Shown piece by piece: positions 1-64,000 of a stretch of DNA of 64,000 nt (the first letter of the stretch is position 1; each line of letters opens with the position of its first letter). This stretch comes from Neorhizobium galegae (GTDB taxonomy: Bacteria > Pseudomonadota > Alphaproteobacteria > Rhizobiales > Rhizobiaceae). Position numbers and translations under genes: made by a program. Where the stretch lies: positions 2,733,501-2,797,500 of the forward strand of contig NZ_CP090095.1 of the NCBI RefSeq assembly GCF_021391675.1, read 5' to 3'. The notes under the pieces were generated by a model, which did no database searches, was not told the origin of the DNA, and was given only the letters and a program-made list of their open reading frames with translations.

Positions 1-642
1 CAGACCAACTTCCTGCGCTATTTCCTGAATTCGGTGATCGTCACCGGTGCGTCGATCGTCGTGATCCTGACGCTCGGGACGATGGCGGCCTATGCGATCG
101 GTCGCTACAAGTTCCGGGGCTCGAGCTTCGTGCTGATGTTCTTCCTGGCCGGACTGACGCTTCCCCTGAAGCTCGCGATCATCCCGCTCTTCATCCTGAT
201 GCGCGACCTCGGCATCCTCAATACCCAATTGTCGCTGATCGTCATCTATGTGGCGATGGGTCTGCCGACCACAGTTTTTATCATGACCGGCTTCATCGCC
301 ACGCTTCCGAACGAACTCGAGGACGCGGCCCGCATGGACGGCGCCAGCGAACCCCGGATCATGTGGTCGATCATGCTGCCGCTGGTCAGGCCCGCCATGG
401 TGATCGCCGGCATCCAGAACGTCGTGCCGATCTGGAACGACTTCTTCTTCCCGCTGATCTTCATCCAGAAGGACAATCTGAAGACCCTGCCGCAGGGCCT
501 GACGACCTTCATGGGCGAATACACGACCGATTGGGGCGTGCTGTTTGCGGGGCTTCTGCTGTCCTCCGCCCCTGTCATCATCGTCTACATCATCCTGTCG
601 CGCCAGTTCATCAACGGCATGACGGCGGGAGCCGTGAAGTAG
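1..642 (+). CDS. Sugar-type ABC transporter permease (MalG-like), 5'-truncated by window edge
   Basis: This is the inner-membrane permease of a carbohydrate ABC importer. The reading frame is open from base 1 and already codes for the NFLRYFLNS segment that precedes the first conserved helices in MalG/UgpE-type permeases, so the true start lies upstream of the window. Several hydrophobic helices follow. The coupling-loop signature is visible as ELEDAARMDGASEPRIMWSIMLPLVRPA, the EAA motif that docks on the ATPase. The C-terminus (ending INGMTAGAVK) is typical of the family, where the last residues are usually GAVK or GALK. Its binding protein, partner permease and ATPase are presumably outside the window; the substrate cannot be told from this half. 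Confidence 0.9.
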   Translation, partial: QTNFLRYFLNSVIVTGASIVVILTLGTMAAYAIGRYKFRGSSFVLMFFLAGLTLPLKLAIIPLFILMRDLGILNTQLSLIVIYVAMGLPTTVFIMTGFIATLPNELEDAARMDGASEPRIMWSIMLPLVRPAMVIAGIQNVVPIWNDFFFPLIFIQKDNLKTLPQGLTTFMGEYTTDWGVLFAGLLLSSAPVIIVYIILSRQFINGMTAGAVK

Positions 643-819
643 GCCGGCAAAGGACCGCGCTGGGAATGGCCAGTGAACGGGGGCATGCCGCGAATATGGT
701 CAGTTGAATGCCGATGGTTGTGCCATTATGCCCGTCTTGGATGCCGCTCGCAGCCGCAACATCACAAATCAATTGCAACCCCATAGCGGTTCAGGACATT
801 CAGCGGTAAAAGCAGATAC

Positions 820-969
820 ATGAACGACAACATCATCAAATTCCGACGCCCGGAACCGCCGCCGCGAGAGCCGAATCCGCTGCTCCGCAAGTTGGCGGTT
901 GTTGCAGCCGTGATCGTGTGCCTTGTTCTCGCGTGGGCGTATTTCCAATTCCTCGGAAACCCGGCGTAA
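820..969 (+). CDS. Small single-pass membrane protein, 49 aa
   Basis: A short frame starts MNDNIIKFRRPEPPPREPN and continues into one hydrophobic helix (about residues 25-44) ending FLGNPA. The layout of a basic, proline-rich cytoplasmic N-terminus plus one membrane segment resembles small hypothetical proteins that I believe are common in rhizobia; I know no function. It stands alone between the sugar permease gene and the SARP regulator. No strong ribosome binding site is visible before the ATG, and a weak hairpin (AACCCGG/CCGGGTT at 958-978) overlaps the stop codon and could end the transcript. Existence is more likely than not, because the charge and hydrophobicity pattern is coherent. 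Confidence 0.55.
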   Translation: MNDNIIKFRRPEPPPREPNPLLRKLAVVAAVIVCLVLAWAYFQFLGNPA

Positions 970-985
970 TTCCGGGTTCCTGTTT
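955..985 (+). terminator. Weak hairpin overlapping the stop of the small membrane protein gene
   Basis: Arms AACCCGG (958-964) and CCGGGTT (972-978) enclose a 7-nt loop and are followed by CCTGTTTG. The stem is short and the T-run poor, so this is only a possible terminator. Confidence 0.3.
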
Positions 986-1217
986 GAATCGGCGCCTGTA
1001 TTCTGGACACGCCGTTTTCGTTGTTGCTTTCGGCGCGCCGCCTTCAACCCGAAGAGGGAACAGGAACGCGATTCCACCATGGCGATAAAAGCCGGTTTGA
1101 CGAAGCTCGCGATAGCTGTATCCTAATGGTCCAACAGTCTCAAGAAATGCATGTACATACAGTCCCCTTAACGATACACATTTCTGACAACAACTCGTAG
1201 TTCCGAACAACAACATA

Positions 1218-3158
1218 ATGCTCGAAAATACGACGCTCAAAATCCGGTTGCTCGGTCGCCCTTCGCTTGAGTTGGACGGCGCGAGCATAGCGTTGCCGGA
1301 AAAAGCGTATTTTCTCTTTGCCGTCGTTGCAATGGCGCCCGGATTGACGGTCGACCGCGAAACGATACGGCGGCTTCTCTGGCCTTCCCACGACGCGGAG
1401 AAGCGTGCAAACAGCCTGCGTCAGCTTTTGGCACGCATCGCCAAGGCTGTCGGTCCGGATGCCCCGGCCATCCTTGTCACCGACGAAGAAGCGCTGAGGC
1501 TTGATTGCGATCGGTCCGACGTCGATCTCCTCGCCCTGATGGAGCCCGGTCCCCTCAGGGAAGAGGACTGGGACCTTGTTCGAGGCGAACTGCTCGAAGC
1601 CGTGGAGGCTCCGACCGGCGGCGCGGAAGACTGGTTATTGGACGCACGGCGCAAGGTCGGGGATTGGCGATCGAGCCACATCGAAAGCCTGCTGGCGATA
1701 TCGTCCCATCAGCAGTCCTCGTCATTGCCCTTGCTTGCCAACCGCCTGATCGAACTGGATGCCTCCCATGAGGGCGCCGCGCGGGCGTTGATGAAGTATC
1801 ATGTGGGCCATGGTGACTTCGCCGCCGCCCGCCAGGCCTATAGCCGATGCCGGGACCAGCTCAGGGCCGATTACGGTACGCCGCCGACACCTGAGACGGT
1901 TGGGCTCGCCCACGAACTCGGCATCCTGAGCCGGCCCGGCTCGGACCGCACGCCCGAAGCGGAGGAACGCCCAAAGGGTGTCATGCCGGCACAGCCGCGC
2001 GTGGTGATCCTTCCGCCCGAGACGATCGTTCAGGATGCGCTGGTCCAGCGCCTCGGCAGGGCTCTTTTGGAAGACGTCACGATCGGCCTCAGCCATCAGC
2101 GTGTTTTCAAGATCATCGCCGCCCATACGAGCTTTGAACTGCTCAATCGATCAGGCGATTCAAATCAGCGCCAGTCGGCCCTCAGTGACCTTCAGTTCGA
2201 CTATTCAGTGTTCGTGACGATCCAGGGCGAAGGCGACGAGATTTTTGCGACCTGCAGGCTGACGAGGGTCGGCACCGGCGAAGTACTCTGGGCCATCAAC
2301 CTGCCGCTCGACGTTCAGCAGATGAGGGCATCTTTCAGCCAGTTGGCGCGGCGTATTTCGATGTCGCTGACCGATGTCATCGAACGGCATGAAATCGCCA
2401 GGTCCCTCGATGATGTCGATCCCTCGGCCTACCGCCTCTATCTCGAGGGAAAGCGCTATCTGTCCGGCACCGACCTGCAGCATCTGCGTCAGGCGCGCAA
2501 ATGGTTCAAATCGGCGGTCAAGCGGTGTGACAGTTTTTCGCCGGCGCATGCCGGAATTTCACGCTCGCTCGGCATGGAATGGCTGGTTCGCGGCATGAAG
2601 GACAATGAGCTGCTGGATGTGGCCAATCAGTCCGCCCGCGCATCCCGCGATCTCGATCCCGGCAGCGGCCGCGCCTTCCGCGAGCTGGGCTTCATCTCCC
2701 TCTACCGCCGGCGTTTCGATGAAAGCCTGGATCTTTTTCAGGAGGCTCAGAACCTCAATCCGAGCGATGCGGACGTGTTAATCGATTATTCGGACGCGCT
2801 GTCGCATGCGGGCGACCTGGACAAGGCCCTCGATCTCGGGCTCGCGGCTTTCAAGCTGAACCCGCTGCCGCCGGATTATTACTACTGGATACTGGGCTCC
2901 ACCTATTACGTCCGCCAGGAATATTCGAAGGCGATCGACACCATCGACCCGGTCCGCACCAAACACGCCACCGCGCGGCTGCTTGCAGCCAGTCACGCGA
3001 TGGCAGGTGACATGCCTGCCGCGCGTAAATATGCGGCGATCGTCCGGGAAAATTTCCCCGATTTCCGCAGCGAGGACATCCGTTACTTCGTGCCGGACCG
3101 CGACCCGGCCCATGCCGAGCTTCTCATTCATGGCCTCCGGCTCGCCGGGCTGCCGTAA
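1218..3158 (+). CDS. SARP-type transcriptional regulator with BTAD, TolB-like and TPR regions
   Basis: A 646-residue cytoplasmic regulator. Residues about 8-100 form an OmpR-like winged helix of SARP type (LKIRLLGRPSLEL... LLWPSHDAEKRANSLRQLLARI). They are followed by a bacterial transcriptional activation domain (about 105-235, helical, with AARQAYSRCRDQLRADYGTPP-like features). Residues about 255-400 (PRVVILPPE...LARRISMSLTDVIERHE) resemble the TolB-like segment found between DNA-binding and TPR parts in CadC/HilA-like regulators, and about 405-640 read as TPR helices. It sits directly upstream of, and co-oriented with, the candidate RiPP precursor, ycaO and tfuA, and putative SARP-style direct repeats lie before both the precursor and ycaO. 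I infer that it activates this locus; the signal is unknown. The ATG at 1218 has no strong ribosome binding site. Confidence 0.85.
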   Translation: MLENTTLKIRLLGRPSLELDGASIALPEKAYFLFAVVAMAPGLTVDRETIRRLLWPSHDAEKRANSLRQLLARIAKAVGPDAPAILVTDEEALRLDCDRSDVDLLALMEPGPLREEDWDLVRGELLEAVEAPTGGAEDWLLDARRKVGDWRSSHIESLLAISSHQQSSSLPLLANRLIELDASHEGAARALMKYHVGHGDFAAARQAYSRCRDQLRADYGTPPTPETVGLAHELGILSRPGSDRTPEAEERPKGVMPAQPRVVILPPETIVQDALVQRLGRALLEDVTIGLSHQRVFKIIAAHTSFELLNRSGDSNQRQSALSDLQFDYSVFVTIQGEGDEIFATCRLTRVGTGEVLWAINLPLDVQQMRASFSQLARRISMSLTDVIERHEIARSLDDVDPSAYRLYLEGKRYLSGTDLQHLRQARKWFKSAVKRCDSFSPAHAGISRSLGMEWLVRGMKDNELLDVANQSARASRDLDPGSGRAFRELGFISLYRRRFDESLDLFQEAQNLNPSDADVLIDYSDALSHAGDLDKALDLGLAAFKLNPLPPDYYYWILGSTYYVRQEYSKAIDTIDPVRTKHATARLLAASHAMAGDMPAARKYAAIVRENFPDFRSEDIRYFVPDRDPAHAELLIHGLRLAGLP

Positions 3159-3253
3159 ACAGGCGTGAAAATGCCTGTCACGCTGGAATAACACCCGGTG
3201 TGGTCCTTTCTCTACGCAACGCAGCACACGCTGCCTATTAGCGGAGAGAAAGC
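3159..3253 (+). promoter_or_regulatory. Promoter region of the candidate precursor with putative SARP box
   Basis: The sequence GCCTGTCACGC occurs at 3173-3183 and again, exactly, at 3508-3518 before ycaO. Here the heptamer GTCACGC (3177-3183) is followed 11 bp later by ATAACAC (3188-3194), a degenerate second copy. An 11-bp period is the classical spacing of SARP heptamer repeats. The stretch also contains a small hairpin (ACAGGC 3159-3164 / GCCTGT 3173-3178) that could end the regulator transcript. Binding by the neighbouring SARP protein is inference. Confidence 0.45.
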
Positions 3254-3409
3254 ATGGAAACGAAGTTCAAGACCTCCAAGCCGGTTGAAACCACTGCCTC
3301 TGCCCCGACACTGCGGTTTTCCGCCGCTGCCGAAGCCGTGCTTGGCGGCCGGACCGAAATTGCGCCGAACGCGCTCTCTCAGGTCACGCATGCCATGAGA
3401 TATCAGTAA
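3254..3409 (+). CDS. Candidate RiPP precursor peptide, 51 aa
   Basis: This small frame is preceded by a good ribosome binding site (GGAGAG ending 8 bases before ATG). The peptide starts METKFKTSKPVETTAS, continues with an alanine-rich helical part (LRFSAAAEAVLGGRTEI) and ends APNALSQVTHAMRYQ. It has no cysteine, no signal peptide and no membrane segment. Its size, its position immediately upstream of ycaO and tfuA, and the hairpin between it and ycaO are what one expects of a RiPP precursor. The mid-region AVLGGRTEI resembles the AVLKSKTKV stretch that I recall from the trifolitoxin precursor TfxA; that is a remembered comparison, not an alignment. The last 10-14 residues are the likeliest core. 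Lack of Cys and few Ser/Thr argue against azoline formation and fit backbone thioamidation better. Confidence 0.65.
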   Translation: METKFKTSKPVETTASAPTLRFSAAAEAVLGGRTEIAPNALSQVTHAMRYQ

Positions 3410-3419
3410 TGAGCCTGAA

Positions 3420-3449
3420 AGCCCAAGGTGCCGACGGCTGCCTTGGGCT
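3420..3449 (+). terminator. Hairpin between precursor and ycaO (attenuator-like)
   Basis: Arms AGCCCAAGG (3420-3428) and CCTTGGGCT (3441-3449) pair perfectly around a 12-nt loop, 11 bases after the precursor stop. There is no T-run, so it is more likely a transcript-stabilising or partial-termination element. Such an element would let the precursor be made in excess of the enzymes, as is common in RiPP operons. Confidence 0.55.
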
Positions 3450-3507
3450 TAACCACGAGCCGCCAAGCAAAAGATCGTTCAAGCAGCCAGACGAGCCCCC
3501 TAAACAA

Positions 3508-3529
3508 GCCTGTCACGCCCAAGTCACGG
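3508..3529 (+). promoter_or_regulatory. Putative SARP direct repeat before ycaO
   Basis: GTCACGC at 3512-3518 and GTCACGG at 3523-3529 form a direct heptamer repeat with exactly 11-bp period, within a 170-bp gap between precursor and ycaO. The first copy is part of an 11-mer (GCCTGTCACGC) that also lies before the precursor. The spacing matches known SARP operators; the assignment to the regulator at 1218-3158 is inferred. Confidence 0.45.
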
Positions 3530-3581
3530 TGCTTTTGGTTTCTTCTCCGCTACAGACCCTTGGAGAGGACGATTCGACCAG

Positions 3582-4952
3582 ATGAGTTCGGCATCGCAAC
3601 CACTTTTGCAGACCCGGCAGTCGCTCGCCCAATCTCGCTTGAGGTCAGGGTCCCTTGAAATTCGGCCGCCGGAAACGATGATGCAGATCCAGTCATCGAC
3701 GCAGACGATCCAGACATTCGCAGCCTCGCTGACCCAGCGGGAGCAGGGTTTCAGCACGTATCATGACCGGCGCGTTTCGCCGGCGGAAACCTTCGACGCG
3801 ATCAGCCCGTTCTTCCGAGATCTCGGCATTACCCGGGTCGGCTTCCTGACCGGCCTCGACCGTGTCGGCATTCCCGTCGCCTTTGCGACACGGCCCAACA
3901 GCTACACTCTCTCCGTATTCCAGGGCAAAGGCGTCGATGCCGATGCCGCGCGCACCTCGGCCGCCATGGAGGCCTTGGAGACACGGGTCGCCGAAGTCGA
4001 ACCGGCGTCGCTCACCTGGGCGACTGTCAACGACGTCGCGGGCTCTGCGGCGGGGATGATCGATCTTCATTCGACCGCACGGTGTGTGCCCTCCGAAATT
4101 GGCGACCGCCAGATACCTTGGGTCCCCGGTCTGGATATCCTTTCCGGCAATCAAGTCATGGTGCCCTGGTGGCTTGCCGGAATGGATCACCGGGGCGAAC
4201 GGCCGGCCGGTTTCGAACAGTCCAGCGATGGTCTTGCATCCGGAAATACCCGCGCCGAGGCACTTCTGCACGGGCTCTGCGAACTCGTCGAGCGCGACGC
4301 CTGGACCCTTGTCCAGCTCAAATCCGAACAAGAATTGAATGCCTGCCTCGTCGATCCAGCCACGGTCGAGGATGCCTTGATCGACCTGCTGGTCGGCCGC
4401 CTCCGCGATGCAGGCATGCAGCTCCTCCTCCTCGACATGACGACAGATCTCCAGGTTTCGGCATTCCTGGCCGTGCTGATCCCGGACTCCACGGCCAAAC
4501 GGTCAGACCCGCGCTGGAGCCAGATTTGCGGCGGCTGCGGTTGCCATCCCGATCCGATACGCGCAATGCTGCGCGCCATCACCGAAGCGGCGCAGAGTCG
4601 TCTGACCGCGATTGCCGGCAGCCGCGACGATTTTTCGCCTCGCATCTATCAGCATATACGGGCGGATAACGCTCTCAGCCGCCTGGTCGCCCTGTCGTCG
4701 CTGGACAGGCGTCCGGTCCAGTATCGCGAGCTTGACGTAACTCGCCACTCCATCAACGGCACGATCGATCACATACTCGGTCGTCTCAGGCTTGCCGGCA
4801 TCAGGCAGGTGGTTGCGGTTCCCATGCAGGATGCGGGGCTCCCTGTATCGGTCGTCCGCGTCGTCGTTCCTGGCCTGGAAGTCGAACTTTCCGGACAATA
4901 TTTGCAGCTCGGTATCCGCGCTGCAAACGCCATAAGGAGGTCACGGCATTGA
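3582..4952 (+). CDS. YcaO-family ATP-dependent cyclodehydratase/thioamide synthetase component
   Basis: YcaO enzymes activate peptide backbone amides with ATP. The protein (456 aa from ATG 3582) carries the family motif Sx3Ex2E as S126-E130-E133 and a second acidic ATP/Mg site around E226, E234 and E237 (RAEALLHGLCELVERDA). It also has the N-terminal block GITRVGFLTGLDRVGIPVAF and a QGKG motif before the ATP site. The C-terminus ends IRRSRH and lacks the PxPxP tail of azoline-forming YcaO proteins. The gene overlaps tfuA by 4 bases, and YcaO-TfuA pairs are known to install thioamides (methyl-CoM reductase, thioviridamide-type peptides). I therefore infer peptide thioamidation of the upstream peptide. 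Translation could also start at the ATG pair 3678/3681, after a GGAAA; the extra 32 residues look unconserved. Confidence 0.9.
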   Translation: MSSASQPLLQTRQSLAQSRLRSGSLEIRPPETMMQIQSSTQTIQTFAASLTQREQGFSTYHDRRVSPAETFDAISPFFRDLGITRVGFLTGLDRVGIPVAFATRPNSYTLSVFQGKGVDADAARTSAAMEALETRVAEVEPASLTWATVNDVAGSAAGMIDLHSTARCVPSEIGDRQIPWVPGLDILSGNQVMVPWWLAGMDHRGERPAGFEQSSDGLASGNTRAEALLHGLCELVERDAWTLVQLKSEQELNACLVDPATVEDALIDLLVGRLRDAGMQLLLLDMTTDLQVSAFLAVLIPDSTAKRSDPRWSQICGGCGCHPDPIRAMLRAITEAAQSRLTAIAGSRDDFSPRIYQHIRADNALSRLVALSSLDRRPVQYRELDVTRHSINGTIDHILGRLRLAGIRQVVAVPMQDAGLPVSVVRVVVPGLEVELSGQYLQLGIRAANAIRRSRH

Positions 4953-5689
4953 AAGTGGTTTTTGTCGGACCGAGTCTCGGGTCTTCGACCCGCCAGATGA
5001 AGCAACGATTTCCCTCGCTGACCTTCCGCGGGCCTGCGGCGCGTGGCGACATTCTGAAGGCGGTCGAGGACGGCGCCAAGGCGATCGCGCTCATCGACGG
5101 TTATTTCGGCGAGTCCGCCTCCGTATGGCACAAGGAGATTCTGTATGCGCTGAGCTGCGATGTCTCCGTCGGCGGCGGCTCGAGCATGGGAGCGTTGCGC
5201 GCTGCCGAATGCGAGGCATTCGGCATGGTCGGCATCGGCAGGATATATTCCGATTATGCCGCCGGCCGGTTGATCGATGACGAAGCCGTCGCACTGATCC
5301 ACGGCCCCGAGGAGCTCGGTTGGATGCCTCTCTCGGTGCCGCGCGTCGATTACGAGGCGACAATCCGCAAGCTTGGGCGGATGGGGCTCATCTCGGCTGC
5401 TGAGCGTGAGAGATTTTTCCTTGCCGCCAATTTCATGCACTACACCGAGCGAACCTACCAGGCCATTCTCGAACGATGCGATTTCAGCGATCCTCAGCGC
5501 AGTGCAGTAATCCTTCACGACATCAAACGCCACCAAGTGGAATTGAAGCGTGAGGATGCGAGAGCCGTCCTCGTCTGGCTAAACGGCATCAGCAGTTCCA
5601 ACAAGCACTCCAAATGGACGTTCGCACAGACCGCCCATTGGGAAAAACTGCGCGACGAGGTCGACTCGGCGCAAGGATCCATGAAATGA
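4949..5689 (+). CDS. TfuA-like protein, YcaO partner
   Basis: TfuA proteins act with YcaO, most likely delivering sulfur or otherwise assisting thioamide formation; the name comes from trifolitoxin production in Rhizobium leguminosarum. The 246-aa protein begins KVVFVGPSLG and contains the conserved glycine/serine block VGGGSSMGALRAAEC, followed by GRIYSDYAAGRL and the D-E-A-V-A-L-I-H-G segment, all typical of the TfuA domain (about residues 1-160). A helical C-terminal part follows. The start is TTG at 4949, supported by an ideal AAGGAGG at 4934-4940 and by its overlap with the ycaO stop. It shares an ATGA overlap with the next gene, so the three genes are one translationally coupled unit. 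Confidence 0.9.
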   Translation: MKVVFVGPSLGSSTRQMKQRFPSLTFRGPAARGDILKAVEDGAKAIALIDGYFGESASVWHKEILYALSCDVSVGGGSSMGALRAAECEAFGMVGIGRIYSDYAAGRLIDDEAVALIHGPEELGWMPLSVPRVDYEATIRKLGRMGLISAAERERFFLAANFMHYTERTYQAILERCDFSDPQRSAVILHDIKRHQVELKREDARAVLVWLNGISSSNKHSKWTFAQTAHWEKLRDEVDSAQGSMK

Positions 5690-5934
5690 TTGATCTCGCA
5701 AATGACGTCGCCAGCAACGAATACGCCCGCCTGTTCCGCATGCTTTCCGCGGTCAACAGGGAAGCGGAATCGCTTCATCTCTCCACGGTCGTCCACCTGA
5801 CGAACATGGCACTCCTTCAACTCTCGCTCGATTGGGAGGGCGTCAGCCCCGAAAACGAGAGGAGCGTGAAACTGAATGCGATATTCCGCCACAAGACCAA
5901 GCTGGCCCTCGATGACGATAGTCCCAGGCCTTAA
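5686..5934 (+). CDS. Small protein, third gene of the ycaO-tfuA unit, unknown function
   Basis: The start ATG overlaps the tfuA stop (ATGA), giving an 82-residue acidic, largely helical protein: MIDLANDVASNEYARLFRML, then HLSTVVHLTNMALLQLSLDWEG, then KLNAIFRHKTKLALDDD. It has no cysteines, no membrane segment and no signal peptide. I do not recognise the family. Tight coupling to tfuA suggests a role in the same pathway, for example as precursor-binding partner, immunity factor or regulator. A longer in-frame start at 5614 lies inside tfuA and is not preferred. The gene ends 15 bases before the convergent XRE gene. Confidence 0.7.
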   Translation: MIDLANDVASNEYARLFRMLSAVNREAESLHLSTVVHLTNMALLQLSLDWEGVSPENERSVKLNAIFRHKTKLALDDDSPRP

Positions 5935-5948
5935 ACATCAGGGACCGA

Positions 5949-6377
5949 TCACTGGGCCGGTCGTCTTTCGATCTCGGCGAAAAGCGCTTCCGCCTCGGAT
6001 TCCTTTGCGGCAACCGCCTGAACCAGTTCCAGGATGCGTTTGCGAAGAACCGGCTTCGAAATGCTCATGAATGCCGTGCTCATCAGCAGCGCTTCATGAG
6101 TGAAATCGAATTGCGGGTCTTCGAGCTGATTGTCATTCGACGGCTCGACTGTCGGGATGCGGTCGAAGAACGCCACCATCTCGACCTTCAGCGCGGTTGC
6201 GATCTCCACCAGCTTGCCGACAGCAATCCGATTGATGCCGTTTTCATATTTCTGAAGCTGCTGAGACGTGATGCCCACATGGTGGGCAAGTTGCGGCTGC
6301 GTAAGTTTTCTCTCTCGCCTGTAGAGGCGGATCCGCTTTCCAACCTCTCTGTCGGCGGCATTCGGTGCTTTGCTCAC
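5949..6377 (-). CDS. XRE-family transcriptional regulator, 142 aa
   Basis: A cytoplasmic DNA-binding protein with an N-terminal Cro/C1 helix-turn-helix (about residues 11-66: VGKRIRLYRRERKLTQPQLAHHVGITSQQLQKYENGINRI) and a C-terminal helical region ending ALFAEIERRPAQ. This architecture is widespread in rhizobia, usually in many paralogues. The start is GTG at 6377. It is convergent with the RiPP operon and divergent from the catabolic operon at 6744. A perfect 9-bp inverted repeat sits 23 bases upstream of its start and is probably its own operator; no link to the RiPP genes can be shown. Confidence 0.9.
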   Translation of the reverse strand: MSKAPNAADREVGKRIRLYRRERKLTQPQLAHHVGITSQQLQKYENGINRIAVGKLVEIATALKVEMVAFFDRIPTVEPSNDNQLEDPQFDFTHEALLMSTAFMSISKPVLRKRILELVQAVAAKESEAEALFAEIERRPAQ

Positions 6378-6399
6378 TGAAGGACCATCTCTCCGGCGC

Positions 6400-6428
6400 T
6401 AGGATACATAGGTGTTATTTGTATCCTA
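6400..6428 (-). promoter_or_regulatory. Perfect inverted repeat upstream of the XRE gene
   Basis: Arms TAGGATACA (6400-6408) and TGTATCCTA (6420-6428) are separated by 11 bases, giving a 20-bp centre spacing (two helical turns), as expected for a dimeric helix-turn-helix repressor. It lies in the XRE promoter, so autoregulation is the simplest reading. Confidence 0.5.
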
Positions 6429-6743
6429 TCATCGATAGGTTGCCGAGTACCCTTCAAGCATTTTCTATCTTGAGTGGATAAATAAATAAACTGTCGACCA
6501 TGAACGCCGGCACCAGCGGCATTTCCGGTATCGCCATCGAGGCTGTGGTGCGCGAAGACACCTTCCACTTGTCAGTTTTCGAAAATCCCCGACACGATAG
6601 CGTTGCCTTTTCGGCAACGAAATATGCGAATTATTGTTCTTTATTAGAACGCAACATTGCGCCATCCTCTCCGCAATCCGGCAGCTGAGACCGGCTAAGT
6701 CAAGCGAAAATGTATCAGGCCAAAAGGCCAACAGGGGAACGCT
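6429..6743 (+). promoter_or_regulatory. Intergenic promoter region of the 6.7-kb catabolic operon, with GTTGC/GCAAC box
   Basis: No gene is supported here. The useful element is AGCGTTGCC (6599-6607) facing GGCAACGA (6613-6620), a perfect CGTTGCC/GGCAACG palindrome with a 5-base spacer, about 125 bp before the binding-protein start. The half AGCGTTGC recurs in the ferredoxin/ade intergenic region at 15504. Further downstream are a GTTCT/AGAAC pair and AT-rich sequence (6628-6650) suitable for a promoter. A GGGGAACGC ribosome binding site precedes the ATG at 6744. Confidence 0.45.
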
Positions 6744-7778
6744 ATGTCTCATTTCACACTGAATCGCCGCCGCTTCATCTCCAATGCCGCGGCCTTGGGC
6801 GGCCTTGCCGCCACCTCCAGCTTCCTCGGCATCCGGGCCGGCAACGCCAAGGACGTGGCCAAAGTGCGCATGCAGCTCGGCTGGCTTGCCTCGAACGGCG
6901 TGCTCGGCGAAGTCGCCGCCATGAAGAAGGGTTTTTTCCAGGAACAGGGTATCGAGCTCGAGATCGTCCCCGGCGGACCGAGCGTCGATGGCGTCGCGGG
7001 CGTGGCATCGGGCCAGTCCGCAACCGGCCAGATTTCCTCCAGCCCGTCCGTCATGCTGGCGCGTTCGGCAGGCCTGCCGGTCAAGGCCTTCCTGTCCGGC
7101 TACCAGAAGCACCCATTCACTTATTTCTCTCTGAAGAACAAGGCGATCAAGACCCCGAAGGACATGATCGGCAAGACGATCGCCACCCAGCCGACCGCCT
7201 TCATCCTGCTGCGCGCACTTCTCGCCCAGAACGGCATCGCCGAGGACCAGGTGAAGATGGTCAACATGGGTTCGGACATGAACCAGCTGATCACCGGCCA
7301 GGCGGATGCGGTCACCGGCTGGCTCACCAATGTCAACGCTCTCGATGTGCTCGGCGACAACCGGGTCGACATGATGCTCTGGGACAGCGGCCTGCAGCTC
7401 TACGCCAACGTCTACTACACGACCGACGACCAGATCGCCAAACACTCCGACGTTCTCGAACGCTTCACCCGCGCCGCAGCCAAGGGCTGGGGTTACGTTC
7501 GCAACAATCAGAAGGAAGCGGTCGAGATGCTCTGCGAGGCCTATCCGATCCTCGACAAGGCAAGCGAAATGAAGGCCGTGGTCCCGTGCGTCGACTTCTC
7601 CTTCGGTGCCACCACCAAGGCATCCGGCTGGGGCACAATGTCGCGTGAAAACTGGGCGGCGCAGATCAAGGCCTATGCCGATCTCAAGCAGTTCAAGGGT
7701 ACCGTTCCGACGGTCGACGACGTCGCGAACTTCTCCATCCTCGAAGCCACCAGCGACATCCGCAAACAGGTGGGGTGA
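6744..7778 (+). CDS. ABC transporter substrate-binding protein, NitT/TauT (SsuA-like) type, Tat signal
   Basis: The periplasmic receptor of an importer (344 aa). The N-terminus [20 protein letters not shown] is a twin-arginine signal (NRRRFIS) with a following hydrophobic stretch and a likely cut after the NAK region near residue 39. The mature part begins [40 protein letters not shown], the NMT1/THI5-like fold of nitrate/taurine/sulfonate-type receptors, and continues with [14 protein letters not shown] and [11 protein letters not shown]. It is the first gene of a long operon; the ATPase gene begins at or just after its stop. The substrate is unknown. The downstream CoA-transferase and hydratase suggest a carboxylate or a nitrogen heterocycle. 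Confidence 0.9.
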
Positions 7779-7783
7779 TAGCC

Positions 7784-8599
7784 ATGTTAGGAACGGCGAA
7801 GTTGATGCCGAACGTTCCCCAGACCGAACCGGCAGCCACGGCGGTTTCGATCCGAAACCTCTCCGTCCGGTTCGGTGACAGGAACAACGAGTTCACGGCC
7901 CTTTCCGATGTTTCCGTGGAAATACAAGAAGGGGCCTTCGTGACCATGCTAGGCCCGTCCGGCTGTGGAAAATCGACCCTGCTCAGATGCGTGGCGGATC
8001 TCGTCCACATCAGCGACGGTTCGATTTCCGTCTTTGGCCGCAGCCCGCAGGAGGCTCGCGAGAGCCGCGACTTCGCCTTCGTTTTCCAGGACGCGACGCT
8101 GCTTCCCTGGCGGAACGTGCTCGACAATGTCCGACTGCCGCTGGAAGTCGGAAAACACGCCCAGACCGGCGACCATGCGGACCCGCATGAACTGCTGGCC
8201 ATGGTCGGACTGAAGGGGCGCGAAAATGCGCTCCCTCACGAGCTCTCGGGCGGCATGCGCCAGCGCGTGGCAATTGCCCGGGCGCTGATCACGCGGCCGC
8301 GCATCCTTCTGATGGACGAGCCCTTCGGGGCGCTCGACGAGATCACCCGCGACCGACTGAACGAGGAACTGCTGCGCGTCTGGCAGGAAACGGGAACGAC
8401 GATCCTGTTCGTCACCCATTCCATTCCGGAGGCGGCCTTCCTCGGCCAGAACGTGCTGATGCTCCAGGCCCACCCGGGCCGCGTCAAGGAGTTCATGAAG
8501 GTCGACCTGCCCTTCCCGCGTTCGCTTGCCGTGCGTGACACCGTTGAATTCATCGGCGTCACCGCGCATCTGCGCCGCCTTCTGGAGGAATGCCTGTGA
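7784..8599 (+). CDS. ABC transporter ATP-binding protein, NitT/TauT type
   Basis: The cytoplasmic ATPase of the same importer (271 aa from ATG 7784). Walker A is GPSGCGKST, the signature motif is [15 protein letters not shown], Walker B is [13 protein letters not shown], and the switch histidine lies in LFVTHSI. The body is SsuB/TauB-like. A GTG at 7775 overlapping the upstream stop is an alternative start, but it adds only three residues. The permease start overlaps its end (ATG 8590), so receptor, ATPase and permease are coupled. Confidence 0.93.
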
Positions 8600-9423
8600 G
8601 CCACGTCGTTTCCTCCACCCGCAAGACCGAGGCCGATCGCAAGATCGCGCTTCTCGATGCGACCGCCGGCGTATTCGCCAAACATATGCCGGCGATCGCA
8701 GCCGCCGTCGGGCTCGTCGTCCTCTGGCAGTTCGTCGTCTGGTTCTTCAAGATCCCGACCTTCATGGCCCCGAGCCCTGTCGATGTCGCCTACGCCTTCC
8801 GTGACAACGCCGGGATCCTCTGGACCAACATGCTGCCGACGATCCTCGAGGCTTTCCTCGGCTTCGTCTTCGGCAATCTCGTCGCCATCCTTCTGGCGAT
8901 CTGGTTCGTCCACAGCGCGACGGCGGAAAAAGCCTTCTACCCGATCGCCGTGTTCATCAAGGCGATCCCGATCATTGCGCTCGCCCCGATCCTGGTGCTG
9001 ATCTTCGGCAACGGGCTTGCGCCAAAGATCATCATCGCCGGGTTGATCTGCTTCTTCCCGACACTGGTCAACATGGTCCAGGGCCTGAAATCCGCGAGCC
9101 CCGCCATGCTCGACCTGATGCGGGTGCTTTCCGCCAGCAACACGGAAATCCTCTGGAAGGTGCGGCTGCCGAGTTCGATGCCGTTCCTGTTCGCGGCACT
9201 GAAGATCGCCGCGACCAGCAGCGTCATGGGCGCCATCGTCGCCGAATGGATCGGCTCGAGCTTCGGCCTTGGGGCTCTGATCATCGAGGCTACCTACAAT
9301 TTCCGCTCGCCCCTGCTCTACGCAACCGTCGTGATCGCCGCGGTCCTCGCCGTCGTCCTCTTCTTCATCGTCTCGGTGATCGAAGCCCGGATGATCCGCT
9401 GGAAGCCGGCCGGATCGCACTGA
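8590..9423 (+). CDS. ABC transporter permease, NitT/TauT type
   Basis: An inner-membrane permease of 277 aa with about six helices. The first spans residues about 33-50 ([18 protein letters not shown]), and the binding-protein-dependent transport domain includes [44 protein letters not shown], the ATPase-docking loop. The last segment ends [13 protein letters not shown]. It overlaps the ATPase gene; GTG 8596 is an equally good start (GTGA overlap). A 55-base gap follows before the FAD oxidoreductase. Confidence 0.92.
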
Positions 9424-9478
9424 GCCCAACACACTGAGCCAACTGTCCTCAGGCCCAACTCTTTGGGAGTTTGAACCA

Positions 9479-10837
9479 ATGCAACAGACAATTCTTCAGG
9501 CGGCGCGCAACGTCGCAGTGGTCGACCGTTCCGATGTGGTCGTGGTCGGCGGAGGACCGGCAGGCATTTCCGCGGCCGTTTCCGCGGCCCGCAATGGCGC
9601 CAAGGTGACCCTTCTCGAGCGCTACCCCTATGTCGGCGGACTTGCCGCCGGCGGCATGGTGCTGGTGCTCGACGACATGATCAACAACCTCGAAATTACC
9701 GTGCAGGGCATCTGCATGGAGATGATCGAGCGGATGAAGAAATGGAACCTCTGCGTCACGCCAACCGGCCGCGACCGCGAACTCGACATCCGCGAAACGC
9801 CGGAAGCCTGGCGGCGCTGGGCGCGCTGGGGCCTGTTCGATTTCCACACCCAGTCCATGCCGCACCCCATCTGCTTTTCCGCCGCCTTCGACCCCGACGG
9901 CTTCAAGCGCGCCTCTTATGACGTGCTGACCGAAGCCGGCGTCAAGCTTCGGACCCATAGCTGGTTCTCCTCCGCGATCATGGAAGGCAAGACCATCAAG
10001 GGCGTCATCTGCCAAACCAAGTCCGGCATGGAAGCGATCCTCGGCGATGTCGTCATCGACACGACCGGCGACCTCGATGTCGCGGCCTCTGCCGGCGCCT
10101 CGCATGTGGAATCCAACTTCATCCTGACCACCGTCTCCCGCTGGGGCGGCGTCGATACGGAAGCCGCCGAGCGTTTCGAATTCGAGGAGCCGGAAGCCTT
10201 CAAGAAGATTGACCACGAGGCCAAGCGCCTGATCGGCGGCTGCTGGTCCTTCTGGTGGCTGAAGACCCCGCTGCCGGGCGTCGTCTGGCTCAACTGCCCG
10301 CATATGCCGAACCTCTCCGGTCTCAAGACCGAGGACCTGACCAAGGCCGAACTCGAAGGCCGCAACCGCATCGCCCGCCTGCTCGATTTCACCCGCGAAA
10401 AGATGCCCGGCTTCGAAAAGGCCTATGTGGTCGATTTCGCGCCGCAGACCGGCGTGCGCCAGACCCGGCTGCTCGAAGGCGAATATGTCGTCACCAAGGA
10501 CGACGTGATGAACCGCATCCACTTCTCCGACACCGTCTGCCGCGGCCGCGACTATTACACGCCCTACCGGTCGATGCTGCCACGCGAGGTCGACCAGCTG
10601 ATCGTCGCCGGACGTCACTACTCGGCGACACCCCAGGCTCAGAAGTCGAGCCGCGAAATCCCGCCCTGCATGGCGATGGGCGAAGCTGCAGGCGTTGCCG
10701 CCGTCGTGGCGCTCAATGCCGGAACCACCGTTCGGAAAGCCGATATCGGCAAGATCCAGAAACAGATGCGGGCCCAGGGAGCCGATCCCGGCGATATCCC
10801 GTCCGACAATGCAACATTCCTGGAGGCTGCGGAATGA
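9479..10837 (+). CDS. FAD-dependent oxidoreductase (FAD_oxidored family)
   Basis: A 452-aa soluble flavoenzyme. The dinucleotide-binding Rossmann motif DVVVVGGGPAGISAAVSAARNGAKVTLLER lies at residues about 19-48, followed by YVGGLAAGGM. Near the C-terminus are the blocks RQTRLLEGEYVVTKDD and LIVAGRHYSATPQAQKSSREIPPCMAMGEAAGVAA, the conserved FAD-closing segment of this family (related to tricarballylate and succinate-type dehydrogenases). It lies between the importer and a CoA-transferase and overlaps the latter by 4 bases, so it probably oxidises the imported compound or its CoA ester. The ferredoxin encoded at 15120-15458 could be its electron partner. The substrate is unknown. Confidence 0.85.
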   Translation: MQQTILQAARNVAVVDRSDVVVVGGGPAGISAAVSAARNGAKVTLLERYPYVGGLAAGGMVLVLDDMINNLEITVQGICMEMIERMKKWNLCVTPTGRDRELDIRETPEAWRRWARWGLFDFHTQSMPHPICFSAAFDPDGFKRASYDVLTEAGVKLRTHSWFSSAIMEGKTIKGVICQTKSGMEAILGDVVIDTTGDLDVAASAGASHVESNFILTTVSRWGGVDTEAAERFEFEEPEAFKKIDHEAKRLIGGCWSFWWLKTPLPGVVWLNCPHMPNLSGLKTEDLTKAELEGRNRIARLLDFTREKMPGFEKAYVVDFAPQTGVRQTRLLEGEYVVTKDDVMNRIHFSDTVCRGRDYYTPYRSMLPREVDQLIVAGRHYSATPQAQKSSREIPPCMAMGEAAGVAAVVALNAGTTVRKADIGKIQKQMRAQGADPGDIPSDNATFLEAAE

Positions 10838-11991
10838 ATTCTCTCCCACTCGACGGCGTCCGCGTGATCGACTTCACGCAGGTCATGCTCGGCCCCTGCT
10901 GCACCCAGACGCTCGCCGATTACGGCGCTGAAGTCATCAAGATCGAGAAGGCGAAGATCGGCGACCTGTCGCGCTGGTCGCTCGGTTCCGACCCTGACGG
11001 CCTCAACAACCCGGTCTTCTGCTCGCTGAACCGCAACAAGAAGAGCCTGGCACTCGATCTGAAGCTCACCGAAGCCCGCGACGCCGTGCTGGCGCTGATT
11101 GCCGGCGCCGACGTGGTGGTCAACAACTTCCGCCCCGGCGTGATGGAACGCATGGGCTTCGGTTACGACGACCTGAAGAAGATCAACAAGCGGCTGATCT
11201 ACGCGGTCGGCACCGGCTTCGGCCTCACCGGCCCCTACCAGCACAAGGGCGGCCAGGATATTCTCGCCCAGGCGCTTTCCGGCGTCATGCGCCGCAAGTC
11301 GGATAGCGCCCATCCGACTTCGATCTACGCCACCCCGCTCGCCGACTATTCCGCCGGTATGCATCTCGTTCAGGGCATCCTGCTGGCGCTCCTGCACCGG
11401 GAAAAGACCGGCGAAGGCCAGCAGGTTGCGGTCAGCCTCTACAATTCCATGCTCGCCATGCAGATGCAGGAAGGTGCCGCGCACATGATGCGCGAGAAGG
11501 ACCTGAACTGGGGCGCCTTCCCGCTGACCGGCGTGTTCGACACCACCGATGGCGCGATCGTCATGGTCGGCGCCTTCAAGCAGAACCCGCTGCAGGACAT
11601 CTGCAACGCGCTCGAAATCGAAGATCTGTCGGCCCAGCCGCGCTACAAGGATTTCGATTCCCAGATGGCGCATCGCCCGGAACTGCAGGAGATTTTTCGC
11701 GCGAATTTTGCCAGGAACAGCAATGCCCATTGGCTGAAGCGCCTGGAAGAGGTCGATATTCTCTGCGCGCCGGTGCGCAACCTCGCCGAAGCGCTGCAGG
11801 ACCCGCAGACAGTCATCAACAAGATGATCCTCGAAGCCGGCGAGACCGCAGCCGGTCCGATACGCCTGATCGGTTCCCCGATCGACATGTCGGCGGCCCC
11901 GGTTACGGTCCGCATCGCGCCGCCGAGCCTCGGCCAGCACAATGACGAGATCCTCGCTTCGCTGGAAGCTCGCCGCGGAGACGCGGCATGA
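10834..11991 (+). CDS. CaiB/BaiF-type (class III) CoA-transferase
   Basis: It transfers CoA between carboxylates. The 385-aa protein starts MNSLPLDGVRVIDFTQVMLGPCCTQTLADYGAEVIKIEK, the family hallmark. It has FSLNRNKKSL-like and NNFRPGVMERMGFGYDDL blocks and the catalytic-aspartate region ATPLADYSAGMHLVQGILLALLHREKTGEGQQV (Asp in LADY). The ATG at 10834 overlaps the FAD enzyme stop; a longer open frame upstream is an overlapping shadow. It is coupled to the enoyl-CoA hydratase gene by another 4-base overlap. Together they suggest activation of a carboxylic acid followed by hydration of an unsaturated CoA ester. Confidence 0.92.
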   Translation: MNSLPLDGVRVIDFTQVMLGPCCTQTLADYGAEVIKIEKAKIGDLSRWSLGSDPDGLNNPVFCSLNRNKKSLALDLKLTEARDAVLALIAGADVVVNNFRPGVMERMGFGYDDLKKINKRLIYAVGTGFGLTGPYQHKGGQDILAQALSGVMRRKSDSAHPTSIYATPLADYSAGMHLVQGILLALLHREKTGEGQQVAVSLYNSMLAMQMQEGAAHMMREKDLNWGAFPLTGVFDTTDGAIVMVGAFKQNPLQDICNALEIEDLSAQPRYKDFDSQMAHRPELQEIFRANFARNSNAHWLKRLEEVDILCAPVRNLAEALQDPQTVINKMILEAGETAAGPIRLIGSPIDMSAAPVTVRIAPPSLGQHNDEILASLEARRGDAA

Positions 11992-12764
11992 CCGTGGGAT
12001 TTTCCGTCGAGAACCGTGTGGCGCGGGTCACGCTCGACCGCCCGGACCGCATGAACGCCGTCGATGCCGCGACCGAAAAGGAACTCGACGCCATCTGGAC
12101 CGAGATCGAGGCCCGCGACGACATCTCCTGCGTGGTCCTGACCGGCAGCGGCCAAAAGGCCTTCTGCACCGGTGCCGACCTCAAGGGCGGCGCCACCAAG
12201 AGCGGGCTAGAATACTGGGCGGAAAGCCGCACCAACGGTTTCGGCGGCCTCGCCTTCCGCAAATCGCTGGACGTGCCGGTCATCGCCCGCGTCAACGGTT
12301 ATGCGCTCGGTGGCGGCTTCGAGATGGTGCTCGGCTGCGACGTCGTGATTGCCGCCGATACCGCCAAGTTCGGCCTGCCGGAGGCACGCGTCGGCCGCAT
12401 GCCGCTCGACGGCGGCATGGTACTGCTGCAGCGTAAAATCCCCCATAACCTCGCCATGGCCGTGATGCTGACCGGCCGGCAGTTCACCGCAGCCGAAATG
12501 CAGGGCTTCGGCATCGTCAACGAGACCGTGCCCTTCGACGAACTGGATGCCGCCGTCGACCGATGGGTAAGCGATATCGTCGCCTGTGCACCGCTGTCGC
12601 TGAAGGCGATCAAGCAGACAGTCAACCGCACCGGTCATCTCAGCCCCGCCGAAGCTCAAGGCCTGCGCACCCCCGCGCTGATCCGTGCGCTGCAGAGCGA
12701 AGACGCCGTCGAAGGCGTTACGGCCTTCCGCGAAAAGCGCGCTCCGGTTTGGCAGGGCCGGTAG
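11988..12764 (+). CDS. Enoyl-CoA hydratase/isomerase family protein
   Basis: A crotonase-fold enzyme of 258 aa. The oxyanion-hole segment FCTGADLKGG and the second one ALGGGFEMVLGCDVVIAAD are present, followed by the catalytic loop FGLPEARVGRMPLDGGMVLLQ with a glutamate at the expected place. The C-terminal helix carries SLKAIKQTVNR. It overlaps the CoA-transferase gene by 4 bases and is followed by the LysR gene 29 bases later. The likely role is hydration of an enoyl-CoA made by the upstream enzymes; the specific substrate is unknown. Confidence 0.92.
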   Translation: MTVGFSVENRVARVTLDRPDRMNAVDAATEKELDAIWTEIEARDDISCVVLTGSGQKAFCTGADLKGGATKSGLEYWAESRTNGFGGLAFRKSLDVPVIARVNGYALGGGFEMVLGCDVVIAADTAKFGLPEARVGRMPLDGGMVLLQRKIPHNLAMAVMLTGRQFTAAEMQGFGIVNETVPFDELDAAVDRWVSDIVACAPLSLKAIKQTVNRTGHLSPAEAQGLRTPALIRALQSEDAVEGVTAFREKRAPVWQGR

Positions 12765-12793
12765 GCATGGTATGAATTTCAGGATCTTGGGGG

Positions 12794-13723
12794 ATGAGTA
12801 TGCACGCCAGTATCCTGAAATATTTCGTCGAAGTCGCGCGCGCGGGCTCGATCCGCAAGGCCTCCGAAGAACTGCATGTGGCGACCTCTGCCGTCAGCCG
12901 CCAGATTCGCAAGCTTGAGGACGAACTCGGCACGCCGCTGTTCGAACGGTTTTCCGATGGCCTGCGCCTCACCTCCGCCGGCAAGGTGGTGCTGAAGCAC
13001 GCCAAGGAGACGATCCACCACTACGAGATCATGAAATCCGATCTCGGCGATCTCCAGGGCAAGCGCACCGGCCGCGTTCATATAGCCTGTCTCGACAGTC
13101 TGGCCGTGCAGTTCCTGCCGGAATTCGTGATGGGATTCCACCGCAAGAACCCGGCCGTCGATTTCCGCATCCGTGCCGACAATTTCAACAACATCTTCCA
13201 TTTCGTCGCCGACGGCGATTGCGATATCGGCATCACCTTCGATCTCGCCCGCCCCCACGATATCAAGCTGGTGCATGGCGTGCGCATGCCGCTGATGGTG
13301 ATCGTCGCCAAACATCATCCGCTGGCCCGCCAGAAGAGTGCGACGCTGCAGGAGTGCGCCCAGTTCAAGCTGCTGCTGCAACTCGACAACGAGGTGATGA
13401 GTTCGATGATCGCCGTCGAACTCGCCTCGCTCGACCGCGTCGGCCGCACGCTTGTCGCCACCAATAACCAGATGATGCTGAAGCCGCTGATCCTGTCCGG
13501 CGAAGGCGTCGCCTTCTTCACTCCGCTCGGGCTGCTGAAGGAACTGAAGGCCGGCGACGTGGTCGCCCTGCCGATCGCCGGCTCCCGCCTGCAGAACATG
13601 GAGGTAGGCATCGTCGCGCCCCATAACCGTCAGCTCACCCATGCGACGGAAGCCGTGATCGAGGCGCTCAGCGTCGATCTCGAAAAATTCAGCAACCAGA
13701 TTGCGGAGGTCATCAAGCGGTGA
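12794..13723 (+). CDS. LysR-family transcriptional regulator inside the catabolic operon
   Basis: A 309-aa LysR protein: the N-terminal winged helix covers residues about 4-62 (ILKYFVEVARAGSIRKASEELHVATSAVSRQIRKLEDELGTPLFERFSDGLRLTSAG) and a periplasmic-binding-like effector domain follows (RVHIACLDSLAVQFLPEFVMGFHRKNP...). It is unusual in lying inside the operon on the same strand, with its stop overlapping the next start (GTGA at 13720-13723), so it would be co-expressed with the catabolic genes. It is the natural candidate to bind the GTTGC/GCAAC boxes at 6599 and 15504. Confidence 0.92.
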   Translation: MSMHASILKYFVEVARAGSIRKASEELHVATSAVSRQIRKLEDELGTPLFERFSDGLRLTSAGKVVLKHAKETIHHYEIMKSDLGDLQGKRTGRVHIACLDSLAVQFLPEFVMGFHRKNPAVDFRIRADNFNNIFHFVADGDCDIGITFDLARPHDIKLVHGVRMPLMVIVAKHHPLARQKSATLQECAQFKLLLQLDNEVMSSMIAVELASLDRVGRTLVATNNQMMLKPLILSGEGVAFFTPLGLLKELKAGDVVALPIAGSRLQNMEVGIVAPHNRQLTHATEAVIEALSVDLEKFSNQIAEVIKR

Positions 13724-15123
13724 CATCGAACGAGGACACGCGTTTCCTACAGCATCCGGGCCATCAAAAAGCCCTGCGTGGCGATGCGGCACAAGCCGCC
13801 CTTCCCGCTCTCGCCTCGGCCATTCCGCTTTCCGGCGGCGAGTTGCTTCTGCCGATGCCGGTCAACGCCCATGACCACGGCTACGGCATCCGCACGCTCG
13901 ATTTCGGCAGCCTCGACGACGCGCTCGAAACCTGGATCCCAACGATGCGGCTGCGGCCCCGCACCGATGCCTATCTCGAAGCCCTCGTCGCATTCGGGCG
14001 CCTCGCAAAGACTGGCGTCGCGGCGACCATCCACTGCCACAATTCCCTGAATGCGGCCCGCATGGTCGACGAGGCCCTGGAGGTGATCCGGGCGGCCAGG
14101 GATATGGGCATCCGGCTCGGCCTCTCCTGCCCACTGCTCGACCACGACGCCTGGGCTTATGACGGCGGCCCTGAGCGCTTGAAGCCCTTCCTCAGCCCAG
14201 CGGACTGGGAGGCTCTTTCCCCGCTTGCGCCTCGATATGCCCCGTTCCGCGATCAGCTCGCCGCCGCTGATGCCGTTGCCGCTGCCAATTCCAATCCGCT
14301 GGTCGATGTCCAATACGGCCCGATCGGCCCGCAATGGTGCTCGAACGCCCTGCTCGAAGCGATCGCCGAGGCCTCCGCCGCCAACGATCGCCGTATCCAC
14401 ATGCACCTGCTCGAAAGCCCACGACAGAGAGCATGGCTGGACCGTCGCTTCCCGCAGGGCATCGTCCGCTATCTCGACGAGATCGGCTTCCTCTCGTCGC
14501 GCCTGGCGGTCGCCCACGGCGTTCAGCTCCGGCCGGACGAATACGAATTGCTGGCCGAACGTGGCGTCCAGCTCGTCTCCAATCCCTCCGCCAACCTTCG
14601 CCTGCGCTCCGGCACCGCGCCGCTCGCGGACGCCGTCAAGCGCGGCCTGCGCTTCGGCATCGGGCTCGACGGCAGCGCCTTCGACGACGACCAGGATCTC
14701 TGGCGCGAAATGCGGCTCCTCTATTTCCTGCATGGTGGACGAGGGCTCGAACGGAGCTTCACGGCGGCCGGCATCTTCGACGCCGCGATCCGCACCGGCG
14801 CAACTGTCGTCAACGCCCCGCTCGGAGAGGACTTTACGGTCATCGACTACGAGGCGCTGATCGCCGACAGCGTCTTCGACGATCTCGATGAGGCCGAAGT
14901 CTTGCTGAACCGCATGTCCGCCGCCCATGCCAAGGCCGTCTATGTCGCCGGCCGGCCGGTCATGCGGGACGGCAGGCTCGTGAATGTCGATTTCGATGCG
15001 GCCCGCGAGGAACTGCTGGCGCAGGCCAAGGCCGACCTGCCGCGCCTCACCATCGAGCGGGAAAGATGCGGCAAACTGATCACTGCCACCCGCGCCTATT
15101 ATGGAAGCTGGACGAACGCCTAG
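13720..15123 (+). CDS. Amidohydrolase-family protein (chlorohydrolase/cytosine-deaminase-like)
   Basis: A 467-aa metal-dependent hydrolase of the TIM-barrel amidohydrolase superfamily. The first metal-binding motif is PVNAHDHGYG (HxH) near residue 50. Others are TIHCHNSL, HMHLLES (metal His), the VAHGVQL block and the GIGLDGSAFDDDQD block, which matches the GTDG-type aspartate motif of ATZ/TRZ-like deaminases. The C-terminal sheet includes AKAVYVAGRPVMRDGRLVNVD. It starts with GTG overlapping the LysR stop. As the last gene of the operon it probably deaminates or opens a cyclic nitrogen compound. Its TAG stop overlaps the ferredoxin stop within the tetramer CTAG. Confidence 0.85.
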   Translation: MTSNEDTRFLQHPGHQKALRGDAAQAALPALASAIPLSGGELLLPMPVNAHDHGYGIRTLDFGSLDDALETWIPTMRLRPRTDAYLEALVAFGRLAKTGVAATIHCHNSLNAARMVDEALEVIRAARDMGIRLGLSCPLLDHDAWAYDGGPERLKPFLSPADWEALSPLAPRYAPFRDQLAAADAVAAANSNPLVDVQYGPIGPQWCSNALLEAIAEASAANDRRIHMHLLESPRQRAWLDRRFPQGIVRYLDEIGFLSSRLAVAHGVQLRPDEYELLAERGVQLVSNPSANLRLRSGTAPLADAVKRGLRFGIGLDGSAFDDDQDLWREMRLLYFLHGGRGLERSFTAAGIFDAAIRTGATVVNAPLGEDFTVIDYEALIADSVFDDLDEAEVLLNRMSAAHAKAVYVAGRPVMRDGRLVNVDFDAAREELLAQAKADLPRLTIERERCGKLITATRAYYGSWTNA

Positions 15124-15458
15124 TGAGCCGCCTCACGCACGGGCGCGGCTGTCACCGCCGGGTGATCTACGGCCCGCGTCCGGCTTTTGTCCCAGCCGCC
15201 GGGTGATCCCAACCCGGTCACATCGGGCCCGAAATAATCCCGGTTGACGGGAATGAACGCCATCTGTGCCTCGGTCGCCTCCTCGTCATAAGCGATGGCA
15301 TCGACCGGACAGATGGAGAGACAGAGGCCGCAATTGATGCACTCGTCCGGATGGATATAGAACATCCGCCCGCCCTCGTAGATGCAGTCGACGGGACAGG
15401 CTGCGGTGCATGCACCGTCCTTCACGTCGATACAGGGTTCGGTGATGATATAGGCCAT
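15120..15458 (-). CDS. Seven-iron ferredoxin (3Fe-4S + 4Fe-4S), FdxA-like
   Basis: A 112-aa soluble electron carrier. The N-terminal part has cysteines at positions 9, 17, 21 and 25 (PC, GAC, AACPVDC). Position 12, which is Cys in ordinary 8Fe ferredoxins, is Val, the pattern of a 3Fe-4S cluster. The second motif DECINCGLCLSICPVDAI binds a 4Fe-4S cluster. The tail (about residues 75-112) is longer than in FdxA. It faces the amidohydrolase gene tail-to-tail with overlapping stops, and diverges from adenine deaminase. A role as redox partner for the FAD oxidoreductase is inferred from proximity. Confidence 0.88.
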   Translation of the reverse strand: MAYIITEPCIDVKDGACTAACPVDCIYEGGRMFYIHPDECINCGLCLSICPVDAIAYDEEATEAQMAFIPVNRDYFGPDVTGLGSPGGWDKSRTRAVDHPAVTAAPVREAAH

Positions 15459-15503
15459 CGGATCGTTTGCCTCTCATTGTATCGAGGCACTATCCCAAAC
15501 CTA

Positions 15504-15558
15504 AGCGTTGCTGAAAAGCAGCATATTTCGCTTGGAGAGTTCGAATTTCAGCAACGCT
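15504..15558 (+). promoter_or_regulatory. Inverted 13-bp repeat in the ferredoxin/ade divergent promoter
   Basis: AGCGTTGCTGAAA (15504-15516) and its exact reverse complement TTTCAGCAACGCT (15546-15558) are spaced 42 bp centre to centre, four helical turns. This fits two regulator-bound half sites in the 196-bp region between the divergent ferredoxin and ade genes. The first eight bases, AGCGTTGC, match the box at 6599 before the catabolic operon. Confidence 0.5.
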
Positions 15559-15654
15559 CCAATAATCTTCCCGCCCTATTTGGCGCTTCCTTGCCTCGGC
15601 GGCTTTCCCTACAATCCCGCCTGTCCTCCCCTAAGTCCTGGAAATGAGATTTTC

Positions 15655-17457
15655 ATGAGCACCCTCACCCGCTTCTCCGTTCAGCCGCTTTCGACCATGA
15701 CCCGCCGTCTCGCCGATGTCGCCTCGGCCCGTCGCGACCCCGATCTGGTCATCCAGGGTGCGCGCGTGCTGTCCACCTATTCGGAGCGCATTCTCGACGG
15801 TCGCGAAGTCTGGATTTCGGGCGGCCGCATCGCAGCCGTAAAACCGGCCGGCAGCTACAGGAGCGGCTCGGCGAAACTCTACGACGCCAAGGGCGGCATC
15901 ATCGCGCCCGGCCTCGTCGATCCGCATATTCACATCGAATCCTCGATGGTAACGGCCTGCGCCTATGCCGAAGCGGCACTCCTCAACGGCACCACGACGA
16001 TCTTCTGCGACAGCCACGAGATCGGCAATGTCATGGACGTCGCGGGCGTCGAGGCCATGCTCGAAGATGCCCGGCTTGCCCCTCTGTCGATCTTCCTCAC
16101 TGTGCCCAGCACCGTGCCCGCGACATCTCCGGAACTCGAAACCGCCGGCGGCGACCTGACGCCGGCCAAGATCGCTGCGCTGTTCGACAAATGGCCGGAA
16201 GCGGTGGCGCTCGGCGAAAAGATGGATTTCGTCCCCGTCGCCATGGGCGACGAGCGCAGCCATGCGATCCTTGCCGCAGCGCTCCAGCGCGGCCGACCGG
16301 TCTCCGGCCACGTCTACGGCCGGGAATTCGTCGCTGCCTATGCTGCGTCCGGCGTCACCGATACCCATGAGGCGATCGACCGCGATATTGCCGACGACCT
16401 GCTCGAGGCCGGCGTCTGGCTCTTCCTGCGCGGCGGCCCGCCGACGACGCCTTGGCATTCGCTGCCGCATGCGATCAGGACAATCACCGAACTCGGCGCC
16501 TCGCATAAACGCGTCGCGGTCTGCACCGACGACCGCGACGCCGAGGACTTGCTCGCCTTCGGCCTCGACTGGGTGACCCGCGAAGCCGTCAAGGCCGGCA
16601 TGACGCCGGAACAGGCCTGGGCCATGGGCTCGCTGCATGGCGCGACCCGTTTCGGCATGGAAGGCGACATCGGCGGGATGGGCGGCGGACGCCGCGCCGA
16701 CCTCGTGCTTCTGACCGACGACCTGAAACCGGTCAGCACCTGGTACGGAGGCGAACTGGTGGTCGATGACCGCAAGGTCACCGCGGTCCTCGATGAGGCA
16801 CTTTCGAAGCCTTATCGCTATCCGGAGGCCGCCTATCATACCGTCAAGCTGCCGAAAAACCTCAAACTGGCGCCCGATCTTCCCGTCGACACCGTCACTG
16901 CCCATACGATCCGCACGGAGCTTCCCGGCATCACGCTCGGCCATGTCACGGTGACGCTCGAACCCGCCAACGACTGGCAGGCCCATTTCGACCATCATGA
17001 CCTCTGCTTCGTCACCGTCGTCGAGCGCCACGGCAAGTCATCCGGTAATGTCGCGCACGGGCTGCTGAACGGTTTCGGCCTGAAAAAGGGCGCGGTCGCC
17101 TCCTCCGTCGGTCATGACAGCCACAACATCATCGTCGCCGGCACCAACGAGGCGGACATGCAGGTGGCGCTGGACGCGATCGAGGAAAAACAGGGTGGCG
17201 TCTGCGTTGTCATGGACGGCAAGGTGACGGCCATGGTGCCGCTGCCGATCGCCGGCCTGCTCTCCGACAAGCGCGTCCACGAGGTCGCCGACGAGGTGAA
17301 GGCCCTCAAGCTGGAATGGGAAAAGGCCGGCTGCACCATCGCCTATATGGGCTTCAACCTCATCCCGCTGTCGGTGATCCCGGAAATCCGCATCACCGAC
17401 AAGGGACTTGTGCTGGTGCCGGAAATGGTGATCTCGCCGCTCTTCGAAAAAGCCTGA
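15655..17457 (+). CDS. ade: Adenine deaminase
   Basis: It converts adenine to hypoxanthine and ammonia in purine salvage. The 600-aa protein has the amidohydrolase metal motif [13 protein letters not shown], the downstream HEIGNVMD metal-site block, the SGHVYGREF histidine and the [11 protein letters not shown] motif. The C-terminal domain ([42 protein letters not shown]) is specific to Ade. The start is ATG 15655, which gives the usual N-terminus before [14 protein letters not shown]; an open frame reaches further upstream through the palindromic promoter region and is not preferred. It stands alone on the + strand, facing the peptidase gene. Confidence 0.93.
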
Positions 17458-17469
17458 CCGGCGGCGGGG

Positions 17470-18867
17470 TCAGTCGGCAAGCTCGGCCAGAATGCGCACC
17501 CACGAGCGGATACCCTTGTGGAAACTCGAGAGATCGTATTTTTCGTTCGGGCTGTGAACGCGGTTGTCGAAGCGGGCGAAGCCGACAAGTAGCGCATCGC
17601 AGCCGAGCCGGCGCTTGAACTCGCCGATGATCGGTATCGACCCGCCGGTTCCGGCAAGCGCCGCCTCGCAATCCCATTCGGTGGAAAGCGCGGCAAGTGT
17701 CTTCGTCAGGAACGGGCTCTCGACCGGCATCACGGTCGCTGGCGCCAACCCGAAATCCTTGAACGTCACCGAGCAATCCGCCGGGATGCGTGCCTGGACA
17801 TGCGCCTTGAAGGCATCGCGGATGTTTTCCGGCACTTGGCCCTCGACCAGCCGGAAGGAAATCTTGGCGGTCGCCTTGGCTGGGATGACGGTCTTGAAGC
17901 CCTCGCCCGTATAGCCGCCGCTCATGCCGTTGATCTCGCAGCTCGGCCGCGCCCAGACCTGTTCGAGGATCGACCGGCCCGCTTCGCCCGCCGGGATATT
18001 GAGACCGATATCGGCGAGAAAACCCTTCTCGTCGAACGGCAGCCGCTGCCACTGCGCCTTGATGGCTTCCGGCAATTCCTTGACGCCGTCGTAAAAACCT
18101 ACGACCGCCACCCCGCCATCCGGCGTCCTGAGGCTCGCAACGACATCCGACAGCACCTGCAGCGCGTTGCGGGCAGCATTGCCGAACATGCCGGAATGCA
18201 GATCCCGATCGGCGCAGGTGATCCCGACCTCGGTGCTGTAGAGCCCGCGCAGCATGGTGGTGACGGCCGGCGTTTCGCGGTCCCACATGTCGGTGTCGCA
18301 GACATAGACCATGTCGGCCTTCAGCTCGCCGGCGGTTGCATCGAGGAAGGGCGCAAGGCTCGGGCTGCCCGCCTCCTCCTCGCCTTCGAAAAGAATGCTG
18401 ACCTGCACCGGCAGCTTGCCGGTCACCGCCTTCCAGGCACGGCAGGCCTCGACGAAGGTCATCATCTGGCCCTTGTCGTCCGAAGCGCCGCGCGCGACAA
18501 TCGCGGTATCGCCATTCGGCAGCGGCTCCAGCCGCGGCTCGAACGGATCGCTGGTCCAGAGCGCCAGCGGATCGACCGGCTGGACGTCGTAGTGCCCGTA
18601 GAACAGCAGATGCGGCCCGGCCGCCTCCTTCTGGTGCGCGACGACCATCGGATGGCCTGTCGTCGGCCGGACGGACGTATCGAAGCCGATCGAGGCGAGG
18701 TCGCGGCTCAGCCAATCGGCTGCCGCCTTGCACTGGTCGCGATAGCCGGGGTCGGTCGAGATGCTCGGAATACGGATCAGATCAAAGAGGCGCGCGAGGC
18801 TCTCGTCGATTTCGGCATCGACAAGAGCCAGCACGGCGTCAATCTGGTCTTCGGGTATTTTCGGCAT
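17470..18867 (-). CDS. M20-family metallopeptidase (dipeptidase-like)
   Basis: A 465-aa zinc-dependent exopeptidase. The metal-site motifs are HLLFYGHYDVQPVDP (His and bridging Asp region), RGASDDKGQMMTFVEA (Asp) and ILFEGEEEAGSPSL (catalytic Glu pair). Further ligands lie in VYVCDTDMWD and near the end in the LSSFHKGIRSW histidine. The lid/dimerisation domain occupies about residues 200-355. The family cleaves dipeptides or N-acyl amino acids in the cytoplasm. It ends 12 bases from ade, convergently, and has an 85-base gap to nadC on the same strand, so it may precede nadC in a transcript or be independent. Confidence 0.9.
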   Translation of the reverse strand: MPKIPEDQIDAVLALVDAEIDESLARLFDLIRIPSISTDPGYRDQCKAAADWLSRDLASIGFDTSVRPTTGHPMVVAHQKEAAGPHLLFYGHYDVQPVDPLALWTSDPFEPRLEPLPNGDTAIVARGASDDKGQMMTFVEACRAWKAVTGKLPVQVSILFEGEEEAGSPSLAPFLDATAGELKADMVYVCDTDMWDRETPAVTTMLRGLYSTEVGITCADRDLHSGMFGNAARNALQVLSDVVASLRTPDGGVAVVGFYDGVKELPEAIKAQWQRLPFDEKGFLADIGLNIPAGEAGRSILEQVWARPSCEINGMSGGYTGEGFKTVIPAKATAKISFRLVEGQVPENIRDAFKAHVQARIPADCSVTFKDFGLAPATVMPVESPFLTKTLAALSTEWDCEAALAGTGGSIPIIGEFKRRLGCDALLVGFARFDNRVHSPNEKYDLSSFHKGIRSWVRILAELAD

Positions 18868-18952
18868 CTTGCGCTCCTTGCCCGTTCGGTGTTCCGGATC
18901 AAGGATGTACCATTGTTTTCAACGGCACCGGAAGCCTCTGGCACCGCCCATC

Positions 18953-19810
18953 CTAACTTGCAGAGCGAAAATCGAGCCCGATATCCAGCGTCGGCGCGCT
19001 GTGGGTGATCCAGCCGACGGAGAGCAGGTCGACGCCCGATGCGGCCACGGCGGCGGCCGTCGCCGGCGTGATCCCGCCTGACGCTTCGGTGATCGCCCGG
19101 CCGGCGACGATGTCGACCGCCTCGCGAAGCTGCTCCGGCGTCATGTTGTCGAGCAGCACCGCATCGACACCGACCTCCATGGCTTCGTGAAGCTGGTCGA
19201 GCGTATCCACCTCCACCTCGATCTTCACCATGTGCCCGACGCCCGCCTTGGCGCGGCGGATGGATTCGGCGATGCCGCCGGCAATCGCCACGTGATTGTC
19301 CTTGATCAGCACCGCATCATAGAGAGCAAAGCGATGGTTCATGCCGCCGCCGGCGCGCACCGCGTATTTCTCCAGCGCCCGAAGCCCCGGTGTCGTCTTG
19401 CGGGTGCAGACGACCGAAGCCTTGGTGCCTTCGATCGCCGCGACAATGCCGGCCGTGACGCTGGCGATGCCGGAGAGATGACCGAGGAAATTGAGTGCCG
19501 TCCGTTCGCCGGTGAGAAGGCCTCTGGACGGGCCTTCGATCGTCGCGATTACGTCGCCAGGCTTTACTGCCCCGCCATCCTCGATATGGCGCGTCATGAC
19601 GATCTTCGGATCGACGAGCTGGAAGGCGAGTTCGGCCGCATCCAGCCCGGCGATGACGCCGGCTTTACGAGCCGCCATGACAACGGTCGAGCGATGACCG
19701 GCTGGAATGACTGCCGTGGACGTGACATCGCCGGCAAGGCCGAGGTCTTCCAGCAGTGCTGCGCGCACAGGCGGTTCGACGAGAAGTCGCGGAAGGGCGG
19801 CAAGGATCAT
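18953..19810 (-). CDS. nadC: Quinolinate phosphoribosyltransferase (nicotinate-nucleotide pyrophosphorylase)
   Basis: The third enzyme of de novo NAD synthesis, converting quinolinate and PRPP to nicotinate mononucleotide. The 285-aa protein shows LLEDLGLAGDVTS, the core TALNFLGHLSGIAS, and CTRKTTPGLRALEKYAVRAGGGMNHRFALYDAVLIKDNH, followed by EVEVDTLDQL, VLLDNMTPEQL and EASGGIT, all NadC signatures. ATG 19810 was chosen because it gives the usual N-terminus (MILAALPRLLVEPPV); an upstream in-frame ATG at 19897 lies inside nadB. The nadB stop is one base away, so nadA-nadB-nadC form one operon. Confidence 0.96.
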   Translation of the reverse strand: MILAALPRLLVEPPVRAALLEDLGLAGDVTSTAVIPAGHRSTVVMAARKAGVIAGLDAAELAFQLVDPKIVMTRHIEDGGAVKPGDVIATIEGPSRGLLTGERTALNFLGHLSGIASVTAGIVAAIEGTKASVVCTRKTTPGLRALEKYAVRAGGGMNHRFALYDAVLIKDNHVAIAGGIAESIRRAKAGVGHMVKIEVEVDTLDQLHEAMEVGVDAVLLDNMTPEQLREAVDIVAGRAITEASGGITPATAAAVAASGVDLLSVGWITHSAPTLDIGLDFRSAS

Positions 19811-19811
19811 G

Positions 19812-21353
19812 TCAGGCACTCCGGGCAAGGGGATGGGAAGCGGTCGCGCGGGCGATTTCCAGCGCATCGGCAAGGCGCATCTGCCGCCGTTCCGCATAGG
19901 CGAGCTTCAGCGGGAAATCGGTGCGCGCATGCGCGCCGCGGGATTCCTTTCGCAGCGACGCGAAGACCGCGATCAGCAGCGCGACGATCGCCGGATCGGC
20001 AGCCGATCCTTCGCCCTCGACGAGCGGCAGCAGGCTCGCGATTGCGCCATGAATGGCACCTGCGTTTCTCAAAACGCCGAGATGCCGCGACACGATCGGC
20101 CGAACGGCGGAAATATCCGCCGGCACCGGCAGCTCGGCATCGGCGACCCGGTGAGGCGTTTCAGCGGAGGTTGCCGAGAGATCTTGCGCGGCCCGCATGC
20201 CCATCACGGCCGCTTCGAGCAGCGAATTGCTGGCCAGCCGGTTGGCGCCGTGGAGACCGGTCGAAGCCGCCTCCCCGACCACCCAGAGACCGGGTAAGGA
20301 GCTACGGCCATTCGCGTCCGTCGCCACACCGCCCATGTGGTAATGAACGGCAGGACGGACAGGGATGAGGTCGGAATTGGGGTCGACGCTCGCCTCCCGG
20401 CACAGCGCGTCGATCGCCGGGAACCGGCGAGAAAAGCCGTTTCCGAGCGCCGGCCGCGCGTCAAGAAACACGCGCCCGCCGCGGGCGATCTCGGCGCTGA
20501 TGGCACGTGCCACGATATCGCGCGCAGCCAGTTCGGCGCCGGGCTCGCGGGCGAGAAAACGCTCGCCCTTTTCGTTGACGAGCACCGCCCCCTCTCCGCG
20601 CACCGCCTCGCTGACCAGCGCCAGCGGCTGGCGCTGGGAATCGAGCGCCGTCGGGTGGAACTGCACGAATTCCATATCCGCAAGCAGCGCACCGGCCCGT
20701 GCCGCAAGCATCACGCCCTGGCCGAAATTGCCGGGGGGATTGGTGGTCGCGTCATACAGCCCGCCGAGACCGCCGGTCGCCAGAACCACCCGCGCAGTCG
20801 GCAGGATGACCGCGCCCTTGGCCGCCGCGCAAAGCAGGCCGGACACCGCCTCGCCATCCGTCAGCAGCCGACGAACCTCGACACCATCAAGCACCGTGAT
20901 CGACGGTGTTTCTGAAACGGCTTCGACCAGAGCCCGGACGATCGCCGCACCCGAGCCGTCGCCCGCCACATGCACGATACGGCGGCGCGAATGGGCAGCC
21001 TCCAGGCCGAGCGAAAGCGAACCATTCTCTGCCCGGTCGAAACGCACGCCAAATTTTTCCAAGACGGCGATGGCGTCCGGAGCTTGCCTCAGGATCGAAG
21101 CCGCCACAGTCGGATCGCAAAGTCCGTCGCCGGCTGCGAGCGTATCCACCAGATGCAGATCCGCGCTGTCGTCGGTGCCGAGGCTCGCCGCAATACCGCC
21201 CTGCGCCCAAGCGCTGGAGGTTTCTGCACCCAGCGCGGCGCGGGTGATCAGGACAACGGGCTGCGGTGCCAAGGTCAGCGCCGTCACAAGCCCCGCCAGA
21301 CCGCTGCCGACGATCGCGACACGGCCGGCGAGATGGTCTAAAATCTCGGTCAT
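19812..21353 (-). CDS. nadB: L-aspartate oxidase
   Basis: A FAD enzyme that oxidises aspartate to iminoaspartate for quinolinate synthesis (513 aa). The FAD motif is [20 protein letters not shown]. The [16 protein letters not shown] block, the [29 protein letters not shown] block, the active-site region FVQFHPTAL and the [50 protein letters not shown] stretch are all characteristic. It overlaps nadA by 4 bases and precedes nadC by one base. Together with nadA it makes quinolinate; regulation comes from the NrtR boxes before nadA. Confidence 0.96.
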
Positions 21354-22321
21354 ATGGCGAGCATCCTCTCGACTGCGCGGCGGGCGGCGACCGCGATCGA
21401 CGGATCGACGGTCACCTCGTGCTGGTTCTCCTCAAGCGCCTTGCGGATGTTCGACAACGTGATCCGCTTCATATGCGGGCAGAGATTGCAGGGCCGCACG
21501 AACTCCACATCCGGATGATGCACGGCGACATTGTCGCTCATCGAACATTCGGTCAGGAGCACGACGCGGGCCGGCTTTTTCTGGCCGACATAGTCCGACA
21601 TGACGGCGGTCGAACCGGCAAAATCGGCCTCTGCAACCACCTCCGGCGGGCATTCCGGATGCGCCAGCACCACGACGCCGGGATGCGCCTCGCGCAGATC
21701 GCGGACGTCCTGCGCATTGAACAGCTCATGCACTTCGCAATGGCCGTGCCAGGCGATGATCTCGACATTGGTTTCCCGCGCCACGTTCTGCGCCAGATAT
21801 TCGTCCGGGATCATCAGCACTTTCGGAACGCCGAGCGATTCCACCACCTGCTTGGCATTGCCGGAGGTGCAGCAGATATCGGATGCCGCCTTCACTGCTG
21901 CAGACGTGTTCACATAGGTGATGATCGGCACGCCCGGATGCGCCTGCCGCAGCAGCGCGATATCTTCAGGCGTGATCGAATCCGCCAGCGAACAGCCCGC
22001 CGCCATGTCCGGGATCAGCACCGTCTTTCCCGGATTGAGCAGCTTTGCCGTCTCGGCCATGAAGTGCACGCCGGCAAGCACGATGACATCCGCATCCACG
22101 TCGATCGCCTTGCGGGCAAGCGCCAGACTGTCGCCGACGATATCGGCGACACCATGGAAGATTTCCGGCGTCTGGTAGTTGTGGGCGAGGATGACGGCGT
22201 TGCGAGTGCGCTTGAGCTCCAGGATCGCTGCGACATCCGCTTCGTAGCTCATCCACTCGGCCTTGGGGATGACGCGGCTGACACGATCGTAAAGCGAGGA
22301 AACCGAAACCGGAGAATTCAT
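21350..22321 (-). CDS. nadA: Quinolinate synthase (4Fe-4S)
   Basis: It condenses iminoaspartate with dihydroxyacetone phosphate to quinolinate. The 323-aa protein contains [70 protein letters not shown] and HPECPPEV. The cysteine cluster CNLCPHM near the C-terminus supplies a cluster ligand together with Cys in AAGCSLAD and HPEC. It is the first gene of nadABC. Two palindromic boxes lie 14 and 47 bases before its ATG, between it and the nrtR gene, so repression by NrtR in response to NAD metabolites is expected. Confidence 0.96.
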
Positions 22322-22334
22322 GAACAGCTCCTTT

Positions 22335-22388
22335 TATACTCGAAGTGAGTATATCCGGCGCAAAGAGATATTCTCGATTCGAGTTTAT
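22335..22388 (-). promoter_or_regulatory. Two NrtR-type operator palindromes before nadA
   Basis: Box 1 is TATACTCGAAGTGAGTATA (22335-22353), a perfect 7-bp inverted repeat with a 5-base spacer. Box 2 at 22368-22388 has the same CTC-N5-GAG core with imperfect arms (TATTCTC/GAGTTTA). Both lie between nadA and the 3' end of nrtR, where a repressor of nadABC would act. Assignment to NrtR rests on adjacency and on the known role of the family. Confidence 0.7.
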
Positions 22389-22389
22389 G

Positions 22390-23292
22390 TCAATTGCGTG
22401 AAAGCGGAAGTTTCGAACCGGACAGCGCGCGCTCTTCGAGGACCGCATGACGGTAGCGGAAGAGCTTGGCCGGCCGACCGCCGGTCTCGCTGGTTGCCTC
22501 GCCGGTTTCCTCGATCAGCTCCTGCTGGTCGATCAGCCTGCGGAAGTTCGGCTTGTGCAGGGTGAGGCCGGCAAGCGCCTCGACGGTGCGCTGCAATTGC
22601 GACAACGTAAAACTCTCCGGCATCAGTTCGAAGACGACCGGACGATATTTGATCTTGGCGCGCAGCCGCGCGATGCCTGTCGCCAGGATGCGGCGGTGAT
22701 CGGCAAACATTGAGCGGCCGAAGCTTTTTGCCGGCGGACAACCGGCCTCGGTCACCAGCCCTGCCTCGTACATCAGTTCGTAGCGCTGTAGGCCGAGATC
22801 CTCGTTCCAGACGGCGCCATCAAGGCCGAAGGCGAAGTCGACGCGGCGCTGGCGGTGTTCCCGGCGCGCCGGTTCCGAGGCGATCCAGCCCCGAAGACGC
22901 CCGGTGATGTCGGCCAGAATGTCCGGCCCACCCCCGCGATGGTCTTCCCAGGGGAAATATTCGTACCAGCCGTGCCAGCCGGGTTTTCCGGCACCGGGTG
23001 CGGCCTGTTCACGGACGAGGCCGAGATAGCTGATCGAGATCGTCCGCCCCTCGGCATCCTCGTGGGTCCGGTCGCGGTCGGCGAAGGTATAGAGCTGTTC
23101 GAGATAACCGAGCGGATGGCCCGTCTGGTCCCCCACCCATTCCCGCAGCCCAGCCTGAAGGCTCCTGTGGCCGAGTTCGAAAGGCCCGGACGGCAGCGCA
23201 TCTCCGGAGCGAACCGTCATCACGCGCGGCTCGTCGCCGGTGACGGCGGAAAGAACGGCGATCAGTTCCGCATGGGCAAGTCCGATGGTCAA
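22390..23292 (-). CDS. nrtR: NrtR-type (Nudix-related) regulator of NAD synthesis
   Basis: A 300-aa transcriptional repressor with an N-terminal Nudix-like sensor fold and a C-terminal winged helix. Visible features are DALPSGPFELGHRSLQAGLREWVGDQTGHPLGYLEQLYTFADRDR near the N-terminus, SISYLGLVRE, and the C-terminal DNA-binding part FTLSQLQRTVEALAGLTLHKPNFRRLID followed by GRPAKLFRYR. This combination is typical of NrtR homologues, which bind ADP-ribose or related NAD metabolites. The start appears to be TTG at 23292, with GGAG 8 bases upstream; no in-frame ATG exists before a stop at about 23325. It is immediately upstream of nadABC on the same strand. Confidence 0.85.
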   Translation of the reverse strand: MTIGLAHAELIAVLSAVTGDEPRVMTVRSGDALPSGPFELGHRSLQAGLREWVGDQTGHPLGYLEQLYTFADRDRTHEDAEGRTISISYLGLVREQAAPGAGKPGWHGWYEYFPWEDHRGGGPDILADITGRLRGWIASEPARREHRQRRVDFAFGLDGAVWNEDLGLQRYELMYEAGLVTEAGCPPAKSFGRSMFADHRRILATGIARLRAKIKYRPVVFELMPESFTLSQLQRTVEALAGLTLHKPNFRRLIDQQELIEETGEATSETGGRPAKLFRYRHAVLEERALSGSKLPLSRN

Positions 23293-23295
23293 ACA

Positions 23296-23362
23296 AACTC
23301 CGGGGTCCGTAACGTGGAAAGCCTATCTGGCATGGAAATCACGTTACGCGAACCCCGGAGTT
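23296..23362 (-). other. Long inverted repeat (21-bp arms) between thiY and nrtR
   Basis: The left arm 23296-23316 (AACTCCGGGGTCCGTAACGTG) finds its reverse complement at 23340-23362, with only a 2-base bulge and one change, around a 23-base loop. It lies after the ThiY-like gene and just before the nrtR start. It may be a terminator of the thiamine operon (weak T-run GTTTGTTT follows on the minus strand) or an operator; it overlaps the nrtR ribosome binding site. Confidence 0.6.
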
Positions 23363-23389
23363 CAAATCAAACAATATCAGCAGCTTGGC

Positions 23390-24334
23390 CTACTTGATTT
23401 CGACCGCAAGGTCCCCGACCGGCGGCACGGTCTTGATCAGCCTCATTTCCTGCATGAAGGCGGCGAAACGCTGGTAGCGGCCATGGTCGAGTGCGGCCGG
23501 GCGCTTGGCAAAGCGCGGCAGCGTGTCGAAGAATGCGGTGCGGTTCAGCTCGTCGTCGAGGTTCGGATAGGCCTTGATGAAAAGCTGCCATGCTTCCTGC
23601 GGATGATTGGTGATGAAGATCGAAGCCTGTTCGACCGCATGCAGGAATCGCGGCAGGCGGCTGTCGGCGGCAGAATCGCGGCGGGTGACGAAGATCAGTT
23701 CGTCATAGGCCGGAACGCCATGCTCCTCGGGGAAAAACGCGCGCCCCGCATGGCCTTCCAGCTTCATCTGGGTCAGCTCGAAATTGCGGAAGCCACCGAG
23801 CGTCGCATCAACCTTGCCGCCGATCAGCGACGGCGACAGGGAGAAGTTGACGTTGATCAGTTCCACGTCGTCGTTGGAAAGCCCTTCCGAGGCCAGCATG
23901 CGCTTCAGCATGGCATCCTCGAAGCCGGTGACCGAAAAGCCGACCTTTTTGCCCTTCAGGTCCTTGAGGCTCTTGATCGGGCCGTCCGCCAGAACCGTCA
24001 CGGTGTTCAGCGGGGTTTCGACCAGGGTACCAAACCGTACCAGCGGCAGGCCTGCTTCATGGTCGAGATAGAGATTGGGCTGGTAATGGATGCCGATATC
24101 CGCCTGGCCGGCAGAAACCAGCCGCGGCACAGCGGATGGATCGGACGGCGCGATGAGTTCGACATCGAGATTGGCATCGGCAAACAGCCCGCGCTGCTGG
24201 GCGATGACCATCGGCGCATGATCCGGATTGACGAACCATTCGAGCAGCACACTGAGCTTGTCGGCGGCCTGGGAGGGCGCGGGCGCCGCGAGGCTGGCCA
24301 GCGCGATGAAGGACGCGGTGAGGATACGGATCAT
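23390..24334 (-). CDS. thiY: Thiamine-precursor (pyrimidine) ABC transporter substrate-binding protein
   Basis: The periplasmic receptor for an HMP-like pyrimidine precursor of thiamine (314 aa). An N-terminal Sec signal (MIRILTASFIALASLAAPAPSQA, cut before ADKL) precedes LSVLLEWFVNPDHAPMVIAQQRGLFADANLDVELI, the NMT1/THI5-type fold with the WFVNPDHA signature of ThiY. Other blocks are IGIHYQPNLYL and KKVGFSVTGFEDAMLKRML. The gene overlaps the permease gene by 4 bases, and both are preceded by a TPP riboswitch, which strongly supports the thiamine link. No ATPase gene follows; nrtR is next. Confidence 0.85.
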   Translation of the reverse strand: MIRILTASFIALASLAAPAPSQAADKLSVLLEWFVNPDHAPMVIAQQRGLFADANLDVELIAPSDPSAVPRLVSAGQADIGIHYQPNLYLDHEAGLPLVRFGTLVETPLNTVTVLADGPIKSLKDLKGKKVGFSVTGFEDAMLKRMLASEGLSNDDVELINVNFSLSPSLIGGKVDATLGGFRNFELTQMKLEGHAGRAFFPEEHGVPAYDELIFVTRRDSAADSRLPRFLHAVEQASIFITNHPQEAWQLFIKAYPNLDDELNRTAFFDTLPRFAKRPAALDHGRYQRFAAFMQEMRLIKTVPPVGDLAVEIK

Positions 24335-25113
24335 GATCGGACGGAACTCCTTGATGCGGATGAGAATGCGGGATCGGCTTCGCTGGCCCAGGGGGCGAGA
24401 CCGGCCGTCAGCCGGTCAATGAGAAGCCGCAAGATGAGGGTGAGGATGGCGAGTATGGTCATGGCCGCGAACACCGTATCGGTCTGCATGCGCGCATTGG
24501 CCTGGACCATCACGAAGCCGAGCCCGCCGGATGCCCCGACCCACTCGCCGACGACCGCCCCGAGCGGCGCCAGCGGTGCCGCGACCCTGAGGCCCGAGAC
24601 GAGGCTCGGGATCGCCAGCGGCACACGCATCGACACCAGCGTCTGCCAGTGACTTGCCCCCTCCAGCGAAACGGCGTCGAGGATTTCCTGATCGGTGCGG
24701 CGAAGACCGTCGGCAAAGGCGGAGGCGACCGGAAAGAAGATGATGATCGTCGTCATCGCCACTTTCGAGGCGAGGCCGAAACCGAGCCAGAGAACCAGGA
24801 TCGGCGCCAGGACGAAGACGGGAAAGGCCTGCAGAATCAGCACCATCGGCCAGACAAGACGACCGAACCGCGGCAGCGCCGCGACGCCGAAGGCGGTGGC
24901 AATGCCGAGGCCGGCACCGATCACCAGCCCCAGCGCGATTTCCGTCAGCGTGACGGCGCTGTTCTGCAGCAGGAAACCCGGCTGCCGCAGAAAGGCGGAA
25001 GCGACGGCAATGGGAGACGGCAGAATGTAGCGGGGTGGAGCGAACAGCCAGACGCCGGCCTGCCAGAAAACGACAAGCAGGACGAGGCCAAAGAGCGCAT
25101 GGGACGCGCGCAT
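24331..25113 (-). CDS. thiX: Thiamine-precursor ABC transporter permease
   Basis: An inner-membrane permease (260 aa) with about six helices. The first is ALFGLVLLVVFWQAGVWLF, and the docking loop is VASAFADGLRRTDQEILDAVSLEGASHWQTLVSMRVPLAIPSL. It is first in the riboswitch-controlled unit, followed by the ThiY-like receptor with a 4-base overlap. ATG 25113 was chosen because it gives the normal short N-terminus; the open frame extends 17 codons further. The usual ThiZ ATPase is absent from both sides. Confidence 0.85.
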   Translation of the reverse strand: MRASHALFGLVLLVVFWQAGVWLFAPPRYILPSPIAVASAFLRQPGFLLQNSAVTLTEIALGLVIGAGLGIATAFGVAALPRFGRLVWPMVLILQAFPVFVLAPILVLWLGFGLASKVAMTTIIIFFPVASAFADGLRRTDQEILDAVSLEGASHWQTLVSMRVPLAIPSLVSGLRVAAPLAPLGAVVGEWVGASGGLGFVMVQANARMQTDTVFAAMTILAILTLILRLLIDRLTAGLAPWASEADPAFSSASRSSVRS

Positions 25114-25257
25114 GGTGCTACACGTCGTAACTACGCATAGCGGCCGGATGTCCCCTTCGGGCAACGAAAAGAATGGATGTCATCGGTCGATCTCCAGATC
25201 AAATCAATCACGGAGACCCAGGTGAAGCGGAGAAGAGAAAAAATCGTCGGGCGACGC

Positions 25258-25347
25258 CTATTTCCGTTCCTACGCCGGCATGACCCGGATCAGGTTCAAG
25301 GGTCCGGCTCAGCGCCATCTCAGCATCGTCAAGATGCTCCCCTCGGA
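25258..25347 (-). ncRNA. TPP riboswitch (THI element)
   Basis: On the minus strand the sequence runs TCCGAGGGGAGC, then GCTGAGA, then ACCCTTGAACCTGATCCGGG, then TCATGCCGGCGTAGGAA. These are the conserved P1-P5 pieces of the thiamin-pyrophosphate aptamer (GGGGxGC, CUGAGA, ACCC-UUxAACCUGAUC and GGxxAUGCCxGCGxAGGxA). It lies 145 bases before the ThiX start, in its leader. Binding of TPP would shut off the ThiXY importer. Confidence 0.95.
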
Positions 25348-25416
25348 ATAGGACGATAACTGTCGGTTTTCAGTATGCCTGTCAAGCGGGCCGGCCGGCC
25401 CGCTATCGTTTCCAAT

Positions 25417-27105
25417 TCAGCGTGCGTAGAGCCTGTCGAGGCGAACCACCCTACCCACCAGCACCAGCGCAATGACCGTGAAGACGATCAGCACGGCGGA
25501 GATCGCATGCGCGGTCGGCTCCAGGCTGAAGGTCGATTCGGAGTAGATGCGGACCGGAAGCGTCGTCAGGCGGGCGGTGGTCAGGAAACTCGTCACCGTC
25601 ACCTCGCCGAAGCTCAGGAGGAAGCCGACGATACCAGCCGCAAACAGTCCCGGCGCCAGTCCCGGCATGATGATCAGGAAGAACCGCCGCACCGGGCTCG
25701 CACCAAGGCTCGCCGCCGCCTCCTCCTGCGCCCGGTCGAGCCCCATGACCGAGGTGGTCAGCAGCGTGATGGCGAAAGGAAGGATGACGATCACGTGGAT
25801 CGCCACGAGGCCGAGAAAGGGCGGGATGATCAGGTAGATCTGCAGCAGCCTCAGCATGCCGACGCCGATCGCCACATGCGGCAGCGACATCGGCAGCAAC
25901 CAGAACGTCAGAAGCGCGGAACGGCCCTTGAACGGATAACGGGCGAGCGCGAAGGCCGCCGGCAACGACAGCGCCAGCGCCACCAGCATCGAGGTCACGG
26001 CAAGCCGCACCGACACCCAGAAGGCATCCGCATAGGTCCCGGCGAAGAACACCGCTTCGTACCATTTCAGCGTGAAGCCGCGGAAACCGGACGCGGTCGC
26101 CTGCGGCACGTCGTTGAAACTCTGGATGCAGACGAGCACCAGCGGCAGAAGCAGGAGCAGCAGCGAGGCGGCGAGCAGCAGTTTCGAAACGATCGGCCCG
26201 AGGATGTTGATGACCGGCACGATCCAGCGCGGAATGCTCCACGGATTGCTGGGCTTGCCCTTCAGCCACGGCATCAGGCGGTTGAGGAGATAGGCGCAGA
26301 GCGCCGCAAACGCGAGACCGGTCACGGTCATGATGATCGCAAGTGCTGCGGCAAGCGGCGCGTTGAGATTCTTGATCGCCTCCTGCAGCACCAGCATGCC
26401 CGTGGTCCAGACCTTCTTGCCGCCAAGCAGCGAAGCGGAAACATAGGCCGTGGTCGCCATCAGGAAAACGATGACGGCCCCGGAGCGAAGGCCGGGCAGC
26501 GACAGCGGCAGGTCGACGGTGAGGAACCGGACCGCCGGAGACGCCCCAAGGCTCTGGGCCGCCTCATGCACACGCGGCGAAGTGTTCTGCAGGTTGTCGT
26601 AGAGCGCCAGCACCATGAACGGCAGGAAGACCTGCGCCAATGCGACGGCGACCGCGCCGTGGGTGAACAGCATGTATCTCGCCGGCGGAATTCCGATGAG
26701 GCCGGTGACCGAATTGATCAGGCCCTCGGGCGCCAGCAGCAGGATGATCCCGAGCGAGCGCACCACGACATTGGTGAGCAGCGGAATGAGGATGACGGCG
26801 AACGCGGCCGCGCGGTATTTCACCGGCATCCGGGCCAGCCAATGGGCGAGCGGATAACCGAGAAGCGCCGTGATGACGGTGACACCTAGGCCGAGCAGGA
26901 TGGTTTCGGAGACGACGCCGAAATAGAAACCGTCCGAGACGATGTCCCGGAACTGCGCGATCGACGGCGTTATGAACAGCGGACCGAAAGGATCGGGATA
27001 CTCGTGCAGGGAGAGCACGAGTACCACGAACATCGGCGCCGCGAAGGATAGAAGCAGCCAAAGGGTGACCGGCGCTGCAAGCGCCGGCCCGATCCAACGG
27101 TTCAT
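25417..27105 (-). CDS. ABC transporter permease with two fused permease domains (PotB-PotC-like)
   Basis: A 562-aa inner-membrane protein carrying two complete binding-protein-dependent permease domains in one chain. The first covers about residues 1-275 (docking loop VHEAAQSLGASPAVRFLTVDLPLSLPGL). The second covers about 300-562 (docking loop QEEAAASLGASPVRRFFLIIMPGLAPGL). A linker containing MPWLKGKPSNPWSIPRW joins them. Related systems normally use two polypeptides for spermidine/putrescine-type substrates, although fused forms occur in iron-type importers. The ATG at 27105 overlaps the receptor stop by 4 bases. It is the last gene of the operon that runs from 33175 down to 25417. Confidence 0.9.
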   Translation of the reverse strand: MNRWIGPALAAPVTLWLLLSFAAPMFVVLVLSLHEYPDPFGPLFITPSIAQFRDIVSDGFYFGVVSETILLGLGVTVITALLGYPLAHWLARMPVKYRAAAFAVILIPLLTNVVVRSLGIILLLAPEGLINSVTGLIGIPPARYMLFTHGAVAVALAQVFLPFMVLALYDNLQNTSPRVHEAAQSLGASPAVRFLTVDLPLSLPGLRSGAVIVFLMATTAYVSASLLGGKKVWTTGMLVLQEAIKNLNAPLAAALAIIMTVTGLAFAALCAYLLNRLMPWLKGKPSNPWSIPRWIVPVINILGPIVSKLLLAASLLLLLLPLVLVCIQSFNDVPQATASGFRGFTLKWYEAVFFAGTYADAFWVSVRLAVTSMLVALALSLPAAFALARYPFKGRSALLTFWLLPMSLPHVAIGVGMLRLLQIYLIIPPFLGLVAIHVIVILPFAITLLTTSVMGLDRAQEEAAASLGASPVRRFFLIIMPGLAPGLFAAGIVGFLLSFGEVTVTSFLTTARLTTLPVRIYSESTFSLEPTAHAISAVLIVFTVIALVLVGRVVRLDRLYAR

Positions 27106-28151
27106 CCCGCGATCTCCCGATCGTATTTCGCCTGCCACTTGGCGCGGCTGGCATTGATCACGTCCCAATCGAAATCGACGAGCTTGGCGACATCGGCATC
27201 GCCGAGCACGAGCTTCGACTTGATGTCGTCCGGGACCGTGATGTTGCTGACAGTCGGCGAGTAGTAGATCTGGCGCGCGTAGGCGAGCATGCAGGGTTCG
27301 GAGAGGTGCAGGTTGATCCACTCTTCGGCGAGCTTCTGGTTCTTCGTGCCTTCGGTGATGCAGGCGACGTTCATCGAAAGCGCCTGCCCCTCGACCGGCT
27401 TGGCGATCGCTATATTGGGATTGCGCGTTTCGACATAGGACTGGGTGAAGCTGCCGAACTCGACGGAAAGATCCGCGAGCTTCTGGTCGAACATTTCGAA
27501 GAGCTGGGCCTGGCTGCCCTGAATCGCTGCGAACGGCTTCAGCTCCTTGACCTTTTCGAAGGCGATGTCGGCGTTCTTCTCGTCCCCGCCCCAGACGCGG
27601 GCGGCCATCATCAGCGCGGAAATGCCTTCGGCGCCCAGGCCATCCGGCCAGGCGATGCGGCCCTTCCATTCCGGGTTCCACATGTCCTTCCAGGAGGTGA
27701 TCGGCTTCGACGCCTTGGTCTTGTCGTAGACGATCGTGCAGGGGTTGAAGGCAACGCCGTAGCCGCCCTTTCGCGCGCTCGGATAGAGCGCCTCGAAGTT
27801 CTTGACGGCAGGCGTCGGCGCCTGGGTCACGCCGTCCTTCACGGCCTGGCGGCTTTCGAAGATGTTGAGGTAGAGCACGTCGAAGCTCGGGCGGCCGCGC
27901 TCGGCATAGGCGCGGGCACGGCGGTCGCCGGTGCCGCCGAGAACGTAGCTGATCTTGCAGCCGTATTTCTCCACGAGCGGCTTCTCGACATGTTCCCTGA
28001 CGATCTTTTCCTGCGCGCCGCCCCATATGCCGACGACGAGTTCGTCGCCTTTTTTGGGCTCCTGCGCTGAGGCGGGACGGATGATGTGGAACGGTGCGGC
28101 GAGACCGGCACCGGCGATAAGCTTGTTGAATGTACGACGCGAAACGTTCAT
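27102..28151 (-). CDS. ABC transporter substrate-binding protein (PotD/AfuA-like) with Tat signal
   Basis: A periplasmic receptor of 349 aa. The N-terminus MNVSRRTFNKLIAGAGLAA contains a textbook twin-arginine motif (SRRTFNK), with a likely cleavage after PASAQ. The mature part has ELVVGIWGGAQEKIVREHVEKPLVEKYGCKISYVLG and the two-domain spermidine/iron-type fold (WKDMWNPEWKGRIAWPDG, EEWINLHLSEPCMLAYARQIYYSPTVSN). It sits 20 bases after the ATPase gene and overlaps the fused permease gene. The ligand is unknown; the enzymes encoded upstream suggest an amide- or ester-containing organic acid. Confidence 0.92.
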   Translation of the reverse strand: MNVSRRTFNKLIAGAGLAAPFHIIRPASAQEPKKGDELVVGIWGGAQEKIVREHVEKPLVEKYGCKISYVLGGTGDRRARAYAERGRPSFDVLYLNIFESRQAVKDGVTQAPTPAVKNFEALYPSARKGGYGVAFNPCTIVYDKTKASKPITSWKDMWNPEWKGRIAWPDGLGAEGISALMMAARVWGGDEKNADIAFEKVKELKPFAAIQGSQAQLFEMFDQKLADLSVEFGSFTQSYVETRNPNIAIAKPVEGQALSMNVACITEGTKNQKLAEEWINLHLSEPCMLAYARQIYYSPTVSNITVPDDIKSKLVLGDADVAKLVDFDWDVINASRAKWQAKYDREIAG

Positions 28152-28171
28152 GTCTTTGTTCCCCTTTTCGG

Positions 28172-29197
28172 TCAGATGAATGTGGCGCCACCCGGCTGGG
28201 TCTGGATGCTGCACGGCGTCCCGAGGGGCGGAGGCGGCATATCCGAAGGCACGATCAGGCGGATCGTGCCGCATGCGGATTGGATATCGGCTTCGTACGT
28301 GTCGCCGAGGAATGCGGAATTGACGAGCGTGCCCGAAACATGCAGCGGCCCCGGCCCGTCCGAGAGCCTGAGCCGCGACGCACGCAGAACGAGGCGGGTG
28401 GCGCCGGAAGGCGCCCCCTCGCAGGTGAGCCCCGGCGCGGTGAACAGGCCGCTCTCGGTCTTCCCCTCGATCACCGTGCGAGCGCCGAGGAAGGAGGCGG
28501 TGAACGGCGAATGCGGCCGGTCGCAGAGCGCAACGGGCGTGCCGATCTCGGCGAGCAGCCCCTTGTTCATCACCGCGACGCGGTCGGACATCGCAAGCGC
28601 TTCCTGCTGGTCGTGGGTGACGAAAACGGTGGTGATCCCGAGCCGCTGCTGCAGCGTGCGGATTTCGGTCCGCATGTCGGCACGAAGATGGGCGTCGAGA
28701 TTGGACAGCGGCTCGTCGAGGAGCAGCACGTCCGGCTCGATCACCAGCGCGCGGGCAAGCGCCACGCGCTGCTGCTGGCCGCCGGAAAGCTGGCCCGGAT
28801 AGCGATCGTAATAGGCAGTCAGCCCGACCGTATCGAGTGCGGCGGCGGCACGGGCGCGGCACTCCGCCTTGCCCACATGGCGCATGCGCAGGCCGAAACC
28901 GACATTGTCGAGCGCGGTCAGATGCGGGAACAGTGCGTAGGACTGGAAGACGACACCGATATTGCGGGTATGCACCGGACGCCTGCTGATGTCCTCGCCA
29001 TTAAGGATGACGCGCCCTTCCGACGGCTGCACGAAGCCGGCGATCATCCGCAGCGTCGTCGTCTTGCCGCATCCGGACGGCCCGAGCAGCGACAGGAGTT
29101 CACCCTTGGCGACCTCGATCGTGAGGCCGCTGACGGCGACGGAATCGCCGTAGGTGGCCGTGATATTGTCGAGCGTCAGGTAGTGCTTATGCGACAT
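28172..29197 (-). CDS. ABC transporter ATP-binding protein, PotA/UgpC type
   Basis: A 341-aa ATPase. Walker A is GPSGCGKTT, the Q-loop VVFQSYALFPHLTALDNV, the signature LSGGQQQRVALARAL, Walker B VLLLDEPLSNLD, and the switch histidine lies in VFVTHDQQEALAMSD. A C-terminal TOBE-like regulatory domain (about 240-341) follows, as in PotA and FbpC. The gene overlaps the CocE-like hydrolase by 11 bases and precedes the receptor gene, completing an importer with ATPase, receptor and fused permease. Confidence 0.95.
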   Translation of the reverse strand: MSHKHYLTLDNITATYGDSVAVSGLTIEVAKGELLSLLGPSGCGKTTTLRMIAGFVQPSEGRVILNGEDISRRPVHTRNIGVVFQSYALFPHLTALDNVGFGLRMRHVGKAECRARAAAALDTVGLTAYYDRYPGQLSGGQQQRVALARALVIEPDVLLLDEPLSNLDAHLRADMRTEIRTLQQRLGITTVFVTHDQQEALAMSDRVAVMNKGLLAEIGTPVALCDRPHSPFTASFLGARTVIEGKTESGLFTAPGLTCEGAPSGATRLVLRASRLRLSDGPGPLHVSGTLVNSAFLGDTYEADIQSACGTIRLIVPSDMPPPPLGTPCSIQTQPGGATFI

Positions 29198-30818
29198 TGT
29201 CGGGAGCCTCGGGCATGATCAGGCGGGAACCGGTCGTCCCACCATGGCAGATGGAAATCGTGATGGGTCGGCGCGCCATCTCGGGCGCGGAAGCGAACGG
29301 CCCGTCGCCGGGATGAACTTCGAAGACCGGCGCGCCGGCGCCCTGCAGCGAAAGCCGCAACGCAAAACCTTCCGGGACGGTGACGCAGATCGGGCGAAGG
29401 CTTACGCGTGCCAAAATCCGCCGGCCGCCGACGAGGCGGGCATAAGCGGTACTGAGCACCCTCGCCTCTCCAGACGGGCTGACGAGCGACAATGTCGCGC
29501 AGAGATCGAAACCTTCGGACTGCGTCTCGACCTCGATCTCGGCAAAGGCTTTCCCGATATAGGACCTCGCCGCGTCGAAGGGCGCGCTTGTGTAGACGGC
29601 AACGTCGGCGCGGTTGTCGTGGCCGCTGCGATCGGCAAAACCGGCCGGCGTCCCGAGATGACCGCCGACAAGCTGTGTCGGGCGGGTGGGATCGTGGACG
29701 AACGTGTCCCGCTCCTCAGCACCGCTGCCCATCGACAGCCTGCCATCGCTGACCATGGCTGCGCCAAGGCCTGAGGATGAGAGGAAAAACTCGGCTTCGG
29801 AGCTGACGGGACGATCTGCGAAATCGCACCAGCAGCGCCGCCCCATGTCGAACAGCCTCACCGGCTGCGGCCGTTCGCCAAGCCCCTTGAGATAGAAATC
29901 GAAGAAGGCCAGCTGGGCGCGATCGACCGAGAATTCCGCCGCCTGCCCCATGTCGGTGGCACCGCATGCCCGGTTCCAAGGCGCATGCGCCCAAGGGCCG
30001 ATCACCAGATGTGAACTCTCCGGATGTTTCCGTCGAAAGGCCGCATCGGCGGCCCAGGTGCCTTGAAGCAGGAAATCGGCCCAGCCTCCGGTATGAAGAG
30101 CCGGTATGTCCAGCGGATCATCGGCCAGCAGTACGCCGGGCGATACCGCGTCCCAATAGTCGCTCTCGTCCGCTACCCATTTGGCGAGATGCGATATGTC
30201 GGGCCGGGAGACGAGCAGGTCACGAAGGGCCGCATCATCTGCCGCTCCGTCGAGGGCGGAAAAGGTCCCGGCATCCTCCCACCGCGTCGCGGTCAGCCGG
30301 GCCATCTGCGCCGCCCAGCCGGCATTGAGCCCGAGCCGGAAGGCATTGCCCTCATAGGCCCAGTCGTCGCGTGGCATCCACGAGCCCATGGCAGGCGCGA
30401 TCGCATCCGGCCGCACACACCCCTTTCCGGCGATGGCAAAATACTGTGTCACCGCCTGGTAACTGAAGCCGTAGAGGCCGAGCTTGCCGTTGCTTCCAGG
30501 CAATGCGGCCGCCCATTCCAGAGTGCGCGCACCATCCGCGAGCTCGCTGACGAAGGCCTCGAAGACACCACCGGAATCGCCGCAGCCGCGCACATCCTGG
30601 ATGACCACGATATAACCATGCGCGGCGTACCAGGAGGGATGCGCGAGCACGAGCGTGGAGGCGATGGCCCGCCCGTAGGGCTGCCGCATCAACAGGACCG
30701 GAAACGTGCCGTCCCCGACCGGACGATAGATATCGGACACCAGCACGACGCCGTCATCGAGCAAAAGCTCGCCCCTTTCGGGGCCGGCAACGCCATATGA
30801 TGCGGGCCGGTTCGTCAA
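29187..30818 (-). CDS. CocE/NonD-family hydrolase (X-Pro dipeptidyl-peptidase S15-like)
   Basis: A 543-aa serine hydrolase of the S15/CocE group, which cleaves esters or amides. The nucleophile elbow is GLYGFSYQAVTQYF (GxSx, Ser in GFSY). The N-terminal oxyanion region is VLLMRQPYGRAIASTLVLAHPSWYAAHGYIVVIQDVRGCGDSGG, and the histidine is probably in SHLVIGPWAHAPWN. A jelly-roll C-terminal domain covers about 320-540. The start is TTG at 30818, five bases from the creatininase stop and preceded by GGGGTGA. No signal peptide is visible, so action is cytoplasmic on the imported compound. The substrate is unknown. Confidence 0.88.
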   Translation of the reverse strand: MTNRPASYGVAGPERGELLLDDGVVLVSDIYRPVGDGTFPVLLMRQPYGRAIASTLVLAHPSWYAAHGYIVVIQDVRGCGDSGGVFEAFVSELADGARTLEWAAALPGSNGKLGLYGFSYQAVTQYFAIAGKGCVRPDAIAPAMGSWMPRDDWAYEGNAFRLGLNAGWAAQMARLTATRWEDAGTFSALDGAADDAALRDLLVSRPDISHLAKWVADESDYWDAVSPGVLLADDPLDIPALHTGGWADFLLQGTWAADAAFRRKHPESSHLVIGPWAHAPWNRACGATDMGQAAEFSVDRAQLAFFDFYLKGLGERPQPVRLFDMGRRCWCDFADRPVSSEAEFFLSSSGLGAAMVSDGRLSMGSGAEERDTFVHDPTRPTQLVGGHLGTPAGFADRSGHDNRADVAVYTSAPFDAARSYIGKAFAEIEVETQSEGFDLCATLSLVSPSGEARVLSTAYARLVGGRRILARVSLRPICVTVPEGFALRLSLQGAGAPVFEVHPGDGPFASAPEMARRPITISICHGGTTGSRLIMPEAPDNVA

Positions 30819-30822
30819 GCCA

Positions 30823-31644
30823 TCACCCCTTGTACATGGTTTTGGAGGTGATCCGGTCGAGCGGGAAATCCAGGACTTCCTTGATCAGCTTCAGGAGGTT
30901 GGCGGCGCTGCGCTCGACATAGAGCCGGCCGCGTTCGGCATCGCCGGCAGCCGCATTGCCGCAAGCGCCCGACGGCTGCACGTCCTGGGTCTGCCAGCCA
31001 TAGCCGATCCGACCTTCGGGCATCAGCAACCCGCCGGCCGCTTCCAACTCCACGGAGACGGGAACGAAATCCTCGGCATATTGCATGTCGATCAGCTCGC
31101 GATGCAGGTGCAGCATGACACTGGTTTCCGCCTCGCCGCCATGGATGCCGTGCTTCATCTCGTGGGCGCTGAACAGGTCGGAGAAATCGGCGCCGGCGCT
31201 TGCCCAGGCGCTGACGGCGAACATGTCGAGCTTGATGCGCAGCTCGCGGCAGACGATGTCCATCACCTGCGGCTGGCCGCCATGCGAATTGACGAAGATG
31301 ATCTTGCGGCAGCCTGCGCGATTGACGCTCTCTCCGAGCTCGAACCACATCTTTGCGAGCGTGTCGTAGTTGAAGGTCAGTGTGCCGGGATAAGCGGTAT
31401 GCTCGACCGACTTGCCGACCGGCATCATCGGCAGGACCAGAACCGGCAGGTCGTCTTCCATCAGTTCGACCGTGCGGGCGACGACGCCGGCATTGATCGC
31501 AGCATCGACGCGGACCGGAAGATGCGGCCCGTGCTGCTCGACTGCGGCGATCGGCAGGATCGCGACGAACTTCTCCATCTCGAATTCGGAGAAGTCCCTT
31601 GCCGTGTGGTCCCACCACCAATGCGATTTCAGCTTCATCGACAT
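30823..31644 (-). CDS. Creatininase-family amidohydrolase
   Basis: A 273-aa metal-dependent cyclic-amidase fold. Motifs are AILPIAAVEQHGPHLPVRVDAAINAGV (Glu, His and Asp metal ligands), PVGKSVEHTAYPGTLTF, KIIFVNSHGGQPQVMD (His and Gly-rich loop) and HGGEAETSVMLHLHRELI (Glu). Members hydrolyse creatinine or open or hydrolyse other amides such as the FAPy precursor in riboflavin-related pathways. It stands between the acyl-CoA synthetase and the CocE hydrolase genes in a single operon, with 16- and 4-base gaps, so its substrate is probably an intermediate of the pathway rather than creatinine itself. Confidence 0.92.
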   Translation of the reverse strand: MSMKLKSHWWWDHTARDFSEFEMEKFVAILPIAAVEQHGPHLPVRVDAAINAGVVARTVELMEDDLPVLVLPMMPVGKSVEHTAYPGTLTFNYDTLAKMWFELGESVNRAGCRKIIFVNSHGGQPQVMDIVCRELRIKLDMFAVSAWASAGADFSDLFSAHEMKHGIHGGEAETSVMLHLHRELIDMQYAEDFVPVSVELEAAGGLLMPEGRIGYGWQTQDVQPSGACGNAAAGDAERGRLYVERSAANLLKLIKEVLDFPLDRITSKTMYKG

Positions 31645-31660
31645 GTCCTCGGTTTCAGTG

Positions 31661-33175
31661 TCAGGCCGCAGCGGCGCGTGCCGCCAGCTCCGCCTTGGCG
31701 ATCTTGCCGGTGGGGGTCATGGGCAGCTCTGCGAGCGAGATCACCGTCATGACGGAGAGGTCGTAGGGAAGCGTCGCTGCGATCTGCGCCTTGGCGGCCT
31801 CGCCGTCGACCGGTGCGGCGGCCTGTACGAAGGCGACCGGCCGGGTCTTCATGGTCGGATCTGGCACGCCGACGACTGCTGCCTGCTCGATGCCGGCGAC
31901 CGTCGAAAGGGCCTCTTCCACATCGCGCGGATACCAGGTCTTGCCGCCGACCTCGAGAAGCTCGGAGCGACGTCCCATCATGGTGACAAAGCCGTGCCGG
32001 TCCATCGTGCCGATATCGCCGGTCCACAGCCAGCCGTCGCGCAGCGTCTCGGCGGTCTTTTCGGGCTTGCCCCAGTAACCCCACATGAAACCGCCACGAA
32101 GCGCGATCTCGCCGACCGAACCGCAGGGAAGTTCGGAACCGTCGGAATTGAGAATGCGGACCTCCTTGTCCGGCAGCGGCATCCCCGCACGACGGGTCTC
32201 GATGTCGGCGCTGTCGAGCTTCGGAAAGCCGAGCGCCACGAAACCGCCCAGCTCCGACTGGCCGTAGCTTTCGACCAGCGGCAGCTTCAGCTTTTCCTGC
32301 CAGCCGGCTTTGAGCACCGGCGGAACCGGCCCGCCGCCCGACATGCTCATGCGCAGCTTCGCCGGCGCATGGCCGCGGATGGCGGCCTCGTTGAGCACAT
32401 CGGTCAGGATAGGCGGATTGGCGATCAGCATGGTCGCGCCGCGAGCTTCGAGTGCATCGAAACCGGTCGATTGCGTCCAGCGGCCCATCACGTTGATCGC
32501 AGCGCCACGGGAAAGCTGCGGCAGGAGATTACCGACTAGCTGATAGGAGCTCGACAAGGCGCTTGGGCCGAACGAAACGTCGTCCGCCGTGATCTGCAGC
32601 CGCTCGGCGATGCAGCGCGTCGCACGAACCGTCGGCTCATGCTTGAGGCAGGCGCCCTTCGGTTTGCCGGTGGTCCCGGACGTATAGGAAAGATGGGCAA
32701 TCGCATCCTCATTGCCCGGATCGGCAGGCGCCGGCAGGGCAGCCGCCATCAACTCCGGCAGTGAGTGAGCACCCGGTTGCGGCCCGTCCATGCAGATCAA
32801 TGCCCGGATCGTCGGCACGCCGGCGGCTGCGGCGCTGACCTGTTCATGTTTGTCATGGGTATAAACGACCGCGGTCGGCTGGTGATCGCCGAAATAATAG
32901 GCAAGTTCATCGGCGAATTTGACGTTTACGAGAGCTGAAATCGCCCCGAGCCGCCAGCAGCCCAACATCGTCGTCAGATAGTCCATGCCATTGTGGGCAA
33001 AGATCGTCACCCGGTCGCCCGGCCTGACCCCGAGGCTATGCAACGCGCCCGCAGCGCGCTCCATCGCTTCGACGGCCCCTGCATAGGTCAGGCTCCTGTC
33101 GCGGTCGACCCAGTGGAAACACGCGTGGTCGGGATCGCGATTGGCGCCATCCACGAGAAGGGTGTGCATCAGCAT
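31661..33175 (-). CDS. AMP-forming acyl-CoA synthetase/ligase
   Basis: A 504-aa adenylate-forming enzyme that activates a carboxylic acid to an acyl-CoA. The P-loop-like motif is LSYTSGTTGKPKGA, followed by the A5 motif ESYGQSELGGFV, the TGD motif in GWLWTGDIGTMDRHGF, and the A10 lysine in MTPTGKIAKAEL. It is the first gene of the operon and is preceded by GGGGAATTTCGA before ATG. A divergent control gene is absent; the LysR gene 142 bases upstream reads in the same direction. The acid it activates is unknown. Confidence 0.93.
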   Translation of the reverse strand: MLMHTLLVDGANRDPDHACFHWVDRDRSLTYAGAVEAMERAAGALHSLGVRPGDRVTIFAHNGMDYLTTMLGCWRLGAISALVNVKFADELAYYFGDHQPTAVVYTHDKHEQVSAAAAGVPTIRALICMDGPQPGAHSLPELMAAALPAPADPGNEDAIAHLSYTSGTTGKPKGACLKHEPTVRATRCIAERLQITADDVSFGPSALSSSYQLVGNLLPQLSRGAAINVMGRWTQSTGFDALEARGATMLIANPPILTDVLNEAAIRGHAPAKLRMSMSGGGPVPPVLKAGWQEKLKLPLVESYGQSELGGFVALGFPKLDSADIETRRAGMPLPDKEVRILNSDGSELPCGSVGEIALRGGFMWGYWGKPEKTAETLRDGWLWTGDIGTMDRHGFVTMMGRRSELLEVGGKTWYPRDVEEALSTVAGIEQAAVVGVPDPTMKTRPVAFVQAAAPVDGEAAKAQIAATLPYDLSVMTVISLAELPMTPTGKIAKAELAARAAAA

Positions 33176-33317
33176 TCGAAATTCCCCGGCGCTAAATCTG
33201 CCTGCTCAATTCTTTGGCAGATGTAAATCCTGCCTGCAGCATGGGCAAATTTTGTCTGCGGGTGAATGCCACGACCGTCGATAGCGGGTATATCCGTTTG
33301 CTTATACCTGTCGGCCC

Positions 33318-34301
33318 TCAAGAGACCGCCCGAAGCGGGATTCCGGACGGCAGTGGATGAAGCGTCTGGTCGAAACGGCGGGCGACGGTGCGGATGACAT
33401 TGCGCAGCCACCGGTTGGCGCCGCTGTTATGGGCCCGTTCGTGCCATAGAAGGTAGAGGTTCATCTGATCGAACTCCCGCGGCGCATCGACGAGCTGCAG
33501 GTGATCGGTTGGCGCATTGGCGACGATATATTCGGCGTAGGGCCGCGCAGTGGTGAAGATCAGGTCCGTTTCGGCCAGAATGGCCGGGATCAGCGCATAT
33601 TCGGGGACCGACATGGCGATGTGTCGGCGCATCCCAAGCTGCGCCAGCCGGCCATCGATGGGACTGTAGACGGCATTCGAGCCTGGCGTCGGCGAAACAT
33701 GGTCGGCATCGAGATAGTCCTCAAGCAAAAGGCGTCCGCGCTTGGCAAGCGGGTTCGACTTCTGCACAACGCAAGCAATGTCACAATGGAGAAGCGTGCT
33801 CGACTTCAGGCTCTGCTGCGGCGCCGGCCAGTTGCCGATCACCATGTCTACCCGGCCAGACCCCAGATCCTCGATGAGATCGCTCTGCTCCGAGGGCGCA
33901 AAAAAATCGACCGATATGCCGGGCGCTTCGCGCCGGATGCTGGTGGCGATCGGCGGGATGAGGAAGGTGCCGAAACAATTGACCGCGGCGATCCGCATCC
34001 GGCTGTGGACCATGCCTGGATCGAACTGGCTGCTGCGGTTCAGCGTGTCCAGCAGGCCCTCGAGCATTGCCGCGATCGAGGTCATCACCTCTTCACCGCG
34101 CTCGGTCAGCACCAGTTTCTGGCCGCTGCGCACCAGAAGCGGGTCGGAGAAGATTTCCCGTGCCTTCTTGAGGCAGGCGCTGATCGCCGGCTGGCTGTGT
34201 CCGAGCAGCACCGCGACTTTGGAGACATTGCGCTCCCTGAGCAGCAGATAGGTGGTGCGCAGCAACCTGACGTCGATGGAGGGATTTATGTTCGCGTACA
34301 C
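33318..34301 (-). CDS. LysR-family transcriptional regulator (NodD/SyrM-like branch)
   Basis: A 327-aa LysR regulator. The winged helix occupies about residues 6-65 (INPSIDVRLLRTTYLLLRERNVSKVAVLLGHSQPAISACLKKAREIFSDPLLVRSGQKLVLTERG). The effector domain follows (MRIAAVNCFGTFLIPPIATSIRREAPGISVDFFAPSE). The start GTG 34301 is supported by AAGGA 8 bases before it; the open frame extends 8 codons to a TTG. It precedes the catabolic operon (33175 to 25417) on the same strand and probably controls it. The spacer contains AAATTTT and partial palindromes but no box I can call with confidence. Confidence 0.9.
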   Translation of the reverse strand: MYANINPSIDVRLLRTTYLLLRERNVSKVAVLLGHSQPAISACLKKAREIFSDPLLVRSGQKLVLTERGEEVMTSIAAMLEGLLDTLNRSSQFDPGMVHSRMRIAAVNCFGTFLIPPIATSIRREAPGISVDFFAPSEQSDLIEDLGSGRVDMVIGNWPAPQQSLKSSTLLHCDIACVVQKSNPLAKRGRLLLEDYLDADHVSPTPGSNAVYSPIDGRLAQLGMRRHIAMSVPEYALIPAILAETDLIFTTARPYAEYIVANAPTDHLQLVDAPREFDQMNLYLLWHERAHNSGANRWLRNVIRTVARRFDQTLHPLPSGIPLRAVS

Positions 34302-34379
34302 GGCCGTTTCCTTTTGCAGGGGCAACCGTTTTACGAAGCAAGCGACGTGCCAGGCACGCTGACTTCGTCACGCAAGAGA

Positions 34380-34408
34380 AAACGCGGACAACTGGGTTAT
34401 CCGCGTTT
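34380..34408 (-). terminator. Rho-independent terminator of minCDE
   Basis: Arms AAACGCGGA (34380-34388) and TCCGCGTTT (34400-34408) form a perfect 9-bp stem around 11 bases, and on the minus strand the stem is followed by TCTCTTGCG after TTT. It lies 28 bases after the minE stop. Confidence 0.75.
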
Positions 34409-34436
34409 CGGACCGAGCTTTTGGCAGCCTATCGCC

Positions 34437-34697
34437 TCAAGCGGCCTGGCTGACGGCACCCAATGGGATCTCGACGTCGATCTCCAGGATCGTGACGTCC
34501 TCGTCGCGATCCATCTTGACCTGCACCTTGTCGCTATCGACCTGCACGTGTTTGGCAATCACGGCAAGAATCTCCTCGCGAAGCAAGGATACGAGGTCTG
34601 AGCCGCTCGACGAGCGTTCGTGGGCGAGAAGCACCTGCAGGCGTTCACGCGCCGTCGGTGCGGAGCGCTGTCTGCGGAAAAGGTTGAATATAGTCAT
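34437..34697 (-). CDS. minE: Cell division topological specificity factor MinE
   Basis: MinE releases MinD from the membrane and drives the division-site oscillator. The 86-aa protein starts [32 protein letters not shown], the amphipathic membrane and MinD-contact helix, followed by [41 protein letters not shown], the dimeric topological-specificity sheet. It overlaps the minD stop by 4 bases and is the last gene of minCDE. Confidence 0.97.
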
Positions 34698-35509
34698 GCG
34701 GCCCTCCGTGCGAAGATCTTGCCGAATATTCCCCGCTTTTCCCCGGGGATCGTGATCGGCAGAACTTCTCCTGCAAGCCGGCGCGCGGCATCAAAATAGG
34801 CCATGGCCGGTGCGCTGCGTGCGTCCGCCAGGGTAACCGGCGCGCCGATATTCGATGCGCGCAGGACATCCATGCTTTCCGGGATGATGCCGATGAGCGG
34901 GATGGAGAGGATCTCCAGCACGTCCTCGACCTTCAGCATGTCGCCCCGCTCCGCGCGGTTGGCGTCGTAGCGCGTCAGAAGCAGGTGCTTTTCCATGCGC
35001 TCGCCGCGCTCAGCCTTCATCGTCTTCGAGTCGAGCAGGCCGATGATGCGGTCCGAGTCGCGAACGGACGAGACTTCCGGATTGGTGACCACCACCGCCA
35101 TGTCGGCGTGGCGCATGGCGAGCGTGGCGCCGCTTTCGATCCCGGCCGGGCTGTCGCAGATGACCCAGTCGAAGACCCGCTTCAGCTCGGTAATGACCCG
35201 CTCCACACCCTCGGGTGTCAGATTGTCCTTGTCGCGTGTCTGCGAGGCCGGCAGCAGGTACAGCGTCTCCAGCCGCTTGTCGCGGATCAGCGCCTGCGTG
35301 AGCTTGGCTTCGCCCTGAATGACGTTGATCAGGTCGTAGACAACCCGGCGCTCGGCGCCCATCACCAAGTCGAGATTGCGCAGCCCGACGTCAAAATCGA
35401 CGACGACCACCCGTTCGTTTCGCTGCGCCAGAGCCGCTCCCAAAGCGGCAGTCGAGGTCGTCTTGCCAACCCCGCCCTTGCCTGAAGTGACTACGATGAC
35501 TTTCCCCAT
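34694..35509 (-). CDS. minD: Septum site-determining ATPase MinD
   Basis: A deviant Walker A ATPase that recruits MinC to the membrane (271 aa). It starts [24 protein letters not shown] (Walker A KGGVGKTT), has [23 protein letters not shown] (Walker B-like) and [22 protein letters not shown], and ends with an amphipathic membrane-targeting helix [16 protein letters not shown] 35509 is the normal start; the open frame extends upstream through the minC-minD gap. It overlaps minE by 4 bases. Confidence 0.97.
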
Positions 35510-35540
35510 CTTGCTCTCCTGTTTGCTGGCCGGCTTCGGC

Positions 35541-36269
35541 TCAAATAAGTTTCTCTGCAATGATCGAATCCCCTTCGAGCCAAAGCTGGACTGACTGTCC
35601 GCGAAGGCCCGGGGCCATGTCTTCCGCCATCTTGTAGATGCCGTCGATTGCCACCAGCTCGGCTTCGAGCTTGCGGCAGAAGATGCGCGCCGACGCGTTT
35701 CCAAGCGATCCCGCCATGGCCCGGCCACGCAGGGTCCCATAGATATGCACCGATCCGCCGGCGATGATTTCGGCACCTGAGGCGACCGAGCCTATGATCG
35801 TCACGTCGCCTTCCGGAAAGATGACCGACTGGCCGGAGCGGACCGGCTCGCGGATGACCATCGACTGCAACGCGGAACGAACCTCCGGCGCGACCGGCTT
35901 CGGCTCACCGTTGCGCAGCTCGATGATCGGCTCCTTGGCGACGGCCTCGTCGGAGACCGGCCGGCCACCTTTAAGCGCCGGAGGCATGCCGGGACCGAGA
36001 ATCGAAGGACGACCGCCCTCGATGCCCATGATATTGACGTTGCGTCCGGCCAGTTCGGTGATGAGATCCTTCAGCTGGGCGCGATCGATCGGCAGATCGG
36101 TCACGTCGAGCACGACAGGCCGGCCCAGAAAGAAACCCGCAGAACGCGCCGCAAGGTCATCCAGCCGGATGAGCCAGTCGTCGAAGGGAAGATCAGGGGC
36201 AAGGACGACCGCCAGAAAAGAACGGCCCTTGATGCGGATAGAGCGAGCGTCTGTTAGCATTTTGGTCAT
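35541..36269 (-). CDS. minC: Septum site-determining protein MinC
   Basis: An inhibitor of FtsZ ring assembly (242 aa). The N-terminal FtsZ-contact domain covers about 1-100 (IRIKGRSFLAVVLAPDLPFDDW). A charged linker follows, and then the beta-helical MinD-binding domain (about 140-242) with VRSGQSVIFPEGDVTIIGSVASGAEIIAGGSVHIYGTLRGRAMAG and IFCRKLEAELVAIDGIYK. It is the first gene of minCDE, and a CtrA-like half site lies 39 bases before its ATG. Confidence 0.96.
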   Translation of the reverse strand: MTKMLTDARSIRIKGRSFLAVVLAPDLPFDDWLIRLDDLAARSAGFFLGRPVVLDVTDLPIDRAQLKDLITELAGRNVNIMGIEGGRPSILGPGMPPALKGGRPVSDEAVAKEPIIELRNGEPKPVAPEVRSALQSMVIREPVRSGQSVIFPEGDVTIIGSVASGAEIIAGGSVHIYGTLRGRAMAGSLGNASARIFCRKLEAELVAIDGIYKMAEDMAPGLRGQSVQLWLEGDSIIAEKLI

Positions 36270-36307
36270 CTGCGTAAAGAAATCGTTGACTGATTTCTAG
36301 CGCCGAC

Positions 36308-36315
36308 ATGGTTAA
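36308..36315 (-). promoter_or_regulatory. CtrA-like half site (TTAACCAT on the minus strand)
   Basis: ATGGTTAA on the plus strand is the reverse complement of the TTAACCAT octamer described for CtrA in alphaproteobacteria. It lies 39 bases before the minC start; near copies occur at 36319 (ATGGTAAA) and 36354 (TTAACCGA). minCDE is a known CtrA target in Sinorhizobium meliloti, which gives the site context. Confidence 0.45.
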
Positions 36316-36732
36316 CAAATGGTAAACATAGGCCTCGCAAAGAGCCTGGTTTTAACCGATCGTTACGATCTTCCTCTCCATCAAGCTCGCCTCGGCGGAC
36401 ATTGGCTTCGCGATGAAGAAAATGCCAGGCGCGAAGAGAAAAAATGCACGTCAGAACGACCGCGCGCAGCACAAAACCATCTCTTCTGGCGGTTCGGTGA
36501 CGGCTGTGATTCTGGCCCGCCACAGGAGATTCGGTCTCGCCATGAGCATTCACAGGCGGCTTCCTGTGACTCGAAGGAGGCGCCCGGCAGGCGCCGCCGC
36601 CTTCCCGGGCGATGAATAGCCTCCCTGCCCGCTCGACTTTCAGGCACGAATCGAGACCACCGGATGCCGCACCGGGCGGACACGACCGAAGACGCACAAT
36701 TTGATTTTCGGAAAACCCTCAGTCCCAAAACG
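36316..36732. other. Intergenic region between minC and the sRNA array, no gene supported
   Basis: Only overlapping, low-quality open frames occur here. Near minC lie AT-rich sequence and the second and third CtrA-like half sites. Further on I see a GC-rich stretch around 36580-36600 with GGCGCC repeats. Nothing else can be assigned. Confidence 0.5.
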
Positions 36733-36890
36733 AAAAAGCCTGCCGCGGGAGGAGGTGCGGCAGGCTTTCCGAAAAGAACCGAACAGCGGCTGGGAGGAGG
36801 AGTGCCGCCGTTCCTACAGACGCCCCTGGGAGGAGGAGTGGGCCGTCTGATAACACGAAGCTCTGCGGGAGGAGGTGCATTGCTTCGATA
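36733..36890 (-). ncRNA. Tandem CCUCCUCCC-motif small RNA array (CcsR/cuckoo type), four hairpins
   Basis: Read on the minus strand, the motif CCTCCTCCC occurs four times (complements GGGAGGAGG at 36867-36875, 36828-36836, 36792-36800 and 36747-36755, spacing 39, 36 and 45). Each lies in the loop of its own hairpin: GAAGC..GCTTC (36857-36886), GACGGCCC/GGGGCGTC (36819-36847), CGGCGGC/GCCGCTG (36784-36810), and a 12-bp stem AAAGCCTGCCGC/GCGGCAGGCTTT (36735-36768). The last hairpin runs into a T-run and is a Rho-independent terminator. Anti-Shine-Dalgarno CCUCCUCCC loops in tandem downstream of a DUF1127 gene are the hallmark of CcsR1-4/cuckoo RNAs of Rhodobacter and Rhizobiales, which act post-transcriptionally in stress. 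Confidence 0.85.
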
Positions 36891-37015
36891 AGTATGACTA
36901 TACACCCGTCCGGCTCGATTGACACCCATTATGTTGCAGTGCAGCTATGCGAAAAATGCATACCGGAACATGGAGCCTGAAGAGATCCGGAAGACAGCAG
37001 GCGTTCGACGCGAAA

Positions 37016-37038
37016 ACGCCCGCGGCAATGGCGGGCGT
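37016..37038 (-). terminator. Hairpin after the DUF1127 gene
   Basis: Arms ACGCCCGC (37016-37023) and GCGGGCGT (37031-37038), followed on the minus strand by TTTTCGCG, 30 bases after the DUF1127 stop. It would end most of the mRNA or act as a processing/stability hairpin, leaving the sRNA array to read-through or to its own promoter. Confidence 0.6.
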
Positions 37039-37067
37039 CATGCGAATTCCGGGAAGAGATATCGCGG

Positions 37068-37214
37068 TTAGCGAGCGCTGGCGGCGCGAGCGACGTTACG
37101 GATGTCGGCGCGGTCGATGCCGAGGTCCTGCAGTTCGCGGCTGGTCATGCGGCCGAGTTCGGAGACGGTCTGGCGATACCTGCGCCAGTTGTTGAAAGAG
37201 CGTGCAACGTTCAT
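37068..37214 (-). CDS. DUF1127 small protein, 48 aa
   Basis: An arginine-rich small protein: MNVARSFNNWRRYRQTVSEL, then GRMTSRELQDLGIDRADI, then RNVARAASAR. The RYRxT-x-xEL-x-x-x-x-xRELxDLGIxRxDI pattern is the DUF1127 (YjiS-like) domain. Proteins of this family influence RNA metabolism and phosphate/stress responses in Agrobacterium and, as CcaF1 in Rhodobacter, bind RNA and affect maturation of co-transcribed CcsR sRNAs. The CCUCCUCCC array follows 178 bases downstream on the same strand, the same arrangement as in Rhodobacter. It is too short for most gene finders at a length cut-off. Confidence 0.92.
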   Translation of the reverse strand: MNVARSFNNWRRYRQTVSELGRMTSRELQDLGIDRADIRNVARAASAR

Positions 37215-37362
37215 GATCGGGTCCCTTTCCTGAGACTATCTGACGTCAGCAACCGTTCTTGGCTCCGGCGTCGTTCGATGACGATGATATAGGCGCTCGG
37301 AACTGCCCGGAAAAGCAACAATACTTCAGGCCACCCATGCATAAGGCGCATCAATCCTGAGA

Positions 37363-37749
37363 CTACGCCTCGGCCGATACCGCAGCGCACACCATGATCA
37401 TCTCGACCTTGAGCGCGGGATTTGCAAGCCGCGCCTCGAAACAGGCCCGGGCGGGCGGAGCCATGCCCGAAACCCAGGCGTCCCAGACCTCGTTCATTTC
37501 GGCATAACCGTCCATGTCGGCAAGCATGATGGCGCAGAAGATCAGACCCTGCTTGGCGCTGCCGATTTCCACAAGCCGCGCTTCGGCCTTGGCCAACAAC
37601 TGCCGGGTCTGCTCGGCAATGCTCAAATCCCCGTCATAGGGTGACTGGGGCGTCACCGCGAAATAGCCGGTGCCCTGATGCACGACAGCCGAACTTCCAC
37701 GGCTGCCGACACCGAAACGCTGGATGATGGAAGAGAAGTCCTGGATCAT
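37363..37749 (-). CDS. RidA/YjgF-family protein
   Basis: A small cytoplasmic enamine/imine deaminase-like protein (128 aa). It has SSAVVHQGTGYFAVTPQSPYDGDLSIAEQTRQLLAKAEARLVEIGSAKQGLIFCAIMLADMDGYAEMNEVWDAWV and ends ARACFEARLANPALKVEMIMVCAAV, with the conserved arginine in PPARACFEA of the RidA active site. ATG 37749 was chosen because it removes a basic 29-codon upstream extension. It is a single gene; Dps follows upstream on the same strand about 108 bases away. Confidence 0.9.
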   Translation of the reverse strand: MIQDFSSIIQRFGVGSRGSSAVVHQGTGYFAVTPQSPYDGDLSIAEQTRQLLAKAEARLVEIGSAKQGLIFCAIMLADMDGYAEMNEVWDAWVSGMAPPARACFEARLANPALKVEMIMVCAAVSAEA

Positions 37750-37857
37750 GAAAAGCCTGTACTGGTTTTGAACGATGAACGAGATGTGACCGCAACGCGA
37801 GCGGCGGCAGCGATGCCGCCGCCAGGATGCCTTCATAGATCTCGATTGGCGACAGAC

Positions 37858-38376
37858 TTATTCGGCACCGCGCGTCGTCTCGAACAGGAACCAGGCCCGG
37901 CGCTCCGTCTCGTCTATCCAGACTTCCAGCAGGCTCGTCGTGGCCACGTCGTTATGTTCGGCGCAGACTTCGTGGGCCTGGCGCAGGAACGAGACGAGCT
38001 GCTGGTTGTCGTCCTTGAGTTCCGCGAGCATGTCTCGCGGGGTGACGAAGTCGGCGTCGTTGTCGAGAAGGCGCTGCAGCCGGCCGATATGGCCGATCGA
38101 GCGGATGGTCGTGCCGCCGATCTTGCGGGCCCGTTCGGCAATCGCGTCGGTCATGGCAAAAATCTGCTCGCCCTGTTCGTCGAGCATCACGTGGTAATCG
38201 CGAAAATGCGGGCCGCTCATATGCCAGTGGAAATTCTTGGTCTTGAGGTAAAGCGCGAACGTGTCCGCAAGGAGCGCCGCAAGCGCCCCGGAGATATCGG
38301 CAGTGGCGTTGGAGGGCAGGTCGGAGGGAGTGTTCAACGATGCCTTGCGGCGCCTTTCAACTGCAGTGCGGTCCAT
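37858..38376 (-). CDS. dps: Dps-family DNA-protecting ferritin-like protein
   Basis: A 172-aa mini-ferritin that oxidises and stores iron and protects DNA in starvation and oxidative stress. The ferroxidase-site residues are in TKNFHWHMSGPHFRDYHVMLDEQGEQIFAMTDAIAERARKIGG, and the C-terminal helices DNQQLVSFLRQAHEVCAEHNDVATTSLLEVWIDETERRAWFLFE complete the four-helix bundle. The start ATG 38376 has a strong AAGGAGAAT ribosome binding site. The same frame stays open upstream into a cupin-like stretch (see 38560), which I treat as separate. Confidence 0.95.
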   Translation of the reverse strand: MDRTAVERRRKASLNTPSDLPSNATADISGALAALLADTFALYLKTKNFHWHMSGPHFRDYHVMLDEQGEQIFAMTDAIAERARKIGGTTIRSIGHIGRLQRLLDNDADFVTPRDMLAELKDDNQQLVSFLRQAHEVCAEHNDVATTSLLEVWIDETERRAWFLFETTRGAE

Positions 38377-38559
38377 GCTTATTCTCCTTGGGTGAGACGG
38401 ATGGGCTTCGGGACTTTGACAATAACTGAGCGGAGGCCAGTGGAACGGGATTGACCCGACGGACGATCGTCGGACCGCATGCTGGACCCTGAGGTCCGGA
38501 AGTGCGTTCTTTGAACAGAGGGTTCGGTGGCGGTGATACTCCTGCCGGGACGCGGCGAC

Positions 38560-38724
38560 AAATCGATAGCCGATGCCGCCGGGGCTGCCCCGATCGAAGA
38601 GGATCAGGATATGAAGCGTGTCCTCCCCTGATGTTTCCGAATGACGAGAATGAGCTTTCGGAGTGAGATAGACGCCACCCGGTTCGATCGTCAAGGTGTC
38701 TCGGCCGGCATCGGGATCGGGCAC
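38560..38724 (-). pseudogene. Possible cupin-domain fragment upstream of dps
   Basis: In the dps frame, codons from GTG 38724 read PDPDAGRDTLTIEPGGVYLT, then PKAHSRHSETSGEDTLHILILFDRGSPGG. This resembles the second half of a small cupin (conserved glycine, proline and histidine of motif 2, then the LHILILFD strand). No full-length gene is visible: upstream the frame reaches a TGA with no good start, and downstream it runs into dps. It may be the remnant of a cupin gene or a chance resemblance. Confidence 0.3.
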
Positions 38725-38845
38725 CGGTCGGGTCGCCCCCTGCTCGGCGATTGCTATTTCGCCATGCTTGCTGATAGTTCGAGACGGGAGCCGCGTCTGC
38801 AGGCCGGAACTGCGGCGGGCCCCTTCCCTTCATACGGAGATGATC

Positions 38846-39082
38846 ATGACACGTCCCCCGCGCCGGCCCGTCAATCCGCTCGATGCCGCAGAGGCTCTGT
38901 TTGCACCGGCCAAGAAGGTCACCCCGGCTCCCGCGGTCGAGCGGCGAGCGCCGCCGAACGTCAAGGAACTTGTGTCCCTGAAGCTCGACAGCGACGTGCT
39001 CGCCTATTTTCAGGAGGATGGCCCTGGCTGGCAGGATCGCATCAACGACGCGCTCCGCGAAGCGATGAACGACAAGGGGTGA
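38846..39082 (+). CDS. BrnA-like antitoxin family protein, no toxin gene nearby
   Basis: A 78-aa protein: a proline-rich N-terminus (MTRPPRRPVNPLDAAEALFAP) followed by VSLKLDSDVLAYFQEDGPGWQDRINDALREAM, the ribbon-helix-helix dimerisation segment of BrnA antitoxins. BrnA normally neutralises the ribonuclease BrnT encoded just upstream, but no BrnT gene lies within several hundred bases here, so this is an orphan antitoxin or a stand-alone DNA-binding protein. ATG 38846 is preceded by GGAG at 7 bases; ATG 38840 is an alternative. Confidence 0.8.
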   Translation: MTRPPRRPVNPLDAAEALFAPAKKVTPAPAVERRAPPNVKELVSLKLDSDVLAYFQEDGPGWQDRINDALREAMNDKG

Positions 39083-39155
39083 ATGACGGGGAGCTTTTAT
39101 GGCATGCATGGCGTGTGTTGCCTGAAAAGGATATGATCTCCCCGAGGAGCCGACC

Positions 39156-40241
39156 ATGCCAGTTTTACCCAACCTGAACATCGTGCCATTCATCAGCGTC
39201 GAGAACATGATGGATCTCGTACTCGATATCGGGATCGAGACATTTCTCAAGGAGCTGGCCGGCTATATCGAGGCCGACTTCCGCCGCTGGGAGACCTTCG
39301 ACAAGGTTCCGCGCATCGCTTCGCACTCCGCAGAAGGCGTGATCGAGCTGATGCCGACCAGCGACGGCACGCTCTATGGCTTCAAATATGTCAACGGTCA
39401 CCCCAAGAATACCCGCACCGGCCGCCAGACCGTGACGGCCTTCGGGGTGCTCTCCGATGTCGACAGCGGCTATCCGCTCCTCATTTCCGAAATGACCATC
39501 CTGACGGCGCTGCGCACCGCGGCGACCTCGGCCGTGGCGGCCAAATATCTGGCGCCCGAAGGGGCCGATTGCATGGCGATCATCGGCAATGGCGCGCAGA
39601 GCGAGTTCCAGGCGATCGCCTTCAAGGCACTGGTCGGCATCAAGAAACTGCGGCTCTACGACATAGACCCACATGCCACCGAACGCTGCGCCAAGAATCT
39701 TTCCGGGATGGGCTTTGAAATCATCCGATGCCACTCCTCCCAGGAGGCGGTCGAAGGTGCCCATGTGATCACCACCGCGACGGCAGACAAGCAGAACGCC
39801 ACCATCCTCACCGACAACATGGTCGGACCGGGTGTCCACATCAATGCCGTCGGAGGCGACTGCCCCGGCAAGACCGAGCTTCACAAGGACATCCTGCTGC
39901 GCTCGGACATCTTCGTCGAATATCCGCCGCAGACCCGTGTCGAAGGCGAAATCCAGCAAATGCCGGCGGACTATCCTGTCACCGAACTCTGGCAGGTGAT
40001 TTCCGGTCTAACGACAGGCAGGACGAGCAGCGCTCAGGTGACGCTGTTCGACAGCGTCGGTTTTGCGACCGAGGATTTTTCGGCGCTTCGTTATATCCGC
40101 GACAAGCTCGCCGGCACCGGTCTCTACGAAAATCTCGACCTCCTCGCAGACCCCGACGAGCCGCGCGACCTCTTCGGCATGCTGCTCCGGCGCGAAGTCT
40201 CGCGGAAGGCCTCCATACGGAACTCGATCCCGAACGGATAG
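39156..40241 (+). CDS. Ornithine cyclodeaminase/mu-crystallin family protein
   Basis: Converts ornithine to proline and ammonia, or performs a related NAD(P)-dependent reaction (361 aa). Motifs include LYGFKYVNGHPKNTRTGRQTVTAFGVLSDVDSGYPLLISEMTILTALRTAATSAVAAKYLAPEG, the Rossmann loop CMAIIGNGAQSEFQ, and GVHINAVGGDCPGKTELHKDILLRSDIFVEYPPQT with the catalytic aspartate in the GGDxPGKxEL block. The ribosome binding site is GAGGAG before ATG 39156. It is an isolated gene ending 4 bases from the convergent DUF982 gene. Confidence 0.92.
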   Translation: MPVLPNLNIVPFISVENMMDLVLDIGIETFLKELAGYIEADFRRWETFDKVPRIASHSAEGVIELMPTSDGTLYGFKYVNGHPKNTRTGRQTVTAFGVLSDVDSGYPLLISEMTILTALRTAATSAVAAKYLAPEGADCMAIIGNGAQSEFQAIAFKALVGIKKLRLYDIDPHATERCAKNLSGMGFEIIRCHSSQEAVEGAHVITTATADKQNATILTDNMVGPGVHINAVGGDCPGKTELHKDILLRSDIFVEYPPQTRVEGEIQQMPADYPVTELWQVISGLTTGRTSSAQVTLFDSVGFATEDFSALRYIRDKLAGTGLYENLDLLADPDEPRDLFGMLLRREVSRKASIRNSIPNG

Positions 40242-40245
40242 CTGC

Positions 40246-40500
40246 TTATTGGAGCATTCCCGCCTCGAGTGCGGCAGATAAAAATGTCTCACGCGCGGCC
40301 GCCGCGTCTATCTGTCTGCGCAGCGCGGCGGAGCAGACCTCGGTCGCCGCTCGGTAGCGTTCGTTGCGCGCCGCAGGCCATTTGTTGGTGAGATAGATCA
40401 AGGCCTCTGCGGGCGTTCGAATAATCTCCGGAGACCGCCGCCCGACCGCTACGACCACCGGTTCCGGCCAGTTCGGATCGCTTTTCACCCGTTTTTTCAT
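40246..40500 (-). CDS. DUF982 protein, 84 aa
   Basis: A short protein starting MKKRVKSDPNWPEPVVVAVG, then RRSPEIIRTPAEALIYLTNKWPAARNERYRAATEVCSAALRRQIDAAAARETFLSAALEAGML. The WPxPVxVxxG start, the EALxxLxxxWP block and the YxxAxxxCxxAL and ARxxFLxAAxEAG ends are the DUF982 pattern, a family largely restricted to Rhizobiales and often present in many copies. Function is unknown. GGAGGAAATGC precedes ATG 40500. It is convergent with the ornithine cyclodeaminase gene. Confidence 0.88.
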   Translation of the reverse strand: MKKRVKSDPNWPEPVVVAVGRRSPEIIRTPAEALIYLTNKWPAARNERYRAATEVCSAALRRQIDAAAARETFLSAALEAGMLQ

Positions 40501-40694
40501 GCATTTCCTCCGCCTGCAGGCCAAACCTTGCCGATCGGAGTGTGGCACGGCTTCCGCCGCCTATCTATTTGACCTGACTTACCTCATTGGGAGTAGGGCA
40601 TCGCTGATTGTGATCATCGGCAGGTGCCACAGCATCTTCCTTTTGCGCTAGGATGCACTAGTTCCCCCTTCAAATTCCAACCGCTACGCAGTGA

Positions 40695-43046
40695 ATGACC
40701 AGCCCTGAGGACAGCTCCAAGAACCCGGATGAACATGCCCCCAGCGAGCCTGCGCCCGTGACTGACAGAGAGGCAGTACCGGAAGGCGCGCCGGAGACGG
40801 ACAAGCGTCGCGAAGAAAGCTCACATTCCGGCAAACCGTCGGGCGAACCGAAAGCGGGTGACAATTCCGCTCCGGCTTTTGGGCAAAGCGGACGGGCCAT
40901 CCGTGAATTGCTGGCGGCGCTGCGCCATGATCTCCGAACGTCGTGGCAATCAGGTTCCCTCTGGATAAGCAACTCCGCTGCCGCTCTTCGGGAGAAATAC
41001 GCAGGACCGAAAGAGCAAGAACCAAATCCGACATCCGAAGCGGCGGCGGAGCGCTTTTCAGCCTTCTGCGGTAAAACCCTTTTCCAAATAAAAGCCTGGC
41101 GGCCTTGGCGACACTTTTCAAGACAGAACCGGCCCTCCGGGCGGTGGTCGTGGATAACCGTTGCCGCACTCGCGTCCTTCGCCTGCGTCCTTGTCCTGGC
41201 GGGCGTTCTGACATGGGCATTGAAGGACGTGCCATGGCGGGAGATTGCTGCCGGCACGCTGAAGCCGGTCATCGTGCTGGAAACGGCGGATGGCGCCCCG
41301 CTTGTCCGGCAGGGTCCCTATCAGGGGCCATATGCCGCTTACGGCCAGTTTCCACAGTCCCTCATCGAGGCCGTCCTGTCGATCGAGGACAGGCGGTTCA
41401 TGAGCCACTACGGTATCGATCCGAAGGGTATCGGCCGTGCGCTGATCCGGAATTTTCAGGCGGGCTCGGTCGCCCAGGGCGGAAGCACGATCACGCAGCA
41501 ATTGATCAAGGTGCAGTATCTGGAAAGCGACCGAACGCTGAAGCGGAAGATCCAGGAGGTGGTCATTGCATTCTGGCTCGAATGGAAGCTCGGCAAGCGG
41601 GAAATCCTGACACGGTATCTGAACGCGACTTACCTCGGTTCCGGTGCTACCGGAATGCCGGCCGCCGCGCGGATCTACTTCAACAAGGACATCGGAGACC
41701 TCGACGTCTCGGAGTCTGCCATGCTCGCCGGTCTCCTGAAGGCGCCGAGCCAGCTGAACCCCATCGCCAATTTCGAAGGCGCCCGTCAGCGAACGGCGAC
41801 GGTGCTCGCCGCAATGGTCGCAAATGGCAAGTTGACGCCCGACGAAGCCGCGGCCGCCAAGGCGGAGTTCGGCAAACTTCGCCCGACAACACCGACGCCC
41901 CGCTCGGGAAGCTGGTTTGCCGATTGGATATCGCCGCAGGCAAGCGAGATCGCCGGCACCTCGCCGGGCTCGACGACGGTCCGCACGACGCTCGTGCCCC
42001 GCCTGCAGCGCATTGCCGAAAGGGTTGTTGCACAGGCTCTGGACGAAGACGGAAAGACGCTCGGCGCAAGCCAGGCGGCGCTGGTGGCGATGACACCCGA
42101 AGGCGCGGTCGTCGCCATGGTCGGAGGGCACGACTACAAGACGAGCCAGTTCAACCGCGCCGTCACGGCGATGCGGCAACCGGGCTCCACGTTCAAGCTG
42201 TTCGTCTATTACGCGGCCTTGAAAAAAGGACTGACCCTTTCCGACCGCGTTCTCGACGCCCCGATCGAGATTGACGGTTGGTCGCCCGAAAACTCCGGCG
42301 GCGGTTACCGTGGCTGGGTCACATTGGCGGAAGCTTTTGCCCGGTCGTTGAATGCCGCAACCGTCGCCCTGGCGCAGGAAGTCGGACTCGATAACGTCAT
42401 TGCGGCTGCCAAGGAACTCGGTATCGACACGCCGCTCGCGCCGACGCCATCCCTCGCGCTCGGCACTTCGGAGACCAACCTACTCGATCTCACCAGCGCC
42501 TATGCATCGGTTCGCCTCGGGAAAGCGCCGGTCGAACCTTGGGGGATTATCGATTTCCAGGCCGCGGGCCAATCCCAGGCCTTCAGGGTGGGCAAGAAGA
42601 CAGCGCCTTCGATCGATCTCTCACCCTACCAGTCCGACCTCCTTGGCTTGCTGCAGCTCGTCGTCGAACGCGGCACGGGCCGCGACGCGGATCCCGGCAC
42701 ATTCGCCGCCGGCAAGACAGGCACCAGCCAGAACAATCGCGATGCCTGGTTTGTCGGTTTCACCGAGCCGCTGGTCGTCGGCGTCTGGGTCGGGAATGAT
42801 GACGACACGCCGATGAAAGGCGTCACGGGCGGCTCGCTTCCGGCTCGGATCTGGCGGGACTTCGTCCGCGCTGCGATGGCCGAGCCCGCTCCTGATTTCG
42901 ATCTGGACAAGGGGCTGGCGGCAGGCAACCCGGGGACCGCGCCCTCCTGCAACATCACTGCCTGCTCCCGCAGCTACCGATCTTTTCGGGCCTCCGACTG
43001 CACCTATCAACCTTTTCGCGGTGAGCGCAGGCTTTGCGAAAAGTGA
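40695..43046 (+). CDS. Class A penicillin-binding protein (PBP1A/1C-type transglycosylase-transpeptidase)
   Basis: A bifunctional peptidoglycan synthase of 783 aa. A long charged cytoplasmic N-terminus (1-150) precedes one membrane anchor (about 152-175, WSWITVAALASFACVLVLAG). The GT51 glycosyltransferase domain has SIEDRRFMSHYGIDPKGIGRALIRNF and GGSTITQQLIK. The transpeptidase has the active serine in PGSTFK (S498), SLN in AFARSLNAAT, and KTGT at about 674-677. The N-terminal tail is unusually long and disordered, rich in Pro/Glu/Ser. A single gene, followed by tRNA-Gln. Confidence 0.93.
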   Translation: MTSPEDSSKNPDEHAPSEPAPVTDREAVPEGAPETDKRREESSHSGKPSGEPKAGDNSAPAFGQSGRAIRELLAALRHDLRTSWQSGSLWISNSAAALREKYAGPKEQEPNPTSEAAAERFSAFCGKTLFQIKAWRPWRHFSRQNRPSGRWSWITVAALASFACVLVLAGVLTWALKDVPWREIAAGTLKPVIVLETADGAPLVRQGPYQGPYAAYGQFPQSLIEAVLSIEDRRFMSHYGIDPKGIGRALIRNFQAGSVAQGGSTITQQLIKVQYLESDRTLKRKIQEVVIAFWLEWKLGKREILTRYLNATYLGSGATGMPAAARIYFNKDIGDLDVSESAMLAGLLKAPSQLNPIANFEGARQRTATVLAAMVANGKLTPDEAAAAKAEFGKLRPTTPTPRSGSWFADWISPQASEIAGTSPGSTTVRTTLVPRLQRIAERVVAQALDEDGKTLGASQAALVAMTPEGAVVAMVGGHDYKTSQFNRAVTAMRQPGSTFKLFVYYAALKKGLTLSDRVLDAPIEIDGWSPENSGGGYRGWVTLAEAFARSLNAATVALAQEVGLDNVIAAAKELGIDTPLAPTPSLALGTSETNLLDLTSAYASVRLGKAPVEPWGIIDFQAAGQSQAFRVGKKTAPSIDLSPYQSDLLGLLQLVVERGTGRDADPGTFAAGKTGTSQNNRDAWFVGFTEPLVVGVWVGNDDDTPMKGVTGGSLPARIWRDFVRAAMAEPAPDFDLDKGLAAGNPGTAPSCNITACSRSYRSFRASDCTYQPFRGERRLCEK

Positions 43047-43217
43047 ACGCTGGCACTCGGGGGCACGTGGCGGCGGCGCACCGCCCCTGAGTAAATTTCC
43101 AAAGCCGAATGAAAGTATGAGATTTAACAAAAAACGGCCGCTCTGTGATTGCCCGGCGAATGAAGCTTTGCTAGAGCAACTCGCATTCCCTGAGCGGCAC
43201 CATCGCCGCCATCATGG

Positions 43218-43291
43218 TGGGGCGTCGCCAAGCGGTAAGGCAACGGTTTTTGGTACCGTCATCCCTGGTTCGAATCCAGGCGCCCCAGCCA
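43218..43291 (+). tRNA. tRNA-Gln (anticodon TTG)
   Basis: The acceptor stem TGGGGCG/CGCCCCA (43218-43224 and 43281-43287), D arm GCC..GGC, anticodon stem ACGGT/ACCGT with loop TTTTGGT (anticodon TTG), and T arm CCTGG-TTCGAAT-CCAGG form a complete cloverleaf. Discriminator G and CCA (43289-43291) are encoded. Confidence 0.97.
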
Positions 43292-43661
43292 CTCTCCTTA
43301 GGGTCCGTTCTATCATTCATTGGTGCCGGAACCGGCAAGTCGCAACTCCGCGAGCGACGTGTTTACGGTAGCCAGATAAAGCGTCTCTGATCTTGTTTGC
43401 GCCGCCCGGTGATTTGCGGCCGTACCCATTTCCCCGCACCGTTCCGTTGCCTCCGGCCAAGTCATGTGCTGGCCGCGAACCTCATTGTTCTGATGAGAAC
43501 AGCATAGCTGTCCGGGTAACCGGGAGAACGGGGCGTAGCCTTCAGCCTACCGCTAATTGACTATCCCATCGCCCATCTGATGAGCCGCATCCGAATTGCG
43601 CTCAGAATATCAGTATGGCTTTATAACCAAACAGCCGGAAATTCAGGATCATGAGGAAATT
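43292..43661 (+). promoter_or_regulatory. Intergenic region before rfbC, no gene supported
   Basis: This stretch between tRNA-Gln and the rhamnose operon holds a short palindrome TGTTCT-gatg-AGAACA (about 43486-43501) and some GTAACC/GGTTAC-like sequence, and presumably the rfb promoter. The upstream in-frame extension of rfbC (from 43596) lies here and is probably untranslated. I see no repeats or integration scars next to the tRNA. Confidence 0.4.
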
Positions 43662-44258
43662 GTGCGCTTCGAGAGTACGATCATTGAAGATGTACTTCTT
43701 TTAACGTCGAAGAAATTCGGCGATCCTCGAGGCTATTTTATGGAAATGTTTCGGAAGAACCTCTTTGAATCAGAAGTCGGTTCTTTCACGTTTGTTCAGG
43801 ATAACAGGTCTTACTCGGCAGAGGCAGGAACTGTTCGTGGTCTGCACTTTCAGACCCATCCTCATTCACAAGGTAAGCTCGTGTCGTGTTCGAGCGGCGC
43901 GCTCCTGGATGTGGCGGTTGATATCCGTATCGGATCGCCGACCTACGGGAAGTTCGTCGCGGTGGAACTGTCGGCCGAAAATGCCCTCCAGCTTTGGCTG
44001 CCGCCAGGTTTCGCGCATGGGTTTTGCACGCTGACGGCAGATACGGTCATCACCTATAAGGTGACTGACTATTACAGCGCCGAACACGAACGCGGCCTGC
44101 TCTGGAATGATCCGGAGCTTGGGATCGAATGGCCAGTCGCAGCAGACAAGGCAATCCTGTCGGAGAAGGATCGGGGACAGCCCAGGCTCGCCGAGCTTCA
44201 ATCCAACTTTATTTATGCCGTCAACGATGAATTCGGCAAACGCAGTCGGAGCCGGTGA
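43662..44258 (+). CDS. rfbC: dTDP-4-dehydrorhamnose 3,5-epimerase
   Basis: The third step of dTDP-L-rhamnose synthesis for cell-surface polysaccharide. The 198-aa protein has the RmlC cupin motifs [106 protein letters not shown], with catalytic His in RGLHFQ and Asp in DVAVDIR. I chose GTG 43662, preceded by GAGGA, because it gives the usual N-terminus; the frame is open upstream to 43596. It is the first gene of rfbC-B-D-A. Confidence 0.95.
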
Positions 44259-44286
44259 CGAGAATTTTTTGGGGGTAATCGACAGC

Positions 44287-45345
44287 ATGCGCGTGCTTGT
44301 AACGGGTGGGGCAGGTTTCATCGGATCGGCGGTCATCCGCCATCTCGTGCTCGAAAAGGGATATGAGGTCCTGAACATCGACAAACTGACCTACGCCGGC
44401 ACGTTGAGCTCGCTGAGGTCGGTTGAGGGCAAGCCGTCCTACCGGTTTCTCAAGATCGATATATGCGATGCCGCGGCGATAGCGTCCGCGATGTCGACGT
44501 TCAGACCCGACCGGGTGATGCATCTGGCTGCCGAAAGCCATGTCGACCGCTCGATCCTCGGCGCACGGCAATTCGTTGAAACCAATATACTCGGCTCTTT
44601 CACCATGCTCGAATGCGCGCGAGCATATTGGCAGGCACTTCTTCCCCGGGACCGAAGCCGCTTCCGCTTCCTGCATGTCTCAACCGACGAGGTCTACGGC
44701 TCCCTCGGAGCGGAGGGGGCGTTCTCGGAAGCAACGCCCTACGATCCGAGCTCGCCCTATTCGGCATCGAAGGCAGCATCCGACCATCTCGCCAAGGCAT
44801 GGGCCCGAACCTACGGCATGCCGGTCATTGTCTCCAACTGCTCGAACAACTACGGGCCGTACCATTTTCCGGAAAAACTCATTCCGCTGATTATCCTGAA
44901 CGCGGTGGAGGGCAAACCCCTGCCGGTTTATGGAAACGGGACCAACATCCGCGACTGGCTTTATGTGGAGGATCACGCTCAGGCGCTGGATCTCATCGCC
45001 GAGCGAGGCAGGGTTGGAGAAACCTACAATGTCGGAGGCCGGAACGAGCGCAGCAATATCGATGTCGTGAAGCGGATCTGCGCGATCCTCGACGATCTGC
45101 ACGCAATCGGCCTCTCCCACGAAAACCTGATCCAGTTCGTCGCCGATCGGCCCGGGCATGATGTGCGTTATGCGATCGACGCGACAAAGCTGGAAACGGA
45201 ACTGGGCTGGAGGGCAAAGGAGAGCTTCGAGACAGGCATCGAAAAGACGGTGCGCTGGTATCTCGACAGCGAATGGTGGTGGGCGCCGCTCCGAAAAGGG
45301 TACGACGGCAGCCGCCTCGGGCTCCTCAAGGCCGGGGCCGGATGA
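44287..45345 (+). CDS. rfbB: dTDP-glucose 4,6-dehydratase
   Basis: Converts dTDP-glucose to dTDP-4-keto-6-deoxyglucose (352 aa). The NAD-binding start is [21 protein letters not shown]. The YxxxK catalytic pair is in [20 protein letters not shown], with the TDEVYGSLG block and [23 protein letters not shown], all diagnostic of RmlB. The ATG follows rfbC by 28 bases, and its stop overlaps the rfbD start (ATGA). An open frame extends upstream through the rfbC end and is not used. Confidence 0.96.
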
Positions 45346-46271
45346 TGCGCGAACCCAGGCGATACGTGGTAACCGGGCTTAATGGACAGGTCGTCCAATC
45401 CCTCATCGAAACCGCGATCGGGCAAAGCGAGGTCGAGATTATTCCGCTCGGCCGCCCCGATCTCGATCTGGCAAGGCCGGAGACCATCGCGGCGACGGTC
45501 GAGGCCGCCCGTCCCGACCTGATCGTCTCCGCGGCTGCCTTCACGGGTGTCGATCAGGCCGAAATCGAAAGGGCAACGGCTTTTGCCGTCAACGCCGCAG
45601 GCCCGGCGGAACTGGCGCGGGTAGCGAAAACGCTGCAGGTCCCGATCGTTCATCTGTCCACAGACTATGTCTTCGACGGCAGCAAGCCCTCCCCTTATGT
45701 CGAATCCGATCCGGTCGCACCGCTGGGCGTTTATGGCCGCGACAAATTGGTGGGCGAGCGGAACGTCGCTGCGGCGACCGAAAATCATGCCATCCTTCGC
45801 ACCGCCTGGATCTACAGCCGGTTCAGCCGAAACTTCCTGCGCACGATGCTGAAGGCCGCTGAGACAAGGGAAGAGGTGCAAGTCGTCGACGATCAGATCG
45901 GCAACCCGACTTCGGCAACCGATATCGCCGAAGCCATCATGGTGGTCGGGCAAAACCTGCTGGCTTCGAACAATCCCGCCTTGCGCGGCGTCTTTCATAT
46001 GGCTGGAACGGGCGCTGCAAGCTGGGCGGACTTCGCAGACGAGATCTTCAGAATCTCGGGGGCGAATGGCGGGCCTTCGGCAAGGGTCGTCCGCATCCCC
46101 ACCAGCGCCTATCCGACGCCGGCTCGGCGACCGGCCAATTCACAACTGGACTGCTCGAAATTGTACAGGCGCCACGGCATCGTCATGCCCGATTGGCGGG
46201 GCTCGGCGGGAGACGTCGTCAGGCGCCTTCTGCAACCGGTTGACCTTGACAACAGAAAATACGGGAGGTGA
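45342..46271 (+). CDS. rfbD: dTDP-4-dehydrorhamnose reductase
   Basis: The last reduction to dTDP-L-rhamnose (309 aa). The N-terminal Rossmann motif [17 protein letters not shown], the [78 protein letters not shown] stretch (catalytic TDYVFDG, then YGRDKLVGE) and [20 protein letters not shown] are RmlD features. ATG 45342 overlaps the rfbB stop; 45345 is an adjacent alternative. rfbA follows after a GGAGGTGAATTG ribosome binding site. Confidence 0.95.
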
Positions 46272-46275
46272 ATTG

Positions 46276-47181
46276 ATGAAGGGGATTATTCTCGCCGGCG
46301 GCAGCGGCACGCGGCTACACCCGATGACGCAGGTGCTGTCGAAACAGCTCATGCCGATCTATGACAAGCCGATGATCTATTATCCGCTGTCGACGCTGAT
46401 GCTCGCGGGGATCCGCGACATCCTGATCATATCGACGCCAAAGGACATGCCGAATTTCCAGCAGCTGCTGGGCGACGGTTCCAAATGGGGCCTCTCGTTG
46501 TCCTATGCGGAACAGCCCTCTCCTGACGGTCTTGCGCAGGCCTATATTATCGGGGCCGATTTCATCGGCTCCAACTCCTCCTGTCTGGTCCTCGGCGACA
46601 ACATCTTCTTCGGCCATGGCATCACCGACCTCTTCAAAAGCGCCATGGCGCGCGATAGCGGAGCCACGGTTTTCGCCTACCACGTCAACGACCCGCAGCG
46701 TTACGGCGTGGTCGAGTTCGACAAGCAGATGAAGGCAGCTTCGATCGAAGAGAAACCGGAACACCCACGCTCCAGCTGGGCGGTCACGGGCCTCTATTTC
46801 TATGACAAGGACGTCATCGACATTGCGGCCAACCTCAGGCCGTCCGCCAGAGGCGAACTGGAGATCACCGATGTCAACCGGGCCTATCTCGATCGCGGAA
46901 TGCTGCATGTCGAGATGATGGGGCGCGGTTATGCCTGGCTCGACACAGGCACGCCCGACAGCCTGCTTGAAGCATCTGAATTCGTATCGACGCTTGAGCG
47001 CCGACAAGGCGTCAAGATTTCCTGCCCCGAGGAGATTGCCTATCACCAGAACTTTATCGACGCCGACCAGCTCGAATGCCTCGCCAAGCAATATGGGAAG
47101 AGCGCCTATGGGCGATATCTAACCGGGCTTCTGGATCCCCTTCCATCGCAGGTCCATAAGCCGCTCAGTTTGGTCGGGTAA
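46276..47181 (+). CDS. rfbA: Glucose-1-phosphate thymidylyltransferase
   Basis: The first enzyme of the pathway, making dTDP-glucose (301 aa). The nucleotidyltransferase signature is [46 protein letters not shown], with [12 protein letters not shown] (metal Asp), [25 protein letters not shown] and [21 protein letters not shown]. It ends 17 bases from the convergent histidine kinase gene, closing rfbC-B-D-A. The glycosyltransferases that use the rhamnose are not in the window. Confidence 0.96.
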
Positions 47182-47198
47182 ACAGAAGCGTGAGCCGA

Positions 47199-49283
47199 TC
47201 AGCTTTTCGCCAGGATCTCCAGGCGCACGACGTTGGCCGACTGTTCCGTCGACGTTTTCGCCGCCTCCAGTGAAGCGGCAAGGTCTTCGATCTTGAACGG
47301 CTTCGCCACAACCGGACAGCCGACCTCTGTGCCGGCCTCCAGCTTGTCGCTGTAGCCGGTCATCAGAACAACCGGCAGGCGCGAGTTCTTCCGGCGTATC
47401 TCCTCGGCAAGCTCGATGCCGGACATTCCCGGCATCATGATGTCGCTGATCACCGCCTCGATGTCGGGGTGACGCTCCAGAACCTCAATTGCCTCGCTGC
47501 CGCTTGTCGCCACGAAGATCGTCGAAACAAGTCCTTCCAGGGCCAGGCGCACCGATTCCAGAGACGATGGGGTATCGTCCACGATCAAAAGCCTGGCCGG
47601 AAGATTTACCGCCGGCCTTGCGGGCTCGCGCGCGACGCGCTGTTCGTTGGACCGGGGGAGAAGCAGCGTGAAGGCGCTGCCATGGCCGGCCACGCTCGCG
47701 ACCTTCACGGCACCGCCGCTGCCCTTGGCGAAACTGTGGACCTGGGTCAACCCGAGGCCCGGGCCGCCATTCTTCTTCGTGGAGAAAAACGGCTCGAACA
47801 CCCGCCCCAAATGCTCGGATGCGACGCCTGTTCCGGTGTCTGCGATCGTCACGGCAACAAATTGTCCTTGAAGCGTCGGATCTTCCGCAGCGCCATCGAG
47901 GACATTTCTGGCCGAAATCGTCACCTGACCACCGCCGCCCATGGCCTCGCGCGCATTGGTAAGGAAATTGATCAGCGCGTTTTCCAGCCCCGCGGGATCG
48001 ACGTGAACGGGCCAGATGTCGTCCGGAACGTTGATGTCCATGACGATCGTGTCATCGATGGCCTGTCGCAGCAGCGGTCTCAATTCGGGGAGTTTGATGT
48101 CCAGCTCGACATGCCCGGCACCCTGATTGGAGCGCCTCGAGAAGGACAGCAGACGTTGCGTGATCGCCTTTCCCCTCGTCACTCCCTCGCTCATGTGCGA
48201 AAGGAGCTGCGTCACTCGCTGCTCGTCGTTCCGCCTCCTCTTGATGCCCTCGACACCCGATTGAAACACCATGAGGAGGTTGTTGAAATCGTGCGCTGCC
48301 TGGCCCGTCAGCTTTCCAAGCGCATCCATCCGCTGCCAATTGGCTATGCTTTCGCGTTCCCGGTTCCTTGCGCGAATTTCCCGGTGAAAGAGAAACGCAG
48401 CCGAACCTGAGAGCAGCAGCGTGAAACAGCTGGCTGCGGCGAGCAGCAACGTCGCCTTGCGTGCCAGCCTATCGTATTCTGCAACCGGCAGGCCCACCCT
48501 CACCCGCCACGGGGTTTCTCCAAGCGCAACTTCGGCAACCCGTACCTCCAGCCCATTTTTGAGCGTCGCCAGGCCCTCCGTTCCGGTAAAGCTTGCGAAC
48601 TCGCTTGCCGCATTGCCGGCAAGCGCGGGAGCGCCGGTCGAAGCGACAAGGCGGTCCTGACCGTCGACGATCCAGGCCGCCCAGCTTTCCGGGAGCCCAT
48701 TGGCGTAGAGGAGGTTTGTCACGATCGTCGGGCGGATGACAACCGACAGAATGGCTCGCAGCTTGTCGTTCCTCTCGATCGGAACCCTCACGGCGAAGGC
48801 CGCCTGCCCGCGAGGCCCGATGGAAACATTGCCGATCACAGCGGCGCCCGTGCGAACCAGGGTCCGGTGACTCTCCACGTCCACGACCTGTTTCTCAGCC
48901 GAACCTTCAAGCGCCGGTGAGGACAGCACGACCTCGCCTTTCTCGTCCGATATCCGGATCTGCTCCCATTCAGGCACCCTTTCGCGCAGGCGCCGCGCGG
49001 TTTCGGCGAAGGCGGAACGGGGTATAGGTGGATCGAGCCGGGGCGAATCCGCAACGACGGATAGAAGCTGGATCTGGCTTTTAAGCTCCCGCTGAAGCGT
49101 CGCGGCCATGATGGTCGCTTTGCTGCGAATGTCGGCGTCGAGCGCGTTCTGCTGTTCCTGAATGAAGAACCTGCCCATCACGGCGGCGAGAATGATGAGC
49201 GGGATCAGCGACGCAGTGACGAGGAGGAGCGCTGGCCGGGTTTGATTCAACTGACACTCCGATATCTGTTGTTCACACTCCAT
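47199..49283 (-). CDS. Hybrid sensor histidine kinase/response regulator
   Basis: A 694-aa membrane kinase. TM1 at about 16-38 and TM2 at about 275-300 flank a periplasmic sensing domain of PDC/dCache type. The phosphorylatable histidine is H331 in QAAHDFNNLL, a dimerisation helix of NtrB-like type. The ATPase domain has NFLTNAREAM (N box), DTGTGV (G1) and GGPGLGL (G2). A C-terminal receiver domain follows (LLIVDDTPSSLESVRLAL, phospho-acceptor D614 in ISDIMMPGMSG, lysine in KPFKIED). There is no separate response regulator nearby, so signalling partners are unknown. ATG 49283 was preferred over the 33-codon upstream extension, which is basic and unconserved in look. Confidence 0.93.
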   Translation of the reverse strand: MECEQQISECQLNQTRPALLLVTASLIPLIILAAVMGRFFIQEQQNALDADIRSKATIMAATLQRELKSQIQLLSVVADSPRLDPPIPRSAFAETARRLRERVPEWEQIRISDEKGEVVLSSPALEGSAEKQVVDVESHRTLVRTGAAVIGNVSIGPRGQAAFAVRVPIERNDKLRAILSVVIRPTIVTNLLYANGLPESWAAWIVDGQDRLVASTGAPALAGNAASEFASFTGTEGLATLKNGLEVRVAEVALGETPWRVRVGLPVAEYDRLARKATLLLAAASCFTLLLSGSAAFLFHREIRARNRERESIANWQRMDALGKLTGQAAHDFNNLLMVFQSGVEGIKRRRNDEQRVTQLLSHMSEGVTRGKAITQRLLSFSRRSNQGAGHVELDIKLPELRPLLRQAIDDTIVMDINVPDDIWPVHVDPAGLENALINFLTNAREAMGGGGQVTISARNVLDGAAEDPTLQGQFVAVTIADTGTGVASEHLGRVFEPFFSTKKNGGPGLGLTQVHSFAKGSGGAVKVASVAGHGSAFTLLLPRSNEQRVAREPARPAVNLPARLLIVDDTPSSLESVRLALEGLVSTIFVATSGSEAIEVLERHPDIEAVISDIMMPGMSGIELAEEIRRKNSRLPVVLMTGYSDKLEAGTEVGCPVVAKPFKIEDLAASLEAAKTSTEQSANVVRLEILAKS

Positions 49284-49481
49284 CAAATAGGCTAGAGCCC
49301 GAAAGTTGCAACGCCAACTTCGGCCGGAGGGCCAGGGTCGCGCCAAATAGCTGGGGAGATCGCACCGATCCGCGTCATGCACATGGTGATGTCAACCGCG
49401 GCCGCTCTTTCCTTCTCCTTTTTCACGCAAGACGACGGCGGCTCGACAGAGCGGGAGGACGTCCATCTCTACGCCCCAGAC

Positions 49482-50105
49482 TCACCGATCCGGCAGCGGC
49501 GCGTTCAGCGTGCGGGCCAGCAGCGCCACGCCCCCGGCCAGATAGACCGCAGCGCCCACCAAAAGCATGACAACGCCGCCGGCCTGCTGGTCCACCACAG
49601 CGGACAAGGTCACGCCGAGGCAACTCACTTCGCCATCGCCGTAGAGCGAACGCGGCGAAAGCGCCAACAGCGCGCCAAGCAGCGTCATGTGCATGGAGGT
49701 AAAGAGCAGGCCGAATGTGCCGGCAAGCCGCCGCTCCTCGCGGCCCGTCGCCGCTCCGCCGAGGCAGGAGAGCCAGAGAGCGAGACCTGCGCAGAGAAAG
49801 ATGAGCTGCTCCAGCACCGCAATGAGGGACGAGGTTTCGGACAGGCTCCGGAGGGCGGGAATATGCCAGATCCACACGGCGAATAATTCGATCAGCGAGG
49901 CGGTGAGCGGAGTAAGCCAGGGCAGATTGGACAACAAATCGAAGCGCGTTCCGGAAAGGCCGATCGCAATCAACGGCGCAGCACCCGCCACGACGCCCAT
50001 ATGGGCAATCATATGCACCGTAAACGACGCCCGGTCGGCAAGCGGGAGGACGGTCCACAGGACGAACAGCAGAACAAGGCCTGTGATCAGCGCCGTCTTC
50101 CTCAT
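49482..50105 (-). CDS. CtaG/Caa3-type cytochrome oxidase assembly membrane protein
   Basis: A 207-aa polytopic membrane protein with about seven hydrophobic helices. Landmarks are SFTVHMIAHMGVVAGAAPLIAIGL (paired histidines), ELFAVWIWHIPAL and LLFTSMHMTLLGALLALSPRSLY. The HMxxHM and WHIP-type histidine motifs match the CtaG_caa3 (DUF1404-like) family linked to caa3 oxidases. The start ATG 50105 overlaps the upstream stop (ATGA). It is the last gene of the oxidase operon. A copper or assembly role is inferred from the family. Confidence 0.85.
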   Translation of the reverse strand: MRKTALITGLVLLFVLWTVLPLADRASFTVHMIAHMGVVAGAAPLIAIGLSGTRFDLLSNLPWLTPLTASLIELFAVWIWHIPALRSLSETSSLIAVLEQLIFLCAGLALWLSCLGGAATGREERRLAGTFGLLFTSMHMTLLGALLALSPRSLYGDGEVSCLGVTLSAVVDQQAGGVVMLLVGAAVYLAGGVALLARTLNAPLPDR

Positions 50106-50485
50106 GGCTGGCATCCCGCGATGAAGATCATCGGAATGGCCATGTAGAGGACGGCGGCAAAGCTGAGGCCCGACAGCAGCAGCGTCGCGAACCCTTGGAA
50201 CAAGGTCCGTGCATTGTGAGTCGCCTCGTCGTGCGGCGGATCGTCGGAGCCGAAACCCCATTGCCGCCAGGCAAGCCATGCCGACAGCACGATCATCGCC
50301 AGCGCCAGCACCGTCACCACGCCGAGCCCGATCCGCACCGTATCGAACGATATCTCGGAAGCGAGGCCCTTGGCGCAGAAAACCGCAACCGTCGCGTAAC
50401 AGACAAGGAAATGGAGAGCCCAGACGGTCGGGGCGGTGAACAGGGTCCAGAGGGTCTCAACCTCGCGCGGAATCAAGCTCTTCAT
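50102..50485 (-). CDS. Small membrane protein of the caa3 oxidase operon, 127 aa
   Basis: A protein with three hydrophobic helices (about 14-40, 50-72 and 96-122), starting MKSLIPREVETLWTLFTAPTVWALHFLVCYATVAVF. It overlaps both neighbours by 4 bases, and its place after the subunit I-III gene suggests a small accessory subunit (subunit IV-like) or assembly factor. I do not recognise a named family from the sequence, and there are no metal-binding histidine clusters. Confidence 0.75.
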   Translation of the reverse strand: MKSLIPREVETLWTLFTAPTVWALHFLVCYATVAVFCAKGLASEISFDTVRIGLGVVTVLALAMIVLSAWLAWRQWGFGSDDPPHDEATHNARTLFQGFATLLLSGLSFAAVLYMAIPMIFIAGCQP

Positions 50486-52998
50486 GTGTTCACCAAAGGA
50501 AACAGGCCGAGGGCCGCGAAGGTGACGACGGCGGTAAAGGCCATGAAGTGCCAGTAAAGCGCGACGTTGCGGATATCCTGGTCGTATTCCGCAGTCATCC
50601 GGCCGGCTATGCTGCGCGCGAGACAATAGCCCTGCATGATCGCGCCGACTATGCCATGCGTCACCGTCCAGATTGCGACGATCCACACGATGGCCGGATA
50701 GACATGTGCGGTCGGGTCCATGCCGTGCAGATAGGGACCGGCGAGGCCTGCAACCGAGGCCGCGATCGAAACGGCGAAGGCCGCGGTAAGCGCCAGCCGC
50801 GCACCTATTGGCCCCTTCTCGTTGAGTTCGCGCGCCAGCAGCGTCAGCGCCCAAGCGATGACGTAGAGCACCAGCGCCGCCATCGGCCACAGGACGCCCG
50901 GCCCATTGGCGATCGTGGTGAAGTCGTCGTGGATGGTCCAGTAGAAGAAATAGCCGAAGACAAGGCTTGCAAATGCCGTGCCGTCGCCGACCATGGTGAT
51001 GAACATCGCCCACCAGCCGACCGAAGCCGGGCCGGAGACATAGATCGGCAGCGTCTCGCCTAGCCCGACATCGATCTCCGGTGCCTCCGGGATCGGCGCT
51101 GTTCCGTTCCAGAGCCAGTGGACGATGGCTATGAAGGTGATGATCGCGAAGACGATCGTGGTGATCCACAATTTGAAGGTCAGCGCGATGAACACGCCGC
51201 CGAGCGCGATCGCCGCGACGATCGTCACGTAGGAAACGCCGCCGACCCGCAGGCACTGGATCGGATTCGCATCCAGAACGGAGGTCACCAGCGTCTCGCG
51301 CTTGCCGGATTTGGCGTCCGGCAGATAGAAGCGCCCGGCCTCGATATCCGCTTGCAGGTTCGGCTGATCCCAGAGCGGATAGCGGCTGGTGATGATCGGT
51401 ACCGAGCGCATGCCCCAGCTTTCCGCCGGATCGTTGGTCCATTCGAGCGTCCCGGAATTCCAGGGGTTGAGATCGCGCCCTGCCGGTTGCTGTTTCGGGC
51501 GAAAAATGTCGATAACGAAGGTCGCGACACCGGCGGCGAAGACGAAGGCGCCGATGGTCGAGATGAGGTTGAACCAGTCCCAGCCGATATCTTCCGGATA
51601 GGTGAAGACCCGTCGCGGCATTCCGCGCAGGCCGGAGAAGTGCATGGGAAAGAAGGTGACGTTGAAACCGACGAACATCAGCCAGAAAGCAGTCTTGCCC
51701 CAGGCATCGCTGAGCTTCTTACCCGTCACGAACGGAAAGTAGTAATAGATGCCTGCGACGACCGGAAACAGCATGCCGCCGATCAGCACGTAGTGAAGGT
51801 GGGCGACGACGAAATAGGTGTCGTGCGCCTGCCAGTCGAACGGTACGAGCGCCACCATCACCCCTGTCAGTCCGCCGATCACGAAGATGATCAGCCCGCC
51901 TGCCCCGAACAGCATCGGTACCGAAAAGATCACCCGGCCGGCGAGCATGGTGGCGATGAACACGAAGATCTGCACCCCTGTCGGGATCGCCACCGCTTCC
52001 GACGCCGCCGAAAAGAAGGCAAGCGAGATCTGCGGCAGGCCGGTCGCGAACATGTGGTGCACCCAGAGCCCGAAGCTCAGGAAACCCGTGCCGACGGCCG
52101 CCAACACGATCCAGGAATAACCGACGATCGGCCGCTGCGAGAAGGTCGGCACGATCATCGCCATCAGCGCGATCGCGGGCAGGAAGATGATGTAGACTTC
52201 CGGGTGGCCGAAGATCCAGAACAGGTGCTGCCAAAGCAGCGGATCGCCGCCTCGCGTCGCGTCGAAGAACGGCCAGTCGAACATCCGCTCCATCTCGAAC
52301 AGGATGTCGCCGGCAATCAGCGGCGGAAAGGCGAACAGGATCATGCCCGCGACGATCAGCAGGTACCAGGCGAACATCGGCATCAGGTTGATCCGCATGC
52401 CTGGCGCCCGGCACTTCATGATACCCACGATGATCTCGACGGCGGCGGCGATCGACGCCACCTCGATGAAGGACAGGCCGAGCAGCCAGATATCCGCGCC
52501 GATGCCGGCATATTCGTCGTCGGTCGCAAGCGGTGGATACATGAACCAGCCGGCATTCGGCGCGGCGTTGAAGAAGATCGACCCGCAGACGAAGACGCCG
52601 CCGATCAGAAAACTCCAGAATCCGAAGCCGGACAGCCGCGGGAAAGGCAGTTCCCGGGCGCCCAGCATCGACGGCAGCAGGAAGATCGCAACGGCTTCGA
52701 AGATCGGCACCGCGAACAGGAACATCATCACCGTGCCATGCAGCGTGAAGGCCTGGTTGAAGAGTTCGGCGGAGATGAAGTCGTTCTGCGGCACCGCCAG
52801 TTGCAGGCGCATCAAGAGCCCGAGCATGCCCGCGAACAGCATGAAGGCAAAGGCGGTGACGCCGTACCACAGCCCGATCTGGCTGTTGTTGACAGACGTC
52901 CAGTAGCGGATGCCTTTCGGCGTCTCCCATACCTTGCGGAGCCGTTCCTCCTGCGCCGCCCGCTCTTCCGGCGAAAAATTGCCGAGCTCCATGGTCAT
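50482..52998 (-). CDS. coxA: Cytochrome c oxidase subunit I fused to subunit III
   Basis: An 838-aa membrane protein. The first ~560 residues are subunit I: 12 helices with LHGTVMMFLFAVP (haem a His), HPEVYIIFLP (CuB His and Tyr region), WVHHMFATG (two CuB histidines) and VAHLHYVLIGGMLFPVVAG (haem a3/a ligands). The remaining part (about 590-838) is subunit III-like, with helices and WWAMFITMVGDGTAFASLVFGYFFYW and LHGMDPTAHVYPA. Fusion of I and III in one chain is known from caa3 oxidases. The ATG at 52998 overlaps the subunit II stop. Confidence 0.93.
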   Translation of the reverse strand: MTMELGNFSPEERAAQEERLRKVWETPKGIRYWTSVNNSQIGLWYGVTAFAFMLFAGMLGLLMRLQLAVPQNDFISAELFNQAFTLHGTVMMFLFAVPIFEAVAIFLLPSMLGARELPFPRLSGFGFWSFLIGGVFVCGSIFFNAAPNAGWFMYPPLATDDEYAGIGADIWLLGLSFIEVASIAAAVEIIVGIMKCRAPGMRINLMPMFAWYLLIVAGMILFAFPPLIAGDILFEMERMFDWPFFDATRGGDPLLWQHLFWIFGHPEVYIIFLPAIALMAMIVPTFSQRPIVGYSWIVLAAVGTGFLSFGLWVHHMFATGLPQISLAFFSAASEAVAIPTGVQIFVFIATMLAGRVIFSVPMLFGAGGLIIFVIGGLTGVMVALVPFDWQAHDTYFVVAHLHYVLIGGMLFPVVAGIYYYFPFVTGKKLSDAWGKTAFWLMFVGFNVTFFPMHFSGLRGMPRRVFTYPEDIGWDWFNLISTIGAFVFAAGVATFVIDIFRPKQQPAGRDLNPWNSGTLEWTNDPAESWGMRSVPIITSRYPLWDQPNLQADIEAGRFYLPDAKSGKRETLVTSVLDANPIQCLRVGGVSYVTIVAAIALGGVFIALTFKLWITTIVFAIITFIAIVHWLWNGTAPIPEAPEIDVGLGETLPIYVSGPASVGWWAMFITMVGDGTAFASLVFGYFFYWTIHDDFTTIANGPGVLWPMAALVLYVIAWALTLLARELNEKGPIGARLALTAAFAVSIAASVAGLAGPYLHGMDPTAHVYPAIVWIVAIWTVTHGIVGAIMQGYCLARSIAGRMTAEYDQDIRNVALYWHFMAFTAVVTFAALGLFPLVNT

Positions 52999-54062
52999 CT
53001 GAGCCCTTTCAGGTAGGCAGCTATCCGGTCGATATCCGCCTCTTCCAGCATGGAGAAGTGCGGCATGCGCGCCTCCGGCTTGACCTGGCCGGCGTCGCGT
53101 ATGAAGCGGGCGACATGCTCCTTTCCATTGGGAAGCGCGCCCGCTCCCACGGAACCGCGCTCTCCGAAGGCGGTCAGATCGGGACCGATCGTCCCCCTCG
53201 CCTCCGTGCCGGAAATGGCATGGCAGGCGGCACAACCGTGGCGAAGGAAGAGCTCCACCCCCTCCTTATCCTGCCCGCCGGACGTTTTGCGACGCGCAGC
53301 GACCCAGGCCTCGTATGCCTCCGGTTCCATCGCATGGACGGTGAAAGCCATCAGCGCGTGACTGGTACCGCAGAACTCGGCGCAGACGCCCCGATAGGTA
53401 CCGGGCTTTTCCGCCTGTAGCGTCAGGCGGTTTTCACGACCGGGTATCATGTCCATCTTGCCGCCGAGCACGGGTATCCAGAAGGAATGGATGACGTCGG
53501 GCGAATTCAGCAAAAAGACGACGCGCTCTCCGATCGGTACGCGTACCTCATTGGCCGTTTCGAAAGCGACCGCGCCGCCCTCGTCGAGATAGCGCACCCG
53601 CCACCAGAACTGCTCGCCTGTCACCTCGACGCGGCGTACGCCCACATCCTCACCGATCCAGGGCCGGATGTTGGGCATCAGCCAGACGGCATAGGAAAGC
53701 AAGGCGGCGAGGGTTACCGTCGGGAAAACGGCCCCACCCCAGAGGATGATCTGCCCCGCCCGCTTTTCCGAATAGGGTCTGCGCTTGCGCCCCGCATGGA
53801 ACAGCAGGCCGACGACACCCGCCCAGATGACCACGCCGCCGATCAGCATGACGAAAAACAGGTTGGCGACATCGCTCGCCTCGCGGCCAGCCGGATCGAG
53901 TGCCGACTGGACGCCGGAACACGACGCCAGGAGCGGAGAGAGAACAAGGATGAACGTGGTTGCCCGGATTGCCGGGCGATAGCTGCCCGGAATGCCGTCC
54001 CGGCCGATGTCTCGTCCTGATCGGATTGGCCGGCCAGCGCCGGTCAAGCGGTCATCATCCAT
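52995..54062 (-). CDS. coxB: Cytochrome c oxidase subunit II with C-terminal cytochrome c domain (caa3 type)
   Basis: It receives electrons at CuA and passes them to subunit I (355 aa from ATG 54062). A signal/lipobox-like segment (TFILVLSPLLASCSG) precedes two transmembrane helices (VANLFFVMLIGGVVIWAGVVGLLF and LWGGAVFPTVTLAALLSYAVWLMP). The CuA site is DVIHSFWIPVLGGKMD plus GVCAEFCGTSHALMAF (C-x3-C-x3-H-x2-M). The C-terminal domain (about 270-355) has the haem c motif CAACH and methionine-ligand candidates near MPHFSML, so the subunit carries its own cytochrome c. The start is uncertain; in-frame alternatives are 54077 and 54125. Confidence 0.93.
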   Translation of the reverse strand: MDDDRLTGAGRPIRSGRDIGRDGIPGSYRPAIRATTFILVLSPLLASCSGVQSALDPAGREASDVANLFFVMLIGGVVIWAGVVGLLFHAGRKRRPYSEKRAGQIILWGGAVFPTVTLAALLSYAVWLMPNIRPWIGEDVGVRRVEVTGEQFWWRVRYLDEGGAVAFETANEVRVPIGERVVFLLNSPDVIHSFWIPVLGGKMDMIPGRENRLTLQAEKPGTYRGVCAEFCGTSHALMAFTVHAMEPEAYEAWVAARRKTSGGQDKEGVELFLRHGCAACHAISGTEARGTIGPDLTAFGERGSVGAGALPNGKEHVARFIRDAGQVKPEARMPHFSMLEEADIDRIAAYLKGLR

Positions 54063-54193
54063 TCGGCAAGCACCCATCGCGCCATCGGCCGTCAGCCAGA
54101 CATTGGGCCGGAACGCACGACCCAAGGCTTTGTTCCGAGCAAAAACGGAACGGATCTAACCGAAATTCCTGGTCCTTGGTGCAGGGCGAGGCA

Positions 54194-55420
54194 TCATCGA
54201 CTTGAGGTCTCCGGAATAGACGCGCGTGCACCCAGCTGGATTGTCATGACAATTCCCAGAAACGCTACGGCCGCAATCGTCCCGATCGCCACTGTCCACC
54301 AGATCGATGGCACGACACCTATCCCCGCCAGCAAGATCGACATTGCGAGCGGAGCGACGGCGGACATCATCTGCTTGGCCGAGGTCACCCAGCCCATGCG
54401 GCTGCCGTAGCCGGCCTTGCCGAACAACTCCAGCGGCAGGGTACCGCTCACGATGCTTGTCAATCCGGAACCAAGTCCGAAGCAGACGGCGAACAGGATG
54501 GCACCGGGGACGGATGGTGTCGTCAACATGAGGATCGTCAGGCCGGACGGGATCAACGCCGTGGCAATCACCGCCAGCCATCTTTGCGGCAATTCGCGGC
54601 CGAAGACCAGGTTGATCAGGCGACTGGCCACCTGTGAAGGGCCGAACAGAGAGGCGACAACGAGGCCCGCGGCTCCCATACCCAGCGCCTGGGTCAGCGG
54701 GACCATGTGAACGAGGATGGCGGACAACGCATATCCTTCGATGGCGAAGCCAAACAGCATCAGGAAGAACAGCAGGTTCCTGTTTGCAACTGCGCGAACC
54801 GGCGCGGTCGTCGGAGGTGTCGCTTTGGACGCGGACACGGCACTGGTCGTCAGACGCGCCAGGGCGAGGTGGACGGGAAAGCAGACGGCCAGGTTCATGG
54901 CCGCGAAGACCAGGTAGATTTCACGCCACGACAGGAAACCGTGCATCCAGGAAGTCAGGGGCCAGAACATCGACGACGCGAACCCGGCCATCAGTGTCAG
55001 GTGAACGATCGAGGTCTGGGCCTTCTTTCCTCCCGCCTGCACGATGGCGGTGAAAGCCGTCGCGTAGAGAACCGCAGCGGAAACCACTTCTGTCAACGCC
55101 AGCGAAACGGCAAAGGTCAGCGGCCCCGACGACACGGACATCATCACCAGGCAGGCGGCGGCCAGCAGCGACCCTGCGGCCATCAGGCGTCCCGCGCCAA
55201 TCCGGTCGGCAAGGGTCCCCGAAAGCGGAGCGGCGAGGCTGCCGGCCAGCAGTGCGATCGAAAACGCTCCGAACACCCACTGTTCCGATCGCCCGACGTC
55301 GCGGGCGATCTCCGGAACCAGAATACTGAAGGCATAATAAAGTGTGCCGTAGCCGATGTTCTGCGAGGCTCCAAGACCAATCAGGGCCCAGAGCGGCAAC
55401 TTCTGTTCGTTGGGCATCAT
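54194..55420 (-). CDS. MFS transporter of the arsenic cluster (ArsK-like efflux)
   Basis: A 12-helix major facilitator of 408 aa. It starts MPNEQKLPLWALIGLGASQNIGYGTLYYAFSILVPEIARDVG and has the A-loop LADRIGAGRLMAAG between helices 2 and 3. It overlaps the flavoprotein gene by 4 bases at the end of the arsR-flavoprotein-MFS unit, which suggests efflux of arsenite or an organoarsenical, as for ArsK of Agrobacterium. No ArsB or Acr3 pump gene is present in the island, so this transporter and AqpS would have to carry efflux. The exact substrate is inferred. Confidence 0.8.
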   Translation of the reverse strand: MMPNEQKLPLWALIGLGASQNIGYGTLYYAFSILVPEIARDVGRSEQWVFGAFSIALLAGSLAAPLSGTLADRIGAGRLMAAGSLLAAACLVMMSVSSGPLTFAVSLALTEVVSAAVLYATAFTAIVQAGGKKAQTSIVHLTLMAGFASSMFWPLTSWMHGFLSWREIYLVFAAMNLAVCFPVHLALARLTTSAVSASKATPPTTAPVRAVANRNLLFFLMLFGFAIEGYALSAILVHMVPLTQALGMGAAGLVVASLFGPSQVASRLINLVFGRELPQRWLAVIATALIPSGLTILMLTTPSVPGAILFAVCFGLGSGLTSIVSGTLPLELFGKAGYGSRMGWVTSAKQMMSAVAPLAMSILLAGIGVVPSIWWTVAIGTIAAVAFLGIVMTIQLGARASIPETSSR

Positions 55421-56811
55421 GCGTGCTCGGTCTCGACCTTTGTCTGGCCGCAGCCGCAGCCAGACCCGCCTTCGGATTTGGCTTCGGCGTCAGCGACACA
55501 ACATGCATCTACCGTAGCAGGGGCCGGACCTCCGCAACATCCCGAAGACGTCGAAATCCGCGGAGTAGCGGCGCAGACGCCCGTTTCGGGAAGCACGAGT
55601 TCGACCCGTCGCGCGGCGGCGTGATCACCAGCGAGTTCCGCGACGACAGATCGCACCTGCTCGTAACCCGTCCTCATCAGGAAGGTCGGCGCCCGGCCGT
55701 AGGACTTCGATCCCACGATGTAGAAGTCCTTCTCCGGATGCGACAGTTCATCGACCCCGTGCGGGGGGACGGTGCCACAGGAATGAAGGTTCGGGTCGAG
55801 AAGAGGAGCCAGTGCCGGCGGCGCCTCGACGGCCGGATCGACGCTCAACCGCAGCTCCCTCAGGAACGAGAAGTCAGGTCGGAACCCGGTCGCGACGACG
55901 ACCTGATCCAATTCCAGTTCGATCGCCTCCCCATCGGCCGTCGCGGTCACGACGACCTTGTCATTTCTCCTGGCGATCCTGCTTGCCGAAAAGGACGTGA
56001 GCATCTTGAGCTTTCCCGCATCCATGGCCTTCTTCGCCGCAAGACCGAGAGCGCCCCGCTCTGGCAGCTGGTCGTTCAAACCGCCGCCCAGCAGCTTGGC
56101 AACGCCGTGATTGCGAAGCGCCCAGTGGATTTCGGTCGACGGGTTGGCCTGCTGAAGCTCCAGGAGCGCAAGGGCGACATTGATCGCCGAATGGCCGCTT
56201 CCCACTACGAGCGTACGCTTGCCCACGAAGTCCGGGCGCCTGCCCCCGGTAACGTCCGGTATGCCGTAGGAAACCGGTCCGCCTGCGCTCTCGCCGAGAA
56301 CTGGAATGCCGTTTACACCCATTGGGTTCGGTTGCGTCCATGTGCCGGAGGCGTCGATCACCGCTCGCGCGACGACCTCATGCTCCCCGTTTCCGTCCCG
56401 GTACCGGATCGCGAAAGGCGCGTCCGAGCGCCCCCCGGAAGAAAGCTTGTCCAGACCCCGGCGGGTGATGGCCGTGACGGTCGCACCGAGCCTTGTCGCC
56501 TGCTCGATGACCGGAACGCGCGACAGAGGCAGCAGGTAGTCGTCGACAATCTCGCGTCCGGTCGGCAGGCAGTCAGGTGAAGGGGCGGCCCAGCCGTTGC
56601 TCTCCAGCAGTCGCCGAGCGGCGTCATCGATATTGTACTTCCATGGCGAGAACACCCGGACGTGGCCCCACTCAAGAAGCGCGGTCCCGACGGAATTTCC
56701 CCTCTCGAAAATGATCGGCGTCATACCAGCTTCAAGCAGCCTTGCCGCCGCCGCCAGCCCGACTGGACCTGCGCCGACTACCGCAACGGGAAACATGTCA
56801 TCCGACCTCAT
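55417..56811 (-). CDS. ArsO-like FAD/NAD(P)-dependent monooxygenase with Cys-rich C-terminal tail
   Basis: A 464-aa flavoprotein. The FAD motif is FPVAVVGAGPVGLAAAARLLEAGMTPIIFERG, and the NADP motif is KRTLVVGSGHSAINVALALLELQ. Other blocks are VIDASGTWTQPNPMG, VVVATGFRPDFSFL and YIVGSKSYGRAPTFLMRTGYEQVRSVVAEL. The last ~35 residues carry clustered cysteines (GCCGGPAP, DACCVA, GCGCG), a likely metal(loid)-binding tail. It belongs to the unit arsR-flavoprotein-MFS, which matches ArsO-type enzymes found in arsenic clusters. Start choice among 56823, 56811 and 56796 is open; 56811 has GGAG at 7 bases. Confidence 0.82.
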   Translation of the reverse strand: MRSDDMFPVAVVGAGPVGLAAAARLLEAGMTPIIFERGNSVGTALLEWGHVRVFSPWKYNIDDAARRLLESNGWAAPSPDCLPTGREIVDDYLLPLSRVPVIEQATRLGATVTAITRRGLDKLSSGGRSDAPFAIRYRDGNGEHEVVARAVIDASGTWTQPNPMGVNGIPVLGESAGGPVSYGIPDVTGGRRPDFVGKRTLVVGSGHSAINVALALLELQQANPSTEIHWALRNHGVAKLLGGGLNDQLPERGALGLAAKKAMDAGKLKMLTSFSASRIARRNDKVVVTATADGEAIELELDQVVVATGFRPDFSFLRELRLSVDPAVEAPPALAPLLDPNLHSCGTVPPHGVDELSHPEKDFYIVGSKSYGRAPTFLMRTGYEQVRSVVAELAGDHAAARRVELVLPETGVCAATPRISTSSGCCGGPAPATVDACCVADAEAKSEGGSGCGCGQTKVETEHA

Positions 56812-56867
56812 TTTGATCTCCATCGGTATTTCTGGAAACTTCGAAATTTCTACATAAAAAAATGCGG

Positions 56868-57188
56868 TCAGGCGACGATCCTGGTCCCTGGCCCGTCGCA
56901 TCCCTGGTCAGCGCAGCACTCATCGACGAGGTAGCCGATCAGCGCATTCATGTGGTTGTAGTTTGCGGTACAGATCAGCGTCGTCGCCTGGCGGTCCTGA
57001 ACGACCAGGCCGGTATCGACCAGACGCTTCAGATGGTGGGAGAGGGTTGACCCCGGGATCTCGAGCTTCTCCTGAAGACGGCCGACCGGAAGACCTTCCT
57101 CGCCCGCGCGAACCAGGGCACGGTAGATCTGGAGGCGGGTGACGTTGCCGAGGGCTTCAAGCTGAGATGCGGCTTTTTCGATAATCAT
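56868..57188 (-). CDS. arsR: ArsR-family repressor (second ArsR of the island)
   Basis: A 106-aa arsenite-sensing winged helix repressor. The DNA-binding helices are LPVGRLQEKLEIPGSTLSHHLKRLVDTGLV. Metalloid ligands are probably Cys91, Cys92 and Cys97 (DECCADQGCD), the C-terminal arrangement known from Acidithiobacillus-type ArsR rather than the classic CVC in the recognition helix. It heads the unit with the flavoprotein and MFS genes. A GGAAATAG/CTATTTCC palindrome lies directly upstream. Confidence 0.93.
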   Translation of the reverse strand: MIIEKAASQLEALGNVTRLQIYRALVRAGEEGLPVGRLQEKLEIPGSTLSHHLKRLVDTGLVVQDRQATTLICTANYNHMNALIGYLVDECCADQGCDGPGTRIVA

Positions 57189-57233
57189 GGAAATAGGATA
57201 ACGGCGAAAGCCGGAGTGGTCAAGGCTATTTCC
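57189..57233 (-). promoter_or_regulatory. Inverted repeat at the promoter of arsR (56868-57188)
   Basis: GGAAATAG (57189-57196) and CTATTTCC (57226-57233) form a perfect 8-bp inverted repeat adjacent to the arsR start codon, in the 62-base gap to arsH. Autorepression by this ArsR is the likely role. Confidence 0.5.
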
Positions 57234-57250
57234 ACAATCATCGAAATATG

Positions 57251-57976
57251 TCAGATCGATTTGAGCTTGACCCTGCTTTCAAGCGTCTCGGCGTCTTCTT
57301 TGCGTTCGCTGTAGCGATCGGTGAGGTAAGCCGACGCGTCCCTCGTCAACAGGGTGAACTTGACCAGTTCTTCGCAGACATCGACGACGCGGTCGTAATA
57401 GGAGGACGGCTTCATCCGTCCGGCGGCATCGAACTCCTGGTAGGCCTTCGCGATGCTGCTCTGGTTCGGAATGGTGATCATCCGCATCCATCTTCCCAGG
57501 ATGCGCATCTGGTTCACGGCGTTGAAGGACTGGCTCCCGCCGGAAACCTCCATGACCGCCAGGGTCTTTCCCTGTGTCGGCCGGATCGAACCGAGAGCCA
57601 GGGGAATCCAGTCGATCTGCGCCTTCATGATCCCGGTCATTGCGCCGTGGCGCTCCGGGCTGACCCAAACCTGGCCCTCGGACCATTGCGATAGCTCCCG
57701 CAGTTCCTGGACCTTGGGATGGCTGACGGGCGCCTCGTCCGGCAGCGGCAGACCTCTCGGGTCGTATATCCGCACCTCGCACCCGAAATGCTCCAGAAGA
57801 CGCCGGGCCTCGTGAGCGAGAAATCGGCTGTAGGATACCTCGCGCAGGGACCCATAGAGGATCAGGATGCGCGGCTTGTGCGTCGAGAACGCAGGGCGCA
57901 GCGCATCGGGATCGGCCATGCGGAAATGTTCGGGCGACGCGGCAGGAAAAGTTTCAGGCAATACGCTTTCCTTCAT
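57251..57976 (-). CDS. arsH: ArsH, NADPH-dependent FMN oxidoreductase (organoarsenical oxidase)
   Basis: A flavoprotein that oxidises trivalent organoarsenicals to less toxic pentavalent forms (241 aa). The FMN loop is [45 protein letters not shown], followed by [86 protein letters not shown], all highly characteristic of ArsH. ATG 57976 overlaps the arsC gene end by 23 bases; ATG 57919 is shorter. It belongs to the unit arsR-arsC-aqpS-arsC-arsH. Confidence 0.96.
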
Positions 57977-58379
57977 CGTCGAGGACGCGTTCGCCGTCTT
58001 CCTTTGTGAACGCCCCCTTGAACGCGTCCGCAGGCAGGACATCCAGGACCAGCTCGGACGGCCGCGACAGGCGCGTACCCATCGGCGTGACGACGAACGG
58101 CCGGTTGATCAGGATCGGGTCCTTCAGCATCGCGTCGAGAAGCTGGTCGTCGGTCAGCTCGGGATTGTCGAGGCCGAGCTCCATGTAGGGCGTGCCCTTT
58201 TCGCGGATCGCCTGGCGGACGGTCAATCCGGCGTCAGCGATCATCCGGACGAGCTGCTCGCGGGTCGGCGGGTTTTGCAGATACTCGATCACCGTTGGCT
58301 CGATGCCGGCGTGCTGGATCAGCTCCAGAGTGTTTCGGGAGGTGCCGCAGGCGGGGTTGTGATAGATGGTGACGTCCAT
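57954..58379 (-). CDS. arsC: Arsenate reductase, glutaredoxin-dependent
   Basis: Reduces arsenate to arsenite using glutathione/glutaredoxin (141 aa). The active-site cysteine is C11 in [15 protein letters not shown], as in plasmid R773 ArsC. The [24 protein letters not shown] and [26 protein letters not shown] segments contain the conserved arginines that bind arsenate. It starts 2 bases before the end of aqpS and overlaps arsH by 23 bases. A second, unrelated arsenate reductase lies in the same operon. Confidence 0.97.
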
Positions 58380-58381
58380 GA

Positions 58382-59086
58382 TCAGTCGGCTCCTTGAGCA
58401 AGGATAGGGGGAACTTCGTTGCGGCGTTCGGCAAATAGCCATCCAGCCAGAGCGGCGGCGATAAGCGCTCCAAGAATCTGGGCAACAATGAAACCCGGCA
58501 GATCGGTGGGGCGAATGCCGGAGAAAGTATCGGTGATGCTCCGTGCAATGGCGACCGCCGGATTGGCGAAGGATGTGGATGCGGTGAACCAGTAGGCTGC
58601 CGTTATATAGAGACCCACCAACAGAGGGATCGCGTCGACCCTGAAGCGCAAGCCGCCGAGAATGGTAAGGAGCAAGCCGAAAGTCGCCACCGCTTCCGCG
58701 ATCCATTGAGCCGATCCCGTACGGACCGTTCCAGACATTTGGAGGAGCGAAAGGTCGAACATTGCATGAGCGACCATCGTTCCGGACACTCCGCCCGCTA
58801 TCTGCGCCAGGATGTAAGGGGCGACCAAAGCGACCTTGAATTCGCCACGCACGGCGAAAACCATTGTCACAACGGGATTGAAGTGCGCGCCCGAGATCGG
58901 ACCGAGGATCGTGATCAGCACGAACAGGATTGCTCCGGTCGGTATCGTATTGCCCAGCAGGGACATGGCCGTGTCGTCGGTGAGGCGATCCGCCATGATG
59001 CCCGAACCGACGACAGTTGCGACGAGGATTGCGGTGCCGAGCGCCTCCGCGACCAGACGGCGTCCAAGATCGACGGCCACGCTCAT
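58382..59086 (-). CDS. aqpS: Aquaglyceroporin AqpS (arsenite channel)
   Basis: A six-helix MIP-family channel of 234 aa. The two half-helix loops are GAHFNPVVTM (NPV instead of NPA) and SFANPAVAIARSI (NPA). The first helix starts LVAEALGTAILVATVVGSGIM. In Sinorhizobium meliloti the AqpS protein of the ars operon replaces a pump and lets arsenite leave down its gradient after arsenate is reduced inside. The ATG at 59086 overlaps the LMW arsC gene by 4 bases. Confidence 0.95.
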   Translation of the reverse strand: MSVAVDLGRRLVAEALGTAILVATVVGSGIMADRLTDDTAMSLLGNTIPTGAILFVLITILGPISGAHFNPVVTMVFAVRGEFKVALVAPYILAQIAGGVSGTMVAHAMFDLSLLQMSGTVRTGSAQWIAEAVATFGLLLTILGGLRFRVDAIPLLVGLYITAAYWFTASTSFANPAVAIARSITDTFSGIRPTDLPGFIVAQILGALIAAALAGWLFAERRNEVPPILAQGAD

Positions 59087-59592
59087 TCGGCCTTCTGAGA
59101 GCTGCGGCCGATCTCGTCCAGCCGTTTCTGGAGCGCCAGCCTGTCGAGGCTTGTCATCGGCAGACTGGTGAAGATGGAGAGGCGGTTGTTGAGCATCCTG
59201 TACGTGTCGTCGAAAGCGAAGTGCTTTTCGGCTTCGGTCCCCTCGGCGGCGGCGGGATCGGGAACGCCCCAGTGGGCGGTCATCGGCTGTCCCGGCCAAA
59301 CCGGGCATGCCTCGTTGGCGGCGTTGTCGCAGACGGTAAACACGAAGTCCATCTGCGGAGCGCCCGGAGCCGCGAACTCCTCCCAGTTCTTCGAGCGGGC
59401 GAAGCTGGTATCGTGGTTCAGGGTCTTCAGGAGCTGGAGCGTGTAAGGATGGACCTCGCCTTTCGGCTGGGAGCCGGCCGAATAGGCCTTGAACCTGCCC
59501 TGACCGATCCTGTTGAGGATGGCCTCCGCGATGATCGAGCGGGCGGAATTCCCGGTGCAGAGGAAGAGGACGTTGTAAGTGCGATCAGACAT
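59083..59592 (-). CDS. arsC: Arsenate reductase, low-molecular-weight phosphatase (thioredoxin) type
   Basis: The second arsenate reductase of the island (169 aa), of the LMW-PTP fold. The catalytic P-loop is VLFLCTGNSARSIIAEA (C12-x5-R18). The resolving cysteines are probably in FTVCDNAANEACPVWPG, eight residues apart. The HWGVPDPAAAEGTEAEKHFAFDDTYRML block is typical of proteobacterial members. It follows arsR1 by 105 bases and overlaps aqpS by 4 bases. Having this and the glutaredoxin type in one operon gives two independent electron sources. Confidence 0.95.
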   Translation of the reverse strand: MSDRTYNVLFLCTGNSARSIIAEAILNRIGQGRFKAYSAGSQPKGEVHPYTLQLLKTLNHDTSFARSKNWEEFAAPGAPQMDFVFTVCDNAANEACPVWPGQPMTAHWGVPDPAAAEGTEAEKHFAFDDTYRMLNNRLSIFTSLPMTSLDRLALQKRLDEIGRSSQKAE

Positions 59593-59697
59593 GACGGTTG
59601 TCCCTGATGACGTTGTTCCGATGGGCTTGTTTCTATTTTCCGCTTCAGATGCTCCGGACCGACCGCCAAGGACGACGGTACCGGCGATTTCGAGCCG

Positions 59698-60051
59698 TCA
59701 TGCCTTCGCCCCGGCGGGAGCGCAGCAGGCGGCAACCTCCACAGCGGGAGCGCAAATTTCCGGATGGCCGGCGCAGCAGTCCTCCATCAGAAAGCGCACC
59801 AGATCGCCGAGGACCTCGATATTCGCCCTGTAGATGATCGAGCGCGATTCACGCTGCTGGAGGATCAGACCCGAGTGTTCGAGCTCCTTGAGATGAAACG
59901 AAATATTGGACGCCGACACCCCTGCCCGCTCGGCAATCAACCCTGCGGCCATGCCCTCGGGCCCGGCGACAACCAGCATCCGGACAATGTGCAGTCGCGT
60001 TTCTTGCGAGAGAGCACCGAAGGCGCCTAGAGCCTGCTGCTGATTCAACAT
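59698..60051 (-). CDS. arsR: ArsR-family repressor (first gene of the ars operon)
   Basis: A 117-aa winged helix repressor: LGAFGALSQETRLHIVRMLVVAGPEGMAAGLIAERAGVSASNISFHLKELEHSGLI forms the DNA-binding part. Metalloid ligands are likely the clustered cysteines EDCCAGHPEIC and AACC near the C-terminus. It heads arsR-arsC-aqpS-arsC-arsH. A 12-bp inverted repeat with one mismatch overlaps its start codon. Confidence 0.93.
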   Translation of the reverse strand: MLNQQQALGAFGALSQETRLHIVRMLVVAGPEGMAAGLIAERAGVSASNISFHLKELEHSGLILQQRESRSIIYRANIEVLGDLVRFLMEDCCAGHPEICAPAVEVAACCAPAGAKA

Positions 60052-60078
60052 TCATACAATCCTTGAAATATTGAATCA
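60041..60078 (-). promoter_or_regulatory. Operator-like inverted repeat over the arsR start
   Basis: TGATTCAACATT (60041-60052) and AATATTGAATCA (60067-60078) form a 12-bp inverted repeat with a single mismatch, centre spacing 26 bp, covering the start codon and leader of arsR. It is a strong candidate for autoregulation. Confidence 0.6.
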
Positions 60079-60249
60079 TGGATACGCCAGTGAGGCCGGA
60101 TTTGCAAGAGGACCACCGGTGGTCGGGTGCTGGCGTGACCAAAATCCGCAAATCCCCTGTGATCTTAACTCTCACACTCTTTGGATCATCCGGTTGCTGT
60201 AATCGTCTAGATGGTGCACGAATACTGCATTTCCATCGGAGGCAACCTA

Positions 60250-61386
60250 ATGACCGAAACTGCGCCAAACCGCATTGAGTGCCTTGATGGATTGCGAGGT
60301 ATCGCGGCGCTATGGGTTTTGATAGGTCATGCGCACCTCTTGACCCGGTTCCGGGTGCCTTTAATCGGTGATCCGGACCTTGGCGTAGATCTCTTCATTG
60401 TCCTTTCTGGCTTCTTGATGGTGTTTCATTATCGGCTGCGGGAAGCGAAGGAACCATGGGAGCTACCATCCACGTGGCGAACATTTTGGCTGCGCCGCTT
60501 TTTTAGGATCGCGCCGCTCTATTACATCATGTTGATTTTTGCGATAACCCTCGGCCCCGCGATCTACGAAGCGCGGGTAATGATCGACGCTTACAACTCT
60601 GTTCCGGTGCAGCCGGCAGGGCGTTACCTCGATCAAAGCTTCTGGAATTGGGTGGCGCATCTGACATTCGCGTTCGGTGCCATGCCGGGATATGCATATC
60701 GAACTGCGCTCCCTGATTGGAGTATCGGCCTCGAAATGCAGTTCTACCTCGTGCTTCCGTTTGTGATGCTCGTCATCAAACGTTTGAACCTCTTTGTGGG
60801 CATAGGTGCTGTTGTGTTCGCCGGCCTGGCTGCTGCGGTGATTTCCTATGCGCTTGGATATCGCTTCCCAATGCCTGCATTCTTGCCTTTGAAGATGCAT
60901 GTCTTCGCGGTCGGAATTTTGATGGCAAGTGTTCTCGGCGCGGACACGAAGCGTGTCTGGCTAGCCGCCGCTCTGTCGGCGGCGCTTATGTTGATCCCGA
61001 TCGGCGGCGCAATGGGCATAATCCATCACGGTGCGCGGCTGGCGATTGTCGGAGTGTTCTTCCTTCTCCTTCATCATCGTGTGGTGTGGCAACCACTCAG
61101 GCCGCTGCTGTCGAAGATCAGTAGCTTACTTGGGAACAAGTTCTTCCATCTGCTCGGCGAGCTCTCGTTTGGCGCCTACCTCGCCCACCTTCTCGTGATG
61201 CAACCAGTTATCGCGTATCTTATCGCGAACCATCCGATGTCAAACCCGGCCCGATGGGCTACCGCGCTGGCGATCACCGTGCCGGTCACATATCTGATTG
61301 CTGCGATTGGATACAGATGGATTGAGATTCCCGGTCAGGCGCTAGGTAAAGCCCTAACTCGTAAGCGCGCGATGGCAGCCGCCTAG
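60250..61386 (+). CDS. Acyltransferase-3 (OafA/YrhL-like) membrane protein
   Basis: An integral membrane O-acyltransferase of 378 aa with about ten helices. The N-terminus is ECLDGLRGIAALWVLIGHAHLLTRF (LDGLRGIAAL, with the family histidine in GHAH). Next come DLGVDLFIVLSGFLM, LRRFFRIAPLYYIM (RRFFRIAP motif) and DWSIGLEMQFYLVLPF. Such enzymes transfer acyl groups to surface polysaccharides. The start ATG 60250 has GGAGG at 8 bases. It is a single gene, divergent from the ars operon; the target glycan is unknown. Confidence 0.93.
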   Translation: MTETAPNRIECLDGLRGIAALWVLIGHAHLLTRFRVPLIGDPDLGVDLFIVLSGFLMVFHYRLREAKEPWELPSTWRTFWLRRFFRIAPLYYIMLIFAITLGPAIYEARVMIDAYNSVPVQPAGRYLDQSFWNWVAHLTFAFGAMPGYAYRTALPDWSIGLEMQFYLVLPFVMLVIKRLNLFVGIGAVVFAGLAAAVISYALGYRFPMPAFLPLKMHVFAVGILMASVLGADTKRVWLAAALSAALMLIPIGGAMGIIHHGARLAIVGVFFLLLHHRVVWQPLRPLLSKISSLLGNKFFHLLGELSFGAYLAHLLVMQPVIAYLIANHPMSNPARWATALAITVPVTYLIAAIGYRWIEIPGQALGKALTRKRAMAAA

Positions 61387-61398
61387 CCCACCGCCCCA

Positions 61399-61605
61399 TC
61401 ATCTTGTGGGGTCAGATCGTCCCGTGTTGCCTATCCAGGGTGCCAAGCTCCAATTGCGGCAGGTTTCCTCCCGGGAGTACATGGTCAGGACTGAGAGGCC
61501 GGCTCTGTGGGTTCGTCGGATGGCGGCGTTCAGGATGCGGAGTGCTTCCGCCATGTGTTCTTGGACTTCGGCTCGTTCTTCAAGTGCAGAGAGTTCTATA
61601 TCCAT
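61399..61605 (-). CDS. Small hypothetical protein, 68 aa
   Basis: A frame beginning MDIELSALEERAEVQEHMAE, then ALRILNAAIRRTHRAGLSVLTMYSREETCRNWSL. The N-terminal half is amphipathic helix with strong charge patterning, which looks coding. The C-terminal part (after MYSREE) looks random, so the gene may be truncated or decayed. There is no ribosome binding site. I do not recognise the family. Confidence 0.35.
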   Translation of the reverse strand: MDIELSALEERAEVQEHMAEALRILNAAIRRTHRAGLSVLTMYSREETCRNWSLAPWIGNTGRSDPTR

Positions 61606-61873
61606 GCCAGCAATCATGTCGGTCGTTGTTGAGATTCGCTAGATCCTACCCCATCATCGTTGGAGACAGGAGATTGATCCGACCGCGATTTGAATATCAG
61701 CTGCGGTGATCGAAAGATCGATCTGGAACTCGATGATTCGAGCCGCCTTCGAATAGCCTTCGAGGTTTCCCGGGGAAATTTTTGAAATTCCGGGTCCAGG
61801 TGAAAAAAATCCGGAAGTAGCCGCCTGGCGACATTGGCTAACCACCCCATAAGCCCTTGAAAATTCAATAAAA
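61606..61873. other. Intergenic region next to tRNA-Ile2, no gene supported
   Basis: Only weak open frames occur. The decamer CCCCATCATC appears at about 61393 and again near 61649 on either side of the small hypothetical frame, possibly trivial. A GAAATTTTTGAAATTC stretch lies near 61777. Nothing can be assigned. Confidence 0.4.
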
Positions 61874-61949
61874 TGGTGGGCCCGGAGGGACTCGAACCCC
61901 CAACCAAGCGGTTATGAGCCGCCGGCTCTAACCATTGAGCTACAGGCCC
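61874..61949 (-). tRNA. tRNA-Ile2 (anticodon CAT, lysidine-type)
   Basis: Acceptor GGGCCTG/CGGGCCC, discriminator A and encoded CCA (61874-61876 on the complement), D arm with GCTCAATGGTTAGAGC, and anticodon loop CTCATAA (CAT) are all present. The anticodon arm GCGGCTCATAACCGC followed by TTGGTTG closely resembles E. coli ileX (GCGACTCATAATCGC), so it is the AUA-decoding isoleucine tRNA rather than a methionine tRNA, which a naive anticodon reading would give. Confidence 0.9.
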
Positions 61950-62189
61950 GCCGATCCGGCAGAAGTGGGGCGCAATGGTCCGCCGTCACATCGATGTCCG
62001 CTCTAACGCAATTCAAGAGATGCTACAAGCCGTTGCCGCAATAGCTTCACAATCAACCGGCAGGTAGGCTCGTCTGGCGCGAACAGGCCGAGCCGATTCC
62101 CGTTTCGGCGCGTTCGCGCGGCAGACGGAACATGACGGGCGGGTCTGGGAACAGTATTCCCCCGCCCTGACAGATCGGAGAGAACATCC

Positions 62190-62942
62190 ATGCGCGTTGC
62201 GCTTTCGTCGTCACGTCTCGTCCTTGCAGCCGCATTTGCCGGTGCGGTCGCCGTCTCTTCCGCGGGCCAGGTCTTGGCCCAGGATATCCGTCCCCGCGAG
62301 CCGGTCATCAATGTGCTCGGCGAGGGCCAGGCCTCCGTGGCGCCCGACATGGCCGTCCTGACGCTCTCGGTGGTTCGCAACGGCCAGACCGCGCAAGCGG
62401 CACTTTCGGCCAGCAGCGCCGCCATGAAGGACGTGCTTTCGGCCCTGAAGAGCGATGGAATCGCCGATCGCGATATGCAGACCAGCAATTTCTCGATCTA
62501 TCCGCAATATCGCCACACCGAACCGAAGGGTGGCGTCATCGAGCCCCCGCAGGTGATCGGCTACGAGGTGTCCAACACGCTCACCCTCAAGGTCCGCGAC
62601 CTTCAGAAACTCGGCGGTCTCATCGACCGTTCGGTGAAGCTCGGCGTCAACCAGGGCGGCCAGATCGCCTTCACCAACGACAAGCCCGACGACGTGATGA
62701 CCGAGGCGCGCAAGAAGGCGGTCGCCGAGGCGCTTGCCAAGGCAAGGACGCTGACGGAGGCGGCCGGCGTCAAGCTCGGCCGGATCCTGGAAATCAGCGA
62801 GAACTCCATGCGCCCCGCGCCGCAGCAGATGATGCGCATGGCGATGGCCAAGGACATGGCCGCCGCCGAAGCGGTTCCGGTCGCCGGCGGCGAAAACACC
62901 TATACGGTGACCGTCAACGTCACCTTTGCCCTCGAGCAGTAA
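62190..62942 (+). CDS. SIMPL-domain (DUF541) periplasmic protein
   Basis: A 250-aa exported protein. A Sec signal covers about 1-30 (MRVALSSSRLVLAAAFAGAV, cut after VLAQ). The SIMPL domain follows: VINVLGEGQASVAPDMAVLTLSVVRNGQTAQAAL, LSALKSDGIADRDMQTSNFSIYPQYRH, GYEVSNTLTLKVRDLQKLGGLIDRSVKLGVNQGGQIAFTNDKPDDVMTEARKKAVAEALAKARTLTEAAGVKLGRILEISE. Similar proteins in other bacteria (BP26 in Brucella) are immunogenic channel-like or stress-related periplasmic proteins. A single gene with GAGAG before the ATG. Confidence 0.92.
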   Translation: MRVALSSSRLVLAAAFAGAVAVSSAGQVLAQDIRPREPVINVLGEGQASVAPDMAVLTLSVVRNGQTAQAALSASSAAMKDVLSALKSDGIADRDMQTSNFSIYPQYRHTEPKGGVIEPPQVIGYEVSNTLTLKVRDLQKLGGLIDRSVKLGVNQGGQIAFTNDKPDDVMTEARKKAVAEALAKARTLTEAAGVKLGRILEISENSMRPAPQQMMRMAMAKDMAAAEAVPVAGGENTYTVTVNVTFALEQ

Positions 62943-63024
62943 TTACGGGTTCTTGAACAGCAGCCGGGCGCCGTCCCGCAATGGCGCCCGGCCCTCCCTC
63001 GCCCGCAAACAAGGCAAAATAAAA

Positions 63025-63058
63025 CGCCCCCACCAGATCGTCAGACCTGGTGGGGGCG
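63025..63058 (-). terminator. Strong terminator hairpin (possibly bidirectional)
   Basis: CGCCCCCACCAG (63025-63036) and CTGGTGGGGGCG (63047-63058) form a perfect 12-bp stem with a 10-base loop. On the minus strand it is followed by TTTTATTTTGCCTT, a good T-run for the gene at 63111; on the plus strand CTTGTCCTCC gives weak support for the SIMPL gene. Confidence 0.85.
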
Positions 63059-63110
63059 CTTGTCCTCCGTCAACGGGCGATGGAGACGGAAGGGTTCTTT
63101 GGGATGAAGC

Positions 63111-63467
63111 CTAGCGGCGGATGACCGGGCAGCCACGCTCGTTGGCGAACACGATGCGGTCAGGGCCGCGACGGCCGAAGCCGGCAACGATCACGACGCG
63201 GCGGCCGGCATCCACGACGCGGGCGCGGCGCAGGCCCATGCGGCTTGCCTTTTCTTCTGCCAGCCCGGGAGCGCAACCGCGCGGGCCGCGATCCGGACGC
63301 CAGTCGCGATCACCACCGCGATCCGGACGCCAATCGCGATCACGGTCGCGATACTGCACCTGGATGGCGAAGTCCGGGCCGGCGGCGGCAGCCACAGGGG
63401 CCGTTGCGGAAAGGCCGGTAAGCGCGATGAGAGCGGCCACACCGGCTTTGACGATCATGCTGGTCAT
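63111..63467 (-). CDS. Small secreted protein with a duplicated DRDWRPDRG motif
   Basis: A 118-aa protein with a Sec signal (MTSMIVKAGVAALIALTGLSATAPVAAAA, cut near residue 29). After it come two near-identical repeats DRDWRPDRGG and DRDWRPDRGP, encoded by a 28-bp unit repeated at 30-bp period (63286-63313 and 63316-63343). A conserved-looking C-terminal part follows (GCAPGLAEEKASRMGLRRARVVDAGRRVVIVAGFGRRGPDRIVFANERGCPVIRR) with two cysteines. Similar small secreted proteins with a basic repeat are found in rhizobia; function is unknown. ATG 63458 is an alternative start. Confidence 0.8.
   Translation of the reverse strand: MTSMIVKAGVAALIALTGLSATAPVAAAAGPDFAIQVQYRDRDRDWRPDRGGDRDWRPDRGPRGCAPGLAEEKASRMGLRRARVVDAGRRVVIVAGFGRRGPDRIVFANERGCPVIRR
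63286..63343 (-). repeat. Tandem 28-bp direct repeat inside the secreted-protein gene
   Basis: CCGCGATCCGGACGCCA-type units at 63286-63313 and 63316-63343 differ at one base and have a 30-bp period, so they add ten codons each in frame. They encode the DRDWRPDRG(G/P) repeats. Confidence 0.85.
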
Positions 63468-63621
63468 AGAATGGTTCTCCGAAATTCGGGCCAATTTTTG
63501 CGGCCCCCAAGGTTGTTGCTCTCGCCTTCCCAGCGATTGGCGCGACCCTAGCCCAAGGGGCCTGAACAACATCCTAACTGGTCATTCAGCCGGTATTCAT
63601 GTCTCGCTCATAGCCAGAAGA

Positions 63622-64000
63622 TCATGGCGAAAGATGCAGCACGACCTGGCGGACATGCGGCTGGTCGCGATGCTCGAAGAGGTAGATGCCCTGCCAGGTG
63701 CCAAGCATCAACCGACCGTCCCGGACGGGAATGCCGAGCGAGGCGGCAGTCAACGCCGCCTTGATATGCGCCGGCATGTCGTCGGGGCCCTCGGTCGTGT
63801 GGGTCACCCAGCGCATGTCAGGATCGGTGGTCGGCGGCACCAGCCGGGAGAAGAAGGTCTTCAGGTCGCGGCGGACATCCGGATCGGCATTTTCCTGGAT
63901 GATCAGGGAGCAGGACGTATGGCGAACGAACACGGTGAGCAGCCCCTCGCCCACCTGCGTGCGGCGCAAAAAGTCCTGCGCCGTGTCGGTGAATTCGTAG
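63622..64000 (-). CDS. YjbQ family protein (UPF0047), 5' end outside window
   Basis: The frame is open to base 64000, where it reads YEFTDTAQDFLRRTQVGEGLLTVFVRHTSCSLIIQENADPDVRRDL. Conserved blocks are VRHTSCSLIIQENADP, HTTEGPDDMPAHIKAALTAASLGIPVRDGRLMLGTWQGIYLFEHRDQPHVRQVVLHL, with the family pattern of His, Asn, Asp and GTWQGIYLxEHR. YjbQ proteins have been linked to a thiamine-phosphate-synthase-like activity; the physiological role is unsettled. Only the N-terminal few residues are missing. A single gene at the window end. Confidence 0.93.
   Translation of the reverse strand, partial: YEFTDTAQDFLRRTQVGEGLLTVFVRHTSCSLIIQENADPDVRRDLKTFFSRLVPPTTDPDMRWVTHTTEGPDDMPAHIKAALTAASLGIPVRDGRLMLGTWQGIYLFEHRDQPHVRQVVLHLSP

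What the first reader, a model, noticed from the sequence alone, without database searches (positions are those of the whole stretch)
1218..5934. Minimal TfuA-YcaO RiPP locus with its own SARP-type activator
Seen: a SARP/BTAD regulator, a 51-codon peptide, YcaO, TfuA and an 82-aa protein in one orientation, with 4-base overlaps between the last three. Known: YcaO-TfuA pairs make thioamides in methyl-CoM reductase and thioviridamide-type peptides, and TfuA is named from trifolitoxin. Inferred: this is a thioamidated-peptide pathway lacking any dehydrogenase, protease, methyltransferase or exporter, which makes it unusually simple and probably undescribed.
Basis: partly seen in the sequence, partly recalled or inferred. 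Interest (0 to 1): 0.9.

Follow-up and report, generated by a model that had tools for sequence, protein, structure and literature searches.

The report
SARP-controlled thioamide peptide locus
A small conserved gene set in Neorhizobium and Rhizobium appears to make a sulphur-modified peptide under its own regulators; the enzyme pair is a known kind, but the peptide, a partner protein and the control circuit look unstudied and partly outlive the enzymes, which makes a role in regulation worth testing.

Summary
Window 1218-5934 holds a SARP regulator, a 51-aa peptide, YcaO, TfuA and an 82-aa ORF; a sixth gene, an Xre-type regulator on the minus strand (5949-6377), belongs with them. Among 49 public loci of the same TfuA clade plus the window, the SARP and the peptide recur in 50 of 50, the 82-aa family in 49. 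The YcaO and TfuA motifs are intact, so peptide thioamidation is the best-supported chemistry (not shown). "Unusually simple" is not new: precursor + YcaO + TfuA suffice for thiovarsolin B (PMC6511847), and TfuA clusters in Rhizobium were mined in bulk (PMC8120280). New here: (1) 11-bp direct repeats of the SARP-operator type precede the peptide and, separately, YcaO or the 82-aa gene; (2) the window's genome carries a second, paralogous system with a different peptide (ending FSGVFDG; tandemly repeated cores in some relatives); (3) 96 of 119 relatives of this SARP in 394 Rhizobiaceae genomes lie within 6 kb of a TfuA hit, and of the other 23, 12 keep the peptide and 4 keep Xre + SARP + operator + small helical gene only. 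In these loci the SARP, not the enzyme pair, is the hub. A signalling role is possible, unproven.

The parts
1218..3158 (+). SARP-type regulator: winged helix, BTAD, alpha/beta domain, TPR superhelix
   Evidence: Pfam BTAD and TPR; AlphaFold2 pLDDT 82.9; tblastn hit in 49 of 49 public clade-A loci
3178..3193 (+). operator-like 11-bp direct repeat upstream of the peptide gene
   Evidence: 50 of 50 clade-A loci have one in the SARP-YcaO gap
3221..3234 (+). GCAGC-N4-GCTGC inverted repeat between operator and ribosome-binding site
   Evidence: regex match in 39 of 50 clade-A loci; covariation term 0
3254..3409 (+). 51-aa candidate precursor peptide, conserved C-terminal part ending THAMRYQ
   Evidence: 50 of 50 loci, alignment A1, dN/dS
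3419..3450 (+). hairpin after the peptide gene, terminator- or processing-like, without a clear T run
   Evidence: -23.3 kcal/mol, z -3.27, 0 of 200 shuffles as good
3513..3528 (+). second operator-like direct repeat, upstream of YcaO; found in the Neorhizobium-type loci (window, L001-L008)
3582..4952 (+). YcaO, ATP-dependent backbone-modifying enzyme
   Evidence: PF02624 218 bits; aligned to 6pe3 and 6ci7
4949..5689 (+). TfuA, sulphur-delivery partner of YcaO
   Evidence: PF07812 128 bits; 6xp8 E 8.9e-29
5686..5934 (+). ORF82, small helical-hairpin protein, probably part of the regulatory cassette
   Evidence: alignment A2, model, weak profile match to the clade-B small ORF
5949..6377 (-). 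Xre-type HTH regulator belonging to the locus
   Evidence: PF01381 42.9 bits; on the minus strand downstream in 48 of 49 public clade-A loci (L046 differs)

Best explanation
A SARP-activated locus for a small thioamidated peptide. The SARP binds 11-bp direct repeats and switches on the peptide gene and the YcaO-TfuA-ORF82 unit (inferred from operator-like sites, not shown). TfuA supplies sulphide, and YcaO activates a backbone amide of the 51-aa peptide with ATP and replaces O by S, most likely within its conserved C-terminal part (chemistry inferred from characterised YcaO-TfuA pairs; position inferred from conservation). No dedicated protease or exporter was recognised, so general peptidases trim the product or it acts in the cytosol. 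ORF82 is a SARP-controlled helical-hairpin protein of the regulatory cassette, and the Xre gene is a second regulator; together they probably tune the circuit (inferred). What the product acts on is unknown.
For: SARP, peptide and YcaO beside TfuA in 50 of 50 clade-A loci, which were chosen by TfuA; independently, the peptide profile hits 8 of 394 Rhizobiaceae genomes, each with a TfuA hit about 1.5-1.9 kb away. YcaO motifs SAAMEALE, ELVERDAW and LRAITEAAQSR align with those of MJ1094. Direct repeats in the SARP-YcaO gap in 50 of 50 (simulated gap: one or more in 55 of 5000, two in 0 of 5000); a second before ORF82 homologues in 40 of 41 of L009-L049 and before the small ORF in 31 of 32 clade-B loci, there with TANNNT 21-22 nt downstream counted 25 times over 29 distinct sites. 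SARPs bind heptameric direct repeats, classically 11-bp units (PMC10972967, passages). Clade-B peptides show tandem C-terminal repeats in L059, L060, L061, L064, the mark of a repeated core as in thiovarsolin.
Against: No product, mass shift or binding data. At the clade-A peptide promoter no TANNNT sits 12-35 nt downstream (0 of 47 distinct sites), nor at the pre-YcaO site (0 of 9). The own-genome scan for one form of the repeat gives 13 hits against 14 for the reversed control, so the motif alone does not define a regulon. In clade B the repeat is absent from the SARP-YcaO gap (0 of 30). Seven SARP-peptide loci lack YcaO and TfuA and five have YcaO without TfuA nearby, so thioamidation is not obligatory for keeping a clade-B peptide. 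54 of 150 listed TfuA hits have no such SARP within 6 kb (not examined). The clade-A C-terminus has no conserved Gly, unlike clade B.
Confidence: 0.6

Rival explanations
1. Peptide-regulator signalling circuit: the (thioamidated) peptide is an intracellular ligand of its own SARP, whose TPR superhelix reads it, giving autoinduction or feedback.
Against: TPR matches are generic and many proteins tie. Large SARPs commonly end in TPR. No exporter or importer recognised. Peptide distances track SARP best, but so do those of TfuA and YcaO, so no specific co-evolution. Four cassettes keep SARP and small ORF without a peptide.
Confidence: 0.18
2. Narrow-spectrum bacteriocin against related rhizobia, with ORF82 as immunity protein.
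For: TfuA is named after trifolitoxin production (recalled); 8 of the 60 plasmid records listed label the TfuA 'toxin'; bacteriocin clusters are often regulated (recalled).
Against: No exporter recognised; nearly invariant C-terminus within Rhizobium (3 variants of the last ten residues among 21); ORF82-like genes occur without peptide or enzymes, odd for immunity.
Confidence: 0.12
3. YcaO-TfuA modifies another protein and the 51-aa gene is only a small regulator or structural peptide.
For: YcaO also thioamidates folded proteins: McrA and uL16 (PMC13063428, abstract and passages). Clade-B peptides persist without the enzymes.
Against: A peptide gene was found in 30 of 32 clade-B and 50 of 50 clade-A TfuA loci; NCBIfam McrA-type cut-offs are not reached; tandem repeats in peptide C-termini fit a core.
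Confidence: 0.1

Closest known systems
Thiovarsolin cluster varAYT(O), Streptomyces varsoviensis (PMC6511847, passages)
   Same: precursor, YcaO and TfuA with no specific protease in the cluster; repeated cores, as in some clade-B relatives
   Different: different peptide; varO, varL, varP, varS have no counterpart recognised here; 'SARP' occurs 0 times in that text
TfuA-related gene clusters of Rhizobium mined by Malit et al. 2021 (PMC8120280, abstract, passages, section 9 parts 1-2 of 3)
   Same: very probably includes relatives of this locus (over 500 Rhizobium clusters)
   Different: no peptide of this type or ORF82 is described in the parts read; 'SARP', 'BTAD' and 'LuxR' occur 0 times in the main text; supplements not seen
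McrA-glycine thioamidation pair (TIGR03266, NF033432)
   Same: best NCBIfam matches of YcaO and TfuA
   Different: 210.6 of 365 and 179 of 235.2 bits, below both cut-offs
RaS-RiPP/Rgg-SHP circuits of streptococci (search listing only)
   Same: small modified peptide beside a TPR-containing regulator
   Different: there a separate SHP pheromone and an Rgg regulator; here a SARP winged helix and no exporter recognised
Trifolitoxin operon (recalled)
   Same: rhizobial, YcaO plus peptide, TfuA name
   Different: azoline-type with dehydrogenase and membrane proteins, none recognised here

Membership tests
TfuA-YcaO thioamidated RiPP locus | YcaO with intact ATP-binding motifs | tested here: met
   PF02624 218 bits; motif columns shared with 6pe3
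TfuA-YcaO thioamidated RiPP locus | adjacent TfuA | tested here: met
   4-base overlap; PF07812 128 bits over cut-off 30
TfuA-YcaO thioamidated RiPP locus | conserved short precursor gene beside them | tested here: met
   50 of 50 clade-A loci
TfuA-YcaO thioamidated RiPP locus | thioamide in the product | not testable with these tools
   needs mass spectrometry
Thiovarsolin family | repeating core in the precursor | tested here: not met
   no repeat in the clade-A peptides aligned; repeats only in 4 clade-B relatives. One published member is itself non-repeating, so this feature is not strict
McrA thioamidation equivalogs | score over NCBIfam cut-off | tested here: not met
Azoline RiPPs such as trifolitoxin | cyclodehydratase partner or dehydrogenase in the locus | tested here: not met
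   no such Pfam hit in the locus; none among the flanking genes scanned
SARP regulators | N-terminal winged helix plus BTAD | tested here: met
   BTAD 29.7 bits over 22.1; model has a strand-helix winged-helix order at 7-102. Pfam's Trans_reg_C did not match at E 0.01
SARP regulators | 11-bp spaced direct repeats upstream of targets | tested here: met
SARP regulators | binding and activation | not testable with these tools
   needs EMSA or reporter
RRNPP peptide receptors | TPR domain that binds an imported linear peptide | tested here: inconclusive
   TPR fold present; ligand binding untested
RRNPP peptide receptors | HTH_3-type DNA-binding domain fused to TPR | tested here: not met
   the SARP carries a BTAD-linked winged helix; the HTH_3 protein is a separate gene

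The most novel reading that the evidence does not exclude
A Gram-negative peptide-regulator circuit in which a thioamidated ribosomal peptide is the ligand of a SARP/TPR activator, with the small helical protein as its SARP-induced brake: the peptide-SARP pair is the core and YcaO-TfuA a modifier that can be lost or act in trans.
Probability: 0.15. Interest if true: 0.85.

Novelty: new variant of a known kind. Interest (0 to 1): 0.55.

Why it matters
In 2021 over a thousand TfuA-YcaO clusters were counted in Proteobacteria while all known products came from Actinobacteria (PMC8120280, section read). Complete loci of this type lie on pRL11 of Rhizobium johnstonii 3841 (L043) and pRLN2 of R. leguminosarum Norway (L026), and a TfuA relative in R. 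etli CFN 42, organisms with good genetics, so product and role can be tested directly. It also offers a case where regulator and peptide outlast the enzymes, which bears on whether some modified peptides are regulators, not weapons.

Tried and rejected
Regulon scan with one form of the repeat (it matches only the first of the two window sites): no excess over the reversed pattern, 13 against 14. Co-evolution of peptide with SARP: apparent (beta 0.64, permutation p 0.002, 29 loci; L072 dropped for poor overlap, L050 and L074 left out beforehand) but TfuA and YcaO show the same preference for SARP, the longest protein, so it is not specific. ORF82 fold: helical hairpin confident at residues 11-50, third helix weak, mean pLDDT 71.9; no PDB match under E 0.001, so a winged-helix precursor-binding element is not indicated by the model, nor firmly excluded. 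ORF82 against clade-B small ORF: probability 43.7, E 2.4e-4, suggestive only. The SARP's C-terminal half resembles the CadC periplasmic domain among many TPR hits; no AfsR-type structure was among the rows shown. RNA covariation of the 5' inverted repeat: covariation term 0. Peptide in plasmid records by tblastn at E 0.001: no match, a sensitivity limit, since plasmid-borne clade-A loci carry it (L026, L043). Empty site in the genus: seven relatives have both flanks and no peptide hit; the flanks are on different contigs in six and about 180 kb apart in the seventh (G204), so no clean empty site. Hidden exporter: the flank genes shared by 8 of 13 loci looked like a possible transporter set but are nadA, nadB-like, nadC and an NrtR-type regulator. 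SARP-TfuA linkage used the 150 TfuA rows listed, a list that was cut, and all 119 SARP rows. L120 has its SARP at a contig edge and cannot be judged; I count it among the 7 SARP-only loci.
Full report
WHAT IS THERE. The five genes are where the finding puts them and both 4-base overlaps are real. Domain scans give BTAD and TPR, YcaO and TfuA, and nothing for the peptide and the 82-aa ORF. A sixth gene, an Xre-type HTH protein at 5949-6377 on the minus strand, belongs to the set. When 13 divergent clade-A loci were compared with the window, SARP, YcaO and TfuA matched in 13 of 13 and the HTH gene in 12 of 13; the peptide and most ORF82 homologues fall under that script's 100-aa limit; ORFs antisense to these genes also match; no flanking gene is shared with all. 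The commonest shared flank, in 8 of the 13, is nadA, a nadB-like flavoprotein, nadC and an NrtR-type regulator; it is within reach in 30 of 49 public clade-A loci and lies at 19936-23295 in the window. The window's genes from 6744 to 18867 are an SsuA/TauA-like ABC transporter and catabolic genes.

RELATIVES. A TfuA search of one genome for each of 84,980 species kept 80 loci of 216. L001-L049 form clade A (this system); L050-L080 form clade B, a paralogous system with order HTH-SARP-peptide-YcaO-TfuA (L050 has TfuA but neither SARP nor YcaO beside it). The window's own genome has both: a second TfuA on contig 2 with its own HTH, SARP, a 72-aa peptide and YcaO. In clade A the peptide recurs in 50 of 50 loci (window included); in 23 aligned sequences R21, A26, N39 and A47 are invariant. 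ORF82 relatives were found by tblastn in 48 of 49 public loci, not L046. In the protein collection the sources that name relatives of either family call them hypothetical or uncharacterized (one UniRef entry says Flagellin), and the organisms shown are Rhizobiaceae or Aureimonas; the peptide search scored only its best 8000 candidates. The peptide profile hits 8 of 394 Rhizobiaceae, 10 of 57 of the window's genus and 5 of 397 genomes drawn from the order.

SELECTION. Pooled dN/dS is 0.06-0.19 for the peptide, 0.08-0.12 for ORF82, 0.06-0.27 for TfuA. In 21 Rhizobium peptides of 47 aa, codons 2-14 have pN/pS 0.62 and the three later segments 0.12-0.15, with 3 variants of the last ten residues.

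OPERATORS. A direct repeat T[ACG]AC[GA]-N6-T[ACG]AC[GA] lies in the SARP-YcaO gap of 50 of 50 clade-A loci and 0 of 30 clade-B loci. In simulated gaps of the window's composition one or more appear in 55 of 5000, two in 0 of 5000. Window and L001-L008 have a second copy before YcaO; in L009-L049 a second copy instead stands right after TfuA, before the ORF82 homologue, in 40 of 41 (not L046). In clade B a copy (pattern widened to allow C at the first base) stands after TfuA, before the small ORF, in 31 of 32 (not L074; own second locus included), followed by TANNNT at 21-22 nt counted 25 times over 29 distinct sites. The clade-A peptide promoters lack such a TANNNT (0 of 47 distinct), the pre-YcaO sites too (0 of 9), and the sites before ORF82 have one at 33-35 nt counted 15 times over 38. 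SARPs are described as binding heptameric direct repeats, classically 11-bp units (PMC10972967, passages).

THE REGULATOR OUTLIVES THE ENZYMES. With the SARP profile at E 1e-80, 99 of 394 Rhizobiaceae have a match and TfuA is in 123 of 394. Of 119 SARP hits 96 lie within 6 kb of a listed TfuA; of the 150 TfuA hits listed 96 have this SARP and 54 do not; those 54 were not examined. The 23 SARP exceptions were all fetched and examined: 5 have peptide and YcaO but no TfuA nearby (L107, L108, L117, L118, L119); 7 have the peptide and no enzyme (L110-L114, L124, L125), L114 also keeping HTH, operator and small ORF; 4 have Xre, SARP, operator and the small helical ORF but no peptide, YcaO or TfuA (L105, L106, L115, L116), three of them in genomes without any TfuA hit; 7 have the SARP alone (one at a contig edge). 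So in these loci the small ORF goes with the regulators, not with the enzymes, and the peptide goes with the SARP. All 23 are clade-B-like or more distant; no such orphan was seen for the window's clade A.

PROTEIN MODELS. The SARP model (pLDDT 82.9, 14 sequences) has a winged-helix region, BTAD helices, an alpha/beta domain and a TPR superhelix. Its matches include designed TPRs and the CadC periplasmic domain and, in the second look, many tied TPR proteins, Rap with its pheromone among them; this shows fold, not function. ORF82 is a helical hairpin with no informative match. Its profile aligns without gaps to the clade-B small ORF over 43 columns, probability 43.7.

HOW IT MOST LIKELY WORKS. 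Shown by sequence: gene set, conservation, operator-like repeats, intact enzyme motifs. From characterised families: YcaO-TfuA thioamidate a peptide backbone, TfuA releasing sulphide from a ThiS-like carrier (PMC13063428, passage). Inferred: SARP activates peptide and enzyme units; the thioamide lies in the conserved C-terminal part; ORF82 and Xre tune the circuit. Not shown: product, site, activity.

NOVELTY. The kind is known: varA, varY and varT suffice for thiovarsolin B (PMC6511847, passages). Rhizobium TfuA clusters were mined in bulk (PMC8120280, abstract, passages, section 9 parts 1 and 2 of 3), and a genome paper reports an antiSMASH TfuA cluster in a Rhizobiaceae isolate (PMC7356062, passages). 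No paper of the library holds TfuA with BTAD; the one paper with TfuA, Rhizobium and SARP uses SARP for an algorithm. Searches listed no study of this peptide, judged by titles and abstract starts in an open-licence library only. I therefore rate it a new variant of a known kind.

Noticed in passing
L096 4202-8982 (own genome, contig 2): Second, paralogous HTH-SARP-peptide-YcaO-TfuA-small ORF locus in the same genome, with a different 72-aa peptide ending FSGVFDG.
   Followed up: yes
L107, L108, L117, L118, L119: SARP-peptide-YcaO loci without TfuA beside them, all in one genus whose genomes carry TfuA elsewhere.
   Followed up: partly
L105, L106, L115, L116: Xre-SARP-operator-small helical ORF cassette with no peptide, YcaO or TfuA.
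   Followed up: partly
L056, L060, L064, L070, L071 (after TfuA): Operator variant GCAACG in place of GTCACG, both halves changed together, suggesting altered SARP specificity.
   Followed up: no
window 3221-3234: Inverted repeat GCAGC-N4-GCTGC between operator and start of the peptide gene, seen by regex in 39 of 50 clade-A loci; other stems seem to stand there in some of the rest.
   Followed up: partly
window 820-969: 49-aa ORF with one likely membrane helix, found by tblastn in L001-L007 only among the 80 loci.
   Followed up: no
L059, L060, L061, L064: Clade-B peptides with tandem C-terminal repeats (two or three units), a natural test of the core.
   Followed up: partly
window 19936-23295; L009 9905-14270; L026 3-3803: NAD biosynthesis genes nadA, nadB-like, nadC with an NrtR-type regulator lie near clade-A loci on either side (30 of 49 public loci within the fetched stretch), a shared neighbourhood without an obvious link to the peptide.
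   Followed up: partly
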